Shown: positions 1 through 58,751 of the stretch, in pieces
Layout: every line of letters starts with the position of its first letter
Position numbering within the stretch: position 1 is the stretch's first letter
Origin: a virus
Reading direction: 5' to 3' (one strand)
Virus record (IMG/VR): IMGVR_UViG_3300030104_001141
Location: 1 to 58,751 of that record
Length of the DNA: 58,751 nucleotides
Program-made: the position numbers and the translations under genes
The notes under the pieces: generated by a model
Told to the model about the DNA's origin: nothing
Databases searched by the model: none
Seen by the model: the letters and a program-made list of their open reading frames with translations, nothing else

Positions 1-76
1 GGTAATCATCTAATAAATCCAGCAAAACTTTTTGTTGTTCTTCAGGCAACTTAGATAATTTTTCTAAATCAATCAA
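1..76 (-). CDS. terL: Terminase large subunit, N-terminal fragment (contig edge)
   Basis: This is the amino-terminal 25 codons of the same gene that is complete at 57166-58653, cut by the contig edge rather than by a real truncation. The start is TTG at 76-74, with AGGAGT eight bases upstream on the minus strand. It joins the full gene when the genome is circularised. Confidence 0.85.
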   Translation of the reverse strand, partial: MIDLEKLSKLPEEQQKVLLDLLDDY

Positions 77-174
77 GGTGTGGTACTCCTAAAGAAAACA
101 AAGTCAAATGGAGTGGAAACTTTGTTGGAGTTGTAAAGATAATATTAAGAGCACCACAAAACCTTTCTAGTTTA
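1..174. repeat. Near-identical terminal repeat, left copy
   Basis: This segment matches 58578-58751 over its whole length with four substitutions (positions 78, 94, 96 and 143 against 58655, 58671, 58673 and 58720). It holds the first 25 codons of terL, its leader and the first operator of the array at 167. The simplest reading is a circular or circularly permuted genome whose contig ends were not trimmed, with the mismatches reflecting population variation. A true terminal repeat with divergent copies is less likely. Confidence 0.9.
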
Positions 175-253
175 ATACTAGGTTCTAGTATAGAACTATA
201 TATAAATCTTAGTTTAATACTAGCTAGTGTTCTAATAGCTAGTTTTATACTAG
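167..253. promoter_or_regulatory. Tandem 15-bp CTAGT-type operator array A
   Basis: Five adjacent palindrome-like 15-mers lie here: CTAGTTTAATACTAG at 167-181, a perfect inverted repeat GTTCTAGTATAGAAC at 182-196, a CTTAGTTTAATACTAG variant at 208-223, CTAGTGTTCTAATAG at 224-238 and CTAGTTTTATACTAG at 239-253. The last recurs exactly at 13116-13130. The array sits between the LexA-like gene and terL, both leftward, so it probably controls the packaging/late operon through a phage repressor. The binding protein is unknown; the winged-helix protein at 289 and the ribbon-helix-helix protein at 10611 are candidates. The rest of the 77-288 gap holds an 8-bp inverted repeat (97-104 with 119-126) in the terL leader and nothing else I can name. 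Confidence 0.75.
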
Positions 254-288
254 GTAAACCGATAAATCTCCCTATTTTGTACATAGTT

Positions 289-543
289 TCATATCTTCAC
301 TTGTTCGTCAATACTTTTATTGATGTTTTTAAACGGGCTATTTCTCGTACTCATAACTGTACGCCATCTGTTAGGTTGCATGGTAACCCATCCTGCTTCT
401 TCTAATCTTTTAATCATAGCGTGTACTGTACTCTTAGATGATACTCCTATAGCTTCTGCTATGCCTTGTAGTGTTGGTCCACAGCTATACTGTTCCCAAT
501 GACTCTCAATTGCTTCTAATACTAATAACTGTCTTTTTGTCAT
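289..543 (-). CDS. LexA-like winged-helix regulator (DNA-binding domain only)
   Basis: This 84-residue protein resembles the N-terminal DNA-binding domain of LexA: a first helix (TKRQLLVLEAIESHW), the spaced GPTLQGIAEAIGVSS helix-turn-helix, then KSTVHAMIKRLEEAGWV and a short wing. The self-cleaving protease domain of full LexA is absent, so it cannot be removed by RecA-stimulated autoproteolysis as LexA is. The start at 543 was chosen because AGGAG lies five bases upstream; the longer reading has no such site. A LexA-type box overlapping a -10 lies 31 bp upstream, which suggests autoregulation or control by host LexA. The gene lies between terS and terL, so it may time packaging and late expression. 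Confidence 0.8.
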   Translation of the reverse strand: MTKRQLLVLEAIESHWEQYSCGPTLQGIAEAIGVSSKSTVHAMIKRLEEAGWVTMQPNRWRTVMSTRNSPFKNINKSIDEQVKI

Positions 544-573
544 ATATACTCCTATGGGGTCTAGGGGACCCAT

Positions 574-588
574 GAACATTATACGAAC
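574..588 (-). promoter_or_regulatory. LexA/SOS box GTTC-N7-GTTC with embedded -10
   Basis: On the minus strand this reads GTTC-GTATAAT-GTTC, a perfect match to the direct-repeat SOS box of alphaproteobacteria. The seven-base spacer contains TATAAT, so a bound repressor would cover the -10 of the promoter for the LexA-like gene. The corresponding -35 (TAGATT at 17 bp) is weak. Confidence 0.8.
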
Positions 589-635
589 ATTCTAAAAAAA
601 AATCTACCTGTAAGTGGGTCGAAGAAAAAAATAGA

Positions 636-739
636 CCCCCCCCTATGCAATTATGAAAAATATAAAATTGTTTGTGTAAAACAGTGTGTATAGGGAGTCT
701 GTCGAAAATTTTATATAGGTGGGGTGGGTATGGGTGGGG
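636..739. other. C8 tract and G-quadruplex-prone sequence beside terS
   Basis: A run of eight C occurs at 636-643. At 721-739 the plus strand has four G tracts (GGGG, GGG, GGG, GGGG) with loops of 1, 3 and 1 bases, an ideal short-loop G-quadruplex pattern. Both stand out in an AT-rich genome. The segment lies just downstream of the terS stop codon, where a packaging (pac/cos) site could plausibly be; that role is a guess. Confidence 0.55.
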
Positions 740-754
740 TAAAACAATAGTGCA

Positions 755-1234
755 TTATTTATTATCAGTTGCAAAGAGTTCATGTATTTTCTGTTCCAGT
801 TCCAGTTTAATCTCATCACTGGTCTTGTTACTGCTAGTTGTCTCAACCCTATCAGTAAAGAGTGCCACCTCAGATATCTTTCCTATTAACTCAAGGCTAC
901 GAATCCTTGCTGACTCATTGTTGTTAATATCCTTTGCTTCTTTGATTAACTGGTCTGTAACAAACTGTCTTAGAGAGAGTGATGTACTAACTGAATACTG
1001 CTCTTTTCTCTTGAACCCTGCCTTGACCCTTTGGGAAACCTTAGGGTGGCTCATAAGGACACTAGCTTCTCTCCAAACGCTACTATCTTTCATGTTCTTT
1101 GTGTTGTATGAATTGCGATATGATTCACTAGCAGTCATACCTGATAATACACCTTGTACAAACTTCTCTTGCTTAGGTGTTAATCCATCTATATTAGTTA
1201 CCTTGTTCTTGTCCTTGTCTTTGATTTTGCTCAT
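755..1234 (-). CDS. terS: Terminase small subunit
   Basis: This 159-residue protein has the terminase small-subunit signature near residues 18-70: LTPKQEKFVQ, then ASESYRNSY, then W.EAS.L..HPKV..RV. That segment is the helix-turn-helix DNA-recognition domain that selects the viral genome for packaging. A helical C-terminal part follows that should oligomerise. After circularisation it lies two genes upstream of terL in the same direction, with only the LexA-like gene between. A TATTAA-N4-TTAATA palindrome lies just upstream (1243-1258). Confidence 0.85.
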   Translation of the reverse strand: MSKIKDKDKNKVTNIDGLTPKQEKFVQGVLSGMTASESYRNSYNTKNMKDSSVWREASVLMSHPKVSQRVKAGFKRKEQYSVSTSLSLRQFVTDQLIKEAKDINNNESARIRSLELIGKISEVALFTDRVETTSSNKTSDEIKLELEQKIHELFATDNK

Positions 1235-1895
1235 ATCCTATCTATTAACCTATTAATATTTGATTTAATTTATATGGATGACTTCCTATGTCATCTATGC
1301 CTAAACCCCTTTATACGCTTACTTCGTAAGCAACACAAGTTCCGGAATGAACATAAGGCGTAAAGAAATATCATTTTATTTATCACAAACACTTGCAATT
1401 GTGGGGTAATCCATGTTTATAATACCCTGTCGTTTGGGATTGTCGTTGAAAAACCCCTTTCCAAACACGCCCTAGTGGGACACTCATTGTCCCCATGAGA
1501 GCCGGTCGCAAGGACTTGGTTCGAGGGTTCAAGCCTAGAGCCTGAATCGACACATGGGACATAATCGAGAAGAGGTAACCTGAAAATCCTCACCACGAAA
1601 AATCCGGACTTCATGTTTTTGAGAGTTTATTCAGGGTTGAGAGAGTGTTGTCTCATTGAGAACGATTCTGTCCATTAGCGAATGTCCTAGCAAGACTAAA
1701 GGTTTGGGTGGTTTCCGGAGAGTTGAGATTCCCACAGAACACAAAACTCAAGAATATCAATATGTGCTAAGGCTATGCTGGTGATGAACCGGTGTGTAAC
1801 TTGCTTGTCTCTAGGGACTAAACTTGTGAGTGTGTAAAGTAGCTAATCCCAAAGTGATAAGTCTAGGTAATAATTTAATTTTATGGAGAAAATTT
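1235..1895. other. Gene-free, GC-rich divergent region
   Basis: I see no credible gene in these 660 bp between terS (leftward) and the first early gene (rightward). The core, about 1400-1830, is clearly richer in G+C than the flanks. Visible hairpins include 1274-1298 (9-bp stem), 1317-1331 (GCTTAC/GTAAGC), 1477-1493 (GGGACA/TGTCCC) and a longer inverted repeat pairing 1488-1497 with 1553-1561. It must carry divergent promoters; a structured RNA or origin is possible. No tRNA passes a cloverleaf check by eye. The last 37 bases up to 1900 duplicate 2238-2274, the leader behind the first hammerhead. Confidence 0.5.
1243..1258. repeat. TATTAA-N4-TTAATA palindrome, copy 1
   Basis: Perfect copy with centre CCTA, immediately upstream of the terS ribosome binding site. 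Confidence 0.7.
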
Positions 1896-2177
1896 ATGAA
1901 TAAAATAAAAGCATTGTTGAGTTTGGTTGAATGTGAGATGAAAAGATATTATGACCCCTTTTGGAGTGATGGTAAGGATGTAATCCTTGATGATATCGCC
2001 AGTATTTTGGAGATAGCATCATTACTTTCTAGTGCCAAAGTTAGCAAGAAAGCGTTGAAATCGCATTTCAATACGCTTGATACTGAATTGAGAGACACGA
2101 TTTCATGTTTCTTAAAAAATGAAGATAACATTCATCAAGCCATGTATGAGTGTGGATATATCGTTATTTCTGAATAA
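1896..2177 (+). CDS. Early hypothetical protein
   Basis: This 93-residue, mostly helical protein of no recognised family is the first gene of the rightward early operon. The start at 1896 follows GGAG by seven bases; an in-frame upstream start at 1830 has no such site. It is followed directly by a hammerhead ribozyme that begins one base after the stop codon, so its transcript should be cut from the downstream message. Residues 60-90 contain a short Cys-bearing segment but no metal-binding pattern. Confidence 0.7.
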   Translation: MNKIKALLSLVECEMKRYYDPFWSDGKDVILDDIASILEIASLLSSAKVSKKALKSHFNTLDTELRDTISCFLKNEDNIHQAMYECGYIVISE

Positions 2178-2242
2178 ACCTACTGATGAGCAACACTGAA
2201 AGGTGGCGAAACTTAAGGCTCTTTTGAGCCTTTTGTTTAGGT
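2178..2242 (+). ncRNA. Type I hammerhead ribozyme 1
   Basis: All conserved parts are present in order: stem I strand ACCTA (2178-2182), core CTGATGA (2183-2189), stem II (2190-2207), GAAA (2208-2211), stem III (2212-2235, loop TTTT, one tandem U-U mismatch), UU cleavage dinucleotide (2236-2237) and TAGGT (2238-2242) closing stem I. Self-cleavage is predicted after 2237, releasing the following gene with a 5' leader starting TAGGTAATAA. The first 38 bases are identical to ribozyme 2, whereas stem III differs in sequence but stays paired. Confidence 0.88.
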
Positions 2243-2269
2243 AATAATTTAATTTTATGGAGAAAATTT

Positions 2270-2593
2270 ATGAAAGCAGAAAAAATAATTGAGCATATCA
2301 CTAAATCTTTTAACAAATATCTTGATGAAAGTGGGATGGAAGAACTTATTCCAAACCATAAAAAAGATGCTTGGAAAGATTTGATTATTAGAGAATCTGA
2401 AGAAGAAAATGAAGTGGTTGAGATACTATATGATGGTGGCTACTGTTACGACATGATTAACGAAACATGGGATGAGTGTGGTGGATATACAAACTGGGAA
2501 ACTGCTGAAATGCTATTTGGTTTGAAATCCTTAGAGAAAAAAGGACATGAAGCTGAACCTTATGCATCATGGAAAATATCTGTTTATGCTTGA
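2270..2593 (+). CDS. Early hypothetical protein between two ribozymes
   Basis: This 107-residue acidic protein matches no family I recognise. Visible features are an N-terminal amphipathic helix (KIIEHITKSFNKYL) and a Tyr/Trp/Cys-rich middle around residues 65-85. Its leader is identical over 37 bases to that of the preceding gene, including the ribosome binding site GGAG. It is bracketed by hammerheads 1 and 2, so its mRNA should be excised as a single-gene transcript of about 420 nt. Confidence 0.75.
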   Translation: MKAEKIIEHITKSFNKYLDESGMEELIPNHKKDAWKDLIIRESEEENEVVEILYDGGYCYDMINETWDECGGYTNWETAEMLFGLKSLEKKGHEAEPYASWKISVYA

Positions 2594-2597
2594 TAAA

Positions 2598-2662
2598 ACC
2601 TACTGATGAGCAACACTGAAAGGTGGCGAAACTTGGGACTTTCCGGAGTCCCAATTCTAGGT
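2598..2662 (+). ncRNA. Type I hammerhead ribozyme 2
   Basis: Stem I ACCTA (2598-2602), CTGATGA (2603-2609), stem II (2610-2627), GAAA (2628-2631), stem III with eight consecutive pairs (2633-2640 with 2647-2654), UC at the cleavage site (2656-2657) and TAGGT (2658-2662). Cleavage is predicted after 2657. One C-U mismatch sits at the inner end of stem III. Compared with ribozyme 1, stem III has changed on both strands with pairing kept, which is good evidence for selection on structure. Confidence 0.87.
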
Positions 2663-2697
2663 AATAAACATTAACCAATTAATAGATAGGAGAAAAT

Positions 2698-2886
2698 ATG
2701 AATAAACCTGAAGCAAATAAACTTTACGCCTTAACTGGTGGGACTGGAGAGCCTTGTATTGCAAATGGCAACACTTGGGCAGAAAGTGAAGTTAAACCTA
2801 AATGTAATCGCTGTGGTGTTGTTGTCTTTCCTGAAGATGATAACTGTTGTGATAGATGTTTAGAATTGTCTTTTAACGAGGAGTAA
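2698..2886 (+). CDS. Small zinc-ribbon protein
   Basis: This 62-residue protein has two Cys pairs (CNRCG near residues 36-39 and CCDRC near residues 50-54), a likely zinc ribbon. AGGAG precedes the start. Its N-terminus (MNKPEAN) resembles that of the gene at 3070 (MNEPEAN), so the two may be distant duplicates. The leader follows ribozyme 2 and contains a near-copy of the TATTAA palindrome (2669-2684). Function is unknown; a nucleic-acid-binding or host-takeover role is possible. Confidence 0.7.
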   Translation: MNKPEANKLYALTGGTGEPCIANGNTWAESEVKPKCNRCGVVVFPEDDNCCDRCLELSFNEE

Positions 2887-2888
2887 AT

Positions 2889-3077
2889 ATGACAGAATTT
2901 AATCAAGAAAAATACCTGAAAAAATGCTTGAAAGAAGCAAGAGGAAAATTAGCGTATGCAGTTATGAATGATATGTCTGATGTTGTAATTGAGAGTTGTG
3001 AAGATTCTTGTAAAAGACTTGCTACAGCATTAGAAGATGTTAGATACGAAAAAAAATATGGGAGTGATTATGAATGA
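2889..3077 (+). CDS. Small early hypothetical protein
   Basis: This 62-residue, predicted all-helical protein has three Cys residues (lysine-rich N-terminal half, acidic middle) and no recognised family. It starts three bases after the zinc-ribbon gene, with GAGGAG upstream, and overlaps the next gene by eight bases, so the three genes are translationally linked. Confidence 0.65.
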   Translation: MTEFNQEKYLKKCLKEARGKLAYAVMNDMSDVVIESCEDSCKRLATALEDVRYEKKYGSDYE

Positions 3078-3228
3078 ACCTGAAGCAAATAACGAATCAG
3101 TAAAAATAACCTGTGAAGAATGTTATGGAAGTGGCGTATCAAGAACTATTAATGGAGATATGGGAGTTGATAATTGTTGGTGTTGTGATGGATATGGATA
3201 TTATAGAGAATATTACACTAAGGAGTGA
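3070..3228 (+). CDS. Small DnaJ-type zinc-finger protein
   Basis: This 52-residue protein is built around two CxxCxGxG-like motifs (CEECYGSG and CWCCDGYG), the repeat used by the DnaJ central zinc domain. The J-domain is absent, so it is not a full co-chaperone. The start at 3070 has GGAG six bases upstream and overlaps the previous gene. A zinc-binding adaptor role is inferred only from the motif. Confidence 0.7.
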   Translation: MNEPEANNESVKITCEECYGSGVSRTINGDMGVDNCWCCDGYGYYREYYTKE

Positions 3229-3230
3229 TT

Positions 3231-3359
3231 ATGAATAAATCAAAAAGAAAAGTGGTGGTAAATAAAAAAGATAAATTGATATCTATGAAAATTTACAAGC
3301 CAAAAGTAAAAAAGAAAACAGCATTTCAAGTAGCTTTTGAAAATGCTAAGGGTGTATAG
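3231..3359 (+). CDS. Small basic peptide
   Basis: This 42-residue, strongly basic reading frame starts two bases after the preceding stop, with AAGGAG at the right distance. The N-terminal 30 residues are Lys-rich (KSKRK, KPKVKKK), and the end (FQVAFENAKGV) is less charged. Function is unknown. It is the last gene before the structured leader of the AAA+ gene. Confidence 0.6.
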   Translation: MNKSKRKVVVNKKDKLISMKIYKPKVKKKTAFQVAFENAKGV

Positions 3360-3371
3360 GTAAATTTACCA

Positions 3372-3407
3372 GTGGTTTGGCTAGTACCACATACCTTAAA
3401 ACTAGCC
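3372..3407 (+). ncRNA. H-type pseudoknot in the leader of the AAA+ gene
   Basis: GTGGT (3372-3376) pairs with ACCAC (3386-3390), and GGCTAG inside that loop (3379-3384) pairs with CTAGCC (3402-3407) across an A-rich linker. This is a compact H-type pseudoknot, the fold class used by several small riboswitches and by exonuclease-blocking RNAs. It does not match the preQ1 or SAM-II consensus that I know. It lies just upstream of the hammerhead-like element at 3417. Confidence 0.55.
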
Positions 3408-3416
3408 ATCTAATTT

Positions 3417-3471
3417 TGACTATCGTATAGGAATAGTACCTATGCCTGAATGAGTAACTGCGAAATAGTCA
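3417..3471 (+). ncRNA. Hammerhead-like element, type III arrangement, non-canonical core
   Basis: Stem III TGACTA (3417-3422) pairs with TAGTCA (3466-3471); UC cleavage site (3423-3424); stem I of seven pairs (3425-3431 with 3439-3445); core CTGAATGA (3446-3453), which carries one extra A against CTGATGA; a very short stem II (3454-3461); GAAA (3462-3465). Everything but the inserted A and the two-pair stem II fits a hammerhead opening at stem III. Activity is uncertain. It sits 34 bases upstream of the next gene, as the other ribozymes do. Confidence 0.55.
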
Positions 3472-3504
3472 TTTCAGTTTTATTAATCGCAAAATGGAGT
3501 AAAT

Positions 3505-4488
3505 ATGAAAGCGAAACAATTAGAAAAATCACTTTCGACTCTAATATCTATCAAGCAACCATCATTTATTTGGGGTGGCGTTGGTATTGGTAAATCAGAA
3601 ATTATCCACAAAGTTGGAGAATCTTTGGGTTATCAAATAAGAGATGTTAGGGTTTCACTACTTGACCCTGTGGACTTAAGGGGTATTCCTAGCGTAGAAA
3701 ATGGAACTACTGTTTGGAATCCACCTGTCTTTTTACCTACTGAAGATGAGCCAAAAACATTACTATTCCTAGATGAGTTACCTCATGGGAGTCCTAGTGT
3801 TCAAAATGCATTATTTCAGTTAGTTAAAGATAGGCAATTGGGTGAGTATAAATTACCTGATTCGACAGTCATTGTCAGTGCTGGTAATAGGTTACAAGAT
3901 AAAGCCGGTGCGAATAGGGTTAATACAGCATTGGGAGATAGATTTATTCATTTAGATTTTGAACCTTGTCCTGATGAGTGGATTGCATGGGCAAAATCAA
4001 GTGGAAAGATTATGCCTGAAATCATAGCGTATATGAGATATAGACCGGAGAATTTATTTGTATTTGATAAAAATGCAAGAGTAAATACTACGCCTAGAAG
4101 TTGGGAATATGCTTCAAGGATTATGTCTGAATGTCCTGATTCTGATATTGAGCATGAGTTACTTTCCGGAACTATTGGAGAGGGTGTGAGTGCTGAATTG
4201 ATAGGTTTCTTGAGAACTGTTAGAGGTTTACCATCACTTGATAAAATCTTGAATGACCCTGAGAGCCTTGATACTGAATCTGACCCTGCGATTCTTTATG
4301 CGATTACAAGCATAATTGCTAGGAAGATGGATAAGACAAACATTGATAAGTTTGTAAAATACTTGGACACATTACCTGATGAGTTCGCTATTTTATGTAT
4401 GACTGATGCAGTGGAATCGAATCCTGACATTAGAAAAACCAAAGCGTTTATTAATTTTGATATCAAGCATCAAGACATTACGCTTTAA
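3505..4488 (+). CDS. MoxR-type AAA+ ATPase
   Basis: This 327-residue AAA+ ATPase has Walker A GGVGIGKS (residues 24-31), Walker B LLFLDE (D90, E91), a sensor-1 Asn near 128 (SAGNR) and a downstream LGDRF segment that may carry the arginine finger. Overall it resembles MoxR/AAA_5 proteins, which remodel partner proteins and usually work with a VWA-domain protein. Exactly such a partner lies two genes downstream (5467), with a DUF3150-like gene between. GGAG precedes the start. Its leader carries the pseudoknot and hammerhead-like element, and a hammerhead follows its stop codon, so its message may be processed at both ends. Confidence 0.85.
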   Translation: MKAKQLEKSLSTLISIKQPSFIWGGVGIGKSEIIHKVGESLGYQIRDVRVSLLDPVDLRGIPSVENGTTVWNPPVFLPTEDEPKTLLFLDELPHGSPSVQNALFQLVKDRQLGEYKLPDSTVIVSAGNRLQDKAGANRVNTALGDRFIHLDFEPCPDEWIAWAKSSGKIMPEIIAYMRYRPENLFVFDKNARVNTTPRSWEYASRIMSECPDSDIEHELLSGTIGEGVSAELIGFLRTVRGLPSLDKILNDPESLDTESDPAILYAITSIIARKMDKTNIDKFVKYLDTLPDEFAILCMTDAVESNPDIRKTKAFINFDIKHQDITL

Positions 4489-4549
4489 ACCGACTGATGA
4501 TTAGTTGAGATGCTATGAAAACATCCCATGTATTTGGGATGTTATTGGT
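4489..4549 (+). ncRNA. Type I hammerhead ribozyme 3
   Basis: Stem I ACCGA (4489-4493), CTGATGA (4494-4500), stem II (4501-4516, outer U-U), GAAA (4517-4520), stem III of eight perfect pairs (4521-4528 with 4535-4542), UA cleavage site (4543-4544), TTGGT (4545-4549) closing stem I with one G-U pair. It begins at the base after the AAA+ stop codon. Cleavage is predicted after 4544. Its sequence outside the catalytic core is unrelated to ribozymes 1 and 2, so it is not a recent copy. Confidence 0.85.
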
Positions 4550-4552
4550 AAC

Positions 4553-4574
4553 AAGTATTAACTGATTAATACTT
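4553..4574. repeat. TATTAA-N4-TTAATA palindrome, copy 2 (extended)
   Basis: Perfect copy with nine-base arms (AAGTATTAA and TTAATACTT) around CTGA. It lies between ribozyme 3 and the start of the next gene. Confidence 0.75.
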
Positions 4575-4591
4575 AAACATGGAGAAATATT

Positions 4592-5467
4592 ATGGCAGTA
4601 GCCCTAAATGAAAAAGCCATGCTCATCAAAGTTGAACTCAAGAAATGGGGTGGAACTAAAACTGATAAATCCTTATCAGAAAAAATTGGATATGATTCTA
4701 ATACTGATGCAAGTTTGTATTCAGTATCAAAGAAACTAACCAATTCCACCACGCTGAAAGAGATTAAAAAAATTGATGGATTGATAAGAACTGACTGCAT
4801 CTATTCCGGTGCTGGTTATAGAGGTTTTTGTCATGCATGGGATAATAATGGAAACTATCTATTACCTATTGATGCAAAAGATAGGTTTGAGAAAAGGTTT
4901 TCATCTTATAGAGATGATAGAGAGAAATTGGTAAAACAATTTGTTTCTGAATATCCGGATATCATCAAAGATGCACAAAGAGAATTTGGTGCAAATTTCA
5001 AAGCAGATGATTTTCCACATGAAACTGAAATTGGCGAATGTTTTTCTTGCGAAGTAATCAAGAATGTAGTTCCCTCTACTGATGATATTAGAATTAATTT
5101 ATCAAAAGATGAGATTGATGAACTAAAAGCAAATGCCAAAAAGCAAGAAAATGAAAGAGTAGAAAAGATTACTTCAGATGTTGTTGATAAAATGACTGGA
5201 GTTCTTGGACATCTTGCAGAAAGAATCAATGATGGTGAGACCTTTAGAGATTCTACACTTGATAAGGTTATTGATTTGTGCGAAACAATACCGGCATTGA
5301 ATGTTGGTGGTGATGCAAAAATTCATAAGGCTCATCAAGACTTGATGGACATATTTGCCGGTAATGATATTACTGCTGAATCATTAAGAGATGATAAAGA
5401 CAAGGCTAAAGAAATTGCTAAAAAGTCTGAGGAAATCATTGATGATTTAGAGGGATGGTTAGACTAA
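4592..5467 (+). CDS. DUF3150-like partner of the AAA+/VWA pair
   Basis: This 291-residue protein sits between a MoxR ATPase and a VWA protein, where DUF3150-type proteins are found in other phages. It has a globular first half containing conserved-looking aromatic segments (YSGAGYRGFCHAW near 69-81) and a long helical C-terminal half (residues 165-291), probably coiled coil. GGAG lies upstream. The stop codon overlaps the start of the next gene (TAATG), indicating tight coupling. The family call comes from context and general appearance. Confidence 0.65.
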   Translation: MAVALNEKAMLIKVELKKWGGTKTDKSLSEKIGYDSNTDASLYSVSKKLTNSTTLKEIKKIDGLIRTDCIYSGAGYRGFCHAWDNNGNYLLPIDAKDRFEKRFSSYRDDREKLVKQFVSEYPDIIKDAQREFGANFKADDFPHETEIGECFSCEVIKNVVPSTDDIRINLSKDEIDELKANAKKQENERVEKITSDVVDKMTGVLGHLAERINDGETFRDSTLDKVIDLCETIPALNVGGDAKIHKAHQDLMDIFAGNDITAESLRDDKDKAKEIAKKSEEIIDDLEGWLD

Positions 5468-6573
5468 TGATAATACAAGAAATGACTAAAGCTAGAACTG
5501 AACTTATTATCAAACATCCTTTTTTTGGCAAACTTGCTTTAGGTATGAAAATCGTTGAAAGAGATGATATTGATACAATGGCAGTAGATGGTACTCACCT
5601 GTTCTATAACAAAGAATGGGTGTTAGGTATCACTCATCAAGAAAGAGTTGGTGTAATTGCTCACGAAGTCTTACACATTGTTTTCAAGCATCACTTGAGG
5701 AGAAAAGATAGGTGTCCACATTACTGGAATATTGCCGGTGATTATGTAATCAATGCTATTTTGTTTGAGCATGGATTTATACTACCTGATGGTGGTTTGT
5801 TTGATACAAAGTATGCTAAATGGAAAACTGAATCTGTCTACAAAGAAGTCTTTAAAAATAAAGAGCATGATGATGTCCAAACAGTTGGAGAAGTTATTGA
5901 TGCTACTGGTGAAGATGGTAAAGAACTTACTGAATCAGAACTTCAAGAGATGGAAAAAGAAATCACTGTTCAAGTTTTACAAGCTGAACAAAGTGCTAAA
6001 GGTATGGGTAAAGGTGGAGATGCTACAAAAGGTATGTTAGATATCGTGAAAGAGCAATCTGTTTCTTGGGATGATGTGTTGGCTAACTTAGTGTTGGACA
6101 AAGTAGAAACCAATGATTATAACTTCAATAATGTAAATAGAAGATTTGTACATCAAAATCTTTACTTACCTAGTTGTGAAAAGAAACCTAGTGCAAAAGG
6201 TGTTATTGCTTTAGATATTAGTGGTTCAATCTGTCGTGAAGATATGGCTATGATGCAAGATGCAGTAAACAATATTGTTCCTGTTGCAAACTTCGAGGAA
6301 CTTACAGTTCTTTATTGTGATGATGCAGTTAGGCGTATTGATACTTTTGATGCTAACGAGGAAGTAGAACTTACTTATATGAGTGGGGGTGGTACTGACT
6401 ATGAGCCTGTTATCAAATACATAGACAAAGAACTTGATAATGATATTGCGTTTCTTATCTACCTGACTGATGGATATTGTTATCCATGTAGTGAGCCTGA
6501 CTATCCGGTGATATGGGCAACCACTATGACATCACAATTCTTTAAATTTGGAGATATAGTTGAAGTTGCTTAA
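5467..6573 (+). CDS. Metallopeptidase-like/VWA protein, partner of MoxR
   Basis: This 368-residue protein has a zincin motif HEVLH (H66-H70) near the N-terminus and a VWA-type domain in the C-terminal third with the MIDAS sequence DISGS (D250, S252, S254). This two-part layout is that of DUF2201-type putative metallopeptidases, which pair with MoxR ATPases. The start at 5467 was chosen because it overlaps the upstream stop as TAATG. The triad resembles a chaperone/chelatase-like machine; its target in phage infection is unknown. Confidence 0.82.
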   Translation: MIIQEMTKARTELIIKHPFFGKLALGMKIVERDDIDTMAVDGTHLFYNKEWVLGITHQERVGVIAHEVLHIVFKHHLRRKDRCPHYWNIAGDYVINAILFEHGFILPDGGLFDTKYAKWKTESVYKEVFKNKEHDDVQTVGEVIDATGEDGKELTESELQEMEKEITVQVLQAEQSAKGMGKGGDATKGMLDIVKEQSVSWDDVLANLVLDKVETNDYNFNNVNRRFVHQNLYLPSCEKKPSAKGVIALDISGSICREDMAMMQDAVNNIVPVANFEELTVLYCDDAVRRIDTFDANEEVELTYMSGGGTDYEPVIKYIDKELDNDIAFLIYLTDGYCYPCSEPDYPVIWATTMTSQFFKFGDIVEVA

Positions 6574-6615
6574 CTTCAAGTAGGGCAGTTTGCTTGTTCT
6601 GTTTTAAAAACAAGC
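6560..6615 (+). other. Two consecutive hairpins after the VWA gene
   Basis: An 8-bp stem with a GCTT loop (6560-6579) spans the VWA stop codon, followed by a 7-bp stem GCTTGTT/AACAAGC (6592-6615). Neither has a following T tract, so they are poor terminators. They occupy the position filled by hammerheads at earlier junctions and may be processing or stability elements. Confidence 0.45.
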
Positions 6616-6618
6616 ATC

Positions 6619-6634
6619 TATTAACCAATTAATA
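6619..6634. repeat. TATTAA-N4-TTAATA palindrome, copy 3
   Basis: Perfect copy with centre CCAA, just upstream of the ribosome binding site of the gene at 6648. Confidence 0.7.
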
Positions 6635-6647
6635 CTTAGGAGTGAGT

Positions 6648-6839
6648 ATGAGTAAACCAAAAACAAAACAAACATTTATCTATTTAGGTGGATTAAGAAA
6701 AGCCTTTTCAGATTTAGACAATGCTATACCTGATAGTGCTTTTGAATATGACTTAGACCAATCAATGATTAATGATGTATGGAATGAAATAAGTGTAGTT
6801 GAAAAACAAATTGATGATGGAGTATTCAATGAAAAATAA
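6648..6839 (+). CDS. Small early hypothetical protein
   Basis: This 63-residue acidic protein matches no family I know. The ATG at 6648 follows AGGAG by five bases and is preferred over an in-frame GTG two codons upstream. Its end overlaps the next gene by 11 bases. It opens a second series of small genes after the two hairpins. Confidence 0.65.
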   Translation: MSKPKTKQTFIYLGGLRKAFSDLDNAIPDSAFEYDLDQSMINDVWNEISVVEKQIDDGVFNEK

Positions 6840-7008
6840 TATTTATACAAAAGACTACAAAGATATTAAAAGTATTTTTGAGAACTTTTGGAAACAAACA
6901 AACATAAGTAGAAATGAACCTTATATGTATATGTTTTCAAACAAAAAAACCAATAAAGATTACTTTAAACATTCTCTAACAAGAGAATATGTAGAGGTGG
7001 AAAGCTAA
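6829..7008 (+). CDS. Small early hypothetical protein
   Basis: This 59-residue protein is rich in Lys, Asn, Tyr and Phe and of unknown function. The start at 6829 has GGAG six bases upstream, inside the preceding gene. Its stop overlaps the next start as TAATG, so it is coupled to the ADP-ribosyltransferase-like gene. Confidence 0.6.
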   Translation: MKNNIYTKDYKDIKSIFENFWKQTNISRNEPYMYMFSNKKTNKDYFKHSLTREYVEVES

Positions 7009-7679
7009 TGGAAAAACATTACTTAGAACAAGAAGCCGAAAGATATATCAAGGAAAGAGAAGATGAACTTAAATATCCTGTAAAAGATTACAACCAAAAA
7101 AAGGTAACCTTATATCATGGAACATCTACTAAATATCTTGATGATATTTTAAAGCAAGGTATCAAACCTAGATATGAAAAAGAAAGTATTTGGGAAGATA
7201 ATCCTAGTAGACCTGACATGGTTTACTTATCTAGTGCTTATGCAGTTTACTTTTCTCAAGTTGCATCACACAAATTAGGTGGCAAACCTGTAGTATTTGA
7301 AGTAAAAGTAAATACTAAAAGTTTATATCCTGATGAAGATTTTCTTGAGCAAATTACAAGAGTTGACCCTGCATGGAAAGATACTTTGTCTCTTGGCATG
7401 GAAGAAAGAACTGCATGGTTCAAAAAAAATATGCTTGATTACAAGACTGCTTACGCAGATAGTTTAGGTGCGTTAGGTAATGCCTGTCATAAAGGAATTA
7501 TCAAACCTAAAAACATTATCAGATACAGCATCTTAGATGAGTCAAAAATATTAGATTATTCAGACCCAACAATAACTTTAATGAACTATCAAATTTTGGG
7601 TGGCAGATATAGAAAGCTGTCTCAAAAAACTATGTGGGAAGAACCCCTATCTATAAAAACAAGGAGTAAAAATGGATAA
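7008..7679 (+). CDS. ADP-ribosyltransferase-like protein
   Basis: This 223-residue protein begins its core with VTLYHGTSTKYLDDILKQGI (H37), the opening strand and helix typical of the His-type ADP-ribosyltransferase fold (PARP, KptA and DarT-like groups). MVYLSSAYAVYFS (Y73-Y81) follows, a usual second motif, and then VVFEVKVN. The acidic third-motif residue cannot be fixed by eye. Such enzymes move ADP-ribose from NAD+ onto protein or nucleic acid and are common phage host-takeover or counter-defence factors. Its early position fits that role. A ribosome site and the TAATG overlap support the start. Confidence 0.65.
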   Translation: MEKHYLEQEAERYIKEREDELKYPVKDYNQKKVTLYHGTSTKYLDDILKQGIKPRYEKESIWEDNPSRPDMVYLSSAYAVYFSQVASHKLGGKPVVFEVKVNTKSLYPDEDFLEQITRVDPAWKDTLSLGMEERTAWFKKNMLDYKTAYADSLGALGNACHKGIIKPKNIIRYSILDESKILDYSDPTITLMNYQILGGRYRKLSQKTMWEEPLSIKTRSKNG

Positions 7680-7968
7680 ATTAACTATAAAAAACTGGGA
7701 TGAGCCTATTAATGAAAAGCAAATGGATTCTTTATGTGAGATATATGATTTGCTACTTAAGTTTAGGACTACTAATGGACATACTGTAATGTTTCCAAAC
7801 AACCCTGAAGATGAACTGCCTTTTATGTTATCTCTAATTAAAAAAGAATTAGAGATTTTAATTAAAAGATATATAGATGCTAATAACAAAGATGGTGCAT
7901 CAAATTATTTTAATAGAGAAAGATGCGAATATTATCTTTCTGAATCAATGGAAAATAAAAATGGATAA
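7672..7968 (+). CDS. Early hypothetical protein
   Basis: This 98-residue, mostly helical acidic protein is of unknown function. AAGGAG lies seven bases before the start, inside the end of the preceding gene, and the reading frames overlap by eight bases at both ends. No motif is recognisable beyond a probable two-helix hairpin in residues 50-95. Confidence 0.65.
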   Translation: MDKLTIKNWDEPINEKQMDSLCEIYDLLLKFRTTNGHTVMFPNNPEDELPFMLSLIKKELEILIKRYIDANNKDGASNYFNRERCEYYLSESMENKNG

Positions 7969-8104
7969 ATTAAAAAAAGAATGGAGAATATTTAAACAAG
8001 ATTTTCAAAGACAATGTAATGAAAGTTTTATGTTTAGATTTAATTGGTATGTACTAAAGCCTCTTGCTTTAGTGCTTGGAATAATAATTTTAATTATTTT
8101 ATAA
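7961..8104 (+). CDS. Small single-span membrane protein
   Basis: This 47-residue peptide has a basic N-terminal half (DKLKKEWRIFKQDFQRQ) and one C-terminal membrane segment (PLALVLGIIILIIL). Predicted topology is N-in with a cytoplasmic basic face. The start overlaps the previous gene's end. Small membrane peptides in early phage operons often act in superinfection exclusion or host membrane modification; that is only a suggestion. Confidence 0.6.
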   Translation: MDKLKKEWRIFKQDFQRQCNESFMFRFNWYVLKPLALVLGIIILIIL

Positions 8105-8113
8105 GGAGTGAGT

Positions 8114-8512
8114 ATGAATAAGATAAAAGAATTTGTTATCGACATATTAGATAGAAACAGATTAACAAAATCAATAATAGTATTTTGTTATGAGTTTTAT
8201 ATTTGGATAATAAAAAGACCCATGTTAGAACATACTGGAATAGATTTTGCTGGTGTTGAAGTGCCTGTAGTAGTTAATGAAAAAGAGTTTAACTTTAGTG
8301 GGCGTTGGATAGCTGACATGGAAATAACAGAAACTAGACCTTTATGGTATAGCTACAATGGTAAAAAAGAAAAAACAATAATTCGTATTCTTGCCAATAA
8401 AGAGATAGGTATTTTTACTATCTATAAACCTAAATGGTATAGAACTTTTTTAAACAAAAAAAATAAATTTAATAAATTATTAAGGAGAATAAATAATGTA
8501 TTTAGTAAATAA
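8114..8512 (+). CDS. Early hypothetical protein with N-terminal hydrophobic helix
   Basis: This 132-residue protein has a hydrophobic stretch near residues 20-35 (IIVFCYEFYIWII), a beta-rich middle and a basic C-terminus. The ATG at 8114 follows AGGAG by five bases; a GTG two codons earlier is less likely. It may be membrane-associated. No family is recognised. Its end overlaps the next gene by 17 bases. Confidence 0.6.
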   Translation: MNKIKEFVIDILDRNRLTKSIIVFCYEFYIWIIKRPMLEHTGIDFAGVEVPVVVNEKEFNFSGRWIADMEITETRPLWYSYNGKKEKTIIRILANKEIGIFTIYKPKWYRTFLNKKNKFNKLLRRINNVFSK

Positions 8513-8780
8513 AAATAACGACCTGTTGAATGATGTAAGAGAAAGTATTACTGAAATTTGTAATCATATCTATACAAAGATAGACAGAAAACCAAAGGAT
8601 AATTACGAAACAAAAGAAGAAGATTTACTTTTGTTAAAGTCTTTTAATACTTTTGTAACTATTAATCAGTTAATACTTGATAAGTTACATCCTGAAAGAA
8701 AGCAAATGAACCTGCCAAATCCAAAACATTTTGGTATCTCAAAGCATGGTGAAATTATAGAAGTAGAGGTAACTGCATAA
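8496..8780 (+). CDS. Early hypothetical protein
   Basis: This 94-residue protein of unknown function starts eight bases after AAGGAG. It is largely helical with a short C-terminal strand region. A perfect TATTAA-N4-TTAATA palindrome lies inside the coding sequence at 8660-8675. Its stop overlaps the next start as TAATG. Confidence 0.65.
   Translation: MYLVNKNNDLLNDVRESITEICNHIYTKIDRKPKDNYETKEEDLLLLKSFNTFVTINQLILDKLHPERKQMNLPNPKHFGISKHGEIIEVEVTA
8660..8675. repeat. TATTAA-N4-TTAATA palindrome, copy 4 (in coding sequence)
   Basis: Perfect copy with centre TCAG inside a gene, followed by the usual CTT extension. Its presence in coding DNA argues that the site binds something rather than only forming leader RNA. 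Confidence 0.65.
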
Positions 8781-9316
8781 TGAAAAAATTAGAAATCAAA
8801 ATAGAAGATGGTATTGAAAAACCTGATTATACCGGTAAGAATATTCTTACTGGCGAGACAATGAAATCTCTTAGAGATATGAAAGCCGGACAAAGTTTTA
8901 CTGTCAAAACAGAATCCCACAAACTTACAGTGCAATTGTATGGTAGAAAAATAGGTAAGGTATTTTCCTCAAGAAAAATATACGAGGGAAATACCAAAGG
9001 AAAAAATACACCATATCATTTTAGAATATGGTGTGAGAGTGGCAAGGCAAAACCTCTACCATCAAGTAAACCACCTAGTGAAAATCCCAAACTTAAATCT
9101 TTTGGTTCTATATCAAAGACACAAGTATCTGATGATGGAGATGGAGATGCTACTACAAGACATAGAGTATCTGATGATGTTCTAGCTATGGCAGAATTGA
9201 GAGCAGACAACAAAAGAATTGTAGAAGATTTAGATAAAATCAAACAGATTTTAAAAGAAGAATTGAAGCATGATATGGAAACATTTAAACCTTTAAATGA
9301 AGATGCCTCTAACTGA
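8780..9316 (+). CDS. Phage hypothetical protein with DUF7303-like half
   Basis: This 178-residue protein has a beta-rich N-terminal half with the pattern SLRDMKAGQSF...RKIGKVFSSRK...FRIW, similar in outline to the small protein at 13487 (ELEVNESF...FSITTREVDEGIRVWRV), so the two may share a fold. The C-terminal part is a Ser/Pro/Asp-rich linker followed by a probable coiled coil (residues 130-165). Its role is unknown; small phage proteins of this type often sit among replication genes. Confidence 0.6.
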   Translation: MKKLEIKIEDGIEKPDYTGKNILTGETMKSLRDMKAGQSFTVKTESHKLTVQLYGRKIGKVFSSRKIYEGNTKGKNTPYHFRIWCESGKAKPLPSSKPPSENPKLKSFGSISKTQVSDDGDGDATTRHRVSDDVLAMAELRADNKRIVEDLDKIKQILKEELKHDMETFKPLNEDASN

Positions 9317-9334
9317 AATCAATTTTAAAAGGGG

Positions 9335-9409
9335 GGTAATTTGGGAGATGCTAGACCCTTACCTGCTATCAGAAAATGCAACAGCGAGGCTTACATGAGC
9401 CTAATTTTT
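9335..9409 (+). other. Structured leader with terminator-like hairpin
   Basis: This is within a 120-bp gap. GGTAA (9335-9339) and GGG (9343-9345) pair with CCC and TTACC (9356-9363) around a ten-base loop. Downstream, AGGCT/AGCCT (9387-9402) is followed by AATTTTT, a weak intrinsic terminator shape. The order structured element, terminator-like hairpin, gene suggests attenuation. It matches no riboswitch class I know. Confidence 0.4.
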
Positions 9410-9436
9410 AAAAATATTTATAAAAAAGGAGTAAAA

Positions 9437-9592
9437 ATGGATAAACAAGAACTAATCAGACAATTAGAACAGATTATGGAGAATGTTGAATCTGACTTTA
9501 AGAAACAAAAATCTTTGTTACAAGAAATGCAAGACAAAGTATTTGTATTAAGAATAGAAACCAATGATTTAATCAAGGAGTTAAAACAATGA
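9437..9592 (+). CDS. Small coiled-coil protein
   Basis: This 51-residue protein appears to be one continuous amphipathic helix, probably a coiled coil. The start at 9437 follows AAGGAG; an in-frame upstream start at 9341 would place the structured leader inside the gene and has no ribosome site. It overlaps the next gene as ATGA. Confidence 0.6.
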   Translation: MDKQELIRQLEQIMENVESDFKKQKSLLQEMQDKVFVLRIETNDLIKELKQ

Positions 9593-10182
9593 GTGCAAAA
9601 GCAAAGTTTGTATATGCAAAACCTTTTATTACACATGAAAAATTTGGTATTGAAAAAGTTATAAAGCATGACCAAGTTTATGGATGGAAAGATAGATTGA
9701 TTGATGCTAAATTTATTCAACCTTTTAGAGATTATGATTTTTATAATAGTGATTTTACAGTTGAAAAAAGTTATGCAGAAATGGTAAATATTTTTGGCAA
9801 ACCAATTAAAGTAACTGGTAAGTTTGAAGATGCGAAATGTTTTTATTCTTTTAGTAATGAAATGTCTTGGACTGTAGATGCTGTTTGGTATTTACTTTTG
9901 CAAGACCAAAGCTATAGAGGAAAGAAAATAGAAGTGCCTGTTATTATATACAATTTAAATGGTGGTAAAAATTACAATAGATTTTATGACAAGGCTAGAG
10001 CAGAAAATTTAGTTGAAGATTTTGGCGATAGGTTTCCCAAAGCATATAGAATGAATAACAAGTTATCCAATGTAAATTGTTGGAATATTATAATTGGTAG
10101 TCAATGGAAATCTACTGAACATGAAAGAACTACACCTGAGAATCAATTGTATATAAAAAATTTAATTAATTTAGGAGTATAA
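9589..10182 (+). CDS. Early hypothetical protein
   Basis: This 197-residue protein matches no family I recognise. It is aromatic-rich, with segments such as SWTVDAVWYLLL (residues 92-103) and a Gly/Asn/Tyr-rich turn (NLNGGKNYNRFYDKARAE). It starts by ATGA overlap with the coiled-coil peptide. Its size and mixed alpha/beta look suggest a single globular enzyme or binding domain. Confidence 0.6.
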   Translation: MSAKAKFVYAKPFITHEKFGIEKVIKHDQVYGWKDRLIDAKFIQPFRDYDFYNSDFTVEKSYAEMVNIFGKPIKVTGKFEDAKCFYSFSNEMSWTVDAVWYLLLQDQSYRGKKIEVPVIIYNLNGGKNYNRFYDKARAENLVEDFGDRFPKAYRMNNKLSNVNCWNIIIGSQWKSTEHERTTPENQLYIKNLINLGV

Positions 10183-10185
10183 ATA

Positions 10186-10374
10186 ATGGCAAATTATTCA
10201 ACAAGAGTAATAGTAACTTTAGATTTTGACCACATACCTGAAAGGGAAGAAATCGAAAATACACTATTAGATATAATAAAAGAGAATGAGTTGGTTTACG
10301 AAACTGCAATTAGTCCTGTAGATAAACCTCTTGTTTCAATCAAAGCAAGATTATTTAACAAGGAGTATTTATGA
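10186..10374 (+). CDS. Small early hypothetical protein
   Basis: This 62-residue protein has a predicted beta-alpha-beta layout (TRVIVTLDFDHI, EREEIENTLLDIIKE, VSIKARLF). TTAGGAG precedes the start, and its end overlaps the next gene as ATGA-type coupling. Function is unknown. Confidence 0.6.
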   Translation: MANYSTRVIVTLDFDHIPEREEIENTLLDIIKENELVYETAISPVDKPLVSIKARLFNKEYL

Positions 10375-10601
10375 GTAACAACAAACACAAAAATTGTTTA
10401 CATAGAATAATAACTTTTGATAAAGATATGCAAACAGTTTGTGGAGACTGTGGAGATTTGTTTTCTCTTGTAGTAAATGAAGAACAAGATGAAGTCTATT
10501 TTGAAATACTACATGAAGAAGATGATGGAACTTATACAGCGTTTCATAGAAGTTATGAAGAACAAACAAGATTATTTAACGAAATATCGAACATACATTA
10601 A
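10371..10601 (+). CDS. Small early hypothetical protein with CxxC
   Basis: This 76-residue acidic protein has one CGDCG motif (residues 24-28) and an isolated upstream Cys/His pair (CLHR), so a small metal-binding ribbon is possible. AAGGAG lies upstream. The acidic C-terminal half could mimic DNA, but nothing in the sequence proves it. Confidence 0.55.
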   Translation: MSNNKHKNCLHRIITFDKDMQTVCGDCGDLFSLVVNEEQDEVYFEILHEEDDGTYTAFHRSYEEQTRLFNEISNIH

Positions 10602-10610
10602 GGAGTAAAA

Positions 10611-10796
10611 ATGAAATCAACAGTAAAATTTAATACAAAACCAAAACCAAAGACCGGATATGTTACAACCCGTATGCCTGATACTTTACGAGAATCAATA
10701 CAAGAAGTAGCAAATGAGAATAGAAGAAGTCTATCCTCACAAATAGTCTTTATGCTTGAACAACAGATTCAACAGCGTTCAAGCAACAATCCTTAG
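10611..10796 (+). CDS. Arc-like ribbon-helix-helix DNA-binding protein
   Basis: This 61-residue protein has the ribbon-helix-helix pattern: a short strand (GYVTTRMP), helix 1 (DTLRESIQEVANENRR) and helix 2 (SLSSQIVFMLEQQIQQ). Such proteins dimerise through the strand, which reads the DNA groove, and act as repressors. It is a candidate for binding the CTAGT arrays or the TATTAA palindromes. AAGGAG precedes the start. It is the last gene of the rightward early operon and converges on the leftward gene at 10750, overlapping it by 47 bases. Confidence 0.75.
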   Translation: MKSTVKFNTKPKPKTGYVTTRMPDTLRESIQEVANENRRSLSSQIVFMLEQQIQQRSSNNP

Positions 10797-11289
10797 AGTT
10801 CTCACTCTTTTTTCTATACAAGCGTTCAGATATTGCATTTAGTCCCAATTTTAAGAGGTGCAATTCCTGTTCGCTTGTTATAGATTTATTAAAACAAACA
10901 ACATTGATAAGAAAATCCGGCAAACCTACTGATGTGTTGCGACCCCCCTGAGTTCTTAAAATTTTTGTAATCCTTGTAAGAACAAGTGCTTTCAAAGATT
11001 TATGTGAAGAAGTATTAGCCAATCCACCATCCTGAAATGTAGCAATAAGGTTTACTGATGATGGAAATATCCCTGACTGGGATGCTAACTTATATATAAA
11101 TTCACCTGCGTTATGTTGTTTCTCATCTATTAACGAGTTAATAAATAACTTATCTATAACGAGTTGGTTCTTAATTCGTGTTCTAAAAATTCCTTTCCCC
11201 AAACTTTCTAACTCACAATCAAAATGTGAGTGAAGTTCCTTTGTTCCTAAATCTGTAGGATTAAAATTCCCAATCGTATTCTTCCCCAT
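10750..11289 (-). CDS. Hypothetical protein downstream of primase-helicase
   Basis: This 179-residue protein has no family that I recognise. A mainly helical core is seen around residues 60-165. The start at 11289 is chosen because GAGG lies six bases upstream; an ATG four codons earlier (11301) is weaker. It begins 29 bases inside the primase-helicase gene and is presumably translated with it, so a replication accessory or loader role is reasonable. A TATTAA palindrome lies inside it (11128-11143). Confidence 0.65.
   Translation of the reverse strand: MGKNTIGNFNPTDLGTKELHSHFDCELESLGKGIFRTRIKNQLVIDKLFINSLIDEKQHNAGEFIYKLASQSGIFPSSVNLIATFQDGGLANTSSHKSLKALVLTRITKILRTQGGRNTSVGLPDFLINVVCFNKSITSEQELHLLKLGLNAISERLYRKKSENSKDCCLNAVESVVQA
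10795..10813 (+). terminator. Weak intrinsic terminator of the early operon
   Basis: AGAGT and ACTCT form a five-pair stem with a TCTC loop, followed by T6. It overlaps the stop codon of the ribbon-helix-helix gene. The stem is short, so it would be leaky, but it is the only candidate between the convergent units. Confidence 0.4.
11128..11143. repeat. TATTAA-N4-TTAATA palindrome, copy 5 (in coding sequence)
   Basis: Perfect copy with centre CGAG inside the leftward gene at 10750-11289. Confidence 0.6.
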
Positions 11290-13027
11290 AAACAACCTCA
11301 TTATTTTTCTCAGAATAAACGCCTGTTGGTGGATAATATTCTAGCATTGTTTCGCCCTGTTTACCTACCCACTTGAATCTACATTTCCAACAATGTATTT
11401 CGACATCTGTCCCATCTCCTCTATGAACTGTAATTCCTAAATCACATTTAGCAAACCATGATGCTGAACCGGAGATAGAATATCCTGATGGTACAGGTAT
11501 CTTACCTTTCATATCCGGATATAATTTATGTGGATGTGCGATAAAGAAAACATGAATATCGTGTGCTTTAGCAAACTGACTTATCTTTGTAAGCATAGTA
11601 GAAATATTGTCTGTCTCATTACCTGTCGTTCTATCCATCTCAATATAATTGTATGGGTCTATCACTAAGCCTCTACAACCTAACTGTCTTACAGCACCAA
11701 TACTTTTCTCAAGTATAGATTCTATGGTAGCTGATTCCCCATTTGTATAATCAAGAAACATAAAGTGTTCTTCAATAAACTTAAGTGCATTGTCTCTCTC
11801 ATCCTCATTCATTCTAGCCATAGCACCACTAAAGAAAGGTTTGTCGACATACTTTTCTACTAACTTTGCTATGTGTAAATCCGGTGGATTCTCAAAGCTA
11901 CATATTGCAAACTTCCAATCCTCTTTCTTTGCTAGGTTCATCATAATCATATCAATAAATTCAGACTTACCTGATGATGGAATACCTGTAACGACTGATA
12001 ACTGCCCACCTGCAATCTTAAATAGTTCATCTACATTCTGATATCCTGTTGATGCACCTTGCATAAAACCTTTATCATATAAATCAATAACACTATTTTC
12101 GTAATGCTCACTTTTATACAACCCTGATAATGGGTAAGGCTCACTGTTATCAATACATTCTTTTAATATTTCTTTGCCATGCTTGAGTAAGGTTTCATTA
12201 GCATCCTTACAATCTTCCGGTAAAGTAGCTAACCAAACTTTATTCTTTCCTATACGCCTTGCTAGTTCTTCAGTAAGTGCTTCACCTGATGAGTCTTTAT
12301 CGCAACATATAACGACTTTCTCAACATTGTCTAACTGGTCGTTGGCGTTCCATATATAAGCAAACTTCTTATCTTCTTGGGGAGATATCTTGTTGTTACT
12401 AACTTTCATTACAGCACCATTAGGTACTGACAAGGCACAATCAATACCACTTTCATACAAAGCAAGAGCATCAAACTCACCCTCACATATAACTATTAAG
12501 TCGTTAATAGTTAATCTATCTAACCCAAACAGCGTTCTAGCTGACCCCTCTTGGGTAAAATTCTTTCCCTCAACAGTTCGCCACTTGATAGCGTAAACAT
12601 TTTCTTCATTGTAATAAGGAAACCCAATAGCATCCTGAACACCCACACCATTGAACCCTCTCTTATCAAACAAGACACCATATTTTTTTGCAGTATCTTC
12701 TGATATCCCTCTATCTGTAAGCATCTTACTTTCAAATTCATTTTTTCCGTTTCTCTGGGACGCTGTTTTTGAAATTTTTAAAGGTGTTATTTTTTCTACT
12801 TTCTTTTCTACTTTCTTTTCTACTAGATTATTCTTTTTGTTCATGTCTACTACTCCACTTAATTGACAATGCCAACATTGATATAAAACTTTATTGCCCT
12901 CTCTTGTGAGAGATAAAGTTCGTTGATTTTTTTTCTTTCTACCTTGAGAACAAGATGGACATTCTATCCTCTTGTTTGAAAAATCCTCAATGTATTGAGA
13001 ATTAATTACTGAAACTACCTCTTGCAT
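11261..13027 (-). CDS. T7 gp4-like primase-helicase
   Basis: This 588-residue bifunctional replication protein has an N-terminal zinc ribbon (C23, C26, C51, C54), a TOPRIM primase domain with CEGEFDAL (E182) and a later CCDKDSSGEAL Asp motif, and a C-terminal DnaB/RecA-type helicase with Walker A GIPSSGKS (G348-S355). It unwinds DNA at the fork and makes RNA primers. With no DNA polymerase gene in the genome it must work with the host replicase. AAGGAG lies six bases before the start. The CTAGT operator array B is directly upstream, so replication is probably repressible. Confidence 0.92.
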   Translation of the reverse strand: MQEVVSVINSQYIEDFSNKRIECPSCSQGRKKKNQRTLSLTREGNKVLYQCWHCQLSGVVDMNKKNNLVEKKVEKKVEKITPLKISKTASQRNGKNEFESKMLTDRGISEDTAKKYGVLFDKRGFNGVGVQDAIGFPYYNEENVYAIKWRTVEGKNFTQEGSARTLFGLDRLTINDLIVICEGEFDALALYESGIDCALSVPNGAVMKVSNNKISPQEDKKFAYIWNANDQLDNVEKVVICCDKDSSGEALTEELARRIGKNKVWLATLPEDCKDANETLLKHGKEILKECIDNSEPYPLSGLYKSEHYENSVIDLYDKGFMQGASTGYQNVDELFKIAGGQLSVVTGIPSSGKSEFIDMIMMNLAKKEDWKFAICSFENPPDLHIAKLVEKYVDKPFFSGAMARMNEDERDNALKFIEEHFMFLDYTNGESATIESILEKSIGAVRQLGCRGLVIDPYNYIEMDRTTGNETDNISTMLTKISQFAKAHDIHVFFIAHPHKLYPDMKGKIPVPSGYSISGSASWFAKCDLGITVHRGDGTDVEIHCWKCRFKWVGKQGETMLEYYPPTGVYSEKNNEVVYGEEYDWEF

Positions 13028-13059
13028 TTACCACTCCTTATGTTTAGTATTACTATAAT

Positions 13060-13130
13060 CTAGTATTAAACTAAATTTATATCTATTATTTAAAACATAT
13101 CTAGTATTTAACTATCTAGTTTTATACTAG
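13060..13130. promoter_or_regulatory. CTAGT-type operator array B
   Basis: Three sites of the same family as array A: CTAGTATTAAACTAA (13060-13074, the reverse complement of the site ending at 223), CTAGTATTTAACTAT (13101-13115) and CTAGTTTTATACTAG (13116-13130, identical to 239-253). A degenerate fourth lies near 13043. They lie in the leader of the primase-helicase and run into the 3' end of the upstream gene, where they encode its last residues. Confidence 0.7.
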
Positions 13131-13395
13131 AGTTTTCCTCTCCAACCTTTTTATTCCACATCATTCCCCTGATTGATGAAATCATATTGTCTGCTGTCTC
13201 TTTTGGATTTTCGCTACCTCTTAAATGTAGCAAGGATTTTCTTAATGAATTGGCATTTACATTAGCGAGTTCACATATCTCATCAAAATCTTCAGAACCA
13301 AACCAATCATAAGACTCATATACTTTCTTACTATCATTAGATACTGCATCTCTTATGCTTTGATATATAACTGAAAGATATAATTCACTATTCAT
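13108..13395 (-). CDS. Small phage protein, possibly a replication accessory
   Basis: This 95-residue protein has the pattern ESYDWFGSEDFDEICELANVN (around residues 26-46), a W...S.DF...C.LA.. segment that recurs in small proteins of many phages of alphaproteobacteria. Its function is not known to me. The middle helices could form a helix-turn-helix. It is the first gene of the leftward replication unit. Its last codons are formed by operator array B. Confidence 0.65.
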   Translation of the reverse strand: MNSELYLSVIYQSIRDAVSNDSKKVYESYDWFGSEDFDEICELANVNANSLRKSLLHLRGSENPKETADNMISSIRGMMWNKKVGEENSSIKLDS

Positions 13396-13426
13396 AATTT
13401 CTATAAAATTAATTTTTTAATTAGTA

Positions 13427-13455
13427 TTTGTATTTAATATTAAAATACATATAAT
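13427..13455 (+). promoter_or_regulatory. Candidate promoter of the recombination operon
   Basis: TTTGTA at 13427-13432 and a perfect TATAAT at 13450-13455 are separated by 17 bp, 31 bp upstream of the gene at 13487, in the divergent gap 13396-13486. Confidence 0.5.
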
Positions 13456-13486
13456 GACAAGGGTAAAGATGAAAAAAGGAGTAAAT

Positions 13487-13747
13487 ATGTTCAAGATTGA
13501 AAAGGATATACCCATACCACCCATTAATAGAAAGGTGCGTAGGAAACCTAATAGCATTACAAAATGTTTACAAGAATTAGAAGTCAATGAATCTTTTGTT
13601 GTTCCAATTCCTGATGGCTCAAACCCTATGGCATTTAGAAATCAAATTGGTTACGCAAAATCTATTATAAAACAGAAAAGAAAAGATAATTTTTCTATCA
13701 CAACAAGAGAAGTTGATGAGGGTATTAGGGTATGGCGAGTAGAATAA
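13487..13747 (+). CDS. Small phage protein, DUF7303-like
   Basis: This 86-residue protein has an N-terminal basic stretch (PPINRKVRRKPN) and a core ELEVNESFVVP...FSITTREVDEGIRVWRV typical of small uncharacterised phage proteins, and similar in outline to part of the protein at 8780. The start at 13487 follows AAGGAG; an upstream in-frame ATG overlaps the promoter. Its end overlaps the nuclease gene by 16 bases. Confidence 0.65.
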   Translation: MFKIEKDIPIPPINRKVRRKPNSITKCLQELEVNESFVVPIPDGSNPMAFRNQIGYAKSIIKQKRKDNFSITTREVDEGIRVWRVE

Positions 13748-14625
13748 CCAACAAGCATAACTTACCACAGACTTTAGTAAACCTTGCTGAAAGTAGAGAC
13801 TATTCAAGAGGTGCATCTGATAGAAGTATTACGCAGTTAATAGATAGTCCTCAAGTATCAGTGTTAAGAATGGCGAATGATAACAACATTGAAGAAGATG
13901 TTGTTGATACTTTTTGGGCAAATCTTGGTAGTGCTATCCATCACATAACTGAAAAGGGTGCTGATGATAACCACCTAGTAGAAGAAAGATTGTTTACTCA
14001 AGTTGGAACTTGGACAGTTTCCGGTGCTATTGATGTACAAAAGATTGAAGATGATGGAAGTATTAGTGTAATGGATTATAAATTTACTAGCGTTTGGGCA
14101 GTAAAGAATCCTAAGTTAGATTGGGAAAGACAATTAAATTGTTATGCTTATCTTGTAGCAAAAGAAAAGAATGTAAAGATTAAAGATTTAAAGATAATAA
14201 CTTTCTTAAGAGATTGGAATAGAAACAATGCAAAGAGAGATGATAAATACCCACAACAACAAATATTAGTAGTCCCTATAAAGCTATGGAGTTTTGAAGA
14301 ACAAGAACAATACATTAAAGATAGGGTTCAATTGCATCAAGAGACTGCCTATGGCTTTGTAAGTGATGAGTCTATGTCCGAGTGTAACAAAGAAGAAAGA
14401 TGGCAAAGAGAGGACTCATACGCTGTTAGAAAGGAAGTTAATAAAAGGGCATTGAAAGTCTTTGATAACAAAGAAGAAGCTGAAAAGTTTTTAAAAGAGA
14501 AAGATAGTGATGAGTATGTCATTGATGAAAGAAAAGGAGAACCTATAAGATGCACCGGTAACTACTGCAAAGTAAATGAATGGTGTAGTCAATATCAAAA
14601 ATGGAGTAAACAAAATGAAAAATGA
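13732..14625 (+). CDS. RecB/Cas4-like PD-(D/E)XK nuclease
   Basis: This 297-residue nuclease shows the fold's motifs in order: LGSAIHHI (H70), an acidic VEERLF segment, SGAIDV (D101) and MDYKF (D115, K117), followed by a Gln/Tyr motif (RQLNCYAYL). Three C-terminal Cys residues (C274, C279, C285) with an earlier Cys could hold an iron-sulphur cluster as in Cas4/AddB nucleases. It is expected to resect DNA ends, giving single strands for the annealing protein at 14829. It overlaps its neighbours on both sides. Confidence 0.82.
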   Translation: MASRITNKHNLPQTLVNLAESRDYSRGASDRSITQLIDSPQVSVLRMANDNNIEEDVVDTFWANLGSAIHHITEKGADDNHLVEERLFTQVGTWTVSGAIDVQKIEDDGSISVMDYKFTSVWAVKNPKLDWERQLNCYAYLVAKEKNVKIKDLKIITFLRDWNRNNAKRDDKYPQQQILVVPIKLWSFEEQEQYIKDRVQLHQETAYGFVSDESMSECNKEERWQREDSYAVRKEVNKRALKVFDNKEEAEKFLKEKDSDEYVIDERKGEPIRCTGNYCKVNEWCSQYQKWSKQNEK

Positions 14626-14848
14626 AGAAGTGTTGAGAAAGATAATAGGATTTATGCAAGTCCTAGCGAGTGAGGGAATACCACATATTAAAATAGCCTT
14701 TGAAGATGATAGGCATATCTTAATACAAGATTATTCTAGGCGTATCATTACTCAACAGAAAATGACCTTTGACCAATTCGTATCAACAGATACTAAATTA
14801 TTAATACAAGCTACAAGGAGTATGCAAAATGGAGAAAGAAATGAATAA
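14615..14848 (+). CDS. Small hypothetical protein in the recombination operon
   Basis: This 77-residue protein is of unknown function, with a beta-rich centre (HIKIAFEDDRHILIQD). The start at 14615 follows GGAG inside the end of the nuclease gene. It lies between the nuclease and the annealing protein and overlaps both, so it is probably co-produced with them. Confidence 0.65.
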   Translation: MKNEEVLRKIIGFMQVLASEGIPHIKIAFEDDRHILIQDYSRRIITQQKMTFDQFVSTDTKLLIQATRSMQNGERNE

Positions 14849-15560
14849 AGAACTAACATATAAAGATGTATGGGAAACATTAAGTAAGATTGATGTAAGT
14901 GATAAGGTTGAAAAGAAGATGAACCTATCATACCTAAGTTGGGCGTGGGCATGGGGTACAATGATGGACAATTACCCTGATGCACAATATAACTTTTATG
15001 AGAATCAAGAGACTGGTGTTCCTTATGTAACACTTCCGGATGGAACTGCTGAAGTTAGATGTAGAGTTACTATTGGAAATCTAGCAAGGGAAATGTGGTT
15101 ACCTGTAATGGATTTTAAAAACAATGCAGTTGCTAACCCTAGTGCAAGAGAAGTATCTGATACTAAGATGAGATGTCTTGTTAAGACTTTAGGAATGTGG
15201 GGACTTGGACTGTATATATATGCCGGACAAGACCTGCCCTCTACTGATAAACAAGAAACTAAACCAAAGAAAGCTGTAGTAAAAGAAGATGCTAATGAGC
15301 AAGAGGGCAAACTTATTTATAGTGGTGCAGTATCAAGTGATGAATCAAAGCCTGTAGAGAAAGATAAGCATGATGAGAATTGGGCGAACCTATTTTTAGA
15401 TGGTATTCAAGTACCTCTAAAACTTTGCAAAGATGTTGATGGATTGAATGATGTCTTTGTAAAAAACAAACCCTCAATCGACATAATCGAAAGTAGACAT
15501 AAGGATATTTTTGAGAAGATTGTGGAATTATTTAAAACTAAAAAAGAGGAATTGAAATAA
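14829..15560 (+). CDS. Sak3-type single-strand annealing protein (DUF1071)
   Basis: This 243-residue protein has a conserved core (residues 32-135) containing LSYLSWAWAW, the YVTLPDGTAEVRCRV strand and SDTKMRCLVKTLGMWGLGLYIY. These features mark the DUF1071/Sak3 group of phage recombinases, which anneal complementary single strands. The charged C-terminal 100 residues are probably flexible. It lies between the RecB-like nuclease and an SSB-like protein, a classic phage recombination set. ATG at 14829 has AGGAG eight bases upstream; ATG at 14841 is an alternative. Confidence 0.85.
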   Translation: MEKEMNKELTYKDVWETLSKIDVSDKVEKKMNLSYLSWAWAWGTMMDNYPDAQYNFYENQETGVPYVTLPDGTAEVRCRVTIGNLAREMWLPVMDFKNNAVANPSAREVSDTKMRCLVKTLGMWGLGLYIYAGQDLPSTDKQETKPKKAVVKEDANEQEGKLIYSGAVSSDESKPVEKDKHDENWANLFLDGIQVPLKLCKDVDGLNDVFVKNKPSIDIIESRHKDIFEKIVELFKTKKEELK

Positions 15561-15922
15561 TGGAAGATTATAAAAACAAAGCAAAAGTAACTGGTAACAT
15601 TTTTAAGAATGGTTACAAGCAAAAGCAAACACATCCTGATTACAAAAGCACCATCACTATTAGTGAGCAGTTGTTGAGGGAAATGGTTGAAGCTGTTAAG
15701 TCTGATACAAGGAGAGAGAAAGGTGCTGACTTAAGTATCGCTATGTGGAATAGAGTATCAAAGAATGTAAATCCTAAGACCGGACAGAATACAGAATATA
15801 TGTACACTGCAATTGAGATGGACACTTACAAAAGTGATAAGGAAAAAGCTACACAAGAAGTAGTTGATACTGTAAACCTTGAAGCAAATGTTAAAGATGA
15901 GTTGGATGATTTACCATTTTAA
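15560..15922 (+). CDS. SSB-like single-strand DNA-binding protein
   Basis: This 120-residue protein has a beta-rich first half and an acidic, flexible end finishing DELDDLPF. That mimics the DDxPF tip of bacterial SSB, which recruits replication and repair proteins. The OB-fold itself is not obvious by eye. Position after the annealing protein, joined as TAATG, supports an SSB role. Confidence 0.7.
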   Translation: MEDYKNKAKVTGNIFKNGYKQKQTHPDYKSTITISEQLLREMVEAVKSDTRREKGADLSIAMWNRVSKNVNPKTGQNTEYMYTAIEMDTYKSDKEKATQEVVDTVNLEANVKDELDDLPF

Positions 15923-15923
15923 A

Positions 15924-15939
15924 TATTAAGGAGTTAATA
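15924..15939 (+). repeat. TATTAA-GGAG-TTAATA palindrome enclosing a ribosome site, copy 6
   Basis: Perfect copy whose four-base centre is the GGAG of the next gene; the TTG start lies one base after the right arm. As RNA, the ribosome site would sit in the loop of a six-pair hairpin. Confidence 0.7.
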
Positions 15940-15940
15940 C

Positions 15941-16222
15941 TTGAAAGAAGAAAGAATCAGAAGTGAAAAGTATCTTAAGTACATAAGAAAATATCCTTGT
16001 CTTGTTTGTAGTAGAGAGGGAGTTCATGCTCATCACTTAAGACATTCTCAAAAAAGAGGATGGGGGTTGAAAAATGGAGACCAGTGGGCAGTTCCTTTAT
16101 GTGCTGAACATCACATGGATTGTCATAGAACTGGTAAAGAAAGTATGTGGTGGGCGTTGCATGGAATAGATGCTCTTGCATGGGCAGAAAGTAAATATAA
16201 AAAATGGAGTGAAAATGGATAG
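15941..16222 (+). CDS. HNH/DUF968-like putative nuclease
   Basis: This 93-residue protein has CLVCSREGVHAHHLRHS (C20, C23 and a His-rich segment) followed by WAVPLCAEHHMDCHRTG, the layout of the small His/Cys nucleases found in phage recombination operons (DUF968-like, HNH fold). The start is TTG, chosen because AAGGAG lies seven bases upstream and the only ATG would lose the first Cys pair. It may cut recombination intermediates. Confidence 0.75.
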   Translation: MKEERIRSEKYLKYIRKYPCLVCSREGVHAHHLRHSQKRGWGLKNGDQWAVPLCAEHHMDCHRTGKESMWWALHGIDALAWAESKYKKWSENG

Positions 16223-16286
16223 TTCTTTATTAGCTGTTATAGGTATTTGTTTATTAACAATCTATATGCTTACTCAAGAAAAATGA
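16215..16286 (+). CDS. Tiny membrane peptide
   Basis: This 23-residue reading frame (DSSLLAVIGICLLTIYMLTQ) is a single membrane helix. ATGGAG lies nine bases upstream, it overlaps the HNH gene by eight bases and the next gene as ATGA. This chain of overlaps suggests it is translated. Role unknown. Confidence 0.5.
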   Translation: MDSSLLAVIGICLLTIYMLTQEK

Positions 16287-16423
16287 CTAAACAATGGCAT
16301 GGTGGAAAGGGTAGTAGACCTAGAGCAAAGAGTCCTGACAAGTGGGATGTTGGTTGGGAAAGAATATTTAACAAAGCAAAAACAAAAATTGCAGATAAGA
16401 AAATTAAAAAAAAGGAGAAGTAA
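16283..16423 (+). CDS. Small conserved phage protein (WHGGKGS...WDR/ERIF)
   Basis: This 46-residue protein begins MTKQWHGGKGSRPR and continues DKWDVGWERIF, a pattern I have seen in small proteins of many phages, with a Lys-rich tail. It starts by ATGA overlap with the membrane peptide. No function is known to me; a nucleic-acid-binding role would fit the charge. Confidence 0.65.
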   Translation: MTKQWHGGKGSRPRAKSPDKWDVGWERIFNKAKTKIADKKIKKKEK

Positions 16424-16425
16424 AA

Positions 16426-16884
16426 ATGGATAATTATGAAGATACATTTCAAAAAGCGACTATAACTTTTGAGGGAGTGAAGATAGCTATGAGGCAAGAT
16501 AAGAATGGTTATATCTTAACTCTTGCTGTACACCCATCAGATGTACCTGAAAGTCTTTTAAGAGACTGGGTGGGTAGTAGGTATCAAGTTGCTATGGTTT
16601 TATTAAATGACCAAGATGAGCCTGTTATACCTCAAGAAAAAAGTGATGGAGAGAAAGCTGTAATGAAAGCCGGATTACTTTGTAGAGAAAGAGAGTTCCA
16701 AGATTTTGTTATGGATAGGTTTGATGTTCCTGAATGGGAAAGAGAGGGTTTTGATGAGACTCAATGTGCAGAAAGACTTAGAGATTATTGTGCCATAAAA
16801 AGCAGAAGTGAATTAAAAACAAATGAACACGCTAGAATTGTATTCAATGGATTGTTAAATGAGTTTAACTCATGGAATGTATAG
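16426..16884 (+). CDS. Conserved phage hypothetical protein
   Basis: This 152-residue protein has an N-terminal beta domain (ITFEGVKIAMRQDKNGYILTLAVHPSDVP, then RYQVAMVLLNDQDEPV) that I recognise as recurrent in marine phages near recombination genes, and a helical C-terminal half containing two Cys residues. AAGGAG precedes the start. Function unknown. Confidence 0.65.
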   Translation: MDNYEDTFQKATITFEGVKIAMRQDKNGYILTLAVHPSDVPESLLRDWVGSRYQVAMVLLNDQDEPVIPQEKSDGEKAVMKAGLLCREREFQDFVMDRFDVPEWEREGFDETQCAERLRDYCAIKSRSELKTNEHARIVFNGLLNEFNSWNV

Positions 16885-17225
16885 ATAAGAATAAAGCTAA
16901 GTGGTGGAAGTGGCATAAGAAAAATCCTGAAGTTTGGAAACTGTTTCAGAAATTTACTTTTGAGGCAATAAGAAGTGGGAGAAAGCATTATTCACACTGG
17001 GCAATTATACAAAGAATAAGATGGGAGACTGATATAATAACTAAAGGTAGTGCATTTAAAATATCAAATGATTTTATATGTTATTACGCTAGGTACTTTA
17101 TACATAGCTATCCTCAACATAAGGATTTCTTTGTTATAAAACCATTAAAACATGAGAGGGGAATTAAGAATGAAGATGAAGCCAATGAAAGTGGAATTAA
17201 AAAAATCGAGAAACTGTTCTATTAA
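16872..17225 (+). CDS. Conserved phage hypothetical protein
   Basis: This 117-residue basic protein contains FTFEAIRSGRKHYSHWAIIQRIRWE (residues 28-52) and CYYARYFIHSYPQHKDFF, a pattern common in small phage proteins of the recombination/replication region. Predicted all-helical with many aromatic and basic residues; DNA binding is likely but unproven. It overlaps the upstream gene by 13 bases. Confidence 0.65.
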   Translation: MECIDKNKAKWWKWHKKNPEVWKLFQKFTFEAIRSGRKHYSHWAIIQRIRWETDIITKGSAFKISNDFICYYARYFIHSYPQHKDFFVIKPLKHERGIKNEDEANESGIKKIEKLFY

Positions 17226-17307
17226 TTTACCAATAGGATTAGAAAAAGAAAAGTATAAGAAAGGTACATCATTATTTAAGAAGATTAAATTAAAACTTAT
17301 TAAATGA
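17170..17307 (+). CDS. Small basic peptide overlapping neighbours
   Basis: This 45-residue Lys-rich reading frame starts behind GAGAGGGG within the end of the previous gene and overlaps the resolvase gene as ATGA. That overlap and the ribosome site support it, but composition alone gives no function. Confidence 0.5.
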   Translation: MKMKPMKVELKKSRNCSINLPIGLEKEKYKKGTSLFKKIKLKLIK

Positions 17308-17681
17308 AGATTATCTTACCCTTAGAAGTTTACTACTCTAAGAATAAGAAGTTCATACTTAATCTAAATAACTATCGTAATGCCCATTACAGAATACTAT
17401 CTAACTCTAAGAAGATTTATACTGATAACTTAATACCTGAACTCAAAGAGTTATCTAAGTTCAATGAACCTGTTACATTAACCTATACCTATTACGCTAA
17501 GACTAAGAGAAGAATAGATATAAGCAATCCCTGTTCAATCATAGACAAGTTTACCTGTGATGCTTTGGTTAAAGCCGGTGTTCTTAAAGATGATAGCTTT
17601 GAACAAGTCAATAAAGTTGTCTATAAGTTTGGTGGATTCGATAAAGAGAATCCAAGATGCGAACTTTTGATTTCCCTGTAA
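17304..17681 (+). CDS. RusA-like Holliday junction resolvase
   Basis: This 125-residue protein has the RusA core KRRIDISNPCSIIDKFTCDALVKAGVLKDD: acidic residues D72, D86, D96 and D97, and K82, correspond in layout to the metal-binding Asp cluster of RusA. It cuts four-way junctions produced by recombination and replication, clearing branched DNA before packaging. It closes the recombination operon that holds a nuclease, an annealing protein and an SSB-like protein. Confidence 0.82.
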   Translation: MKIILPLEVYYSKNKKFILNLNNYRNAHYRILSNSKKIYTDNLIPELKELSKFNEPVTLTYTYYAKTKRRIDISNPCSIIDKFTCDALVKAGVLKDDSFEQVNKVVYKFGGFDKENPRCELLISL

Positions 17682-17725
17682 ATATAAACCCTATACCTAT
17701 ACCAACATTACCTAAACCTGTATAA
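17657..17725 (+). CDS. Possible proline-rich mini-peptide
   Basis: This out-of-frame 22-residue reading frame (TFDFPVNINPIPIPTLPKPV) overlaps the resolvase end and stops just before the terminator hairpin. The start has only a weak upstream purine run. It may be spurious. Confidence 0.25.
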   Translation: MRTFDFPVNINPIPIPTLPKPV

Positions 17726-17756
17726 AAAAACCAGCAGCTTTCACGCAGCTACCGGT
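17724..17756 (-). terminator. Intrinsic terminator of the late operon
   Basis: On the minus strand ACCGGTAGC pairs with GCTGCTGGT (nine pairs, two of them G-U) around a nine-base loop and is followed directly by seven T. It lies about 100 bp past the last late gene, in the convergent gap 17726-17853. The rest of that gap holds a five-pair hairpin near 17800 and a TATTAA palindrome. Confidence 0.75.
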
Positions 17757-17836
17757 AAATTGTTTTAAAATAAAAAGATATGTTGTATCTAAAGGGTTTG
17801 CGATAACCTTCGCAGAAAAAATGTAAAAGATATAAG

Positions 17837-17852
17837 TATTAACCTGTTAATA
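17837..17852. repeat. TATTAA-N4-TTAATA palindrome, copy 7
   Basis: Perfect copy with centre CCTG, one base from the stop codon of the giant polyvalent protein. Confidence 0.65.
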
Positions 17853-17853
17853 T

Positions 17854-20800
17854 TTAATTTCTTATCCTTAAGTCTGGTTGTAGTTCTTCAATATAAAATT
17901 TTCTGATACCCGAAATATCCATTCCCCGTAGTAAATCATTTTCAATTTCGTCAAGCTCAAGTATCTGGTCTCTTTTTTGATTTGAGCTTAGTTCCTGACT
18001 ATTATTTATGATAGCTTTAGCCTGTCTTATCTCTCCTAGTTGGTCTGATGTTTTCTTAAGGTCTTTTTGTAATCCTTGCAGTGCTTCCTTGTATTCTATT
18101 TTATATTCTTTAGTCATGCCCAAAGCACCCATATCTCCCTCATCAAGTATTTTCTTTTCTAATACTCTAAAACTTTCTACTTGATTGTCCACCATCTCTT
18201 TTAAATCAAAGAATTGATTTTCCAATCTATTACCCTCTGTTGGTAGTAAAAAAGCACCCACGACTGGAAGCTGGTCGACACGCATTGATGCACTCTTAGC
18301 TTCATTTGGACCTTTAGTAATTAAAGAATCTACAAATGTCATAGCATATGTACCTGCCGTACCTGTATAACCTGATACTAAATTTTCTATATATAAAGGA
18401 CTAATATTTAATTCGTCACCTACTTTTTTATACAATGTATCTGTACTAGGTCTGTATGCTAAATCTCCTATGTCATCTAAATACTCAGGTACTATTTTTC
18501 TACCTGTATAAAAATCATAATTAAAATAGTTTTCAACTAATGGTTGTATAGCTGTCATTTCTAATGGATTAATTTTTAAAGTATTAGTAATATTTCTTAC
18601 CATACTTTCACGCAAATCTTTTTGTGTATCGTCACCAAAAGTTTTAGCTAACAATCTCATTGGTACAGTTGTAGTTAAGAATCCTGCTTCAAATGGTAAT
18701 GGTATTCCTAAAGGTGAACCTGCTAGTTCTTTACTTCCCGGAATAATAATATAGTTATCTTTAGTTTCTTCTGATGCTTCTTCCCATTCTTCTGAATCTC
18801 TTACTAATAAATAGTAGTAAGGCATTAAAGATATATAAGATAACATTCTTAAAGCAACTGCTGCTGCTCTTTTTCTACGAGTTAATCCTCTACCTATTCC
18901 ATACTTACCTGTAAGTCCTCTATAGAAAACATCAACACCTTGTAGTCTAGGATTTAAAAACATAGTTGATTGTGTAACAAGTTGAAACGATTTGTTATTG
19001 CCACGCCTTGTAAAGTTAAGAACTTCCATAGCTTGTGATAGAGCTTCTGCTACATCTCCTGTTCTTTTTAATGTATCTTTATATACAGATACTCTTGTTG
19101 CCGCATCAGTTATAGCAGTACCTTGACCTAATATATCCCATACTTTTGTAATGATATCAAGAGGTGCTGTTGCTACTTTAGATAGTGTAGTTTTTTCTTT
19201 ATATCTTTCTTTCTTATATGCATTTTCAACAAGAGTTTGTGTGCTATCAATGTCTCTAACACCTCTTTCATAGCCTTGAATAATACCTGCATTTCTTAAA
19301 GCAACATATTCTTCTGGCAAGTTACCTGTCATCATTCCATATGTTATTTTTGCACTTTCTTTAAGCTGACTTAATATTGGCACATAATTAGCTCCACTTA
19401 AAAACCAAGCAGACATACTATCTCTTACTACTTGTCTAAACCAGAAGTCAGGCATTCTGGTTATAAGGTCACTAACCATTCTTTTACTTCCTCGCATTAC
19501 ACTCATTAGCATATTAGTTGGAAGAAAATCTCCACCTGTCATAACAGTAAATAAATTATAATTATCTGGGTCATCAACACTAAATGATTTAGTTTTACCT
19601 TTAACTTTTATCTTAACTATATTAGGTCCAGCAGTATTATTTTTAACTTGTTCTGCTGCTTTAATTATAACTAAGTTACGCATAGTTCTATTAGCTGCTA
19701 CATTTTTCATACCAGCATTAATAGCTGCTCTTGCGTTGTTTGTTATACCTGTTATTGGGTCGACAATATTTTTTTCTTCACTACCTTTAGCTCTTTTAAA
19801 AGGAGATAGTTGCATACCTTGAAATATTTGTGGTCCTTTAAATCCTTCTTCACCTTCCATTGCTCTATAAAATGGAATGTAATCTGAATGTTCCATCCAA
19901 ACATTCCCAGTCTTTTCATCAAGAACTCCTGTGTCTATAAGGAATCTAACTAAATGACGATTCCAACGCTGGTAATCATCAATCATTGTTTGTATTTCAG
20001 GATGTTCTTGTAAAGCAATTACTGCATCTTTCTTATCTTTTGCATTTATCTTTACTTTTCTACCTTCATTATTAAATCTAGTTTCTCTTTTTACTGCAAG
20101 TACAGCTTGAAATGCCCACATCATTTGAGGATTGTTATAAGCATTTTTAAATATTTCGTGTGGTGCTTTAATTGGTTTACCATCTTCAGGAGATATATCT
20201 ACTACTGTAGTAAATCCTTTCTTTGTATTATATACAGGTACACCATGCATAAAAGCTTGTTGATATATGTCTCCTGACCTATCTGAATGATACATTGCTG
20301 CTGCTGCTGAAAGAGATGCAGATAAAAACTTTTGTCCTTGTTCTGTTTTTCTACCGGCAGAATAATCTGTTTCTGCAATTCTTGCATACTGGTCTAGTAT
20401 TGCTTCTCTAAATTTTAATGGGTCAACAGATTTAAAAGACTTTAATACTTTACTAGAAATAGTTTCATTATCAGGAAGTAAATCTCTGATAGTCATTTTC
20501 TTTACTAATCTTTCTGTGGCTGGTTTAAGTGGCTTACCACTTTTCTTAAATGAGTATTTAAGTTTTGTATTATTATCTATACCATCAATAATAGAATCAA
20601 CATCTAAGTTTATTGTACTAGCATTTTTAATATCTTTCTGTGCATTGATTGCTGAAAGCTTTGCTTCAGGTGAAGCGTTATCACTAATTACAGGAGTGAC
20701 TCCTGCCTTTATTGATTTTTGTTTTTGGAGTTCGACTTCTGTTTCTGCTTCTTCAATTGCACTCGCAAGGTCGGACCGTTCTGCATAACTTCTTCGAACA

Positions 20801-23800
20801 TCTCCGATTCCAATTTGTCTAGGCTCTCCATACTCTTGTAGTAATTTACTGGGGTCTTCTTCAACTGTCTGTTCTCCTTTTGCAAAGTTATTATTTAAGA
20901 AGGCATAGTTATCTATCAAACCAGAATCCTTCAATCTATTGTAAGTATCTCTTGGAGTATTTTCAACATCAAGAAAATAATCTGTAGCTATAAGTCTACC
21001 TGTATCTACAAATCTATTCATCATTCTAACTAAAGCATGATTAAAGTCTGTATCAATTAATATAACATCTACACTATAACCTTTTGATTTTAACATAGAA
21101 ATTTTCTTTTCCATGCTTCCATATTTAGAACTACCACCAACAGAAGGTATAATTATATTAGCACCAAGATTTGTTATATTATCCATAACAGAAGCTGCAT
21201 ACTTACTTGACATTGGTGCTGTAGCATTAGCACCTAATCCACCTTTAAATTCAGGCATCATTTTTTTAGCATCATCTGAATCTATTATTGCTGATTTAGT
21301 TTTTTTTGCTAATTGTTCTGCAAAATAAGACTTGCCAGAAGCAGGTAATCCAATTAAGAAAGTAGCTTTTTTATCAACAGATAAAATATCTTCTGCATAA
21401 GCTTCAGCTATTTCTATTAAATCATGTACAAATTTTGGTTTTAGTTTTCCTTCTACTGTTGGTTGACTAAACATTATTCTTTCAGCTTCAATTAACGCAG
21501 GATGTTTTAATATATTACTTAATTGTTTTTGTGTAATGTTTCCTAGATTTATTTTAGATAATTGAAATCTTAAATCATTTAATGCATGAGTATATTCTCT
21601 GTCTGTCATTCCTCTAACAGTTCCATCTTCTTTAGTTAATGGAGCAACATCTCCACCAAGTCCAAGAGTTGGAGACATCATTAGACTAACTGTTTTTTCT
21701 GTTAACTCATCATCAAATTGTTTTATACTTTTTTGACCAATTCTTTTTTCATCTGCAATTCTATCTTTAATAGATTTTAATTCTATTGGTCCTAGTCTTT
21801 CTAACTTAGATGGTATTAAATCATTTACATTAACTAATAGTTCTTGTTCATATTGTCTTGAATAAGTTCTTTCATATGGACTTATTTGTAAATCTTCTTG
21901 TGTATCTTTTGGAGCTAAAGCATTTATGTCTGCTAATACTTTAGACCTAGGTATTAAATATTCTGTTAAAACATCATCATCACTTACTCTATAGCCTGAT
22001 TCAAGACGACCTGCTGCAAAGTCTTCTGCTATTGATTTGTTCATTGTTACAGGAACTACATCATAGTTAGGATTAATTTCTCCGCCTCTATATACAACTA
22101 TAAATTCTGGAAAATATTTCATAGAACTAAAAGTTATATCTTCTATAGCCTGTCTTACTTCATCAATCTTACCCATTCTATATTGAGGCAGACCTAAGTT
22201 ATCTATTATATAATCTTCATCACCTTGTAATATTGCTGCAATAGAATCAGAACCTTGATTATCTATATCTTTTAATATTGCATCAACTAACTGATAATCT
22301 AATCCTGACATTTCTTCAACACCTGTTAGTTCATCTGCAAATCTTTTATATAAATTATCTATTTGAAATTGAGAAGCTCTTATAGTATTTAAAGATTCTG
22401 TTGTCATTCTTCCTTCAGTTCTTTTTAAACTGTACTTAACTCTAGGAGATGATGTGCCTATAACTGGATTAACTTTTTCTGTTGATACAATATTTAAAGG
22501 AATACTTCTTGAGTCTACAGAAAATAATCCTTCTGATTTATATGGATTAGATATATATGGTTTACCAAGATTAAATAATTGAGGATGAAAAAATACAGAA
22601 TACTTAGGCACATTTACTGTAGATAATTTAGATGTATCACCAACAGTATCGTAATTAATATTACCTTGTAGTTGTGCTGTTTTTAAAGCATCTTGTTTAT
22701 TAATATGTAATATTGTTTGTGAGTTTCTTGATGGGTCTCCTACCATATACATAGGTATAGTAGTTACATCTTTACCAAATTGATTTTGCAAAAGCATACT
22801 GCTTAATAATCTAAAATAGTTTTGTGTAAGTTTTACATCATTATTATTATTTAAGTTTGTCTTTCTTCTATTTAATAAATAGTTATCAAATATATCTTGT
22901 TCTTCAAACAAAGCATTTGTTATCTTATTTAGTTTTGTAGAAAATTGTTTTTGTTGTGCTCCAAATAAAAACTCATTTACTAATGGTGACTTAGGTTTAC
23001 CATCTTGATTGGATGAATTTTTAAGAGAAAATTTTAAAGTAGGACTGTCTTGTATATCAGGCAAGTCTTCAACATCTGCTACACCTGCTGTTTGTTTGCC
23101 TCGTTCAAATATGTTTGCAAATTCTGTTTCAGTTCTATCTGTTTCTAATGTAGTTCTTACTACACCTCGTTGCCTGTTAGCTATTTCTCCAGAAGTAACT
23201 CTATTAAATATATCAGTAGCATTTGTAAATCCATTTCCTTTTAAAGAATTGGTTAGACTTGCAAAAAAGTTTTCAACCTTATTAAAAATTTGTTGCGGTT
23301 TACCTGTAACATTTTTTTTATTTTCACCAAATTCTTCAAATCCTAAACCTATAGCTTCTTCTATAATATCTGATTGAGATTCTATTGCAGATAATTCTAA
23401 TGCTTCTGGAGTATTATATGCTCCTTCTGGGTCTGTAATTATTTCAAGATATGTTTTCTTGCTACCTTTAGGCTTTTTTGTTCTAGCAAAATTTGCTAAA
23501 GTATTATATTCATCTTCAGTAAATACATCTGCTTGTCTAAGGGCATGCCAGTTTTCGTGAGTTAATATTCTTGCTAAATTATTTAAATATTTTTTTGGGT
23601 CTTTTTTATATTCAGTTCCGGCTCTATCTATAGGTATAATTATTTCATCAAAAACTTTATTGTATGCACCTTCTAATTCAATATTACCTTTTATATTTCC
23701 TATATAAGGGTCAAACTTAATAGACATTTCTGGATTCTGTTTTTTAAAATCTTCTGCAAAATTATCTAAATCTTCATTAATTTTAATATCTTCTGCAAAT

Positions 23801-26268
23801 TTTATAGAGCCATCAAAATTATATTTTTGACTACCTGTTCCTACCCATTTATTATTTTTTATATAACCAGAAGTAATTAAATCTTCTTTTAATCTTTTAG
23901 CTTCTGAATTATTTAAACCAGTTGCATCTTTAATTATTTTTAATGTAGTTTTTTTAGATTCTTCAATAGCATTTATAGCTTTAGAGTAATCATTTAATGA
24001 ATAACTTCTATGTGTAAAATCAGGTAGAAGTATTAAATCTGTTGATGGTGGTAAGCTTTCTATTACAGAATATAAAACTCTGCGTTGTGCAACACTCATT
24101 TTTTCTACAGAAGATTCACCTGTAAAATGCAAAGCAAGTCTTTTAAATGACTCATCATTTACATCACTATCTATATTTTTATTTTTAAGAACTCGTTTTA
24201 TTGTTGCAGCAGATACGCTGTTGGGTGCACTTGATTCATTAAGCAAAATGTTTTCACTTCTTGCATTCATTACTTTATCAAACTGTGCTTTAGATAAAAT
24301 ATTTTTTAATTGACTTATTGCTACATTAGCTTGATTGCCTGTAGCATCTTGAATTGTTTTTATTATTTCTTGGCTTACACCTATTTCATTTAACTCTTGA
24401 AAGCTAATGCCATCATAATAAGGATTAGAAATTTTTAATCCTAGATTTTGTATTGTAGAATTATTACTATCTAAATTTTGCATTAAGATATAATCGTTAA
24501 CTTTTTCTACAGCATACTGAGTTTGACCTATAAGATTTAAACCACTAGAAACTTGACCAGCTTTTTCTAAAGAATCATATGGTGAAAAGGGTTGATTTGT
24601 TTTTGGATTAATTAATACATTGCCTTGATAATCTGTAATAGAAAATGTGTTATCACCATTATCTTTTACAAGAAATGCATTAGGAGTTTCTGAATTTTCT
24701 GTAACAATTTTACTAGGAAAAGATGTAGGATTTTTAAATTCATCTGTAAAGCTTTTGTAAATTTCAAAGGCTTCACCAAATCCGGGCATGTCATTATTGT
24801 ATTCTTCTATAGTTTCAGAAAAAGCTTTTAAAGGATTCTCTCCACCTTCAATTCTTGCTTCAGATTTTTTGTTAATATCAAAAGCTATTTTTTCTGCTTG
24901 TTCTCCAAAACCTTTTTGTTTCATTTGTTCTAAATAAATTTCAAAAAAGTTTTTACCTAATCTATATTGTGTTTCAGTTTTTAATGCTTGTGATTTTTTT
25001 ACATCTTGAAATCCAGCAGATGCTTGTCCTAGTATTGCTTCAGCAGGAGCAAAGGCAAACTCACCTATTATCTCCATATTTATATCACCAAATCTTAAGG
25101 TTTCACCTTCTTCTAAAGTAAAGTATTGACCAGTAGCTTCACCTGCACCACCTAATGCACCTTGTAATGGTGCTTGAATTAAGGTATTCATTGCTTGTTT
25201 TGCAAATATATTTTGAAATCCAAATGGATTAAAAACTTTAGTAGCCATACCAAAAGATAAAGCATCAAATGTACCTATTGCAGTACCTCTAATTCTTGCA
25301 TATTTTTTTGCTTCAGCTATTAATTCTTTATTACCCATAAACTTAGCAACAGATTGTGGATTGTTTACATCCATTCCTTTCTTTTGCAAGTATTCTATAT
25401 ATGAGTAAGCATTATCTATAGCACCAGATGTAAAACCTGTAGCTGCTGAACCTGCTAGAACATTACCTGTTGCTAATGTTGTTCCTACACCTGCTCCAAG
25501 AGAAGCTAACATAGGAACAAAACTTGTACCCATTACTTCTAATGGTAAACTTAGGTCAAAGTTTTCTGAATAGGGATTTAAAAAAGCAAATGCATCAATA
25601 AGACCTTCTGATTCTGCTAAAGCATTAAAAGCTTTTGAGTGTCCAAGACTTTGTATATATTCATTATTTTCTTTAGTGTCTTGTATATTTTCTTGAACTC
25701 TTTGCTCAAGACCTTTATCTTGTCTTTCTTGTAATAAATCACCAAAAGCTTGAGCCATTGGTGGTACTGAATAAAGGTTTTGAAAACTTATATTTTTTCT
25801 TTTTTTATCTAGTTCTTTTTGTGATTTTCCAGTACCTTTTATATCTAATATTAGTTGTTCTTTGTCTGCTTCTTGTTTAGAAGTTAAAGGTCTTATACCT
25901 TCTAAAGCAATATAGCTATCTAAAAGTTGTTGTTTTTTTAAAAGTTCAGGAGCTGTTGCAGATAGAGCATAAAAGTTTGCAGCATTTTTTGCTTGTTTTG
26001 CACCACCTATAACTTGTTCGACAAACGAAGATTCTCCTTCTGTTTCAGTAAAATTTAAATCTACAGGTATTAAAGACTGCAATACTTTTTGTGTATGACT
26101 AAGTTCATCTGTAGGAATTATTTTAGTTTTAGGTTGAGGTTGAGATTGGAATTGAGGTGTATATGCAGATAAAAATTTTTCTTTTTCTTCAAAATAATTT
26201 TCATCAGTTACATAATCAGGAAGATAATGTTTTAATCCATCATCTGTATATACAATATATTTAGCCAT
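17854..26268 (-). CDS. Giant polyvalent internal virion protein (2,804 aa)
   Basis: This protein of roughly 310 kDa is probably carried in the virion and injected with the DNA. Visible parts in order: a Gly-rich hydrophobic segment near 246-290; a zincin motif HENWH (H904-H908), so a putative metallopeptidase; an ADP-ribosyltransferase-like segment with VYRGGE (R1394) and VPVTMNKSIAEDFA; a P-loop kinase of the zeta-toxin/chloramphenicol phosphotransferase type with GLPASGKS (G1640-S1647) and IIDSDD; and a long C-terminal region containing RRGNNKSFQLV...FLNPRLQGVDVFYRG, typical of the LPD38 domain of phage polyvalent proteins. Long linkers separate these parts. Such proteins are thought to disarm the host on entry. 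It overlaps the upstream internal-protein gene by eight bases. The LPD38 and kinase calls are firmer than the ADP-ribosyltransferase one. Confidence 0.82.
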   Translation of the reverse strand: MAKYIVYTDDGLKHYLPDYVTDENYFEEKEKFLSAYTPQFQSQPQPKTKIIPTDELSHTQKVLQSLIPVDLNFTETEGESSFVEQVIGGAKQAKNAANFYALSATAPELLKKQQLLDSYIALEGIRPLTSKQEADKEQLILDIKGTGKSQKELDKKRKNISFQNLYSVPPMAQAFGDLLQERQDKGLEQRVQENIQDTKENNEYIQSLGHSKAFNALAESEGLIDAFAFLNPYSENFDLSLPLEVMGTSFVPMLASLGAGVGTTLATGNVLAGSAATGFTSGAIDNAYSYIEYLQKKGMDVNNPQSVAKFMGNKELIAEAKKYARIRGTAIGTFDALSFGMATKVFNPFGFQNIFAKQAMNTLIQAPLQGALGGAGEATGQYFTLEEGETLRFGDINMEIIGEFAFAPAEAILGQASAGFQDVKKSQALKTETQYRLGKNFFEIYLEQMKQKGFGEQAEKIAFDINKKSEARIEGGENPLKAFSETIEEYNNDMPGFGEAFEIYKSFTDEFKNPTSFPSKIVTENSETPNAFLVKDNGDNTFSITDYQGNVLINPKTNQPFSPYDSLEKAGQVSSGLNLIGQTQYAVEKVNDYILMQNLDSNNSTIQNLGLKISNPYYDGISFQELNEIGVSQEIIKTIQDATGNQANVAISQLKNILSKAQFDKVMNARSENILLNESSAPNSVSAATIKRVLKNKNIDSDVNDESFKRLALHFTGESSVEKMSVAQRRVLYSVIESLPPSTDLILLPDFTHRSYSLNDYSKAINAIEESKKTTLKIIKDATGLNNSEAKRLKEDLITSGYIKNNKWVGTGSQKYNFDGSIKFAEDIKINEDLDNFAEDFKKQNPEMSIKFDPYIGNIKGNIELEGAYNKVFDEIIIPIDRAGTEYKKDPKKYLNNLARILTHENWHALRQADVFTEDEYNTLANFARTKKPKGSKKTYLEIITDPEGAYNTPEALELSAIESQSDIIEEAIGLGFEEFGENKKNVTGKPQQIFNKVENFFASLTNSLKGNGFTNATDIFNRVTSGEIANRQRGVVRTTLETDRTETEFANIFERGKQTAGVADVEDLPDIQDSPTLKFSLKNSSNQDGKPKSPLVNEFLFGAQQKQFSTKLNKITNALFEEQDIFDNYLLNRRKTNLNNNNDVKLTQNYFRLLSSMLLQNQFGKDVTTIPMYMVGDPSRNSQTILHINKQDALKTAQLQGNINYDTVGDTSKLSTVNVPKYSVFFHPQLFNLGKPYISNPYKSEGLFSVDSRSIPLNIVSTEKVNPVIGTSSPRVKYSLKRTEGRMTTESLNTIRASQFQIDNLYKRFADELTGVEEMSGLDYQLVDAILKDIDNQGSDSIAAILQGDEDYIIDNLGLPQYRMGKIDEVRQAIEDITFSSMKYFPEFIVVYRGGEINPNYDVVPVTMNKSIAEDFAAGRLESGYRVSDDDVLTEYLIPRSKVLADINALAPKDTQEDLQISPYERTYSRQYEQELLVNVNDLIPSKLERLGPIELKSIKDRIADEKRIGQKSIKQFDDELTEKTVSLMMSPTLGLGGDVAPLTKEDGTVRGMTDREYTHALNDLRFQLSKINLGNITQKQLSNILKHPALIEAERIMFSQPTVEGKLKPKFVHDLIEIAEAYAEDILSVDKKATFLIGLPASGKSYFAEQLAKKTKSAIIDSDDAKKMMPEFKGGLGANATAPMSSKYAASVMDNITNLGANIIIPSVGGSSKYGSMEKKISMLKSKGYSVDVILIDTDFNHALVRMMNRFVDTGRLIATDYFLDVENTPRDTYNRLKDSGLIDNYAFLNNNFAKGEQTVEEDPSKLLQEYGEPRQIGIGDVRRSYAERSDLASAIEEAETEVELQKQKSIKAGVTPVISDNASPEAKLSAINAQKDIKNASTINLDVDSIIDGIDNNTKLKYSFKKSGKPLKPATERLVKKMTIRDLLPDNETISSKVLKSFKSVDPLKFREAILDQYARIAETDYSAGRKTEQGQKFLSASLSAAAAMYHSDRSGDIYQQAFMHGVPVYNTKKGFTTVVDISPEDGKPIKAPHEIFKNAYNNPQMMWAFQAVLAVKRETRFNNEGRKVKINAKDKKDAVIALQEHPEIQTMIDDYQRWNRHLVRFLIDTGVLDEKTGNVWMEHSDYIPFYRAMEGEEGFKGPQIFQGMQLSPFKRAKGSEEKNIVDPITGITNNARAAINAGMKNVAANRTMRNLVIIKAAEQVKNNTAGPNIVKIKVKGKTKSFSVDDPDNYNLFTVMTGGDFLPTNMLMSVMRGSKRMVSDLITRMPDFWFRQVVRDSMSAWFLSGANYVPILSQLKESAKITYGMMTGNLPEEYVALRNAGIIQGYERGVRDIDSTQTLVENAYKKERYKEKTTLSKVATAPLDIITKVWDILGQGTAITDAATRVSVYKDTLKRTGDVAEALSQAMEVLNFTRRGNNKSFQLVTQSTMFLNPRLQGVDVFYRGLTGKYGIGRGLTRRKRAAAVALRMLSYISLMPYYYLLVRDSEEWEEASEETKDNYIIIPGSKELAGSPLGIPLPFEAGFLTTTVPMRLLAKTFGDDTQKDLRESMVRNITNTLKINPLEMTAIQPLVENYFNYDFYTGRKIVPEYLDDIGDLAYRPSTDTLYKKVGDELNISPLYIENLVSGYTGTAGTYAMTFVDSLITKGPNEAKSASMRVDQLPVVGAFLLPTEGNRLENQFFDLKEMVDNQVESFRVLEKKILDEGDMGALGMTKEYKIEYKEALQGLQKDLKKTSDQLGEIRQAKAIINNSQELSSNQKRDQILELDEIENDLLRGMDISGIRKFYIEELQPDLRIRN

Positions 26269-27493
26269 TGATATTTTGTATCACATCATTAAAACTATCT
26301 ACAGAACTAGATATAAGCCCACCTTCTGCTAAACCCATACTTATTAATTGTGCTTCAGTATCTAATATTTCTTTAATAACATCTTTTTTTACAATAGCTC
26401 TTGCTTCGTCTTCAGTTATTTTTAATCTTTCTGCTGTATTTTTTATCCTAGTTATAATAGGAACACTACGCATTGTTGTAGCAATAGTATCTCGTATACT
26501 TGTTTGTTGAAGTCCTGTTTGACGCAAACCTTGTGAAACTGGAGATGATGCTTTTTCACTTGCATATGTTAATAATTTATCTTGATTTAATACTTTAATT
26601 TCTTTTGGTATACCATTTTCAATTACTTCTTTAATGTCATATATAGGTAAATCTTGGTTTACATCTCTTTCTTCTAAAGCATTTGCTAATGTAATTAAGG
26701 TTGGGTCTTTTTTATAATAATCAGATAAAGCTTGTTTATTTTCTCTTTCTATTGCAAGTCTTTCTTCGTCTTGTTCAAACTTACCAGCTTTACCAGCAAG
26801 TTCTTGTTTTCTACCTAGTTCTATAGCTTTTGCTTTAGAAAACTCTAGTTGTTCTTTAGACATTTTATCTTCTGCTTTTCTTAAGTCTTCATTAGTTTTA
26901 CTAATGCTATCAATAACTCCTGATAAATTTTTATTTAATTCTGCTCCTGTAGCAGATGTGCCTACAGCTAATCCAGCTTTAACCAAATCAAGACCACCTC
27001 TAAACCTTCTTTCTTTTTCTAACTTTTCAGGCATGAGTTTATTTCTTTCTTCGTAATACTCTCTCATAGCTTTCATATATTCTGATTCTGATTCATCTTC
27101 TGGAGTAAGAGGGTCATCTTGAATTAAGAAAGACGCATAAGGATTATTTGCAGAATATGGAACTTGCATACCAACATTCATTCTAACAGGCTCTTGTTGC
27201 ATCTGTGGTGGTATCTGTGGCTGTTGAGGTTGCTCTAATAGACTACCAATACCACTACTCATTTGTGCAGGTTGTGATGGAGTCATAGCCATTTCTTCTG
27301 CCATGCTTGGTCTTGGTGGTGTTTTATTATCAGCAGCTTGTCTACCTTCATAGTCTTTACGCATTTTTTCTCTACGCTGTATTTCAGTCATAACTAAATA
27401 CTGTGGAAACATACCACTTGGACTTTGCATTTCTCTTTTTAAAGAATCATCTGGTGCTGATTTTAATTTATCTTGTTGCTCTATTATATTCAT
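26261..27493 (-). CDS. Internal virion or tail protein
   Basis: This 410-residue protein has a Pro/Gln/Met-rich disordered first third (residues 50-115), a charged coiled-coil region (about 140-265) and a helical C-terminus. No enzymatic motif is visible. It lies just before the polyvalent gene and after another Gln-rich protein, the usual place for ejected proteins of short-tailed phages. Its ribosome site is the AGG inside the TATTAA palindrome at 27495. Confidence 0.6.
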   Translation of the reverse strand: MNIIEQQDKLKSAPDDSLKREMQSPSGMFPQYLVMTEIQRREKMRKDYEGRQAADNKTPPRPSMAEEMAMTPSQPAQMSSGIGSLLEQPQQPQIPPQMQQEPVRMNVGMQVPYSANNPYASFLIQDDPLTPEDESESEYMKAMREYYEERNKLMPEKLEKERRFRGGLDLVKAGLAVGTSATGAELNKNLSGVIDSISKTNEDLRKAEDKMSKEQLEFSKAKAIELGRKQELAGKAGKFEQDEERLAIERENKQALSDYYKKDPTLITLANALEERDVNQDLPIYDIKEVIENGIPKEIKVLNQDKLLTYASEKASSPVSQGLRQTGLQQTSIRDTIATTMRSVPIITRIKNTAERLKITEDEARAIVKKDVIKEILDTEAQLISMGLAEGGLISSSVDSFNDVIQNING

Positions 27494-27494
27494 G

Positions 27495-27510
27495 TATTAA
27501 CCTGTTAATA
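27495..27510 (-). repeat. TATTAA-N4-TTAATA palindrome enclosing a ribosome site, copy 8
   Basis: Perfect copy; on the minus strand the centre is CAGG, which is the only Shine-Dalgarno-like sequence for the gene at 27493, whose ATG begins one base after the right arm. Confidence 0.7.
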
Positions 27511-27511
27511 T

Positions 27512-28867
27512 TTAACCTTGTCCTAATGCTTTATATAAACCTAGTCCGCCTAAACCTAATCCTAGTAACTGTTGAGTAGTACCAGCTTGAGGTTGATATG
27601 AAGAAACTTGAGTACCCGGAGTTACAGGTAGCCCTTGTAGTATCTGACTTTGGAAACCAAGTTGTTGTCTCGGATAAGCTAACTGATTTAAGTAATCTTG
27701 ATAACCCATATCTAATGAAGCCTGTTGAAAGTTTCTGCCTATTTCTTGTGCTTCTTGTGCTGACTTTAATCTATCAAAAGCCATTTGTTGTTGCATAGGT
27801 GCTATGTTAGATAACTGTTGTGAAGCTTGTAATCTTTGTGCTTGAGTTTGTTGGTCAGCACCAAGACCTGCTAATCCTAATTGTCTTGCTCTTATTTGAG
27901 CATCTATATCAGCTTGTTGTGCTGCTAATCCTTGTTGTGCACCAAACTGTCTTGAGGCATCTGCTGCTCTTTGAGCTGCTAAAGATTGCTGTGAACCAAA
28001 CTGTCTTGATGCATCAGCTAATTGTTGAGCAGTCATTCCTTGTTGCGAACCAAACTGTCTAGCTCTATCAGACATTTCTTGTGCTGTTAAACCAAACTGT
28101 GCTTCTTGTTGTCTTTGCCTTTCTGCAAACTCATCACCTCTAAATCCAGCAGTTCTATCTCTTTCAAATTGTTCTTGTGCTTGTGTAAAAGCATCTCTAC
28201 GACTTCTAGCTTCTATATCTCCTAATTGTTGTCCAAGATTTCTTTCTCTTTCTGCTTGTAATATAGCTTCTCTATAGCCACCTAAACCACCACTCATAGT
28301 AGCTCGGTCTCCTATACCTTCTGCTTGTATTTCTGATTCCCTTCTAGCTTCTCTTTTTTCTATATCACCAACAAGACTTTGAAATGGATTCATATATTTT
28401 TGTGCTACATCAGCATCAAACTGTTGTGTTTGATAATCTTGTGCTTGATAGCCACTATCAAAATCTGTAGCTTCATATCCTCTATCAAAATTTGTTGGTT
28501 GATAATTAGCATCAAATCCAGTTGAAGTATATTGAGAAGCAACACGATTTGGGTCATATGCAGCTATAGAACCACCTGCACCCGGTTGTCCAAAGCCTAT
28601 ATCTCTTGCTATATCACCAGCTTGATTAAGTTCTTGTGGACCTCTACTTAAACCTAAAGCTGTTTGTCTAGCTAAAGCTGTTTGTGCAGCATCACTTTGT
28701 TCAGCTAATCTTTGACCATCATATGTTCTATATGGTTGTAAAGACTCAGCTTCACTTCTTTTTAATAATCTAGTGAAATACGGCTCTGCGTAATCAGGTA
28801 AATTAGTTTGTGTTACTGTTGATGTTGTTTCTTGTGGAGCTGAACTCCCTCCGCCACCTTTACTCAT
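27512..28867 (-). CDS. Repeat-rich internal virion protein
   Basis: This 451-residue protein has Gly/Ser-rich ends, an N-terminal series of short repeats around FD..Y (residues 115-155) and a central coiled coil with near-tandem 18-residue units built on RQFGSQQ..AAQ...DA (about 265-325). The start at 28867 follows AAGAGG by seven bases; the upstream in-frame start lacks one. Composition and place among ejection genes suggest a structural or injected protein, not an enzyme. Confidence 0.65.
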   Translation of the reverse strand: MSKGGGGSSAPQETTSTVTQTNLPDYAEPYFTRLLKRSEAESLQPYRTYDGQRLAEQSDAAQTALARQTALGLSRGPQELNQAGDIARDIGFGQPGAGGSIAAYDPNRVASQYTSTGFDANYQPTNFDRGYEATDFDSGYQAQDYQTQQFDADVAQKYMNPFQSLVGDIEKREARRESEIQAEGIGDRATMSGGLGGYREAILQAERERNLGQQLGDIEARSRRDAFTQAQEQFERDRTAGFRGDEFAERQRQQEAQFGLTAQEMSDRARQFGSQQGMTAQQLADASRQFGSQQSLAAQRAADASRQFGAQQGLAAQQADIDAQIRARQLGLAGLGADQQTQAQRLQASQQLSNIAPMQQQMAFDRLKSAQEAQEIGRNFQQASLDMGYQDYLNQLAYPRQQLGFQSQILQGLPVTPGTQVSSYQPQAGTTQQLLGLGLGGLGLYKALGQG

Positions 28868-29360
28868 TGTTAAACCTCTTTTCAAATACTGTGTATGCTT
28901 TGTCCCAACCAGATTTTCCTAACCATTTCCAGAAACCAAATCTGGCTGTACATTCCATTCCTTCACAATTGTTATCTTTTGCCCATGATTCTGATTTTTC
29001 TAAAAATAACCATGCCCAATCATGTAAATCTTTTCCACCTAAATATTGTACTGCTAATCTTTTTGTATTTGGATAGTGTACAAATTCTGTAGTAGCTACA
29101 CCTACAACTGTATTATCTTCTGTAAATATAACCCATAACTCTTGTCTTTGTTGAATACAAGCTGTTTTAAGTGATTCTAAATTCCATCTACCATTCGACC
29201 TTTTAACTGCTTTTTTAAGATAAGGAGTAACATCTTTCCATAAAGTATGTACATAATTACCCGGTACTAATGTAATTATATAGTTTTGTTCAGGTTTATA
29301 GTTTACTTTATTAATATCTTCTTGATAATTTTCTTTTATTTCTATTACTTTTTGATTCAT
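28860..29360 (-). CDS. GNAT-like protein
   Basis: This 166-residue protein has the outline of a GNAT acetyltransferase: LWVIFTEDNTVVGVATTEFVHYP as the central strands, AVQYLGGKDLHDW where the acetyl-CoA loop lies, and FLEKSESWAKDNNCEGMEC. The classical Q/RxxGxG/A loop is not intact. Proteins of this type recur among virion genes of short-tailed phages (compare the T7 gp13 region), where they may be structural. Acetyltransferase activity is doubtful. Confidence 0.55.
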   Translation of the reverse strand: MNQKVIEIKENYQEDINKVNYKPEQNYIITLVPGNYVHTLWKDVTPYLKKAVKRSNGRWNLESLKTACIQQRQELWVIFTEDNTVVGVATTEFVHYPNTKRLAVQYLGGKDLHDWAWLFLEKSESWAKDNNCEGMECTARFGFWKWLGKSGWDKAYTVFEKRFNNE

Positions 29361-31759
29361 CTTGGTAGAAGTCCTCCAGCATTTGATAGTTGTGGTGCTT
29401 GTTTAGTTGTTCCTGTTCTTTCTTTTCTAACTCTATCTAGCATTCCATCAAGTTCTTCTGCTCCGGAATCTGATGAACCATCTCCTAAGCCTGATACTAC
29501 ATCAGCAGGTACTATGTATTCTCCCGGTGATACAGCTACAGGTCTTTGATTTCCTATCATTCCCATAACCTCATCATCCATTCCACTACCTTCACCTTCT
29601 ATCATTCCTTGAGTTTGTGCATTTCCTTGTGGATTTAAAATCATTTCTCTTACTTGCATAAATATTTCATTACCATATTTTTCAATAAACATATTTATTA
29701 CTGCATCTTGATTAGGAGATTGACCCATAATAGCTTGTGCTACTTGTTGTATTTCTTCATTACTAGGAGTTAATCCACCCATTTGTAATTCAAATCCCAT
29801 TTGTCTAACAGCTTCTTTACCTTTTTCTGTTTGAGCTAAAGCTTCAAGCCCTTCATTAGGTAATTGTTTTCCTTCAGACATACGCATAGGCATTCTTTGT
29901 CTATTTACATTTAATTCTTCTGGTCTATTTATAGATGCTAAACCTAAATCATTTCTTAAAGTTAATGGCATTGGAGGCACTATAGGCATAGACTCTTGCA
30001 TTACTGGTGGCATCATTAAATCTTCTAAAGGTGGTCTTTGTAAAACTCCCCTTCCTTCATCATAAGCCTTTCTAAGGCTTTCACCAGTTAAATCTACTCC
30101 ACCTAAAATACCTTCACCTTGTTTTGTTTTGTCAGGATTTTGTGCAATAAATTTTTTAAAATTATCAAATGTTCTGGCTCCTCCTATACCTGAGTTTTGA
30201 GTTGGTGGAGGTGTGGGTATAACAGGAGGCATCATTAATTCTTCTGGTCTAAAGAAATCTTCTGAACGCCTAATACCGGGACCAAAACCTCTATCTTCTA
30301 AAGGTATTTCGTCAAATCTTTTACCTAAAAAACCTCCGCCTTGTCTTACTATGTCTGGGTTTTGTTCAATCGCATCCCTAATCTTAAACATAAAACTACC
30401 TCCTCTTGAGTCTTGAGTTAGTGGTTCTGATAACGATACAGGTACAGGAACAGGTACAGAATTTGGTATTGTTGTATTTGATATATTATTCAATATACTT
30501 TCTTTTGGTAAAAAACTATTTTGTGTTACTCCCATAGGAAAATTAATAGGATTTATAAATCTATCATAATCAAAAGGTATATTATCAATATCAAATCTAT
30601 CATAATCAAATCTATCAAAAGGTATATAACCAGCACCGCCTCCGGGTCCGCCACCATAGCCACCTCCACCGTAGCCACCTCCACCAATACCATCAAGATA
30701 ATCACCTAAATATGTAGCAGGTGTATTAGACCTTGGAAAATAATTAAACTCAGGGTCTATACCAGCTCTATAATTACTTGCTGGAACAAATTGTCCTGTT
30801 GGCATTTCTGTACCTGTAAGTTCATTAACCTGCATTTTTTCATAAGCTTGTCTAACAGGTTCTTTAGATTCTCTAGGTTTGTATTTATAATCTTGTAATC
30901 CTGCCATAGCTGATTCAAAACTATTATCTGGTATTACATTTCTTGGTAGACGAGGAGGTAACTTACGAGGAGGTATTTTTGGAACTTCATCCATTATTGT
31001 AACACCACCAATCGGACCACCTTCAGCTAAAGACATTATTCCACCTGATGCTCCATAGTATCTTGAACTCATAGGTATATTTTCAGGGTTATCTGCATAC
31101 ATTTTTTCTCTAGCTTTTTTTCTATCTAATTCCATTTGTGCCATTTGTCTTTCAAAATTTTCTTGTGCTTCTATTACACCTTTTTGACCTTCACCCATAG
31201 CTATTGGTAAATAAGAACTAGGTTTTGCTAGTTGCGATGCAAATGTTGAAACTCCTTCGCCAAGTGTTTGTGTTGCAGCAGCTTCAGCAGCAGCTTGTGC
31301 AGGAGCTACAGCAGCTTCAGCAGCTAATGCTTGTTTAACACCTTCTCCTGTAACTAAATTAGCAGCAGCACCTGTTTCTCCTGCTGTTGTTAATGCTTCA
31401 GCAGCTCTACCTTCTGCTCCAAAACCAGCAGCACCAAGAGCTTTACCTAAACCAAATCCTGTTATACCTGACATAATGCCTTGTTTTAAATCTCCTGATT
31501 GTATAGCAGTAGCTATACCAGAACCTATTGCTCCTGCAACTGGTGCAGATAAACCAGTAAATAAAGCAGTACCTGCCATACTACCTAATAGTGGTGCTAA
31601 AAAAGGTAAGAATGCTTCTGGCTGACCTGTCTGTGGATTTTGTGTTAAAGGCATAATAGATGCTAACCCTTGCACTTCTGCTGGATTAACATGCATAAGC
31701 ATAGTATCGCCATAACGACCTTGTGATGCCACATTATTAGTTTGTTGTTTTATATCCAT
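29357..31759 (-). CDS. Large low-complexity virion protein
   Basis: This 800-residue protein begins with a hydrophobic Ala/Gly-rich region (residues 50-175) that could insert in membranes. A linker of Gly/Tyr repeats and FDRFDYDRF-type repeats (355-405) follows, then duplicated segments (QNPDIVRQGGGFLG and QNPDKTKQGEGILGG) and a conserved end NQRPVAVSPGEYIVPADVVSGLGDGSSDSG. The C-terminal motif recurs in marine short-tailed phages. Likely an internal or tail-tip protein involved in DNA delivery. Overlaps the GNAT-like gene by four bases. Confidence 0.6.
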   Translation of the reverse strand: MDIKQQTNNVASQGRYGDTMLMHVNPAEVQGLASIMPLTQNPQTGQPEAFLPFLAPLLGSMAGTALFTGLSAPVAGAIGSGIATAIQSGDLKQGIMSGITGFGLGKALGAAGFGAEGRAAEALTTAGETGAAANLVTGEGVKQALAAEAAVAPAQAAAEAAATQTLGEGVSTFASQLAKPSSYLPIAMGEGQKGVIEAQENFERQMAQMELDRKKAREKMYADNPENIPMSSRYYGASGGIMSLAEGGPIGGVTIMDEVPKIPPRKLPPRLPRNVIPDNSFESAMAGLQDYKYKPRESKEPVRQAYEKMQVNELTGTEMPTGQFVPASNYRAGIDPEFNYFPRSNTPATYLGDYLDGIGGGGYGGGGYGGGPGGGAGYIPFDRFDYDRFDIDNIPFDYDRFINPINFPMGVTQNSFLPKESILNNISNTTIPNSVPVPVPVSLSEPLTQDSRGGSFMFKIRDAIEQNPDIVRQGGGFLGKRFDEIPLEDRGFGPGIRRSEDFFRPEELMMPPVIPTPPPTQNSGIGGARTFDNFKKFIAQNPDKTKQGEGILGGVDLTGESLRKAYDEGRGVLQRPPLEDLMMPPVMQESMPIVPPMPLTLRNDLGLASINRPEELNVNRQRMPMRMSEGKQLPNEGLEALAQTEKGKEAVRQMGFELQMGGLTPSNEEIQQVAQAIMGQSPNQDAVINMFIEKYGNEIFMQVREMILNPQGNAQTQGMIEGEGSGMDDEVMGMIGNQRPVAVSPGEYIVPADVVSGLGDGSSDSGAEELDGMLDRVRKERTGTTKQAPQLSNAGGLLPR

Positions 31760-32098
31760 CTATCTTTCCTCGGTTGTTTCGCAACCAAATATATTGAAAC
31801 TCATATCTACTGCACTTGTATATACTTTAATAACATCTGTTTGATTTAATGTTATACCAATTACTATGGTTAATGAATCATTTGCTGCTACTGATTTATC
31901 GTAATACAAATATTGTTTATCATCAGCAGTTGCTCCAGCAACATGAACACTTAATCTAAATGTTATTGCAGAACCTGTTCTATTTGCAGCTACTATTGAA
32001 CTTACTGTTGTTTGAGATTTATCTGGTACAGTATAAAGTACTGTAGTAGTAGTAGCTGCTGGGTCAACTTGTCCTAATACTTTTAAACTATCAGCCAC
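31760..32098 (-). CDS. Small beta-rich virion protein
   Basis: This 112-residue, Thr/Ser/Val-rich protein is predicted all-beta, with a TTTTVLYTVPDKSQTTVSSIVAANRT opening common in small structural proteins of marine phages, probably an immunoglobulin-like decoration or tail component. It overlaps the preceding small gene by eight bases and abuts the next. Confidence 0.6.
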   Translation of the reverse strand: MADSLKVLGQVDPAATTTTVLYTVPDKSQTTVSSIVAANRTGSAITFRLSVHVAGATADDKQYLYYDKSVAANDSLTIVIGITLNQTDVIKVYTSAVDMSFNIFGCETTEER

Positions 32099-32294
32099 CT
32101 GTAACTCCCATTAATAAAAATTGATGTCTTCTCATAGCTTTGCTACTAATAGGATTTTGCATTTTTTTTGATGCACCTATTTCTTGATGTATGTCTTGTA
32201 TTCCTTGCTCAATAGTTCTTCTTAAAAGAAATTGGTCTTGTTGTTGATAATCTAAAGTTGGTAGTGGTAAAGGTATTGTTGTTTTTTCTGCCAT
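32091..32294 (-). CDS. Small tail-region protein
   Basis: This 67-residue protein has a Pro/Leu start (TTIPLPLPTLDYQQQDQF) and a helical middle. No family is recognised. It is tightly coupled between the nozzle-like gene and the beta-rich protein, so a minor structural or assembly role is likely. Confidence 0.6.
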   Translation of the reverse strand: MAEKTTIPLPLPTLDYQQQDQFLLRRTIEQGIQDIHQEIGASKKMQNPISSKAMRRHQFLLMGVTGG

Positions 32295-34138
32295 TATCTT
32301 CTTCCATCTGGTTTAATATCTAGTCTTAAATCACCAAGTCTCCAACCATAATCATTTGATGAATTAGATACTCTAATAGCACATTGTCTGCTTCTAGCTC
32401 TTGTGTTTGTAAATGTTGAAGCTGGTGTAACTGATACAGTAGATAAAGTAGATAAATCTTCTAATGGATAATTTCTACCTTTAATTGTAATAGTTACATC
32501 ATCTGATGTACTTTGTTGGTCTCTAAAAGTTAAGTCAGGTATTATTTTAGAAACAAACATATATCTTTCACCATCAGGGTCTAAATCAAAATCACTTGAT
32601 TCTATAAATGCAGTAAAGTTTTCACCATCAGAACTATGACCTACTTCGTGATTATATAAATAATTTATATTAGTATTATCATCTTTACTTGCTGCTACAG
32701 GAAAAACTCTTGTTGGTGCATCATTCCATGCTGTTCTAGTAAAGTTATCTGTTGTTGTTCCTATAGACCATGTTTGTTCTAAATAATTATATATAACATA
32801 TCTATTTATTTCTGTACTATCTTTAGATGGATAAAACCACATTACTTCATTATGTTCAGGATTACTTGTTCCAAATATTTTAAATAGTTGTTCTGTATTA
32901 ATATCACTAAATATATAATCTAATACTGTACATGGCAATCTTTGAGCACTTCCTGAATAAGTATAAAAAGAACCTCTATCCATAAAGAATACTTGTCCAT
33001 TTGCATTAATAGCAGCATTAGGAGATATCATTGACATTCCTGTTGCTACTTCATTAAAACTAAATATAAATGGCTGACCAACAAAACGCATAGATACTAT
33101 ACCTGCATCAGTCCATATAAGTATTTCTTGTCTTGTTCTTAAAGCTCCAATAATAGTAGAACCTAAAGATAATTGAACACCACCTGCTGAGTTTGTTGAA
33201 GAAGGTGTCCAGTCTATAATACTTTCAGCATCTGAAAATCTAACTAATAAAGGATTTAGTGTACTAGAACCTATAGCATTACAACCAAAAGCTATAACAT
33301 GCCTATCAATATCTGACATCATTATTTGTAAAACTTTAGTTGGAACATTACTTGCATCAGTTAAGCTTGTAGCATTTACTGCTCTTGTAGTAACTCCTGA
33401 AGATTCATCCCAATAATAAATTCCACCTAGTCTAATAGCAGCTATTGTATCATCACCAAAATTATCTATAGACCAAAGTCTTAATTGATTAGTTGATGTT
33501 ATACCTGCTGCTGCTCCCCAAGTGCTTGAACCCCAAGTTCCTACACCCCAACCTGTTGAACGAACATAAACATCAAGACCTGAATTTATTTGATACACAG
33601 CATCTGCTCCTGAACCACCATTACCTGTATCACTACCATTAGCTGTAGCTGATGCTTCAAATGTAAATGTATCTGTTGTTATTGATGTAATTTGATGCTC
33701 TGTATTTAATACACTATCAGTAATATTTCCACCTAAACTTACAGCTCCTGATATTGTTACAAAATCTCCTACAACAGCTCCATGTGCATCATCTGTAGCT
33801 GTTATAGTTGTACTTCCATTAGTAGCAGCAAAAACTATACCATTAGTTGTTGTTGCTCTAATAGGTGTTATATCATTAAAATCATCACCTTCTAAAACAT
33901 AAAGTTTTTGATGTGTTCCTAATATTGCATAGTCTGTTTGTTCTGCACTTCTATAAACATAAATTTTTCTACAAGTTCCTATAAAACTTTGATTTGTATA
34001 TTTAGACCAACCACCTATTTTTTCTGGTCTACCTTTTCTAAATCTAATTTTATCTGCATCAAACCAACCACCTTCATTACTGTAATCACTTCCTTCTTTA
34101 TTTATTCCGGGTTGAAATTCAAATTTTCTTAATGTCAT
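32294..34138 (-). CDS. Tail nozzle-like protein
   Basis: This 614-residue beta-rich protein opens FEFQPGINKEGSDYSNEGGWFDADKIRFRKGRPEKIGGW, a signature of the large tail tube/nozzle proteins of podoviruses in the SU10/T7-gp12/P22-gp10 functional class. Later segments resemble beta-propeller repeats, and the end finishes DYGWRLGDLRLD. It would form the distal part of the short tail below the adaptor proteins at 46679 and 47660. Family membership is inferred from these patterns and the position. Confidence 0.72.
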   Translation of the reverse strand: MTLRKFEFQPGINKEGSDYSNEGGWFDADKIRFRKGRPEKIGGWSKYTNQSFIGTCRKIYVYRSAEQTDYAILGTHQKLYVLEGDDFNDITPIRATTTNGIVFAATNGSTTITATDDAHGAVVGDFVTISGAVSLGGNITDSVLNTEHQITSITTDTFTFEASATANGSDTGNGGSGADAVYQINSGLDVYVRSTGWGVGTWGSSTWGAAAGITSTNQLRLWSIDNFGDDTIAAIRLGGIYYWDESSGVTTRAVNATSLTDASNVPTKVLQIMMSDIDRHVIAFGCNAIGSSTLNPLLVRFSDAESIIDWTPSSTNSAGGVQLSLGSTIIGALRTRQEILIWTDAGIVSMRFVGQPFIFSFNEVATGMSMISPNAAINANGQVFFMDRGSFYTYSGSAQRLPCTVLDYIFSDINTEQLFKIFGTSNPEHNEVMWFYPSKDSTEINRYVIYNYLEQTWSIGTTTDNFTRTAWNDAPTRVFPVAASKDDNTNINYLYNHEVGHSSDGENFTAFIESSDFDLDPDGERYMFVSKIIPDLTFRDQQSTSDDVTITIKGRNYPLEDLSTLSTVSVTPASTFTNTRARSRQCAIRVSNSSNDYGWRLGDLRLDIKPDGRR

Positions 34139-34140
34139 TA

Positions 34141-34584
34141 TTAAACCTCATGCCATTCTTTGCCTTCAAATAGCAAAGCTTCTGCTTCTCGTCTTCTTAT
34201 TAAGCCTTCTAAAACTTTGCCACCTGCTTTGTTCCAGCGTTTAATTTGACTGGGTATTAAATGATAATCTCCTGCATTTAAAAACTTTAACATAGTGGAT
34301 GCTTTTAAATTAGCTGGTCCTAAATTAAATACCCAACTTACTAAAGAATCAAATTGATTTTGTTCTAATTTTACTTTAACTAAATCATTTACATAGCCTT
34401 CATATTCTTCCATTTCATGCAATAACAATTTATCAGCTTCTTCTTGGGTAATAGTATCACCCTCTTTTACACCTTTGGTTGAGCCATATCCTATTGTTAA
34501 AACATTAGCTGCACATTTGTAAGCTTCTAACTCACAACCTTCAAACTTTTTAATTAAAGACAATCCCTCTTGTGATATCTTCAT
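34141..34584 (-). CDS. Endolysin, GH24 lysozyme
   Basis: This 147-residue phage lysozyme hydrolyses peptidoglycan at the end of infection. The catalytic set is E15 (KKFEG), C24 in the position often held by Asp (AYKCAANVLTIGYG) and T30, the Glu-Cys-Thr version known from lambdoid endolysins. The start at 34584 has GGAG six bases upstream; the longer in-frame reading overlaps the holin. No signal peptide or membrane anchor is seen, so it depends on the holin encoded one base upstream. Confidence 0.9.
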   Translation of the reverse strand: MKISQEGLSLIKKFEGCELEAYKCAANVLTIGYGSTKGVKEGDTITQEEADKLLLHEMEEYEGYVNDLVKVKLEQNQFDSLVSWVFNLGPANLKASTMLKFLNAGDYHLIPSQIKRWNKAGGKVLEGLIRRREAEALLFEGKEWHEV

Positions 34585-34585
34585 A

Positions 34586-35065
34586 TTACTCTCCTTTATC
34601 GTTGGTGTGAGATGCTCCAAAATAGAACGAAATAATCGCACTTGCTAATCCTCCAAGATAACCAAGCACTAAATTAATTAATGCTTCGCTGTTTTGTTCT
34701 GGTGGTTGTAATGTTACTAAAAATATATAACCAAGAAAACCGCCTATGGTTACTAAACCAATAATACGAGCAGTCCAATCTTTACTAAACATACCTCTAG
34801 CATGTTGTTTATCTGCTACTTCCAGCTTAAATACATCTACATCAAGTTCTTTCATTTGTACTTCAAACTCTTGTTCTGCTTTCTTTAGCTCCATCATTTG
34901 TTCTGGAGTGGCATTTTGTATTGCTTGTTGTACAGATTTTTGGTCATTAGAAACACCTAAAACTTCTGCTATTTTACCCATAGCCATATTACCAAGAGGT
35001 CCACCCATTGCTGAACCTATTGTAGGTGCTACTGCTCCTACTATATTTTTTAATATTGCTTTCAT
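34586..35065 (-). CDS. Holin (3TM/GTA holin type)
   Basis: This 159-residue protein has a Gly/Ala/Met-rich N-terminus (VGAVAPTIGSAMGGPLGNMAMGKIAEVLG), a charged helical middle, then two membrane spans (IIGLVTIGGFLGYIFLVTL and LVLGYLGGLASAIISFYFG). This is the layout of the 3TM_holin family found in gene transfer agents and phages of alphaproteobacteria. It makes the inner-membrane holes that let the adjacent lysozyme reach the wall. Confidence 0.83.
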   Translation of the reverse strand: MKAILKNIVGAVAPTIGSAMGGPLGNMAMGKIAEVLGVSNDQKSVQQAIQNATPEQMMELKKAEQEFEVQMKELDVDVFKLEVADKQHARGMFSKDWTARIIGLVTIGGFLGYIFLVTLQPPEQNSEALINLVLGYLGGLASAIISFYFGASHTNDKGE

Positions 35066-35078
35066 AAAACTCCTAAAA

Positions 35079-36833
35079 TTAATTTATTGTATATATTTGT
35101 ATAGGTTTTTCTTTGCCTTTTACATATATGCTTTCTAATTCTTTTAATATTATTTCAGAATTAAAGTTTTTTGCGTTAATTGTATTATATCCAATAACAA
35201 TATCTTCACCAACTTCCTTAGTAGAGCTTTCTAATCTAGCAGCAAGATTAACAGCATCGCCTATAGCTGTATAATCAAACCTTGTTTTGCTTCCCATATT
35301 ACCAATAACAGCATAACCAGTATTAACACCTACTCCTATTTCTACATCAATATTAGCTTGTTTAATTTTTTCTTGTATTTCTTTAGCACATAATACTGCG
35401 GCAGTTTCATGGTCTGGTAAATCTATAGGTGCATTAAATATTGCCATCATTGCATCGCCTATATATTTATCTACCATTCCTTGATATTTTTTTACTGCAT
35501 CTGCTTGTATTGTTAAAGCTTTATTCATAATTTTAGTTACTTCTTCTGGTTCAAGCTTTTCAGACATAGCAGTAAAACCTCTTACATCTGTAAATAAAAA
35601 TGTACAGTATCTTCTTTCACCACCTAATACTAATGAATCTGGATTATCTTGTAATTTTTTAACTTGTCTAGGGTCAAGATAATGTTCAAATTGTTTTTTA
35701 ATCTGTTGTCTTAATTTATATTGTTCTCTAAATCTAAGATAAAAAGCTATTGAGCCAGTTATAAATTCAGATATTAAAGTCCATGTAACATCTATTAATA
35801 TTCCTTTTTGTATAAAATAATATCCTGTACTTGCTGTTATAAACATAGTAATTAAACTTAATGTTATTCCCCATGTAATTCCAAAATAAAATAATATATA
35901 CCAAACTAAAGAAACACCTAATACAAATATTAACAAGTTAATACTTATTGCCCAATCAGGTATGTAAGGACTATCTTGTATTAAAATTGATTCTGCAAGT
36001 GCTGCTTGTATTTTATGTGGTTCTAATAAACCAACTGGAGTTGCAATCTGTGGCATAACTCCGTTAGCTGTTACACCTACGAATACAAACTTACCGTTTA
36101 CATTCATTTCTTGTAAATTAGTTTCTTCTGTTTTTACCCAGCTTATCCACTTACGACCAAGACTATCTGTTTTAACTGGTGGTATTCCTCTTATTGATAT
36201 TTCTGATATACCATTATCATTAGTTTTTATAATGTAAGTTTTAACATTAAACAAAGCTTTATATATTTGTGTGCCAAAACTAGGAATCCAATTATCATCA
36301 GGTGTTTTAACTAAAAGAGGTATTCTTCTTACAAGTTGGTCAACTTCTGTGGGAGCAATAGCTAAACCAGATAGCGTTTTATTTGCTAAAAGAGGATGGT
36401 TTTGTTTTACTCCCGAACTAAGTATACCACCATTATTTTCTCCAAGTACAACAGTTCCAGATGTAGAAGGATAAACACCTTTACCATCTTCAAACATAGC
36501 AATTACAGATGGTGCATATTCTAGTGCTTCAGCAAATACTTCATCACCACCCATTCTATCTGCTTGTGGAAAACTAATAACCCAACCAATACCAATAGCT
36601 CCTTTGTTTAGTAAGTCAATTTGTATTTCTGCAAGTCTTTGTCTAGGTAATGGATAACCACCTTCACGCTCTACATCTTCTTCAGTAATATTGAGTATGA
36701 CAAAGTTACCAGACTCTTGAGGTGTTTGTATAAAGGTATCAAATACTTTTAACTTAAGTATTTCTGTAGGTGTTGATTGATATACTAATGGCAATACAAG
36801 TATTATAAGTATTATGAATATTAACTTTTTCAT
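35079..36833 (-). CDS. CHASE2-adenylate cyclase, membrane sensor
   Basis: This 584-residue protein has an N-terminal membrane anchor (3-19), an extracytoplasmic CHASE2-type sensor (about 25-285), three membrane helices (about 296-365) and a class III cyclase domain (about 405-584). The cyclase site looks complete: metal Asp residues D416 (FTDVRGFT) and D460 (GDAMMA), adenine-selecting K456 and D526, and N529 and R533 (DAVNLAARLE). It should make cAMP in response to a periplasmic signal. It starts as TAATG at the end of the FecR-domain gene, forming one unit with the curli-type genes. A bacterial-type signalling enzyme in a phage late operon is unusual. A TATTAA palindrome lies in its coding sequence (35928). 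Confidence 0.9.
   Translation of the reverse strand: MKKLIFIILIILVLPLVYQSTPTEILKLKVFDTFIQTPQESGNFVILNITEEDVEREGGYPLPRQRLAEIQIDLLNKGAIGIGWVISFPQADRMGGDEVFAEALEYAPSVIAMFEDGKGVYPSTSGTVVLGENNGGILSSGVKQNHPLLANKTLSGLAIAPTEVDQLVRRIPLLVKTPDDNWIPSFGTQIYKALFNVKTYIIKTNDNGISEISIRGIPPVKTDSLGRKWISWVKTEETNLQEMNVNGKFVFVGVTANGVMPQIATPVGLLEPHKIQAALAESILIQDSPYIPDWAISINLLIFVLGVSLVWYILFYFGITWGITLSLITMFITASTGYYFIQKGILIDVTWTLISEFITGSIAFYLRFREQYKLRQQIKKQFEHYLDPRQVKKLQDNPDSLVLGGERRYCTFLFTDVRGFTAMSEKLEPEEVTKIMNKALTIQADAVKKYQGMVDKYIGDAMMAIFNAPIDLPDHETAAVLCAKEIQEKIKQANIDVEIGVGVNTGYAVIGNMGSKTRFDYTAIGDAVNLAARLESSTKEVGEDIVIGYNTINAKNFNSEIILKELESIYVKGKEKPIQIYTIN
35928..35943. repeat. TATTAA-N4-TTAATA palindrome, copy 9 (in coding sequence)
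   Basis: Perfect copy with centre CAAG inside the membrane-helix region of the CHASE2-cyclase gene. Confidence 0.6.
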
Positions 36834-37951
36834 TAATCACTCTGAGTTATAGTTATAACAGAATCACTACCACCATTTACTTTAATAACATTAGATATAC
36901 CATCTTGTATAAAAATTACTGTATATGCATTATTTCCATCTAAATCTAACTGCACAGATTCGCTTACACTTCTTCTTAAACTAACAACTTGTCCTGTTAT
37001 TATAGTTGTTATTTGTGTATCAGGGTCTTTACCTAATAATGTTCCTGATATTTGTGTACTTGTAGCTTGTGGTAGTTGGTCTTCTTCTTCAGCTATAGCC
37101 AATCCATCTAACACATTTAATAAATCTTCTAGGTAATTTACATCAAGATAATTTATATCTAACTCTGTAAACTCTAAACTATCTTCTTTTAAATAATCTT
37201 CTGCAAGATAGTCTACATCCAAGTCATTAAAATCAAGTACGCTATCTGTTTGTGTGCTTGTAGCTTCTTCTTCTATAACTACTTCTTCTTTAGGTGGCGT
37301 AACAATTAACATATTATCTATTACATCTAGCGTTAAATCTAAGATAACTGGTTTGCTTGGTGCTGATTCAAATACACTTACTGTAGTCGCTTCATAGGGC
37401 TTACTTAATAAAACTGTTCCCATAGCAGTAACTACTTCTATTTCGCCACTAGAAAGCCCTAGAGAGTCTGGTAGTAGTATTATAAGACTACGACCTAGTT
37501 CATCAACTGTAGCCGTAAAATCAGTCCCTCTAATCGCTATATTAGCTGTAGGTGTTTTAAGAGATATATTTTGTTTATCTATTTTATTAAGATTGCCTGT
37601 AATAAACCTTGCTGTACCAAGACCAAAAGTAAGAGCCATTTTTGCTTTAGATGGGTCAGGGTCATAAATATATTCATCAATAAGTAATTGTGAATGTTCA
37701 GTAAGCTTTACAATAGAATCATCAAGAAATGTAATAGCCATTCTTCCATTAGTAGTAATAGCTTCATCATTACTTTGTATAGCAAATTTTAATTCGGCAT
37801 CTAATGGTTTATCTCGTACTATTTGTGCTGAACCATTTAGTTCAGATATATCTCCAATATCAGCAGCTTGTGCTTGTACCTTGGTCGTTTTGAATGACAC
37901 AGACAGTAGAAGCAGCATTACCGCCAATTGATATAATTTTAAGCCAGTCAT
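36833..37951 (-). CDS. Secreted FecR-domain protein
   Basis: This 372-residue protein has a signal peptide (about 1-28, ending VQAQA), then a FecR-type beta domain (about 31-190) with SELNGSAQIV, ITFLDDSIVKLTEHSQLLIDEY and SLKTPTANIAIRGTDF. A low-complexity acidic segment of DLDVDYL-like repeats (about 235-285) and a C-terminal beta segment follow. Periplasmic FecR-domain proteins are often encoded beside CHASE2 cyclases in bacteria and may be the sensor's ligand or partner. The start lies 92 bases inside the curlin-like gene and has only a weak ribosome site, but it is the only start giving a good signal peptide. Confidence 0.82.
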   Translation of the reverse strand: MTGLKLYQLAVMLLLLSVSFKTTKVQAQAADIGDISELNGSAQIVRDKPLDAELKFAIQSNDEAITTNGRMAITFLDDSIVKLTEHSQLLIDEYIYDPDPSKAKMALTFGLGTARFITGNLNKIDKQNISLKTPTANIAIRGTDFTATVDELGRSLIILLPDSLGLSSGEIEVVTAMGTVLLSKPYEATTVSVFESAPSKPVILDLTLDVIDNMLIVTPPKEEVVIEEEATSTQTDSVLDFNDLDVDYLAEDYLKEDSLEFTELDINYLDVNYLEDLLNVLDGLAIAEEEDQLPQATSTQISGTLLGKDPDTQITTIITGQVVSLRRSVSESVQLDLDGNNAYTVIFIQDGISNVIKVNGGSDSVITITQSD

Positions 37952-38591
37952 TATCTTGGGTGCTCAGTTGTTGTATGTTAAAAGTTCTTTGACCGCCTGT
38001 ATGGTCTAGCCAAAAATATCCACCTGCTGAAGCATTAACACCAGTACCTGTATAAGTTACTGTATTATCAGAACCATCTATATCCATATAGTTTGTTGCT
38101 CCATCAATATTTATATTTGATGTTACTGTGTTGCTAGAACCTTGAATAATCCAATCTAAATTTAAATTTGCTGCTATTGCTGTAGTACCTTGATTTAAGG
38201 TAAATGTATTACTACTACCTGTTACTGCTATATTTTGGTCAGAACCGGCAGAACTATATGTATTAGTTGGGTCTACTTGTATTGTAAAAGTATTTGTATC
38301 TCCAGTAAAATTATATAACCCTGTAAAAGTAGTAGCGTTTATATCACCTAAAAATTTATTGGTATTACCAATCATATTAATATCAAGTGTCATAGTAGCA
38401 CCATCTAAATCAAAAGCAGTTAAACTTCCTGCTGATGAATTAAGTCCACCAATAATATTAGATATACCTAGTTGTTCTAGGTCTATATTAGCTCCAGTAC
38501 CAGACTGGTCTACATAAATTTCGTTATCAGCCGCGTATATTGTCGATGCACTCAGCATCACAATCAGGCTTATTAATTTCAATTTCTTCAT
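37860..38591 (-). CDS. Secreted curlin-like repeat protein
   Basis: This 243-residue protein has a clear signal peptide (MKKLKLISLIVMLSASTIYA, cleavage near residue 20). The mature part opens EIYVDQSGTGANIDLEQLG, which fits the curlin repeat (Q.G..N....Q), followed by further Asn/Thr/Gly-rich strands such as QNIAVTGSSNTFTLNQ. It ends with two Cys residues (VCVIQNDQGTSTSC). It is the likely cargo of the CsgG/CsgF-type pore encoded upstream. No CsgB or CsgE was found. The start at 38591 was chosen for the signal peptide; it overlaps the CsgG-like gene by 65 bases. Confidence 0.75.
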   Translation of the reverse strand: MKKLKLISLIVMLSASTIYAADNEIYVDQSGTGANIDLEQLGISNIIGGLNSSAGSLTAFDLDGATMTLDINMIGNTNKFLGDINATTFTGLYNFTGDTNTFTIQVDPTNTYSSAGSDQNIAVTGSSNTFTLNQGTTAIAANLNLDWIIQGSSNTVTSNINIDGATNYMDIDGSDNTVTYTGTGVNASAGGYFWLDHTGGQRTFNIQQLSTQDNDWLKIISIGGNAASTVCVIQNDQGTSTSC

Positions 38592-39399
38592 ATTTCCAAA
38601 AACTCCTGTCATAACCGACATTAATTATTTCTAATACAGCACTTTCAATAGCTTTTATTAATGCTATTGTTGTTGATTCATTTCTGGAATTACCCATTTC
38701 TATCTCAACAAGTTCTGTTCCTGCTTCTATAAAACGAAATACATCTTCTGATTTGCCATAACTAAATATAGTTTTTTCAGTCATTACTTCTATTAGTATC
38801 TCACCTGTGGCTACTGATACCATTCTTAAAGTTATTGTTACGCTATCTTCTCTATACTGAGCACTAGAACCAATACCTAAATATCTTGCTCCAACACCAC
38901 CTGTAGTTAGATTAGTTTCATAAGCTATAACAGCACCTTCAATCAAAACTCCTGCAAATAATAAAGGTCTTAATGCTTTCTTTTTTTCTTCATCTGATAA
39001 AGTTTGTTCTCTAGCAGACCTTATTAATTGTCTTTCTTTAGTAAGATTATCTAAACCTACTCTTTCAACTACTGTAAAAAACTCTCCATTACCTGCGTGT
39101 TTTAAAGCTCGTATAAGTAGTGCATTTGGTTGTTGTGTTATTGCAGTACTAAATAGTGCAAATTCACTATTGCTTTTTCTTTGACCTGTTTGGTCAGTAA
39201 AAGCTGTAGGATATACAGCTACTACAGGTTTTATTATTGGTTTTTTTACATTAGCTAATTCTTTAGATTGTAATTCAGATATATTTACAACATTATTTGC
39301 TTGAAATCTTTGTTCGTATGTATCTTCAAATTGATTAAATATAGAACAGCTAGAAAGTAAAAGTGCCAATAGGTATCGTAATTTCAGTAACTGTTCCAT
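38527..39399 (-). CDS. csgG: CsgG-like outer-membrane curli secretion lipoprotein
   Basis: This 290-residue protein is near the 277 of E. coli CsgG. It has a lipoprotein signal with lipobox LSSC (Cys18) and almost every CsgG landmark: VAVYPTAFTDQTGQ, FSTAITQ, VERVGLDNLTKERQLIR, EGAVIAYETN, GGVGARYLGIG, QYREDSVTITLRMVSVATGEIL, KTIFSYGKSEDVFRFIE and a final AIESAVLEIIN. CsgG forms the nonameric outer-membrane channel of curli export. By eye the constriction loop differs: of the three E. coli residues (Tyr, Asn, Phe) only the Phe appears kept. It overlaps the CsgF-like gene by 50 bases. Confidence 0.92.
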   Translation of the reverse strand: MEQLLKLRYLLALLLSSCSIFNQFEDTYEQRFQANNVVNISELQSKELANVKKPIIKPVVAVYPTAFTDQTGQRKSNSEFALFSTAITQQPNALLIRALKHAGNGEFFTVVERVGLDNLTKERQLIRSAREQTLSDEEKKKALRPLLFAGVLIEGAVIAYETNLTTGGVGARYLGIGSSAQYREDSVTITLRMVSVATGEILIEVMTEKTIFSYGKSEDVFRFIEAGTELVEIEMGNSRNESTTIALIKAIESAVLEIINVGYDRSFWKYEEIEINKPDCDAECIDNIRG

Positions 39400-39850
39400 C
39401 TGCTTCCGTTATTTTAAGTGTTAAAGTTACACCATCGCTTGTATATTCTATAGTATTACCTTCTAAGGTTATTGTTCCTGAGCTTTGTGGTGTTTCGCCA
39501 AATAAGTTATTTACTAACTGTCTTGATAGTTCTGCATAAACTCTTGATTCTAAGTTACGCATAAATCTTGCAAGTGTAGAGTTTTCTTTTTCTCTTTCTA
39601 TTTCTTCTTGTAAGGCTTTGATTTCTTCTTTAATTGTAAGCTTACGACTAAACTCTTGATTTTCTATAGTTAGGTAGTGCGAAGATGTACCTACGCCATT
39701 AAAGCTAGGCGATTTAAATTTAAAAGTTATAGTATCTGCTTTAATATTTTGTACAAATATTCCTACAAACATAACTATTCCTATAACAGCAAGTATTTTA
39801 ATTATTGTATTTTTTTCTTTTTCAGAAGATTTAATCTTTTCTTTGGTCAT
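39350..39850 (-). CDS. csgF: CsgF-like curli assembly factor
   Basis: This 166-residue protein has an N-terminal hydrophobic signal or anchor (about 18-36), then ITFKFKSPSFNGVG, the diagnostic start of mature CsgF, which plugs into the CsgG channel. It continues with a charged helical insertion, then MRNLESRVYAELSRQLVNNLFG (matching the CsgF helix) and a beta C-terminus ending ITIPIGTFTF. CsgF couples export to fibre nucleation at the cell surface. It is first in the cassette and starts 20 bases inside the preceding small membrane gene. Confidence 0.87.
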   Translation of the reverse strand: MTKEKIKSSEKEKNTIIKILAVIGIVMFVGIFVQNIKADTITFKFKSPSFNGVGTSSHYLTIENQEFSRKLTIKEEIKALQEEIEREKENSTLARFMRNLESRVYAELSRQLVNNLFGETPQSSGTITLEGNTIEYTSDGVTLTLKITEADGTVTEITIPIGTFTF

Positions 39851-40181
39851 CTCTATCCGCCTTTGCTAATCTATCGGTGTGCATTAGTTGTGGTACACCT
39901 AATATAGTTTTTAAAAGTGTGTCTTGTCTAATTATTTCATTATCTACAGAACGAACTCTATCTATAAGAGCAACCAAGATACCGTGTTGTGAGTCTAATT
40001 TTTGACCTAATCTTTGTTCTATTTCAGATATTTGTGCTGATACTTTCTCATCAAGTACATCTACCTTTGTTTCCATGCCGTCAATAATTTTATTAATAAG
40101 CTTCCAGATAAATAAACCAAGACCTATTGCTGCTGCTATAGGAAATCCTACTTCATTAATTAATTGAACTACTGAGTCCAT
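39831..40181 (-). CDS. Small membrane protein, holin-like
   Basis: This 116-residue protein has one N-terminal membrane span (VGFPIAAAIGLGLFIWKLI), followed by a long helical, probably coiled-coil domain. This is the layout of BhlA/UviB-type small holins and of some spanin-like peptides. It could be a second holin or an antiholin, since the 3TM holin lies beyond the curli cassette. The start lacks a strong ribosome site. Confidence 0.6.
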   Translation of the reverse strand: MDSVVQLINEVGFPIAAAIGLGLFIWKLINKIIDGMETKVDVLDEKVSAQISEIEQRLGQKLDSQHGILVALIDRVRSVDNEIIRQDTLLKTILGVPQLMHTDRLAKADRDDQRKD

Positions 40182-40186
40182 TTGAT

Positions 40187-40567
40187 TTAATAGTCACCCC
40201 AAACTTTGCTTTTAGTACCTCCGTGGTACTCAACTGCATGACCCTCGTCTATAAGCATTTGACAAATATCTTTACCATCTTCTGTGTAAGGTATTCCAAG
40301 TATGCGACCATATTTACCTTTACCTAAAGATTTAACTTTTAAATTGCCTACGCAAAGTTCTTTTAATCTTTCTTTAGCAGCAAGACCTAGTTTTTTTTCA
40401 GCTAAGTCTCTAGTACGACTTTCAGGAGTATCAATACCAGCAAGTCTTACACGCTGTTTATGTAGCTTTACATCAAAGCCTAAATCAAGACAACAATCAA
40501 ATGTATCTCCATCTACTATTCTTTCTAATGTGGCGTTATATACAAACGCATCAGGTGCTGTAGCCAT
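40187..40567 (-). CDS. Staphylococcal-type thermonuclease
   Basis: This 126-residue SNase-fold nuclease has the catalytic residues of the family: D21 in VDGDTF, R41 and D46/E49 in RLAGIDTPE, and R88 in KYGRILG. No signal peptide is visible, so the protein is either cytoplasmic or packaged. It cuts DNA or RNA with calcium; in a phage it may degrade host nucleic acid. Starts as TAATG overlap with the basic protein upstream. Confidence 0.87.
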   Translation of the reverse strand: MATAPDAFVYNATLERIVDGDTFDCCLDLGFDVKLHKQRVRLAGIDTPESRTRDLAEKKLGLAAKERLKELCVGNLKVKSLGKGKYGRILGIPYTEDGKDICQMLIDEGHAVEYHGGTKSKVWGDY

Positions 40568-40809
40568 TATCTTTTTTTTCCTTTATGTAATCCATGTCTT
40601 GCATGTTGTTTACCTTTTCTAGTAGCTGCTCTTTTTTTCTTATTAGCTGCTGCAAGTTTTTTTCTACCTTTAGGTGTTGATTTTAATTTTTTTATAGTGG
40701 CAGCAGGTGCGTATACTTCTCCTGTTTTAGAAGATTTTTTACCACTTGGAGTTGTCCACTTTTGTTTAGTCCATCGTTTAAGACTTTTTTGACTTTTTTT
40801 TAGAGCCAT
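40567..40809 (-). CDS. Small basic protein with SLKRWTKQKWTTPSGK motif
   Basis: This 80-residue, extremely Lys-rich protein has the motif SLKRWTKQKWTTPSGKKS...GEVYAP, which I have seen in small basic proteins of many phages and some large DNA viruses. Function is unknown. Charge suggests DNA or RNA binding, possibly DNA condensation in the capsid. It overlaps the upstream gene by 32 bases. Confidence 0.65.
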   Translation of the reverse strand: MALKKSQKSLKRWTKQKWTTPSGKKSSKTGEVYAPAATIKKLKSTPKGRKKLAAANKKKRAATRKGKQHARHGLHKGKKR

Positions 40810-41098
40810 GTTTCTTCCTTATTGATTCTTTACCTTTTTTAAATATACTAGCTACTTGAGTCTTACCCATTACTTTAGCTCTTTGTTCTCCTACAGTTAA
40901 TATTTGTATCTTTCTTGCAAAAGGTTTATTAACTTTTTTTACTTTTGCTACAGTAGCTCTTGCATCTGTTGGAGTTTTAAATTTAATACTAACAGTATCT
41001 TTAGGATTTTCGTCTGTATATAATCTACGACCACTGCCTTTAGGTTTTTTACCTGTACCTACTTTAGGGTCTTTTTTTTTAGTTTTATTATTCTTCAT
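40778..41098 (-). CDS. Small basic conserved phage protein
   Basis: This 106-residue protein contains DPKVGTGKKPKGSGRRLYTDENPKDTV, a stretch strongly conserved in small proteins of marine phages, followed by a helical basic domain. Its role is unknown. It is probably virion-associated, given that its neighbours are structural. It overlaps both neighbours. Confidence 0.65.
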   Translation of the reverse strand: MKNNKTKKKDPKVGTGKKPKGSGRRLYTDENPKDTVSIKFKTPTDARATVAKVKKVNKPFARKIQILTVGEQRAKVMGKTQVASIFKKGKESIRKKHGSKKKSKKS

Positions 41099-41762
41099 AT
41101 AAATTATTAAATGTTATATCAGGGTCCATGTAACTTTCATGTTCTTCTGCTGAATGTAAATATTGAGAAGGTTTAAAATCTGGTGGACCTTCACCTGTTA
41201 CCCATAAAGCAGGATTTGTAACTCTAACTCTATTATTAGGTAAAGCTATTACATTACCTTTCCATTTACAATCTTCTGTAATATACATAACATGAGATTG
41301 TTTATGTTGTGCCGGACAATCTGCTATAGAGTTATCTGTATAATCTACTGTAAATAAATATTTTGATTTATAAAAAGCACCATCTATTTTTGCTATCCAA
41401 GGACTAGAACTTGCTCTATCTAATATCATTGTGGAATGATGTCTTGATTCACAATCCCAAGGTTGAGCTAAATGATTTTCCATTGGCTCTGGAAAATTAT
41501 TCATTGTAATATCTGATACTAATGCTTGTATTGGCATTCTTGCCCACATAGCTCCACCATGTACATTAGGTATTTCTTCTTCATATAAGTCAGCTTCACA
41601 TCCTGTAAATACTACTTGAAATGATAAAGACCTATCAGGAATTGTATTAACTGCTATGGCTATAGCATGAAGAAATTCTCCATGATATTGTTCGTGATTA
41701 GCAGTAAATTCTTTACGAACCCAGCATTTAAAATGAGGTATATTATCTATAAGATAAGACAC
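41088..41762 (-). CDS. Conserved virion-region protein
   Basis: This 224-residue protein starts SYLIDNIPHFKCWVRKEFTANHEQYHGEFLHAIAIAVNTIPDRSLSFQVVFTGCEADLYEEE, a block I recognise from many marine phages where it stays uncharacterised. It is rich in His, Cys and Trp, so metal binding is possible. It overlaps its neighbours slightly and probably belongs to the fibre/structural group. Confidence 0.65.
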   Translation of the reverse strand: MSYLIDNIPHFKCWVRKEFTANHEQYHGEFLHAIAIAVNTIPDRSLSFQVVFTGCEADLYEEEIPNVHGGAMWARMPIQALVSDITMNNFPEPMENHLAQPWDCESRHHSTMILDRASSSPWIAKIDGAFYKSKYLFTVDYTDNSIADCPAQHKQSHVMYITEDCKWKGNVIALPNNRVRVTNPALWVTGEGPPDFKPSQYLHSAEEHESYMDPDITFNNLYEE

Positions 41763-42061
41763 TATTTATATCCACCACCAGCTTTTTTATAAGCTTTAGC
41801 TAACATTTGTGCTTTACGAGCAGACCATTGTCCGGGTCTGCCACCTTTCCCACCAGCTTTTATTCTATTAAATATACGCTTACGCATAGTAGGTTTTGTA
41901 TAATTACCTGCTTTATTTACTGTGCTTTTCTTTTTAGATGTACTTCCACCTTTTTTAAGTTTTAAAGATTTTAAAGTTTTTGCTTGTGAAGCATGTAATT
42001 TACTTGCTTTTTTTAAACCTTTAATTACTTTATTTACTAATGCTTTATTTTTTTTAATCAT
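41762..42061 (-). CDS. Small basic protein with GKPGQWSARKAQ-type motif
   Basis: This 99-residue, strongly basic protein ends GGKGGRPGQWSARKAQMLAKAYKKAGGGYK, a motif shared by uncharacterised proteins of phages and large DNA viruses. The start at 42061 overlaps the previous stop as TAATG; an earlier in-frame ATG would add 18 residues inside the upstream gene. Likely nucleic-acid binding. Confidence 0.65.
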   Translation of the reverse strand: MIKKNKALVNKVIKGLKKASKLHASQAKTLKSLKLKKGGSTSKKKSTVNKAGNYTKPTMRKRIFNRIKAGGKGGRPGQWSARKAQMLAKAYKKAGGGYK

Positions 42062-42243
42062 TATACAAACCTTGCTAAAAATACTACTGCAACAATAAAA
42101 GGATAAACTGCCCAAAGCATATTATCTAATTTATCAAAACGCTTAGAACCATCTTCTAACCTTTTATCAATACTTTTATATATAGCTTTACATTCTCTTT
42201 CGTGAGATTCAATAGCATTTAAAGCATCTTTAACTGTTGCCAT
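42061..42243 (-). CDS. Small membrane protein, XhlA-like layout
   Basis: This 60-residue protein has an amphipathic, charged helix (residues 5-40) followed by one C-terminal membrane span (MLWAVYPFIVAVVFLARF). This is the layout of haemolysin XhlA-type proteins associated with phage lysis. A lysis-accessory role is possible. It starts as TAATG at the end of the 58-residue gene. Confidence 0.6.
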   Translation of the reverse strand: MATVKDALNAIESHERECKAIYKSIDKRLEDGSKRFDKLDNMLWAVYPFIVAVVFLARFV

Positions 42244-42419
42244 TAGTCTATATTATTTGTAGTAACTTTAACTTTCTTAACTCTTTTAGTTGTATAAGCT
42301 TCATTTACTTTTGGTGTTGATTTGTCATCAGCAACATAATGTCCTTTTTTGTTTCTAGCTCTTACTTTAACTTCTTCTGTACCAGTAAGATTATTCCAAA
42401 ATCTTTTTAAAAAACTCAT
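42243..42419 (-). CDS. Small basic hypothetical protein
   Basis: This 58-residue protein (SFLKRFWNNLTGTEEVKVRA...) has an amphipathic N-terminal helix and a Lys/Arg-rich remainder. It is tightly coupled to the next gene (TAATG), with AAGG upstream. No family is recognised. Confidence 0.6.
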   Translation of the reverse strand: MSFLKRFWNNLTGTEEVKVRARNKKGHYVADDKSTPKVNEAYTTKRVKKVKVTTNNID

Positions 42420-42420
42420 T

Positions 42421-42582
42421 TTACTTATCCTTAGCTTTTAAAACATTTAAAGCACACCAGTCAATAACTTTATAAATTGGTTTAAACCAATGATTATCTT
42501 TAGGAGTGGGTGTAATTGCTGCTATAACAGAAGCTATAGAAATAATAGCTGTAATCCACATTAATATATTAAGTATTGTCAT
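42421..42582 (-). CDS. Small single-span membrane protein
   Basis: This 53-residue protein has one N-terminal membrane helix (ILNILMWITAIISIASVIAAI), then a short cytoplasmic or periplasmic tail with a conserved-looking HWFKPIYKVIDWCALN. AAGGAG lies eight bases upstream of the start. A lysis or membrane role is possible. Confidence 0.6.
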   Translation of the reverse strand: MTILNILMWITAIISIASVIAAITPTPKDNHWFKPIYKVIDWCALNVLKAKDK

Positions 42583-42593
42583 TTTTATTCTCC

Positions 42594-42842
42594 TTAATTT
42601 TCTAGGGTTTTCATTTCTGTTTCTAAAACTTCATCTGCTTGTTCTTTTGTAGAATCAATAAATGCTTTTTCAAAAACGCTTTTACTAGCTTGAACTTGGT
42701 CTAGTTGAAATTTTATTCGTGATTCTTGATTACTTAAATCAAGTAGTTGTGAATGTAAGTATTGTTGTTGTGATGTTAAATCAGAAACTTTCATTTCTTT
42801 GTCATTTAACATTACTAAATGTTCTTGTTTTTCTTTACTCAT
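42594..42842 (-). CDS. Small coiled-coil protein
   Basis: This 82-residue protein is predicted as a long helix with Gln-rich heptads (SDLTSQQQYLHSQLLDLSNQ). AGGAG precedes the start. No family is recognised; it may be a chaperone or trimerising accessory of the adjacent fibre proteins. Confidence 0.6.
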   Translation of the reverse strand: MSKEKQEHLVMLNDKEMKVSDLTSQQQYLHSQLLDLSNQESRIKFQLDQVQASKSVFEKAFIDSTKEQADEVLETEMKTLEN

Positions 42843-42862
42843 TTTCTCTCCTTTTTTTATAT

Positions 42863-43210
42863 CTAAGAACTTAATGTTTTTAATACAGATGTTGGTGAAA
42901 CTTTATCAGCTATTTCTTTATCTAATGTTGTTTTTAATTCAGTTACTCTAGTACTACCCATAGCTGTTTCTACCCAACTTTGTACATCATTACTTGTAAG
43001 ACTAGACCAATTTGTAAAATTAGATAAATCAGATGTATCTAATGGTGTAGAGCCATAGCAACTAGCTTTTTGTGGATTACCATTTGAATCATTATTACTA
43101 TCATCAGTAGCCGTAAGTGTCCAATGCACCTCAAAAACTACATTTGACTTACCACTTTTTGATGGATATGTTTCACAATTTTTACAATCCCATTCGTAAG
43201 ATATTGCCAT
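42863..43210 (-). CDS. Small conserved phage protein next to fibre
   Basis: This 115-residue protein opens AISYEWDCKNCETYP, with a CxxC pair, followed by a beta-rich VVFEVHWTLTATDDS segment. The type is frequent beside tail fibre genes of marine phages and is uncharacterised. AAGGAG lies upstream of the start, two bases after the fibre gene. Confidence 0.6.
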   Translation of the reverse strand: MAISYEWDCKNCETYPSKSGKSNVVFEVHWTLTATDDSNNDSNGNPQKASCYGSTPLDTSDLSNFTNWSSLTSNDVQSWVETAMGSTRVTELKTTLDKEIADKVSPTSVLKTLSS

Positions 43211-43212
43211 AT

Positions 43213-45261
43213 TTATTCTCCTTTTAAGGTTTGTATTTCAGTTTTTAATTCATCTACTGTTTCAGAAAGTTCTTGTACTGCTTTAATTAAATAAGGTGTG
43301 AGTTTTCCGTAATCAACACCCCAATTCATTTTGTGTTCATCACTACCTTCAATAACAACATTTGGTATTACTTTATGTAATTCTTGTGCAATCATACCAA
43401 CTTCGTGATGATTATTTTGTTTCCAGTCAAACTCTCTTACTTTTACATCTTTTATTACATTTAATTGAGAAGAGGCATCAACAATATTTTTCTTTAGTCT
43501 TTCATCAGAAGTTGTGTTAAAAGCTACAGAAGTTCCACTTGCTGCTGATATAGAACCAATATTATGGTTACCATCACTAAATTGTGCAAACTTACCATTT
43601 GTTGCATCTTGGTCTACTGTAAATGTTAATTGTAAAATTACATTTCCTGTACTAACAGAAACATCTGGGTCATAAAAAGCTGCTACACCACCACTTAAAC
43701 TATTACCTGCTGCTTGTAAAACAGTTTCACCTCCAACTGGACTTGTAAAACTTGAACCTATTAATAGTTGCCCACCCGCAGTAATTCTGGCTCTTTCTGT
43801 AAATCCTGTTCCTGTAGTAAAAAGTTGTGTACCTGCTTCTAAAGTAATTCGTGCTAAAGAATCTGTTGCACTATAATGATTTCTTATAAATAAAGTTGTG
43901 TTACCACTATTATCGTGATGCACAATACTGTTTTGTAATCTTACTTGACAATCATCTCCGTCTAAATGGACTACATGACCACTACCAGTTCTTCCTAAAT
44001 GTGCGGGTGTAATTCCAACTCCAACATCTTGATTGAATATTGCTGTACCTGCCTCCGACATATCAAGGGTAAGAGCAGTAATTGTAGAACCACCATCATT
44101 TCCTTTAAATAACATATCTTTATCTGAAACCATAGAACGAACTGTAAAATCAGTGCTTTCATTTCTTAACATACCAATATCAGCACCATCATCTCTAATA
44201 CGAATTATTCCACTATCTGCGTCTAAATGAATTTCATCTTGTGCATCTAATGTTAAAGTTCCACTTGATAAATCTATTTCTGTTCCGTCAATAGTTATAT
44301 TGTCTATAGATACACCTGCATCTGCTGTTACAGCACCTGTAACACCTAAAGTTCCAGATATATCTGCATTACCATTTATATCAATAGTAGTAGCATTAAG
44401 TTCCAATTCAGTATCAGATACTAAATCTAATACTCCGTCTGCTGATTGATGTATGTAAGTTCCAGAATCACCAAACTGTAATTGTCTAGTGCTGTTTAAT
44501 AAAATACCTGTATCTGCAACATGAGTAAGAGTAGTGTCTTGGTCATCACCTAAATTAATAACGGCTGCATCTGCTAAAAATAAATCACTAAATTCTAAAG
44601 AACTTGTACCTAATGCAGCACCATCAGAAGCATCTGGTACAAAAGCTGTAGTTGCAGTAATTGTTGTACCTTCTATTGTAGATGTTGAAGTTAATGCAGC
44701 ACTTGCAGCTATAGTTGAACCAAAAGTAACACCACCACCATCAGCTATGGTTATGGCATCATCTCCATCAGTATATTCTATTAGGGGGGTTTGAATTGAA
44801 GAACTGGTTTCAATAATGCCACTTGTTTGTAAATTTAAAGTAGCAAAAGCATCTACCATAGCTCCGCCAGAACCAGCACCATCAGAATAAATTGCTTTAG
44901 TTTTACCTGAAGGTATAGTAACTGTAGCTCCACTACCTTGTTTAATTATAATAGATTGAGAACCACTTGTTCCATTTTCTATAATCCATAGTTTAGATAC
45001 TGTATTTGGTCCTATAGTAATAGTACAAGTAGAATCTAATGTACCTGTATATTTTAAGAACATAGACCTACCGGGGTCTGTTGCTCCATCTGCTATTGTG
45101 GTTGTGTGAGTATCAGCATTAGTTGTAATAGCTTCTGTGCCATAACTAAAAGCCTCTGCTATTAATTCAAGATTAGTATTTGTAGTTGTACCCCATGTTC
45201 CACTAGCATCACCAGTAGCCATTTCGTTTAATCTTAAATCATTTACATATGTACTTGCCAT
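43213..45261 (-). CDS. Tail fibre with S74 autocleaving chaperone
   Basis: This 682-residue protein has repetitive beta-helix-like sequence over most of its length and a C-terminal intramolecular chaperone of the peptidase S74 type from about residue 582: SDERLKKNI (S585 and K590 as the likely dyad), then VGMIAQELHKVIP and a final helical LTPYLIKAVQELSETVDELK. The chaperone trimerises the fibre and then cuts itself off. This is probably the main receptor-binding protein. The N-terminal ANGDASGTWG-like motif (ATGDASGTWGTTTN) is common in phage fibres. Confidence 0.88.
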   Translation of the reverse strand: MASTYVNDLRLNEMATGDASGTWGTTTNTNLELIAEAFSYGTEAITTNADTHTTTIADGATDPGRSMFLKYTGTLDSTCTITIGPNTVSKLWIIENGTSGSQSIIIKQGSGATVTIPSGKTKAIYSDGAGSGGAMVDAFATLNLQTSGIIETSSSIQTPLIEYTDGDDAITIADGGGVTFGSTIAASAALTSTSTIEGTTITATTAFVPDASDGAALGTSSLEFSDLFLADAAVINLGDDQDTTLTHVADTGILLNSTRQLQFGDSGTYIHQSADGVLDLVSDTELELNATTIDINGNADISGTLGVTGAVTADAGVSIDNITIDGTEIDLSSGTLTLDAQDEIHLDADSGIIRIRDDGADIGMLRNESTDFTVRSMVSDKDMLFKGNDGGSTITALTLDMSEAGTAIFNQDVGVGITPAHLGRTGSGHVVHLDGDDCQVRLQNSIVHHDNSGNTTLFIRNHYSATDSLARITLEAGTQLFTTGTGFTERARITAGGQLLIGSSFTSPVGGETVLQAAGNSLSGGVAAFYDPDVSVSTGNVILQLTFTVDQDATNGKFAQFSDGNHNIGSISAASGTSVAFNTTSDERLKKNIVDASSQLNVIKDVKVREFDWKQNNHHEVGMIAQELHKVIPNVVIEGSDEHKMNWGVDYGKLTPYLIKAVQELSETVDELKTEIQTLKGE

Positions 45262-45294
45262 ATTTTATTCCTCGTAAAAATTATAATATATTTT

Positions 45295-45954
45295 CTATGC
45301 AACTTCACTCCAATCTGGAGTTTGTGAAGTAGAAACTTCTGTGTAATTTGGTGTTTGAGAAGTGTCAACTAAACCCCAAACATTTACTCCTGTAATTCCT
45401 CCTGTAGCATTTACACCTGTTACTTCAATGAGTGCTTTAGCTATAACAGTTTCATTACCTAAAGCTGTTGTTCCTGATAAACCTGTTATTGAAAGTATAT
45501 TATTAGTAACTAAACTTATACTTCCTAATCCGCTTGTTCCAGATACTCCAGTTGGAGATACTGTTGCACCTGCTGATACAGATTCATCACCAAGAGTACC
45601 TACTGATGCTGAACCAGAAACTCCTGTAACTGCTGCACCTGCTGTTATAGCATTACCTAGTGCGGATGTTCCTGCGTTACCTGAAGCGGAAATGTTAGCT
45701 TCAGCAGCAACAATTTCACTACCTAACGCAGATGTTCCTGCATTGCCTGTAGCTGATATATTAGCCGTACCAGTAACAGTTTCGCTGCCTAATGCAGATG
45801 TAGCACTAACTCCAGTTACACTAACTAAAGCTTTAGCTATTACTGTTTCGCTACCAAGTGCAGAAGTACCTGCAACTCCTGTTACACTTACTGTAGTTAC
45901 TGCGGGTTGACCCCAAGGACCAATTCCCCAACCAGAACGACCCCAACCTGCCAT
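45295..45954 (-). CDS. Repeat-built fibre or appendage protein
   Basis: This 219-residue protein consists of a Trp/Gly-rich head (AGWGRSGWGIGPWGQP), about eight degenerate 22-residue repeats of the form VTGVSGTSALGSETVIAKA, and a tail with two TSQTP(N/D) segments. Such short Ala/Gly/Thr/Val repeats usually form beta solenoids. Likely an accessory fibre or tail-tip protein beside the main S74 fibre; no enzymatic motif is seen. Confidence 0.65.
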   Translation of the reverse strand: MAGWGRSGWGIGPWGQPAVTTVSVTGVAGTSALGSETVIAKALVSVTGVSATSALGSETVTGTANISATGNAGTSALGSEIVAAEANISASGNAGTSALGNAITAGAAVTGVSGSASVGTLGDESVSAGATVSPTGVSGTSGLGSISLVTNNILSITGLSGTTALGNETVIAKALIEVTGVNATGGITGVNVWGLVDTSQTPNYTEVSTSQTPDWSEVA

Positions 45955-45957
45955 TTA

Positions 45958-46389
45958 TTAAGCTATTCTTATAATAGCGTTTGAAGCATCTGCTGTTGGA
46001 AATTGAATAGTAAAATCTCCTGCTGTAGAAGTTTTATCTCCACCAAAAGCAAGAATACAAACAGCAGGGTCTCCTGATGCACTATCATTAAATATCATTG
46101 CTCCATTAGCAGTTATAGTAGCTGTACTAAATGTTAAATCAGCAAAATCTGTTAATGCTGTTGTACCTGATGTTGAAGGGTCAACTCTTGTTAGAGTTCC
46201 ACCTTTAGCTGTATAGTTAGTACCGCTAACTTCATTAGAAGTTGTATATGCAGTTGTCCCTGCACCTAAAGATGCTGAACTTGTATATAGTGCTAATTGA
46301 AAAGTACTACCACCACTATTTTTAAAATTATGTACTCCTTCTAATAATTCTTGTTTAAATGAAGTACACATTGCTTGTGAAATTGCCAT
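45958..46389 (-). CDS. Beta-rich structural protein
   Basis: This 143-residue Ser/Thr-rich protein has a short N-terminal helix (AMCTSFKQELLEGVHNF) and then beta strands throughout. It is typical of small tail or decoration proteins of marine phages. It starts by TAATG overlap with the preceding gene. No specific family is assigned. Confidence 0.6.
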   Translation of the reverse strand: MAISQAMCTSFKQELLEGVHNFKNSGGSTFQLALYTSSASLGAGTTAYTTSNEVSGTNYTAKGGTLTRVDPSTSGTTALTDFADLTFSTATITANGAMIFNDSASGDPAVCILAFGGDKTSTAGDFTIQFPTADASNAIIRIA

Positions 46390-46679
46390 TAAAGTCTCCT
46401 TATAATATCAGCCATATCTTTATGACCTTGTTTTTGTAATAATCCTGCTACAGTAGCTCTATCACTAGCTATAGCTTGTTTTAAATATAATAAAACAACT
46501 TGTGTCATACTATCTTTAAATGCTTGTGCTTGTGCTTTTACTTCAGGCTCTGCATTGTCGCTAATACTAATAAGTCTTTCTATTATTCTTTGAGTCCAAT
46601 ATTCTGGACTTAAACCTTTATTGTTAGTGGTTTTAACTGATATATCACCAACATTACTTGTTACATCTAAACTAAACAT
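46389..46679 (-). CDS. Small conserved tail-region protein
   Basis: This 96-residue protein has a short beta start, then two long helices containing LSPEYWTQRIIERLISISDNAEPEVKAQA. This kind of protein follows the adaptor gene in SU10-like and related marine phages; its role is unknown. It is coupled at both ends by overlapping start and stop codons. Confidence 0.6.
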   Translation of the reverse strand: MFSLDVTSNVGDISVKTTNNKGLSPEYWTQRIIERLISISDNAEPEVKAQAQAFKDSMTQVVLLYLKQAIASDRATVAGLLQKQGHKDMADIIRRL

Positions 46680-47320
46680 TATGACCTAGCTACTCTATAT
46701 ACTTCATCTCTATATTGGTCTCTAGTATTTTCTCCTTCTCCTAAAGTCTTTAATCTAGCTAAAGCTTGTTGATATCTATTATCATATACACCCATTAAAT
46801 CAGGCTCCCCTTTCATATATACATATGCTTCTAATAAACATCCATATAATAAAGCATTTGTAGCATTTGTAGATAACCATGTAGTTCCTGAATCAGCACC
46901 AGCAGTTATAGATGCTGGTCTATAAAAGTAATGTAATTCTACTGTAAAAGATGCATTAGGTGTTGGTCCAACAATAAAAGTTGTATCATCAAATATTGCA
47001 TAATGTTTTGGCACTCCTGTAGTATCTGGATTTGGATATGCTTCTCTAATAAAGTTTACATCTTTAAACATTAAAAATTCTTGATTACTTGAATTTGTTA
47101 TAGACAAAGAAAAATTATCTAAAAAATCTGTTGGTGTTGATAAGTATTTATTACCTGATGCTAAATTACCTTCTACATTTTTTCTAAAATTAGGAAGTTT
47201 AATTGTTTTTAAAATTCTTTCTTCTGCTTGTTTTATTATAAAAGGTAAATCAGAAACAAAAGTTGATTCAGTATTTTCTAAATAATTCTGTATTAAACTT
47301 TTTAATTCACTATATGTCAT
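46679..47320 (-). CDS. Adaptor (head-tail connector), SU10/T7 gp11-like
   Basis: This 213-residue protein has a helical N-terminus (SELKSLIQNYLENTESTFVSDLPFIIKQAEERILKTI), a beta middle with VPKHYAIFDDTTFIVGPTP, and a C-terminal helix pair. This layout is characteristic of the adaptor proteins that join portal to tail nozzle in SU10 and T7-like phages. It supports a short-tailed virion. Confidence 0.75.
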   Translation of the reverse strand: MTYSELKSLIQNYLENTESTFVSDLPFIIKQAEERILKTIKLPNFRKNVEGNLASGNKYLSTPTDFLDNFSLSITNSSNQEFLMFKDVNFIREAYPNPDTTGVPKHYAIFDDTTFIVGPTPNASFTVELHYFYRPASITAGADSGTTWLSTNATNALLYGCLLEAYVYMKGEPDLMGVYDNRYQQALARLKTLGEGENTRDQYRDEVYRVARS

Positions 47321-47321
47321 A

Positions 47322-47660
47322 TTAAGTTATAGAAACTTTTACAGTTCCAATTTCTCCTGTTATATCTAATCCTATTGTTGTTGAGCCTAATTGTGGATTA
47401 CCACCACCAACAGGATTAAATGAACCTAGTATTCTTGAATTTGCTTCTCCTGTATCTACTCTTGGTTCATATAAAGATTGCACATCTAAAGTAGTAACAA
47501 CATTAATGTCATACTGTGGATGGTCTGGGTCAAAACATTCTTCACAAACTTTTAAACCTGTATTAGTTTTATTTTGTATTTCATATCTAAGTTCTTTTAA
47601 CTTATATGTAAAGCCACATCTATCGCATATACCTAATGCTTTTTTTCCAATTGCATACAT
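47322..47660 (-). CDS. Zinc-ribbon structural accessory protein
   Basis: This 112-residue protein has CDRCG (residues 12-16) and CEEC (residues 38-41), forming a likely zinc ribbon, then a Gly-rich beta C-terminus. It is frequently encoded between the two connector-type proteins of marine podoviruses. Probably a small connector component; function not established. Confidence 0.65.
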   Translation of the reverse strand: MYAIGKKALGICDRCGFTYKLKELRYEIQNKTNTGLKVCEECFDPDHPQYDINVVTTLDVQSLYEPRVDTGEANSRILGSFNPVGGGNPQLGSTTIGLDITGEIGTVKVSIT

Positions 47661-48352
47661 TATGAATAAGAATTAAAAGGAACAAATCTTACAGATGCTC
47701 TTTCTCTATCAGCATCACTTACTTCATTCCATAGTTCTAAATATCTTTGTCTAATCATAGGTACTTTTGTTAAAGATTCTTCATGTTTACAAGCTATATT
47801 ATAAGCTAATCCATATGTTAAACATGGTAAATACCTAGTTGGAACAGCAGCATTATTACTTGCTAATGTACCAGCATCTTCTATTTTTTTTATATATTCA
47901 TATACTAAAGTATATGTTTCAGCAGAATCAGGTGTTGACCATAGTTTAATACTAGGATTTGCAACTCCTTTATCTAAATAAAATATTGTTGGTTTTGCTT
48001 CTGTTAATTTATTTGTTATATGAGAATACTCACTTACTGATATTCTTCTTAATGTTTGGTCTACTTGATTAGATGTATCTCCTGAATCAGTACGAATAAA
48101 AGCTTCTATTACTTCCATTACATCACTGCCAAGACTATATGTATTTGTTCCTGCTGTTAAAACTTGTGTACCTGTTTCAACAGTAAATAAATTTAAACCT
48201 TTGTTTTGCCATTCAAGAAATAATAAATCTAAACCTCTTTTAGCAGTTTTATAATCATATCCTGAACGCATTTCTAATCCACATAATTCATATGCTTCTT
48301 CAAGAATGTCTGATAAATCTAAATTAAAAGATGTTGTTCCACTTGTTGCCAT
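47660..48352 (-). CDS. P22 gp4-like tail accessory/connector protein
   Basis: This 230-residue helical protein contains LSDILEEAYELCGLEMRSGYDYKTAKRGLDLLFLEWQNKGLNLF, the signature N-terminal helices of P22 gp4-like tail accessory factors, with a beta hairpin and further helices behind. In P22 gp4 binds the portal and seals packaged DNA. Start overlaps the 32-residue peptide's stop as TAATG. Confidence 0.75.
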   Translation of the reverse strand: MATSGTTSFNLDLSDILEEAYELCGLEMRSGYDYKTAKRGLDLLFLEWQNKGLNLFTVETGTQVLTAGTNTYSLGSDVMEVIEAFIRTDSGDTSNQVDQTLRRISVSEYSHITNKLTEAKPTIFYLDKGVANPSIKLWSTPDSAETYTLVYEYIKKIEDAGTLASNNAAVPTRYLPCLTYGLAYNIACKHEESLTKVPMIRQRYLELWNEVSDADRERASVRFVPFNSYS

Positions 48353-48450
48353 TATTTTTTCCTAATTTTTTTTGTTCCACATGGAACTTTTTTCTTTTTT
48401 TTACCAGCAGACTTTATTTGTTTTTTCATGCTGGTTCGTGAAATAACCAT
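48352..48450 (-). CDS. Tiny basic peptide (32 aa)
   Basis: This 32-residue, very basic frame (SRTSMKKQIKSAGKKKKKVP, then CGTKKIRKK) fits exactly between two genes with TAATG overlaps at both ends. That perfect coupling makes it a real gene in my view despite its size. It belongs to a group of small basic proteins scattered through the late operon. Confidence 0.65.
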   Translation of the reverse strand: MVISRTSMKKQIKSAGKKKKKVPCGTKKIRKK

Positions 48451-48752
48451 TATCTACACTTCCATCTTCTACGAGCCTGTCTAATTCTTGAATTAGGGTC
48501 GTTTCTAGTTTTAGCTGAACTTCTTTTTAGTTGTCCTAAAGACCTAGCACAATAAGACTTTCTTCTTTTAGCAGCTTTACTACCTTTTTTAACTTTACCT
48601 GTTACAGCAGTTTTTAATTTACTTCCGGGATTTTTTTTTCTATAGGCTCTTACACCTTTAGCTGTCATACCAGCACCACTTTTTGTTGGGCGATAATTAG
48701 CACCCTTACCTTTAGTAGTTCTTCTTATAGGATTTTCTTTTTTTCTTGGCAT
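48450..48752 (-). CDS. Small basic protein, DUF6321-like
   Basis: This 100-residue Lys/Arg-rich protein carries GAGMTAKGVRAYRKKNPGSKLKTAVTGKVKKGSKAAKRRKSYCARSLGQ, matching the DUF6321-type block seen in cyanophages and other marine phages. Function is unknown; nucleic-acid binding or packaging is plausible. It overlaps the hydroxylase gene by 41 bases. Confidence 0.72.
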   Translation of the reverse strand: MPRKKENPIRRTTKGKGANYRPTKSGAGMTAKGVRAYRKKNPGSKLKTAVTGKVKKGSKAAKRRKSYCARSLGQLKRSSAKTRNDPNSRIRQARRRWKCR

Positions 48753-49461
48753 AATCTTTATAAAATTGTTTTTCCCATATCTTATGTTTTTTCAAAGGTA
48801 CTTTAAAGTATGGTATTAGTCTTGCACTCTTAACTATACACCAATTAATTAAACTCCAAAACATAGGTAATGGTCTCATATAATCTAAAAATAATACAAC
48901 TCTATCATTGTCTGTCATATTGACTGCAAAATGTTCATATGTATCATCAAATACTACACATTTTCCTTCTTCCCATCTGTATTCTTTTTTATCACAAACT
49001 AAAACACAACCTTCTCCATCTTTAGGTATTATTAAACCTAAGTGTATTCTTATAACACCACACCAAGGACCTTCATGTGGCATGAGCATTTTATTTGGAC
49101 CAAGAACTGAAAAGTATGCAGATACTATATTTCTATCTTTCTCTAGTATCTTCATTGTTTTAGGAAATTGTTTACAGTTTTTTTTAAATTCAACTGTAGC
49201 TGCTTTTAAGAAAAACATTTTCCATTTATCATCATTAGAAATATATATTTGGTCTGGACTTATCTCATGAAATAGAGCAAATTCATTTACTCTTTTCATC
49301 ATTACATCTAATTCTTTTCTAATAATAGGAAAAGCTTCTTCTAAATCTTTAGTAATTGGAAATTGTTCTTTTTTGAAATAAGAACTATTACCTACTAATG
49401 AATTTTTTCTAAAAATGGGTCGCATATATTTTTCAATAAACCACCCATTTACTTCAACCAT
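48712..49461 (-). CDS. Asp/Asn beta-hydroxylase or LpxO-like dioxygenase
   Basis: This 249-residue protein has the core of the Asp_Arg_Hydrox family of iron/2-oxoglutarate dioxygenases: MPHEGPWCGVIRIHLGLIIP (H129, R138, H140), WEEGKCVVFDDTYEHFAVN (H177) and DRVVLFLDYMRP (R187). H129 and H177 should bind iron; R138 and R187 should bind 2-oxoglutarate. The family includes peptide hydroxylase AspH and lipid A hydroxylase LpxO, so it may modify a virion protein or host lipid A. The C-terminal hydrophobic and basic segment favours membrane-surface work. No clear ribosome site precedes the start. Confidence 0.83.
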   Translation of the reverse strand: MVEVNGWFIEKYMRPIFRKNSLVGNSSYFKKEQFPITKDLEEAFPIIRKELDVMMKRVNEFALFHEISPDQIYISNDDKWKMFFLKAATVEFKKNCKQFPKTMKILEKDRNIVSAYFSVLGPNKMLMPHEGPWCGVIRIHLGLIIPKDGEGCVLVCDKKEYRWEEGKCVVFDDTYEHFAVNMTDNDRVVLFLDYMRPLPMFWSLINWCIVKSARLIPYFKVPLKKHKIWEKQFYKDYAKKKRKSYKKNY

Positions 49462-49470
49462 AAGTAATAA

Positions 49471-49614
49471 CTATACTTTTCCGCCAGTTTTCTTTTTAAC
49501 AACTTCGTTAAAAGTAGGAACAGTTTTACCTTTCATCATTCCTTTCATTTTTGATGAATACTTAGATGTTTTACCACCATTTTTCATCTTTGAGCTATAT
49601 TTACTTTTTTTCAT
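49471..49614 (-). CDS. Small basic peptide (47 aa)
   Basis: This 47-residue Lys/Ser/Met-rich frame has an internal duplication (SKYSSKMK...SKYSSKMK). It overlaps the end of the gene at 49601 by 14 bases. Composition matches the other basic mini-proteins of this region. Role unknown. Confidence 0.55.
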   Translation of the reverse strand: MKKSKYSSKMKNGGKTSKYSSKMKGMMKGKTVPTFNEVVKKKTGGKV

Positions 49615-49852
49615 TTTTTACCTTTTTAGTTTTTTTAGCAGGTGCTTTTTTAGCAGGTGCTTTTTTAGCAGGTGCTTTTTTTGTTTTAGTTGTAGTTTTC
49701 TTTTGAGGTTGTAACTCTAAAAGCATTTTATCTGCTTCTGCTTCTTTCATAGGTCCAGCTATAAGTTCTTCACCTATTTTACCTTTCCATATTAAAAATG
49801 CAGGAGTTTCATTTCCATCATTAAAATAACCGTTTTCTTCTTTTATATACAT
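49601..49852 (-). CDS. Small protein with histone H1-like AK-rich tail
   Basis: This 83-residue protein has a short globular start (NGYFNDGNETPAFLIWKGKIGEEL) and a Lys/Ala/Pro tail with three APAKK repeats, encoded by three tandem copies of a 15-bp DNA unit near 49636-49680. The tail resembles histone H1 and bacterial HU/Hc1 tails, so DNA binding or condensation inside the head is plausible. Confidence 0.65.
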   Translation of the reverse strand: MYIKEENGYFNDGNETPAFLIWKGKIGEELIAGPMKEAEADKMLLELQPQKKTTTKTKKAPAKKAPAKKAPAKKTKKVKNEKK

Positions 49853-49856
49853 AATA

Positions 49857-50255
49857 TTAATAATGTTTAATTAATTCTAAGATAATACTATAAGTATCAC
49901 CGTCAGAATGTCCAACAGTAGTAAATAGAACATCTCCATTTACACCACTACCGGCATTGTTAGGTATTCCTGAAAAACTAGAAAAATCCATTAAATCAGT
50001 AGTACCAGCTAATTCTAAAATGAAAGCATTTGTACTTGCGTTAAAATGCATTTGTACTTGCATTCCATCTATAGCATACCATATTTTATTAATAGTAACT
50101 TTAGAACAAGCTATTCCTGTAGCACTTGGTTTCAAACCTGAAACATCAACTTTAGTTACTGCGGATTCACCTGAACCATCACTAATATTTGTAAACTTAA
50201 GGACAGCAGTTCTACTGCCATCCTGTATTGTTTGTGAAGTAACTGCATCAGCCAT
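49857..50255 (-). CDS. Beta-rich virion protein
   Basis: This 132-residue, Ser/Thr/Val-rich protein opens SQTIQDGSRTAVLKFTNISDGSGES, a type frequent among structural proteins of marine myo- and podoviruses, and is predicted all-beta. A capsid decoration role fits its place soon after the capsid gene. Confidence 0.62.
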   Translation of the reverse strand: MADAVTSQTIQDGSRTAVLKFTNISDGSGESAVTKVDVSGLKPSATGIACSKVTINKIWYAIDGMQVQMHFNASTNAFILELAGTTDLMDFSSFSGIPNNAGSGVNGDVLFTTVGHSDGDTYSIILELIKHY

Positions 50256-50268
50256 AATTTACTCCTTA

Positions 50269-50796
50269 TTAAGATTGGTCAGTAAATGCTGGAACATCTG
50301 CACCTTCTTGATTACCCCAGATGTACCAATTAGTACTATCTTTAGCTAATATATTAATTTCAAACAAACCAAAGTCTGTAAGAGTTAATATAGAGTTTGA
50401 GTTACCATCTGAATATACAGAAAGATTGTCTGCATTAGAATCTAAATGAACAATGCCGCCAATATAAAAATTAGCATCTGCACCTGTATCAATAATAAGA
50501 TTTTCTGTTTCTTCAGCAGCACCGCCATAAATTAATTTAAAATATACACCTGCTGATGGAGAAGGTAATGTTAATGTGCAGTTAGCTGAAAGTGCTGGTA
50601 CTACAGAAACTCTACCACCATGAGCAGTTGCTGTTAAAGAAATAGCTGTTGTATCAGCTAAAGCTACAGGAGTAACTTGCATACCATCACCATTTAAAGT
50701 GAATTCAGTAGTTACAGCACCTGTAGTTGAATTTTTAGATACGACTTGAAAGCCGTTTTCGGACCTAACTGGTCCATTAAATGTTGTGTTAGCCAT
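50269..50796 (-). CDS. Structural protein after capsid
   Basis: This 175-residue beta-rich protein begins NTTFNGPVRSENGF, a recurrent opening of uncharacterised virion proteins in marine phages; no enzyme motif is seen. It is the first gene after the capsid terminator, so it is probably transcribed from read-through or from its own promoter in 50797-50916. Confidence 0.62.
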   Translation of the reverse strand: MANTTFNGPVRSENGFQVVSKNSTTGAVTTEFTLNGDGMQVTPVALADTTAISLTATAHGGRVSVVPALSANCTLTLPSPSAGVYFKLIYGGAAEETENLIIDTGADANFYIGGIVHLDSNADNLSVYSDGNSNSILTLTDFGLFEINILAKDSTNWYIWGNQEGADVPAFTDQS

Positions 50797-50878
50797 TATT
50801 TTCTCCTAAAAGAATAATCTATCATCTTGGCAAAGTCTGCTAGGGCAGTTGATAGACAGTTAAAAAAATCCCTAGAAT

Positions 50879-50901
50879 AAAAAGGGAGACCGAAGCCTCC
50901 C
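50879..50901 (-). terminator. Intrinsic terminator with UUCG tetraloop after the capsid gene
   Basis: On the minus strand GGGAGGC and GTCTCCC form seven pairs closed by a C(UUCG)G tetraloop, followed by TTTTT. It begins 16 bases past the capsid stop codon. It would cap the highly expressed head transcript and let less pass into the tail and lysis genes. The remaining gap up to 50796 shows no clear promoter. Confidence 0.88.
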
Positions 50902-50916
50902 TAAGAAAGTCAAGAC

Positions 50917-51855
50917 CTAGCTTGAACCCGGTGAACCATAGATACCTAGTGGGTCAGATACGCCGAAGCTATATCTTTCTCTACTTTTATATCTAACATT
51001 ACCAGTGTCAAAGTCTCCGTCCATTGAAGTTTCCAAAGCTGTTCTTTGGAAATGTTTCATACCATTAGGTACATCAGTAATGATAAAGAACGCATTTGTA
51101 TCTGTAAGATAATGGTTAACCATATATCCTTCAGGTATAGCACCATTATTGGTGATAGCGTTAATATCATTGTCTGCTGTTCCCGGTCTCATTTGAGACT
51201 CTAAAAGACGAGTTGCTGTAAACTGCAATGCAGGTGGTACAATCAATCTTTTTGGTTTAGCTGCAATGAGCAGACCTCTTTGGTCTTTAAAAGCTGCAAT
51301 GTTAATGATAGCATCTTCTAAAGATGTTTCATTAAGGTCAGCACCCGTTACCGGTCTGTTGCTGTTAGTCCCACCATTTACTAATGGGTGACCTCCACCT
51401 CCAGTAACTCCATCACTTGCTGCTGTAAATAAATTTACACCATCACCTGATTGGAAGCTGTTGCTGAATCCATTGTTTAATGGAGCCGCAGATTTCACTT
51501 GTTTTGTATAAGCCATAGCTCTTGCCAAAGCTTTTGTATAACGAGCAGAAAGAGAATCATAAAGATTATCTTCAATTGCTTCTTCTGTTATAGAAAAACC
51601 TAGTGCAATAGTTTCGTGATTATACCTAGCAGTAAAGCTTTCTTGTGCAGAATCATAACTGATTGCTGAACCTTCGTTCTTTACACTAGCTTGACCAAAT
51701 CCACTTAACTGTACTTCTTCTTCAAAAGACCTATCAGAAGATTCAGTTTCGTAAATCATAGTATGCTCATCATCGTACTTTTCGTATTCCAACCCAAACA
51801 GAGCATTAAGTCCGGGCAGAAGTTCTTTCATCATTTGTGGTCTAGCGATAGCCAT
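50917..51855 (-). CDS. Major capsid protein
   Basis: This 312-residue protein is in the position of the major head protein, after scaffold and two small head genes, and is followed by a strong terminator. The sequence (PQMMKELLPGLNALFGLEYEKYDDEH, FTARYNHETIALGFSITEEAIEDNLYD, SLSARYTKALARAMAYTKQ) resembles the Mu gpT-like branch of HK97-fold capsid proteins known from marine phages. The fold is inferred, not visible directly. Confidence 0.8.
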   Translation of the reverse strand: MAIARPQMMKELLPGLNALFGLEYEKYDDEHTMIYETESSDRSFEEEVQLSGFGQASVKNEGSAISYDSAQESFTARYNHETIALGFSITEEAIEDNLYDSLSARYTKALARAMAYTKQVKSAAPLNNGFSNSFQSGDGVNLFTAASDGVTGGGGHPLVNGGTNSNRPVTGADLNETSLEDAIINIAAFKDQRGLLIAAKPKRLIVPPALQFTATRLLESQMRPGTADNDINAITNNGAIPEGYMVNHYLTDTNAFFIITDVPNGMKHFQRTALETSMDGDFDTGNVRYKSRERYSFGVSDPLGIYGSPGSS

Positions 51856-51874
51856 AATAATATCCTCCTATGGA

Positions 51875-52453
51875 TTAAATGCCTGTTGTGTTAAGTAATT
51901 GATGTCCAACATTGAACATAACAATTACATCTGTATATGCATCACCTACTTCACTATCAGGTCCTTCAACGAACTCGATAATTTTTACAGGTAATGTAGC
52001 CGTGGTTGCAATTGTAGAAGCATCTACAGAGTTTTTACTTCTGCCAACACTTGTACTTCCAGCAGTTTGTACAACTGCTGCATTATTTCCTAATGCTGTT
52101 TGAGCTAAAGATGCATCACCTTGCATTTTCATCTCAACAAAAGGGTCGTTTAAAACATAAGCACTAATATCACTAGCAACAGTTGATGCTGGATAATATT
52201 GTGAAAATGTTAATTGGTTTGTATTAGGGTCTGTATAAGAACATCCCATAAATACTCCTATAGGAGTTAATGCTGTTGTACCAGTATCAAGTGTTACTAC
52301 ACCTGCACTGGTCATCTTAACAAAATCTCCATAGAATATAGCAGTGCCGTCATTAGACGCAATCTTATAGTGTCTGACTTTTCCTGTATAGGAGCCACTT
52401 GCACTTAAAGTTCCGACTGGTTCAGCACCCATTGGTGTTGCCGTTGCTGACAT
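51875..52453 (-). CDS. Head decoration-like protein
   Basis: This 192-residue, Ala/Ser/Thr-rich beta protein is encoded directly upstream of the capsid gene. Segments such as KIASNDGTAIFYGDFVKMTSAGVVTLDTGT and PIGVFMGCSYTDP suggest a barrel like those of lambda gpD/phage decoration proteins. Decoration or stabilisation of the capsid is inferred from the context. Confidence 0.62.
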   Translation of the reverse strand: MSATATPMGAEPVGTLSASGSYTGKVRHYKIASNDGTAIFYGDFVKMTSAGVVTLDTGTTALTPIGVFMGCSYTDPNTNQLTFSQYYPASTVASDISAYVLNDPFVEMKMQGDASLAQTALGNNAAVVQTAGSTSVGRSKNSVDASTIATTATLPVKIIEFVEGPDSEVGDAYTDVIVMFNVGHQLLNTTGI

Positions 52454-52503
52454 ATCTATTTCCTTTTAAATAAAGTTATATTAAGCAACCCCAGTAAAAA
52501 TTC

Positions 52504-53010
52504 TTACTTAGAGCCGCCGCCAAAAGTAGACCTTGTTTTGCGTTCTGGTTTTAACAGAGGCATACGAGGGTCATTCTCTTTTAAATAATTGTTGTCCACA
52601 CCTTCCATTTGAGTTTGTGCTATATTTCTATAGTACTCATCTCTTTGCTCCATAAGTTCTTTTGGAGCTTTGCATAACAATAATCCACCAACTTCCATGT
52701 TACCTTTATCAGCCCATTCTGAGCCGTGGTCACTTACTAAATTTAATTCAGGATGGTCTTCTGCTTTCACAGGTTCCCAACCTTCTCTAAATTTAGAAGA
52801 AACATTAACATTATTTGGTTGACCTAAAATACTTGTTGCCACCCATCTAAATACCCATCCGTCTTGTGGTGCTGGATTAGGTAACTTTGATTGTGGTTCC
52901 CATGTATCAGTTGTTCTTGCAGTTTGTGTTCTGGAATCTGCTTCTCTTGCTGCTCTTGTAACTTCTTCAGTTACTTTTTCATTTACTTCTATATTTTTAT
53001 CTTCAGCCAT
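52504..53010 (-). CDS. Head-region hypothetical protein
   Basis: This 168-residue protein has a charged, probably disordered first 30 residues and a globular middle with WVFRWVATSILGQPNNVNVSSKFREGWEPVKAEDHPEL. The same arrangement occurs between scaffold and capsid genes of related marine phages. Function is unknown; a head assembly role is probable. It overlaps the scaffold gene by eight bases. Confidence 0.6.
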   Translation of the reverse strand: MAEDKNIEVNEKVTEEVTRAAREADSRTQTARTTDTWEPQSKLPNPAPQDGWVFRWVATSILGQPNNVNVSSKFREGWEPVKAEDHPELNLVSDHGSEWADKGNMEVGGLLLCKAPKELMEQRDEYYRNIAQTQMEGVDNNYLKENDPRMPLLKPERKTRSTFGGGSK

Positions 53011-54082
53011 TATTCATCTCCTTAGCGACTTGTTTGGCATATTGCTCTGGTGTTATCCCAAGTCTTCTTGCGAGGGAGACTTGAGTTGATGTTAACTGCA
53101 CTTTGCGGGGTATTGCACCATTATTTCTAGTTGCTGGTGCCACCACCGATGAAGGTTTCTTAGAACTCGCAGTTGTAGCAACAACTTCGTCATTGCTTTC
53201 ATCTTGTGTTTCAGTTCCAAAAAACTCAGGAAATTTACTTCGCATACGCTTGTCAACTTCCTGATAATACTGCTCACTTGTAGGGACTATACCTTCATCT
53301 TTAATAAGAGTCTCATGTAATCCATACGCATAACCAGTCATGTCTCTATGTTTTTCATTTCCAAACCATGTATTTTTTTGCAACCATTCAACTGCTTTAG
53401 GGTCAATTGGTGCTTGTGGTACAGGTTGTTCTTGTTGTACAGGTTGTTGTGTCTGTACATTTTGTTCTGTTATTTTATTTTGCTGTTGATAGTAATTTAA
53501 TTTATCGTTTGTTGTTTTTAAATCAACTTGAGAATTTAATATCTTCTCATTAGCTGCCAACATTTTTTCACTATCACCACTTTCATAAGCTTCTTTAAAT
53601 TCTTGTTTAGCTTTATCAATTTCAGCAGTTGCTTTAGCAGATATCTGACCTAATAAAGCTTCTTCTCCTTTATTGATTAAAGCTGACAATCTTTTATTTT
53701 CAGCTAAAACTTGTTGAGCATAACCTACTGATTCGTCTCTTACTTTAGAAGCAGCTTCTTTTGCTCGTCTTTCTTCGTGGTATTCATACTTAAGTCTATT
53801 AATTCTTTTTTTAACTTGTTCATCAATACCATCTATTTCAGATTCTAAATCATCATCATCTTTTTTAGATTCTTTTCTTTTAGGTTTTCTATCAGCTATA
53901 GGTCTATCATCAATAACTTCTACTTCAACTTCATCTTTTGATTCTGTTGTTGTTTCTTTTTTATCAGAAGACTTACCAATAGTAGTCTTTACTCCAAAAA
54001 ATTTATCTTCTGCCGAAGTTTCAGGTTGAGTAATTTCTTCTGTAACTTCTTGTTCTACGGCATTATTTTCTTCTTTCATCAT
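53003..54082 (-). CDS. Scaffolding protein
   Basis: This 359-residue, highly charged protein has an acidic/Lys-rich disordered first third, a long coiled coil (about 85-205), a Gln/Pro linker and a C-terminal helix pair (VSLARRLGITPEQYAKQVAKEM) that could bind capsid. Composition, length and position just upstream of the capsid genes are those of a phage scaffold. It starts by ATGA overlap with the GroES-like gene. Confidence 0.75.
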   Translation of the reverse strand: MMKEENNAVEQEVTEEITQPETSAEDKFFGVKTTIGKSSDKKETTTESKDEVEVEVIDDRPIADRKPKRKESKKDDDDLESEIDGIDEQVKKRINRLKYEYHEERRAKEAASKVRDESVGYAQQVLAENKRLSALINKGEEALLGQISAKATAEIDKAKQEFKEAYESGDSEKMLAANEKILNSQVDLKTTNDKLNYYQQQNKITEQNVQTQQPVQQEQPVPQAPIDPKAVEWLQKNTWFGNEKHRDMTGYAYGLHETLIKDEGIVPTSEQYYQEVDKRMRSKFPEFFGTETQDESNDEVVATTASSKKPSSVVAPATRNNGAIPRKVQLTSTQVSLARRLGITPEQYAKQVAKEMNNG

Positions 54083-54477
54083 ACTACCTTAACTATGCCT
54101 CTTGGGTCTTCAACTACAGCTTCTACACTGTCGTCATTAATTAAACGAAATTCTTTTCCATGTACTAAAAATCTTGTACCTGAATAAGAACGCATAATTA
54201 TCCAATCACCTTCTTTGCAGAAAGGTCCACTTGGAAATCTTTTTTTATCGTTGTAACAATCTTCACCCATTTTTATAACAAAGCCACAAATAGAACCAAC
54301 TTCTTCAACTTGCATTGTTTGAGCTGCTTTTATTATTCCGCCTTTTGTTTTTTCTTCTGCTTCAGGTAAAGCTATTAATAGTTTGTAACCTTTTGGTATA
54401 GGTAGTTGTTTTGCTTTACGAGCTTTTACATCACTCGTATCTTTTTTTGCAGGTTCTACTTTTTTTGTAGATTCCAT
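54079..54477 (-). CDS. GroES-like co-chaperonin
   Basis: This 132-residue protein has a basic N-terminal extension, then a Cpn10-type barrel: LPIPKGYKLLIALPEAEEKTKGGIIKA (first strand and the mobile-loop region that grips GroEL), GSICGFVIKMGEDC, FCKEGDWIIMRSYSGTRFLVHGKEFRLINDDSVEAVVEDP. It probably replaces host GroES to help fold the capsid protein, as T4 gp31 does. It lies between portal and scaffold genes, fitting that role. AGGAG lies upstream. Confidence 0.85.
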   Translation of the reverse strand: MESTKKVEPAKKDTSDVKARKAKQLPIPKGYKLLIALPEAEEKTKGGIIKAAQTMQVEEVGSICGFVIKMGEDCYNDKKRFPSGPFCKEGDWIIMRSYSGTRFLVHGKEFRLINDDSVEAVVEDPRGIVKVV

Positions 54478-54521
54478 TTATATCTCCTTTGCACTAGATA
54501 TAGGTCTAGGTCCTTGCGGCT

Positions 54522-54719
54522 TTATTGCCGATTTGCTATCTCAAGTAAATCAAGTATATCTCTTTCTACTAAAGCTAGTCCAGATATTATTCCTGTTAAA
54601 TATCTGTATTCTTCAAAATCTTTACAGTTGCCTGTACTCATATGGTCAGCATGTTCATTCATGCGTTCCCTTATTTTTGTTTGCAAGGCATCAACTATAT
54701 TTTCTTGTGTAGCACTCAT
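54522..54719 (-). CDS. Small conserved protein after portal
   Basis: This 65-residue helical protein (KIRERMNEHADHMSTGNCKDFEEYRYLTGIISGLALVERDILDLLE) follows the portal gene with an ATGA overlap. Small proteins of this sort recur there in marine podoviruses; function unknown. Confidence 0.65.
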   Translation of the reverse strand: MSATQENIVDALQTKIRERMNEHADHMSTGNCKDFEEYRYLTGIISGLALVERDILDLLEIANRQ

Positions 54720-57157
54720 TCTTTATTATCTTCAAATAATGTTTCTACTATTTCTTTTCCTATCTTAACACCTTCTATTGTTTCTTTGCTACTTAATTTT
54801 GCATTTTCACTTGCAGCCTTAAATCCAATTTGTGCACCTGCAATTCTTTCTTGTGAAGATATTCTTTCTTTTTCTATCTCTTGAGAAGCTTTAGATTTTT
54901 CTAAGTCTGCTGCAATTTTTTGTGCATCTGTTTGCATTTTGCTTTGTACTTGTTGTTGTCTAATTTGTAATTCTTTTTCTCTTTGTTGTATTACAGGGTC
55001 TTCAAGTTTTTCTTGTATTTCTTCTTGTCGTTTTTCAGATTGACTATCTGCTAATACTCTTTCAGCAGCTTCAGATACAAGTTGTGATAATTGTAATTCA
55101 ACATCTTCTGGTAAAGGTTCATCAGGTGGTGGTAAAGGTGCACCCATTTGTTTTTCAATTTCTTTTCTATATTGAAATGCAATATGTTCTGTAACATGCT
55201 CTGTAAATGCACCAATAATAGATGAAGCATTTGGACTTTGACCAATAAGCTCTCTAATTTTAGGGTCTTGCATTGCAGTCATATGTACTTTGATATGTGC
55301 TTCATGGTCTTGATACATAAATGCTTTAGTAGGCTTACCATTCATCATGTTCATATTTTCTGATACAGGGTCTGTTGGCTCTATTTCTGTTTCTAATGGA
55401 ACTATTTTATCTGCATCTCTTATACCTAATACATCAAGCATCTGTCTATGTAACTCTTGCATGTTATACATTTGCGGTGCTTGTTGTGATAACTGTAGTG
55501 CTGCTTGATACTGCATTATTCTTTGTGCTTTAGTAGCAGCATTAGGGTCAGATACAGGTACTATATCTACTCTATTATTAAAATCTTCTGATACAAGTTC
55601 TTTGCCTTTAATATCATATGGGTATTCTGTTGGTCCATGGTCAAATATTATTCTTGATAATATCTTAAGTTCTTGTTTTAAAGAATTATGTATTCTTGAT
55701 TGTACTGAACCAATTACTTTTAATGACCTTTCTAAAAGTGCCAAAGTGGTACCAACAGGAGCCTGATTATTCATGTCAGACACTTTCATATCTGCTAATG
55801 AAGCAAACCTTCTTCCTTCATCGACTAAGTTTTGTAAGAGGGAATACAAAGTTCCTGAAGGTTCCTTATAGGGAAGGAAGGTTATGTTGTCTTTGATGGC
55901 ACCACCGGGCACATCTACATCTCTAAACTCACCGGGCATGATGGGGGTATCATCGCCTTTGATTCTTAATCCTCTGGATTTTAAACCACCCGGTAAATTA
56001 CTGAGAGTTCCTGCATCAACCAACTGTCTTAATAAGCTTGTAGCTGATTTAGCTATACCACCTATAAGATGTATTAAACCAAAACCATAAAATCCCATTC
56101 CGGGTAGGTATTGATAATGAACAAAGTGTTCCCTTCGTTTCTTTTGTGGGTCATCTTCTATAAAATTTCTACGAATAGAAAGAATAGTACCCGATTGATA
56201 ATCTAGTGTTACAACATAAGGTAATGCTATACCTGTTACTTCTCCATCTTTTCTATCTTCAAAACCTTCTAAATCAAGGTCTACATGCATTTCTAATACA
56301 GTATGTCTTTGGTCATACTCATATGAGGATGAATCACCTGTTAACTCATCATACTTATTCTGTATATTAGAATAATCTGCTGATGGTGTTTGCAATTCAA
56401 CATCTTTATAAAATCCTATTACTTGTAGTTTGCGAATATCATTCGTGCTTTTTTTCATTACATGAGTTGCTCTATCGCAAGTAGTAAGGTCTGAAGCACC
56501 ATAACTAACAACAAAATCTTCTGCTGGTACAAACATACTAGCAGGTCTATTTAATGCTGGGTCATAATATATTTTACGAAATGCAGAACCTGCTAATGGT
56601 AAATTAAACAACATCTTTTCAGTTTCTGTTCTATATTCACTCATCTTTTCAGTTAAAAGATAATTCAAATAATCTTTAACTCTTTCAGATTGTTCTTGTT
56701 TTTCTGTATTGAGTTCTCCTACTATCTTAGTATCTACTGGTCCTTTAGCTGGAAATAGTTCTGTAATAGCTTCTGCTTGGAATCTAACAACTGATTCAGT
56801 TAACAAAGGATGAAATACACCACAAGCACCATTCCAAGGCATTGTGCGTTCTTCAATCTTTAAACCTAACTGGTCTAAACCTTTTGTATAGGTTTGTTCC
56901 CAATCACTACGAGATTCTCTATCTGAAGTGTAATAACCTATTAATTCATTTGATAGAGATTCCAAAGTATTATCATTCATATACTCTGCAATATTGTCAT
57001 TGAAGTCTTCTGAACCAAATTCAGCACCTTCTTCAAAATCTATAATCATTCCACCTTCTTCAGTCATTACAGATACTTCATCAGGATTAGTAATTAATAC
57101 TTCTAATGGCGAATCTTTAACAATTTTTTCTGGTGTTTGTAATGGTTTCTCTGCCAT
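54716..57157 (-). CDS. Portal protein
   Basis: This 813-residue protein is of the long P22-like portal class. It follows terL by eight bases and precedes chaperonin, scaffold and capsid genes. The N-terminal third contains ERTMPWNGACGVFHPLLTESVVRFQAEAITELFPAKGPV, conserved in portals of marine podoviruses. The middle holds the stem and wing region (FASLADMKVSDMNNQAPVGTTLALLE). The last 120 residues are a Gln/Glu-rich coiled coil, perhaps a barrel like that of P22. It forms the dodecameric ring for DNA entry and exit. Confidence 0.85.
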   Translation of the reverse strand: MAEKPLQTPEKIVKDSPLEVLITNPDEVSVMTEEGGMIIDFEEGAEFGSEDFNDNIAEYMNDNTLESLSNELIGYYTSDRESRSDWEQTYTKGLDQLGLKIEERTMPWNGACGVFHPLLTESVVRFQAEAITELFPAKGPVDTKIVGELNTEKQEQSERVKDYLNYLLTEKMSEYRTETEKMLFNLPLAGSAFRKIYYDPALNRPASMFVPAEDFVVSYGASDLTTCDRATHVMKKSTNDIRKLQVIGFYKDVELQTPSADYSNIQNKYDELTGDSSSYEYDQRHTVLEMHVDLDLEGFEDRKDGEVTGIALPYVVTLDYQSGTILSIRRNFIEDDPQKKRREHFVHYQYLPGMGFYGFGLIHLIGGIAKSATSLLRQLVDAGTLSNLPGGLKSRGLRIKGDDTPIMPGEFRDVDVPGGAIKDNITFLPYKEPSGTLYSLLQNLVDEGRRFASLADMKVSDMNNQAPVGTTLALLERSLKVIGSVQSRIHNSLKQELKILSRIIFDHGPTEYPYDIKGKELVSEDFNNRVDIVPVSDPNAATKAQRIMQYQAALQLSQQAPQMYNMQELHRQMLDVLGIRDADKIVPLETEIEPTDPVSENMNMMNGKPTKAFMYQDHEAHIKVHMTAMQDPKIRELIGQSPNASSIIGAFTEHVTEHIAFQYRKEIEKQMGAPLPPPDEPLPEDVELQLSQLVSEAAERVLADSQSEKRQEEIQEKLEDPVIQQREKELQIRQQQVQSKMQTDAQKIAADLEKSKASQEIEKERISSQERIAGAQIGFKAASENAKLSSKETIEGVKIGKEIVETLFEDNKE

Positions 57158-57165
57158 TTAATCTC

Positions 57166-58653
57166 CTAATAGTAGTTAGCTTCTCTTGGTGGTAAATCTT
57201 CATCTTCTTCGTCTGAATTTAAAGGTATAAACCCACCCTGTCTAAATCTTAATAATGCTTGTGTAGAAGAATCTACTAAGTCGTCATGTTCACCTGCTGG
57301 AAAAGCTGCAAATTCTTCTATTACTTCTTCAGCAAATCTTCTATCAGGTGCCCAAACAATTCCAGATGCAAATAAGTCTGCAACAGCATTTACTCTTGCT
57401 ATCTTATCATTACCTCTGCTTGGTGTATATTCTGATACTGGTATACCCATTTGCCTTAATTCAAATATCAAAGGCAAACCTGCTGCTTTTGCTTCAACAA
57501 TAAATGCTTCAGGTTGCCAATCATTATACATTTCAAAAGCTTTCTTTTTTAAATCAGGAAATTCTAATCTTTCTTTGTAAGCATCTAGCAATATAACTTG
57601 TGGTTGTGTAATACCATCATCATCCGGTTTATAAAAAACACCCCATGTGGTACACGCAGAGTAGTCAGAACGCTGTGTTTTTAAAAATGCTGTGTCCCAT
57701 GACTGTATAACAAAATCGCACTCAGGAGGGTTCTCATGTTCCCATTCATTCCACCATTCTCTTTTGATTATGGCAGCACCTTCTGATGTAGGGTCTTGCT
57801 GATATTGAGCAGACCATTTTGCTACAGGTAACTCAGCTCTTAATTTTTCTAATTCTTTTATGTCCCAAAATTCTTGCCACAAGCTTTTACCTGAAGGCAG
57901 TATTGCTGGAAACTCTATAACTTTCCATTCATCAGAACCTTCTCTTTGTGTAGAAGATTTTAAAATCTGTCCAGTTAGGTCTCGTTTATGCCATCTTGTC
58001 ATTACGATTATGATTGCACCACCGGGTTGCAGACGCTGACGAGGACCAGAAGTATAGTATTCGTAAACTTTATCAAATACAGAAGGGTCTCCACTTTGAC
58101 CTTCTTGTTCTGAATGGGGGTCATCTATGATAAGCAAGTCAGCACCTTTACCGGTTACTGCACCTCCTATACCAATCGCAAAGTAATCACCACCCTTATT
58201 TGTATTCCAACGACCAGCAGCTTTACTGTCTGATTGTAAACCTACATTTGGAAATACTCTTTTGTAATCTTCGGAACCAACAAGGTTTCTAACTTTCCTA
58301 CCAAACCCTACAGCCAATTCTGCGGTATGGGCAACTTGAATTATTTTTTTTTCAGGAAAGCAACCTAAAAACCATGCAGGTAATAAATAAGATGCAAACT
58401 CAGACTTAGTATGTCTAGGTGGCATATTAATTATTAATCTTTTTAATTTACCATTTTTAACATCATCAAAGGCATCAGCCATAATCTTATGGTGATAACC
58501 TTCAATAAAAGCAGCCCACATTTCTTTTGCAAAAAATAAAAAATGTTCTGCTGATTGTTCTTGGCTTTTTGTTTTCTGGTAATCATCTAATAAATCCAGC
58601 AAAACTTTTTGTTGTTCTTCAGGCAACTTAGATAATTTTTCTAAATCAATCAA
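57166..58653 (-). CDS. terL: Terminase large subunit
   Basis: This 495-residue packaging motor has Walker A-like PPRHTKSE (78-85), Walker B GADLLIIDDPHSEQEG, a coupling TRWH motif, and a C-terminal RNase H-like nuclease with QSWDTA, DYSACTTWG and HDDLVDS acidic residues. It pumps DNA into the prohead and cuts the concatemer. The start is TTG at 58653: AGGAGT lies eight bases upstream and no suitable ATG exists. Its first codons are duplicated at the left edge of the contig. Upstream lies operator array A. Confidence 0.93.
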   Translation of the reverse strand: MIDLEKLSKLPEEQQKVLLDLLDDYQKTKSQEQSAEHFLFFAKEMWAAFIEGYHHKIMADAFDDVKNGKLKRLIINMPPRHTKSEFASYLLPAWFLGCFPEKKIIQVAHTAELAVGFGRKVRNLVGSEDYKRVFPNVGLQSDSKAAGRWNTNKGGDYFAIGIGGAVTGKGADLLIIDDPHSEQEGQSGDPSVFDKVYEYYTSGPRQRLQPGGAIIIVMTRWHKRDLTGQILKSSTQREGSDEWKVIEFPAILPSGKSLWQEFWDIKELEKLRAELPVAKWSAQYQQDPTSEGAAIIKREWWNEWEHENPPECDFVIQSWDTAFLKTQRSDYSACTTWGVFYKPDDDGITQPQVILLDAYKERLEFPDLKKKAFEMYNDWQPEAFIVEAKAAGLPLIFELRQMGIPVSEYTPSRGNDKIARVNAVADLFASGIVWAPDRRFAEEVIEEFAAFPAGEHDDLVDSSTQALLRFRQGGFIPLNSDEEDEDLPPREANYY

Positions 58654-58751
58654 GATGTGGTACTCCTAAAAAGAACAAAGTCAAATGGAGTGGAAACTTT
58701 GTTGGAGTTGTAAAGATAAGATTAAGAGCACCACAAAACCTTTCTAGTTTA
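58578..58751. repeat. Near-identical terminal repeat, right copy
   Basis: Matches 1-174 with four substitutions; see the left copy. It ends within the first operator of array A. Confidence 0.9.

Follow-up and report, generated by a model that had tools for sequence, protein, structure and literature searches.

The locus examined here raises the question of whether a phage can divide one operon transcript into separate messages by means of ribozymes placed at the ends of its genes. The window, i.e. the whole stretch of 58,751 nt that was analysed (IMG/VR record IMGVR_UViG_3300030104_001141), carries a rightward operon in which an earlier note had described two hammerhead ribozymes on either side of one gene. 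We asked whether these are hammerheads, how they are placed relative to the genes, and which role they would have in expression of the operon.

Phage context of the window

The terminase is closest to those of 023Pt_psg01, HTVC027P and DSL-LC04, with 55–58% identity, and the window therefore probably represents a marine podovirus-like phage of about 59 kb. Matches of the ATPase had suggested an N4-type phage, an idea that was dropped since the 2804-aa protein encoded at 17854–26268 (- strand) is no recognised virion RNA polymerase and the terminase is closest elsewhere. This large protein contains LPD38 and a zeta-toxin/kinase-like P-loop domain, and a 584-aa protein (35079–36833, - strand) is 35% identical to a protein of Pelagibacter phage HTVC008M annotated as adenylate/guanylyl cyclase. 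From its gene content and position the operon would be an early one. It is preceded by a structured RNA candidate of about 420 nt (1432–1854, + strand) with a long-range closing helix GGGATT/AATCCC, in which 26 of the 60 predicted pairs show changes on both sides in an alignment of 10 sequences; this candidate has no meaningful match in Rfam and is possibly more novel than the hammerheads. Just upstream of it is a perfect hairpin, GCTTAC-TTC-GTAAGC (1317–1331), identical in 13 of 13 aligned sequences, which may be a promoter or start element.

Hammerheads in the window

Both elements of the earlier note are present in the sequence and contain CTGATGA, GAAA and the closing TAGGT (copies 1 and 2 in Table 1). 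They were said to share 38 bases; the first 37 bases are identical, and the run becomes 39 if the two preceding As are counted. Stem I is closed by ACCTA/TAGGT in both copies, and the stem III sequences differ and still pair, as had been pointed out. Two features near the core had gone unnoticed, namely tandem U.U mismatches in stem III of copy 1, and a C.U at 15.2/16.2 of copy 2 that adjoins the core. The two named elements are thus real, but a third hammerhead further downstream had been missed, and it scores highest of the three.

Table 1. Hammerheads, stop codons, leaders, genes and predicted RNAs of the operon.
Feature	Position	Strand	Remarks
Gene upstream of copy 1	1896..2177	+	93 aa, without a family match
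UAA stop codon, flush with stem I of copy 1	2175..2177	+	sequence
Copy 1, type I hammerhead, subtype A	2178..2242	+	R1 57.5 bits; hold-out R2 44.8 bits, E 9e-9
Leader after copy 1	2238..2269	+	AT-rich, with 5 nt of stem I and a GGAG ribosome site; start 32 nt from cut; no hairpin
Predicted released RNA	2238-2657	+	420 nt, holds gene 2270
Gene 2270, between the two subtype A hammerheads	2270..2593	+	107 aa, without a family match
UGA stop codon, 4 nt upstream of copy 2	2591..2593	+	sequence
Copy 2, type I hammerhead, subtype A	2598..2662	+	R1 61.5 bits; R2 50.3 bits, E 4e-10
Leader after copy 2	2658..2697	+	AGGAG ribosome site; start 40 nt from cut; weak hairpin only
Predicted second released RNA	2658..4544	+	about five ORFs including the ATPase
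MoxR-type AAA ATPase gene	3505..4488	+	327 aa; Pfam AAA_5, PHROG 1297
UAA stop codon of ATPase gene, flush with stem I of third element	4486..4488	+	sequence
Third element, type I hammerhead, subtype B (U10.1.U11.1)	4489..4549	+	R1 63.5 bits; R2 66.1 bits, E 5e-14
Leader after third element	4545..4591	+	9-bp hairpin 4553-4574; start 47 nt from cut

The three elements have three helices with stem I open, a pairing that is backed by covariation and by hold-out matches. The core C3 U4 G5 A6 N7 G8 A9 with G12 A13 A14 is complete in all of them, and so are the A15.1-U16.1 pair, which is A-U in 26 of 26 rows of alignment A1, and an H at position 17 (GUU, UUC and UUA; a U in copy 1). The 10.1-11.1 pair is G-C in copies 1 and 2 and U.U in the third element, as it is in all 14 distinct subtype B sequences. 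Cleavage is predicted after 2237 in copy 1 (GUU/UAGGU, the stroke marking the cut), after 2657 in copy 2 (UUC/UAGGU) and after 4544 in the third element (UUA/UUGGU); the first two sites had been placed by the earlier note at the positions expected of a hammerhead. The best folds forced into the hammerhead have -18.5, -16.2 and -16.6 kcal/mol against -19.9, -18.8 and -19.4 kcal/mol without constraint, i.e. a competing fold lies below by 1.4 to 2.8 kcal/mol in all three window copies, and over 49 subtype B elements the median of this gap is 0.0.

A strict descriptor matched three times in the window, compared with a mean of 0.025 and a maximum of 1 in 200 dinucleotide shuffles. Weak matches of a looser descriptor within genes at 3966 and 7326 were discarded, being absent from the searches with two covariance models, R1, which includes the elements of the window, and R2, a hold-out model built from 13 elements (alignment A5), none of them from the window or from its closest relative L001. 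R2 matches exactly the three hammerheads in the window, and its next match has an E-value of 2.3. The hold-out search, together with the covariation described below, strongly supports the identification as hammerheads that had been made from the letters of the two copies. A fourth hammerhead was considered near 1863–1870, where the sequence resembles a hammerhead product at the 3' end of the non-coding RNA, and was not supported, there being no match to the strict descriptor, R1 or R2; the leader shared at this place is explained by the cassette repeat (see below).

The Rfam hammerhead models (release 15), proposed previously as a check, gave 0 matches in the window at the curated threshold, and 0 hammerhead matches at threshold in 20 relative loci. 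Below threshold, Hammerhead_3 reached 24.5 bits at 2145–2217 and RAGATH-1 (RF03152) 23.4 bits at 2573–2662 with a threshold of 56.3, and for the third element there was no hammerhead match in a permissive search. Since the hammerhead of phage PaP3 also fails, with 17.1 bits against a threshold of 48.5, the failure of Rfam in the window says little.

Hammerheads in related phage contigs

Relatives were gathered from viral contigs by protein and DNA patterns, and near-identical contigs were collapsed by flank. The descriptor scan yielded 66 elements with distinct flanks, representing 58 distinct ribozymes, and after all fetches the set comprised 110 elements from phage contigs; as related contigs are included, these counts are not independent events. 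Elements within about 45–130 nt of a contig end were dropped, as were those with a stem I shorter than 5 bp, except L062 in the first set and in the leader analyses, no exception being made in the set of 110. Three subtypes can be told apart by stem II, namely A with GCAACAC...GTGGC and an AA bulge, B with UUAGC...GCUAU and U.U at 10.1/11.1, and C for the remainder (33, 49 and 28 elements of the 110, respectively).

Alignment A1 holds 26 sequences, in which 95.4% of cells are paired compared with 62.0% in shuffles, and both positions have changed in 15 of the 17 pairs. Its covariation score of 0.845 compares with 0.212 for shuffled alignments and at most 0.146 for slid controls. As pairing is demanded by the descriptor itself, cores found without that demand were tested too, and of the matches of this core-only search the descriptor was satisfied by 30 of 34 in subtype A and by 17 of 18 in subtype B. 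The remaining four A matches close by eye with a stem III that is short (L039, L049 and L067) or long (L044), and the remaining B match sits at a contig end (L022). A wider set has stems I and III in 46 of 47 subtype B core matches, and the exception, record L103, still yields a model match at that place. The core pair 3-8 of subtype A is C-G in 27 cases and U-A in 3, and never mixed; natural U3-A8 in place of C3-G8 is seen in hammerheads of L004 (4774–4834) and L006 (4613–4674 and 4905–4965).

R1 recognises one or more elements in 21 of 22 records and, in a second set, in 28 of 34, numbers that are no measure of prevalence since the IMG/VR records were chosen for a related gene or the core pattern. 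Six of the seven named phage records of the second set, which include HTVC023P and HTVC027P and comprise the nearest isolates by terminase, are without an R1 element, and R1 recovers the PaP3 hammerhead with an E-value of 6.5e-5. The subtype A pattern gave two matches in the cellular genome collection, both apparently by chance inside other sequence. One of the related records, L065, has an RT-2 RNA above the Rfam threshold at 6879–7100 (- strand).

A contact between loop I and loop II might involve the near-invariant A that precedes stem I and a UGARA-like loop II, neither of which is more than a candidate. An outer extension of stem I through the end of the upstream gene looked attractive in copies 1 and 2 and was rejected across 63 elements, where this helix has a mean of 4.44 bp against 4.28 bp with swapped downstream flanks, and 47 of 300 swaps were as high.

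Position of the hammerheads at stop codons

The end of an ORF falls at the ribozyme or within it in 101 of the 110 elements, compared with 9.3% of random positions in the same loci; this count takes ORFs that have 40 codons or more, or that are truncated by the start of the contig, and places their end from -12 to +20 of the first stem I base. It had been noticed before that the two subtype A copies of the window start directly or a few bases after a stop codon, and this is borne out, copy 1 following TAA and copy 2 beginning 4 nt past TGA. The stop is flush with stem I in 43 of the 110 elements, and all 43 are UAA, a codon that makes up 52% of the long-ORF stops there. In another 36 the stop is located inside the ribozyme, as UGA in the core (14), as UAG in stem II of subtype B (15) or as UGA in loop II of subtype A (7). 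Immediately before stem I there is an A in 108 of 110 elements, against a background of 37%. TAA at -3 to -1 is missing from 27 of the 58 first-set elements, of which 20 keep the A at -1, and in six of the seven non-A cases stem I is extended by the -1 base, or the contig is one with a 6-bp stem I. We read this A, from the pattern of the sequences, as a structural base that a UAA stop may supply. Since the stop codon abuts the ribozyme or lies inside it, a terminating ribosome and the folded ribozyme should exclude each other.

Leaders downstream of the predicted cut

The start codon of the next gene is located 15–86 nt past the predicted cut where a ribosome site was recognised. Many leaders begin with a hairpin, which under a criterion of at least 5 bp and a start within 3 nt of stem I is found after 58 of the 110 elements (38 of 49 in subtype B, 13 of 33 in A and 7 of 28 in C, where shuffled flanks predict 4.7, 4.0 and 2.3, respectively). 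It is flush with stem I in 50 of the 58, with 24 arm sequences and the pairing kept. Among the three leaders of the window a clear hairpin is present in the third only. Cleavage would leave the hairpin about 5 nt from the new 5' end. Protection of bacterial mRNAs by 5' stem-loops and 3' hairpins has been described (PMC7509114), and RNase E is reported to begin less well, in general, at a 5'-hydroxyl than at a 5'-monophosphate, though exceptions exist (PMC2948425).

Operon layout and a gene cassette

Exactly one ORF is enclosed in 22 of 40 intervals between consecutive hammerheads of the relatives, counted mechanically for hammerheads at most 8 kb apart and ORFs of at least 30 aa; several of these intervals are homologous, and one, in L042, probably involves a false element and is yet counted among the 40. 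The bracketing of gene 2270 on which the earlier note was centred is thus real, and single-gene bracketing recurs, but it is neither ancestral nor general. Gene 1896 and the copy 1 hammerhead are absent from L001 and L011, where one leader copy remains, and in the window this unit of gene plus hammerhead is flanked by a 40-bp leader repeat with 98% identity (1861–1900 and 2235–2274), which looks like gain or loss of a cassette. Record L012 carries, at approximately 233–290, a homologue of gene 2270 followed by a long hairpin CCACGA...TCGTGG without a meaningful Rfam match; no hammerhead was found in this record, and the hairpin is possibly a different processing element.

Proposed processing and alternative explanations

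Comparison between contigs establishes, at the level of sequence, that the elements exist, have a conserved fold, lie where genes end and are recurrently followed by a 5' hairpin. We consider it probable that the three type I hammerheads at gene boundaries divide the rightward phage operon transcript by self-cleavage. Speaking against this are the competing folds and the non-standard pairs of the window copies, the scores below threshold with Rfam, the lack of the element in the nearest isolates, the bracket of gene 2270 that is not conserved, and a clear hairpin in one leader of three. One long rightward transcript would be made across the operon, and each hammerhead would fold and undergo self-cleavage where H17 adjoins the 3' strand of stem I (at 2237, 2657 and 4544, the cut following each base), giving a one-gene mRNA (2238–2657) and a several-gene mRNA (2658–4544). 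The upstream product should retain the stop codon and terminate in the hairpin of stem III, which would carry a 2',3'-cyclic phosphate, while the downstream product should start with a 5'-OH and the five former stem I bases, often followed by a hairpin, and then by the ribosome site and start codon. When translation ends at a flush or internal stop, the ribosome would cover stem I and part of the core, and cleavage and termination would then compete; the stability of the mRNAs might also be affected. A further proposal is possible but doubtful, namely that the stop codon, built into the hammerhead as a flush UAA, as the UGA of the core or as the UAG of stem II, lets the arrival of the ribosome gate self-cleavage, that the cut gives the next gene a hairpin-capped, nuclease-resistant 5' end, and that the phage obtains a translation-responsive choice between polycistronic and single-gene messages.

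Other explanations of the elements were considered. They might be 3'-end or terminator-like hairpins, with stem III acting as a terminator or as a block to 3' exonucleases and with cleavage secondary or lost. Stem III of copy 1 (2215–2232) and the T-rich stretch after it were called terminator-like, and mismatches near the core of copies 1 and 2 would agree with such a function, but a terminator needs neither CUGANGA, GAAA and A15.1-U16.1 nor a covarying stem I, all of which are kept in A1. Moreover, a terminator scan detected copy 1 only, with 5 sites against 5.2 expected in 1–11000, no T run follows the stem of the third element, and a GC-rich hairpin with a direct T run was not found above chance, which leaves this explanation quite improbable. 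The same mismatches, together with the competing folds, could be signs of decaying and inactive hammerhead remnants that are retained through linkage; this is very unlikely, as the core bases are intact in all three elements and the relatives show compensatory change and ordered placement.

It is improbable, too, that the elements serve as boundaries in the DNA, i.e. as repeats for gain and loss of cassettes by homologous recombination with the RNA activity being incidental. The absence of gene 1896 and copy 1 from L001 and L011, the repeat around this unit, and a subtype A core that is near-identical across unrelated contigs are what recombination could produce, but stems I and III vary freely with their pairing kept, and recombination repeats need no such pairing. 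Recombination and self-cleavage are, in addition, compatible with each other. Ends of the hammerhead type can be ligated, and with so many one-ORF intervals (22 of 40) the paired cuts might free an RNA for circular ligation or for use as a stable RNA instead of an mRNA. This is the case we regard as extremely unlikely, because the enclosed stretches are ORFs with ribosome sites, the window proteins searched gave no match to an RNA ligase, and Perreault et al. state for their hammerheads that ligated or circular products could not be detected (PMC3088659).

Comparison with known systems

Perreault et al. (2011) described clustered hammerheads of prophages and phages that flank single genes or short blocks, and proposed that a long phage transcript is processed into single-gene mRNAs (PMC3088659). 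According to this paper such hammerheads are active in cleavage, in vitro as well as in E. coli, and both the natural U3-A8 covariation and the U10.1-U11.1 mismatch were already reported there, the U-U at 10.1-11.1 as a variant found in nature that allows cleavage (PMC3088659). Neither the core idea nor the odd core features are therefore new, and a series of hammerheads punctuating an operon, which had been put forward for this locus as a distinct device, was described and proposed in 2011 (PMC3088659). The hammerheads of the window, three in number, resemble these clusters in the core, in being several and close together in one genome, in lying on the same strand and in their location around single genes or short blocks. 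Judged by the description in the paper, the elements collected here are set apart by forming a coherent type I set in phage contigs with a stem I of 5–6 bp and a near-invariant A 5' of it, with a stop codon that adjoins the ribozyme directly or lies within it, and frequently with a flush 5' hairpin after the cut. Neither the fusion with the stop codon nor the flush 5' hairpin was found described in the literature searched, which lies outside supplements and most subscription papers; neither ribozyme nor hammerhead occurs as a word in the main text of an article about HTVC023P-type pelagiphages (PMC9599517), and a review from 2017 still counts the role of hammerheads in prokaryotes among the open questions (PMC6155905).

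Phage PaP3 (NC_004466) has a type I hammerhead at 44036–44111 (minus strand), the one recovered by R1, which follows the end of orf67, whose UAA sits 1 nt before the paired part of stem I; it differs from the present elements in longer stems II and III. We presume this to be the PaP3 hammerhead that Perreault et al. list among active variants (PMC3088659). RAGATH-1 (RF03152), the best Rfam match of copy 2 though below threshold, has an upstream hairpin in its model that is matched in part. The RegB protein of phage T4 is an enzyme that cuts at ribosome sites and inactivates messages (PMC3014915). It is similar in that phage-directed cuts are made between early genes and leave 5'-OH and cyclic phosphate ends (PMC3014915), whereas here the RNA would cut itself, and upstream of the ribosome site.

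A version of the hammerhead that is common in marine phage contigs escapes the curated RNA models, and the numbers of hammerheads counted in viral data are thus probably too low. More than 100 comparable natural elements are now available with a fixed geometry of stop codon, cut and next start, and this geometry makes the release of single-gene mRNAs, the role of the stop codon in the fold and the protection by the 5' hairpin testable. The stop-codon-locked arrangement is a little-described and widespread version of an idea proposed in 2011.

Follow-up and report, generated by a model that had tools for sequence, protein, structure and literature searches.

A phage curli-type secretion module with a FecR-domain protein and a predicted CHASE2 adenylyl cyclase in a cargo slot beside the lysis genes

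Related modules and the layout of the locus

Zaragoza-Solas et al. (2020) reported curli genes in pelagimyophages. For HTVC023P-type phages and pelagimyophages, Wittmers et al. (2022; PMC9599517, cited throughout from a part of its text) have already described which genes the set comprises, how they are ordered, and how widely they occur. In that account of HTVC023P-type phages, the module reads HK, csgF, csgG, csgA/B, and fecR, with a cyclase gene frequently following, sometimes a second csgA/B after fecR, and no CsgC, CsgD, or CsgE. A module is also present in HTVC008M and Melnitz (Buchholz et al., 2022; PMC9004378), which are myophages and carry an extra gene between fecR and the cyclase gene, encoding a curlin-repeat protein in Melnitz. 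Outside phages, the E. coli csgBA/csgDEFG genes share CsgG, CsgF with its docking segment, and the lipobox, and some bacteria encode FecR beside a CHASE2 class III cyclase.

The window analyzed here is the whole of a 58,751-nucleotide viral record (IMGVR_UViG_3300030104_001141). Five overlapping ORFs on the minus strand at 35079-39850 correspond to csgF, csgG, a curlin-like gene, fecR, and a CHASE2 class III cyclase gene. Their coordinates and Pfam matches bear out the preliminary description of a curli cassette joined to FecR and a CHASE2 cyclase in one overlapping unit. The order is that of Wittmers et al. (2022), with one curlin gene, and also that of HTVC008M and Melnitz, whose homologs, including the small gene before csgF, are 30-50% identical. 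Unlike the E. coli system, the module lacks CsgC, CsgD, and CsgE and has an additional FecR protein and CHASE2 cyclase. In contrast to the window, the sampled bacterial FecR-CHASE2 loci have no csg genes within 8 kb, and their FecR tails have no curlin-like score.

The terminase is closest to those of HTVC027P and 023Pt_psg01 (55%); thus, by this single marker gene, the window belongs to a relative of the HTVC023P-type pelagiphages. The virus is probably a marine phage related to Pelagibacter phages, with its host assigned from the relatives of the virus. Pelagibacter is an abundant ocean bacterium.

The five-gene arrangement is not a product of chance. Among contigs with enough flank, reading from CsgG, the curlin gene follows in 74/74, FecR in 71/71, and the cyclase in 60/60. 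The order therefore recurs beyond the window in all 60 contigs that reach the cyclase, as well as in HTVC008M and Melnitz, and a cyclase-based scan yielded at least 588 confirmed relatives. Genes that never co-occur, different donors, or an inactive cyclase would each have spoken against the preliminary description, and none of these appears to apply, judging from the sequences.

Because phages of this kind are already on record as carriers of the module (PMC9599517) and the lysis idea is also in print (PMC9004378), the finding itself is not new. What is added is a cargo slot with empty relatives, domain-wise co-inheritance, and a FecR tail, along with two absences, namely that of a kinase domain in the gene ahead of csgF and that of an apparent cAMP receptor. 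The part of Wittmers et al. (2022; PMC9599517) covered here contains no mention of domain exchange, the empty slot, the FecR tail, or the missing cAMP receptor.

Promoter and terminator scans gave results at or below chance level, and searches for tRNAs and Rfam families returned no matches. Elsewhere, the window encodes consecutive MoxR-type AAA, DUF3150, and DUF2201 metallopeptidase/VWA genes (3505-6573), a 2804-aa ORF that includes a weak ATPase/kinase-like region and two function-unassigned phage families (17854-26268), an Asp/Asn beta-hydroxylase gene (48712-49461), and a GroES-like Cpn10 gene (54079-54477).

Features and co-inheritance of the encoded proteins

All features described below lie on the minus strand. 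The csgF gene (39350..39850; Pfam CsgF, 5e-17) encodes a signal peptide followed by the CsgG-docking segment ADTITFKFKSPSFNGVGTSSHYL (about 39671-39739), which is conserved across 139 homologs with F45, P48, F50, S56, H58, and L60 invariant. The product of csgG (38527..39399; Pfam CsgG, 2e-49), the outer-membrane curli secretion pore, matches E. coli CsgG structures (4e-46), and its lipobox Cys18 (about 39346-39348) is invariant in 143 homologs. The CsgG pore and CsgF that characterize type VIII secretion are thus both present by Pfam, conserved residues, and structure match.

The curlin-like fiber subunit (37860..38621, likely start 38591) has a signal peptide, QxGxxN repeats, and a predicted beta-solenoid. 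The window ORF itself has no Pfam match over the cut-off, and Curlin_rpt is matched by 9 of its 17 homologs (best 9e-6). An HMM built only from the E. coli CsgA/CsgB repeats recognizes the repeats of this curlin type, scoring at least 3 bits in 112/141 curlin homologs versus 1/141 shuffled sequences. Together, the homologs' Curlin_rpt matches and this HMM support the identification of this fifth ORF as a probable curlin. A curlin subunit with repeats is therefore present, though the repeats are degenerate. The structure model (pLDDT 83) consists almost entirely of strands; a fold search with it gave no significant PDB match, which counts against the reading that we favor below.

The FecR-domain protein (36833..37951; Pfam FecR, 3e-9) has a signal-type N-terminal segment and an acidic LDxDYL linker. 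Its FecR domain (about 37499-37756) is confirmed by fold, as the model matches FecR/PupR periplasmic domains. None of the features of anti-sigma FecR proteins (a cytoplasmic N-terminal anti-sigma part, a neighboring ECF sigma factor, or a TonB receptor) was seen. A role as iron regulator was rejected given the signal-type N-terminus and the lack of sigma factor or TonB receptor neighbors.

A strand-Q-turn-strand-Q tail (about 36836-36931 in the window) ends nearly all aligned phage FecR proteins; the regular expression describing it was composed after the tails had been viewed and speaks for conservation only, not as an independent test. Among the FecR segments, a clear match to the curlin profile is confined to the tail, which beats 100/100 column shuffles, with an HHalign probability of only 9% and an AlphaFold confidence of about 40. 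With the CsgA/B repeat HMM, at least 3 bits were reached by 12/150 phage FecR tails, 6/450 shuffled tails, and 0/78 bacterial FecR tails (median bits 0.3, -2.8, and -3.0, respectively). These comparisons suggest a weak resemblance between the phage FecR tail and curlin repeats.

The last gene (35079..36833; Pfam CHASE2, 3e-26, and Guanylate_cyc, 6e-20) encodes a CHASE2 sensor with membrane segments (about 35919-36803) and a class III adenylyl cyclase domain (about 35085-35606). The latter carries the residues that define class III enzymes, namely the two metal-binding Asp D416 and D460, the substrate Lys K456, T522 at the Thr/Ser position, and the transition-state residues N529 and R533. In 164 homologs, D416, K456, D460, N529, and R533 are invariant or nearly so, in agreement with the intact catalytic residues first noted in this sequence. 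The closest solved cyclases include CyaB, and K456 and T/S522 follow the pattern of this aligned adenylyl cyclase. The window enzyme, which we take to be class IIIb, should thus be a membrane cyclase that makes cAMP. Assignment as a Pycsar cyclase was rejected because the similarity to PycC models is restricted to the catalytic domain and the neighbors are csg and fecR genes.

Median dN/dS is 0.14-0.21 across the five module genes, indicating purifying selection, and 0.10-0.21 when the small upstream gene is included, compared with 0.10 for the holin and 0.22 for the lysozyme. Across 110 loci, the distances obtained with CsgF, CsgG, curlin, and FecR show correlations of 0.72-0.87 with one another. 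FecR correlates with CHASE2 (rho 0.62, bootstrap 0.51-0.70) far more than with the cyclase domain (0.14, 0.05-0.29), a difference found in 200/200 resamples, and co-inheritance with FecR drops near residue 360 of the CHASE2-cyclase protein. The contrast is milder among 48 loci with a holin (0.82 versus 0.49). Because CHASE2 is co-inherited with FecR and the catalytic domain is not, exchange of domains is implied; the pattern fits a sensor and FecR partner that stay together while output domains are swapped. However, physical linkage alone yields some co-inheritance and may contribute to the FecR-CHASE2 signal.

Phage FecR and phage cyclase each form one clade relative to the sampled bacterial homologs. 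In 40/70 bacterial loci, FecR and a CHASE2 protein are encoded side by side, confirming that such neighbors exist in bacteria. The further suggestion that the block was captured whole holds in part: csgF, csgG, curlin, fecR, and CHASE2 appear to be inherited together, whereas the catalytic domain seems to have been exchanged and the bacterial loci sampled offer no csg genes nearby. Ten genome-bin loci (L242-L251), labeled Pelagibacter, Maricaulis, Neomarinimicrobiota, and others, carry phage-type curli modules and are probably mis-binned phage contigs in MAGs.

Proposed function and cAMP reception

With moderate confidence, we propose that the phage makes a fiber secretion system whose status is reported by FecR to the CHASE2 adenylyl cyclase. 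A mobile cargo module located next to the lysis genes of this HTVC023P-type relative would equip the infected cell with type VIII secretion and an envelope sensor. CsgG would form the outer-membrane pore in which CsgF docks, and the curlin-like protein would be exported and then assembled as a surface fiber. The periplasmic FecR protein, with its curlin-like tail, could be a minor subunit or adaptor and would signal fiber export or assembly to the CHASE2 domain, upon which the cytoplasmic class IIIb cyclase domain would produce cAMP. Fiber formation, contact of FecR with both the fiber and CHASE2, and cAMP production in vivo are what we infer from these proteins. The weak resemblance of the FecR tail and the lack of an apparent cAMP receptor count against this proposal.

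Reception of cAMP was considered in 118 genomes from the family to which a Candidatus Pelagibacter MAG belongs, a sample that includes MAGs of untold completeness. The cNMP-binding domain PF00027, which is not the sole possible type of cAMP receptor, occurs in 5/118 of these genomes, compared with 94/96 in a control order. In only two of the five is the protein with this domain no longer than 246 aa, a length expected of CRP-type regulators. The domain is absent from 12 phage records. Class III cyclases over the cut-off, and likewise CsgG, occur in the family only in two bins that hold phage modules. These counts weaken the earlier view of cAMP as a direct handle on host physiology. A more specific version of our proposal, which we put forward only tentatively, is that FecR is an envelope-signaling/curlin hybrid that would link phage amyloid export to a phage cyclase in a host lineage lacking class III cyclases and cNMP receptors, with cAMP acting through a receptor of another type or on a target outside known pathways.

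Alternatively, the fiber may only stick infected cells together, allowing sibling capture, or block other phages, with FecR and the cyclase as a feedback regulator that tunes fiber production. Such capture or a superinfection shield has been argued in print (Zaragoza-Solas et al., 2020; Wittmers et al., 2022; PMC9599517, in part), and the full CsgG-CsgF-curlin set is what it would need. However, Melnitz cultures did not clump, and CsgF was argued to have diverged (Buchholz et al., 2022; PMC9004378), observations that also weigh against our own proposal, and a transcriptional route for cAMP was found neither in the 12 phage records nor in the sampled host family. We regard this alternative as possible but unlikely; it is compatible with FecR-to-cyclase signaling and differs in the ecological role.

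It is rather improbable that the pore passes small molecules in or out, gated or plugged by the curlin-like protein and FecR, and that no amyloid fiber forms. The absence of the CsgE gate and of CsgC, the degenerate curlin repeats, and the compact solenoid model are consistent with this option, as is the suggestion that cofactors might cross a pore without a gate (Wittmers et al., 2022; PMC9599517, in the part cited). However, the curlin signal peptide and the conserved CsgF docking segment are hard to account for in a gated pore.

The cargo slot and the lysis genes

On its right, the module is bordered by a putative holin with two membrane segments (phrog_1544; 34586..35065), and a phage lysozyme/endolysin lies outside it (34141..34641; Pfam Phage_lysozyme, 8e-48). 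On the left, csgF is preceded by hol116, a 116-aa holin-like gene with a single membrane segment (39831..40181), and by an SNase-like nuclease gene (40187..40567; Pfam SNase, 3e-13), by synteny the usual left neighbor of the slot. That the module is inserted with a holin-like gene on one side and the holin/lysozyme pair on the other, as first described, is upheld by relatives without the module. The 56-kb record G232 has the order SNase, hol116, holin, and lysozyme, in which hol116 and holin are about 100 bases apart, and contains neither CsgG nor CHASE2. The module-less sites of L238 and L484 look much the same, and L482 has other cargo between hol116 and holin. In L479 and L480, FecR stands immediately before the holin with no cyclase, which speaks against the reading that FecR signals to the cyclase. 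Because the site is empty or differently filled in relatives, the module sits in a cargo slot.

The L482 cargo (2135-5822) encodes proteins of 376 aa, 745 aa (secreted-looking), and 119 aa (coiled-coil). In two module-less relatives, hol116 and holin are separated by a very small ORF encoding a short hydrophobic peptide, at 945-1075 of L473 (G232) and 1265-1400 of L238; in G232 it starts with MTK, like the window CsgF, and is possibly a remnant of the CsgF signal peptide.

The hol116 gene directly precedes csgF in 74/75 contigs, and among phage records its homologs are limited to HTVC008M and Melnitz. It is probably the 'histidine kinase' (HK) that precedes the module genes in the part of Wittmers et al. 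(2022; PMC9599517) cited, to judge from its position and the 'sometimes two' copies; however, neither Pfam nor NCBIfam found a kinase domain in the window counterpart. Strict membership in the module was rejected, as hol116 is retained in the module-less G232, L238, and L484 and shows near-zero co-inheritance. The gene is associated with the module yet separable. Its distances show no correlation with those of the csg and cyclase genes, and it can be up to 100% identical where these are only about 50-60% identical (e.g., L165).

Since the slot is variably filled, closeness to the lysis genes need not mean a role in lysis. Lysis timing by a pore or cAMP signal that responds to the envelope, as the preliminary description suggested and as proposed for Melnitz with CsgG as a pinholin analog (Buchholz et al., 2022; PMC9004378), is not supported and is rather improbable. 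In its favor, the module of the window is flanked by a holin-like gene and by holin/lysozyme, and a holin or lysozyme occurs at most 3 kb downstream in 86/105 podo-type contigs. Against it, the modules of HTVC008M and Melnitz lie apart from the annotated lysis genes, the podo-type slot is empty or holds unrelated cargo while the lysis genes persist, CsgG is an outer-membrane lipoprotein, and no cAMP effector was found in the sampled Pelagibacter family or the 12 phage records.

For a fiber secretion system that reports to a cyclase, the exchange boundary in the CHASE2-cyclase protein and the FecR tail provide a testable model of mutually recognizing parts. If the cyclase works, infected cells would receive cAMP although no receptor for it is evident in them, and the effect of this signal becomes a concrete, testable question.

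Follow-up and report, generated by a model that had tools for sequence, protein, structure and literature searches.

A curli-type cassette beside the lysis genes of a probable SAR11 phage and the secreted-repeat cassette that takes its place in relatives

Curli genes in pelagiphages

The closest described counterparts of the locus reported here are the type VIII (curli-type) secretion system (T8SS) genes of pelagiphages, known from three papers. csgF and csgG were reported from pelagimyophages, in the paper that coined the term 'sibling capture' (PMC7029224), and from the myophage Melnitz, which was stated to lack csgA and csgB (PMC9004378). A T8SS module comprising 'HK', CsgF, CsgG, CsgA/B, FecR, in many cases a further CsgA/B, and an adenylate cyclase was described in 2022 from nine HTVC023P-type podophage genomes and from myophages, in a study that also gives trees, finds metatranscript reads and places homologues at every one of the 65 GOV2.0 stations (PMC9599517). 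The published readings of these genes compete, with fibre export on one side (PMC9599517, PMC7029224) and a pore for lysis timing on the other (PMC9004378); the latter paper saw no clumping of Melnitz-infected cells, made the case that the pore has diverged and suggested that it acts as a pinholin or secretin. In the deposited Melnitz record, two genes bear the annotation curlin-associated repeat protein, and both pass the Curlin_rpt cut-off. Nothing on curli was found in PMC12753301. Given the three papers and the Melnitz record, the csgF-csgG-curlin system is already known in this type of phage; what is added here is the slot at which it is exchanged for a different cassette, and a re-reading of the genes named 'HK' and 'FecR'.

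The window, i.e. the whole stretch of DNA analysed, comprises the 58,751 bases of an IMG/VR virus record. Its terminase (~55% identity) and portal (41-47% identity) are nearest to those of the SAR11 phages HTVC027P and HTVC023P and the environmental genome 023Pt_psg01, and from this resemblance the host is probably a SAR11 bacterium. A nucleotide search retrieved no near relatives among isolates, and the 800-aa protein at 29357-31759 had no match among isolates in tblastn. The genes of interest lie on the minus strand (Table 1), in transcription direction thermonuclease-like, X, csgF, csgG, curlin-like, FecR-domain, CHASE2-cyclase, holin-like, lysozyme and structural gene. The first-pass annotation had described csgF, csgG and the curlin-like gene as adjacent and overlapping, which the open reading frames bear out, coordinates and strand included, but it drew the unit too narrowly and missed three further members of the cassette, namely X, the FecR-domain gene and the CHASE2-cyclase gene. 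The order CsgF, CsgG, cargo, FecR-domain protein and cyclase is retained in nearly every locus that shows it. The FecR-domain and cyclase genes overlap by one base; median overlaps in relatives are 50 bases for csgF/csgG and ~95 bases for csgG/cargo, figures that use the most upstream possible starts, so that the real overlaps may be shorter. The true start of the cargo is probably an internal methionine (MKKLKL..., near 38591). The position of the cassette suggests that it may be expressed late in infection.

Table 1. Coordinates of the curli-type cassette, its motifs and its flanking genes in the window
Feature	Coordinates	Strand	Evidence or remark
Thermonuclease-like gene	40187..40567	-	Upstream edge of swap slot; nuclease assignment by eye
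Gene X, 116 aa, N-terminal membrane helix and coiled coil	39831..40181	-	First cassette gene
csgF, 166 aa, Sec-type N-terminus	39350..39850	-	PF10614 E=5e-17, phrog_35372 4e-43
CsgF plug motif F-x-x-P-x-F-x-G, residues 45-52	39695..39724	-	Alignment of 25 sequences
csgG, 290 aa, outer-membrane lipoprotein pore subunit	38527..39399	-	PF03783 E=2e-49
CsgG lipobox LLSSC, acylated Cys18	39346..39360	-	Sequence; Cys invariant
Curlin-like cargo, 253 aa, signal peptide then G-x-x-N repeats	37860..38621	-	
Secreted FecR-domain protein, 372 aa, acidic middle, beta-type C-terminus	36833..37951	-	PF04773 3e-9
CHASE2 - class III adenylyl cyclase, 584 aa	35079..36833	-	PF05226 3e-26, PF00211 6e-20
Holin-like membrane protein, lysis-module flank	34586..35065	-	phrog_1544 8e-28 (without assigned function); two hydropathy peaks
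Phage lysozyme, flank	34141..34641	-	PF00959 8e-48
Virion structural protein, 614 aa, downstream flank	32294..34138	-	phrog_3287 7e-85

Pore, plug and secreted substrate

The reading that we prefer, with a probability of roughly 0.6, is that the cassette is a phage-borne type VIII export system through which the infected cell secretes one beta-repeat protein late in infection. CsgG would form a lipid-anchored pore in the outer membrane that CsgF plugs and extends from the outside, and the curlin-like protein would pass this pore unfolded and fold at the surface as a beta-solenoid or a fibre. The FecR-domain protein would likewise be secreted and work with the surface structure of the cargo, and the CHASE2-cyclase, an optional add-on, may sense the periplasm and make cAMP when triggered. 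The benefit to the phage would lie in an altered surface of the infected cell, which could shield it from superinfection or make it stick to neighbours or debris.

The two export components are readily recognised. CsgF scores 62.7 bits against PF10614 (cut-off 25.8), and its residues F45, P48, F50 and G52 are invariant in 25 sequences, myophages included; the motif at residues 45-52 corresponds to the CsgG-binding N-terminus of E. coli CsgF, and the phage protein thus carries the element expected of a type VIII CsgF. Its invariance speaks against the suggestion that CsgF and CsgG of phages might have ceased to interact (PMC9004378), though an invariant motif does not in itself prove binding. 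A CsgG profile built from 20 sequences matches the E. coli CsgG structures in the PDB at ~3e-65, and Cys18 of the lipobox is invariant in 20 relatives, as befits an outer-membrane lipoprotein of the CsgG family. Three residues, among them Y51 and N55, form the constriction of E. coli CsgG; in the alignment the F56 position is kept, while Y51 and N55, two of the three, are replaced. The initial description of CsgG as keeping its lipobox and nearly all family landmarks therefore holds for the lipobox and the family core, but only in part for the constriction.

CsgE, which helps secretion in E. coli, was sought with PF10627, and no match was found in the whole record although the E. coli control genome matched. 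As an accessory factor in E. coli, CsgE is not essential for membership of the type VIII systems, and it is often absent in Alphaproteobacteria (PMC9599517). Without a CsgE gate in the record the pore might stay open, as would suit the proposal that CsgGF is an uptake channel bringing nutrients or cofactors into the infected cell (PMC7029224, PMC9599517). Uptake leaves unexplained the strongly conserved cargo, the CsgF plug, the FecR-domain protein and the exchange with a pore-less secreted cassette described below, and we consider it highly improbable.

The curlin assignment is weaker for the cargo of the window taken alone, which falls below the cut-off of Curlin_rpt (PF07012, E=0.54); matches to this family occur in 26 of 32 relatives at the lax threshold of E<=10, the homologue in Melnitz, with 3 repeats, lies above the cut-off, and the myophage versions of the cassette have second curlin-like genes with clear Curlin_rpt matches. 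In the window cargo, G-x-x-N turns number 10 against 3.0 in shuffled sequences (p=0.0002), and a stricter strand-turn-strand pattern, chosen after inspection of the cargo sequence, occurs 8 times against 0.7, a count reached by none of 5000 shuffles. Four G-x-x-N pairs are invariant across the family, down to 28% identity. The structure model consists of ~14 short beta strands (pLDDT 74, pTM 0.75); a Foldseek search with it returned nothing under E=0.001, while VIA-align found resemblance to beta-solenoid chains such as SufB/SufD (Z up to 17), a likeness that would concern the class of fold only and not kinship. The cargo has the lowest median dN/dS of the eight genes measured, at 0.12, compared with 0.16 and 0.18 for CsgG and CsgF and with 0.25 and 0.27 for lysozyme and the structural gene; these values are indicative, being pairwise counts over related sequences that include short overlapping stretches. 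Such purifying selection means that the cargo is not a relic. It accompanies csgG in every relative whose sequence extends far enough. The first-pass annotation would have been refuted by a cargo with neither amyloid-type repeats nor a link to csgG in relatives, and the cargo does not fit that description. The cargo-bearing csgF-csgG export unit it proposed is present, but the unit had been published (PMC9599517) and the cargo is no novelty of this genome.

Exchange of cassettes beside the lysis genes

Relatives were drawn by the structural gene next to lysozyme, which avoids selecting on csgG, and the conserved thermonuclease-like gene marks the upstream flank of both types of cassette alike. 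Both flanks are visible in 27 loci; the curli cassette occupies 13 of these and an alternative cassette 12, while two have neither and none has both, a mutual exclusion at the slot with a Fisher p of 6e-6 when loci are counted irrespective of relatedness. The alternative cassette encodes a secreted protein of Asn/Thr repeats whose C-terminal domain is conserved, a secreted protein of 687-767 aa with an acidic middle part and a membrane coiled-coil protein of 118-119 aa; it has no pore gene. csgG is absent from the available sequence, mostly fragments, of 11 records without curli at the slot (9 with the alternative, 2 with neither). The lysis genes (holin-like or spanins, and lysozyme) stay in place beside either cassette, and the holin-like gene adjoins lysozyme in relatives. 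We found no mention of an alternative cassette in the same slot in the available portions of the pelagiphage T8SS papers (PMC9599517, PMC7029224, PMC9004378).

The C-terminal domain of the repeat protein also occurs in cultured SAR11 phages. Next after the repeat protein, HTVC023P encodes a large acidic protein that is secreted, a membrane coiled-coil protein and a peptidase, and the myophage Mosig has a similar pair at this place; across alternative cassettes the large secreted proteins are alike in layout only and not by BLAST. The curli-bearing isolates HTVC008M and Melnitz are not among the nine isolates or records that have this domain. With the alternative present in cultured HTVC023P and Mosig, both forms can be compared with isolates.

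Because the alternative lacks a pore, the feature common to both cassettes is a secreted repeat protein, and this, together with lysis genes that remain beside both, makes delivery of such a protein likelier than a lysis pore. Lodged in the outer membrane, a CsgG pore would leave the potential of the inner membrane intact. For Melnitz it was put forward that CsgG, alone or together with CsgF, controls lysis as a pore in the manner of a pinholin or secretin, the curlin-like gene being secondary (PMC9004378), and this gains some appeal from the place of the podophage cassette directly before the lysis genes and from the altered constriction residues. Holin-like or spanin genes and lysozyme are nonetheless still beside the cassette, relatives swap the whole of it for a pore-less secreted set, the cargo is more constrained than CsgG and the CsgF plug motif is invariant; we regard a lysis pore as unlikely, and the exchange at the slot also weakens the suggestion in the first-pass annotation that an outer-membrane pore aids lysis; its other suggestions, coating, trapping and the blocking of superinfection, may each still hold. 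The late position beside structural and lysis genes, and the large secreted proteins of the alternative cassette, would also suit a cargo that, once exported or released, decorates virions or debris and not the cell that made it, so that virions find or hold new hosts more easily. Proteins of the virion can do without a Sec signal, a lipoprotein and an export pore in the outer membrane, and decoration of this kind seems decidedly unlikely.

Export of the cargo to the surface of the infected cell is thus supported by the kept gene order, the constraint on the cargo, the CsgF motif, the CsgG core, the beta-strand model of the cargo and the swap slot, and by the independent identification of the cargo as CsgA/B, along with metatranscript reads, in PMC9599517. 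Against it stand the missing CsgE, the score of the cargo below the Pfam cut-off, the loss of two of three constriction residues and the absence of clumping, which counts against strong aggregation (PMC9004378). As between the published readings, a tightly constrained cargo, a CsgF plug that is intact and relatives that exchange the cassette for secreted repeats without a pore tip the balance towards fibre export. A broader proposition, to which we give less than even odds, is that pelagiphages use the slot beside the lysis genes for cassettes that can replace one another, curli-type or pore-less, each covering the infected cell with secreted repeat proteins to the same surface function, with the FecR-domain protein and CHASE2-cyclase pair reporting on the surface structure. 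If phages do remodel the surface of infected SAR11 cells, this would bear on aggregation and superinfection in cells that are among the most abundant in the ocean.

Accessory genes and known systems

Gene X occurs in relatives in one or two copies upstream of csgF, which it adjoins in podophages and in the myophages HTVC008M and Melnitz, and encodes proteins of ~81-116 aa with one membrane helix and a coiled coil. In one locus (L087) the lysozyme-like gene is >6 kb off, yet X keeps its place beside csgF, an arrangement that assigns X to the cassette. The T8SS module was described with a 'histidine kinase' ('HK') before csgF (PMC9599517), and from their position these genes are very probably X. 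X had no match among kinase families and is too short for a histidine kinase, which requires dimerisation/phospho-His and ATPase domains and >~200 aa.

The FecR domain is matched in 34 of 34 relatives. The signal-peptide-like N-terminus of the protein, and a hydropathy scan in which no peak above threshold indicated a membrane span, set it apart from the membrane sigma regulator FecR; the assignment to the FecR-type sigma regulators of ferric citrate was rejected, as the protein shows no predicted membrane span such as would set off a cytoplasmic anti-sigma N-terminus, and no sigma factor gene was found among the neighbouring ORFs. An iron-responsive regulator of the cassette, formed by the FecR-domain protein and the cyclase, has been envisaged (PMC9599517); only the family name and the presence of both genes in the operon speak for it. 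The lack of a predicted membrane span between N-terminus and FecR domain, the lack of an adjacent sigma factor, the retention of the FecR-domain gene in at least five loci without the cyclase (L086, L134, L149, L162 and L163) and alphaproteobacterial FecR-domain genes near CHASE2 cyclases without csgG all speak against it, and make iron regulation very unlikely. The structure model of the FecR-domain protein has no usable fold (pLDDT 35). By eye, its C-terminus looks curlin-like, with Q-x-G-x-x-N followed by ITITQSD. A hidden curlin repeat at this place was discarded, since its HMM scored real curlins no better than shuffled ones, and Curlin_rpt (Pfam) found no match in 34 FecR proteins.

The cyclase aligns with solved cyclases and keeps their catalytic residues: D416, K456, D460 and R533 are invariant and D526 and N529 conserved at 90% or more, so that the two metal-binding Asp, the substrate Lys/Asp pair and the core Asn/Arg of class III cyclases are all in place. 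In Alphaproteobacteria, a FecR-domain gene lies within ~2.7 kb of the CHASE2-cyclase in 13 of 20 loci and within 1.5 kb in 8 of 20, where ~0.2 FecR genes would be expected in the 20 stretches from their density in the 20 genomes concerned (74 Pfam FecR matches in ~75 Mb, ~1 per Mb). csgG was found near none of the 20 cyclases in the stretches read.

The pelagiphage T8SS module (HTVC023P-type, pelagimyophages, HTVC008M, Melnitz) has the same genes in the same order, in what terminase and portal show to be the same group of phages; this genome differs in having one curlin-like gene, with none between FecR and cyclase, and a single upstream membrane gene. With E. coli curli (csgBAC/csgDEFG) the cassette shares the CsgG pore family, a CsgF with plug motif and a Sec-exported beta-repeat substrate, whereas csgE is missing, no csgC or csgD was seen, the cargo repeats are degenerate and two constriction residues are changed, and the FecR-domain protein, CHASE2-cyclase and membrane coiled-coil protein are added. 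A scan of genomes for bacterial donors mainly turned up contigs on which the cassette has phage genes for neighbours, together with a few genuine curli operons of bacteria. Those of the Alphaproteobacteria Amylibacter (L094) and Ascidiaceihabitans (L095) likewise have csgF-csgG and then curlin-type genes, but three of the latter, and they lack the FecR-domain gene, the cyclase gene and the upstream membrane gene. The alphaproteobacterial neighbours share the secreted FecR-domain protein near a CHASE2-cyclase, at variable distance and orientation and hence not as one fixed operon. Their counts point to a bacterial association that is independent of curli, and the phage cassette thus joins two bacterial sets of genes.

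Alternative content of the curli slot

In several relatives (three loci in the table), the slot beside the lysis genes carries an alternative cassette comprising a secreted Asn/Thr-repeat protein, a large acidic secreted protein that matched no Pfam family above its cut-off, and a membrane coiled-coil protein. The isolates HTVC023P and Mosig have this cassette too. The middle part of the FecR-domain protein (36833-37951) contains repeated acidic-aromatic motifs (DFNDLDVDYLAEDYLKED...) that by eye resemble those of this large protein (LVEDYLEP...).

Features in and beside the curli slot in relatives' loci
Feature	Locus	Position
Alternative cassette	L124	5212-8899
Alternative cassette	L132	5204-8882
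Alternative cassette	L166	4827-8637
Spanin-like pair, overlapping	L024	9115-9802
Spanin-like pair, overlapping	L132	8879-9557

Further records and proteins

The phage cassette is also present on contigs L086, L087, L088 and L092, whose genome bins are Maricaulis, Neomarinimicrobiota, Flavobacteriaceae and Pelagibacter. These contigs are probably mis-binned phage, and on most of them the cassette is accompanied by phage genes for lysis or structural proteins. A csgG gene occurs in OR851715.1; this phage record is short, at 1499 bases, carries the label Salmonella phage and is possibly a bacterial fragment.

Elsewhere in the window, 17854-26268 encodes a 2804-aa protein, probably an internal virion protein, with a HExxH-like motif and P-loop kinase-like and ADP-ribosyltransferase-like stretches discerned by eye. 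Visual inspection likewise suggests an ADP-ribosyltransferase-type domain in the 223-aa product of 7008-7679, which has 'LYHGTS' at its start.

Lysis genes beside the cassette

Many relatives place a spanin-like pair, an inner-membrane coiled coil plus a lipoprotein, between cassette and lysozyme, whereas in the window a holin-like gene takes its place.
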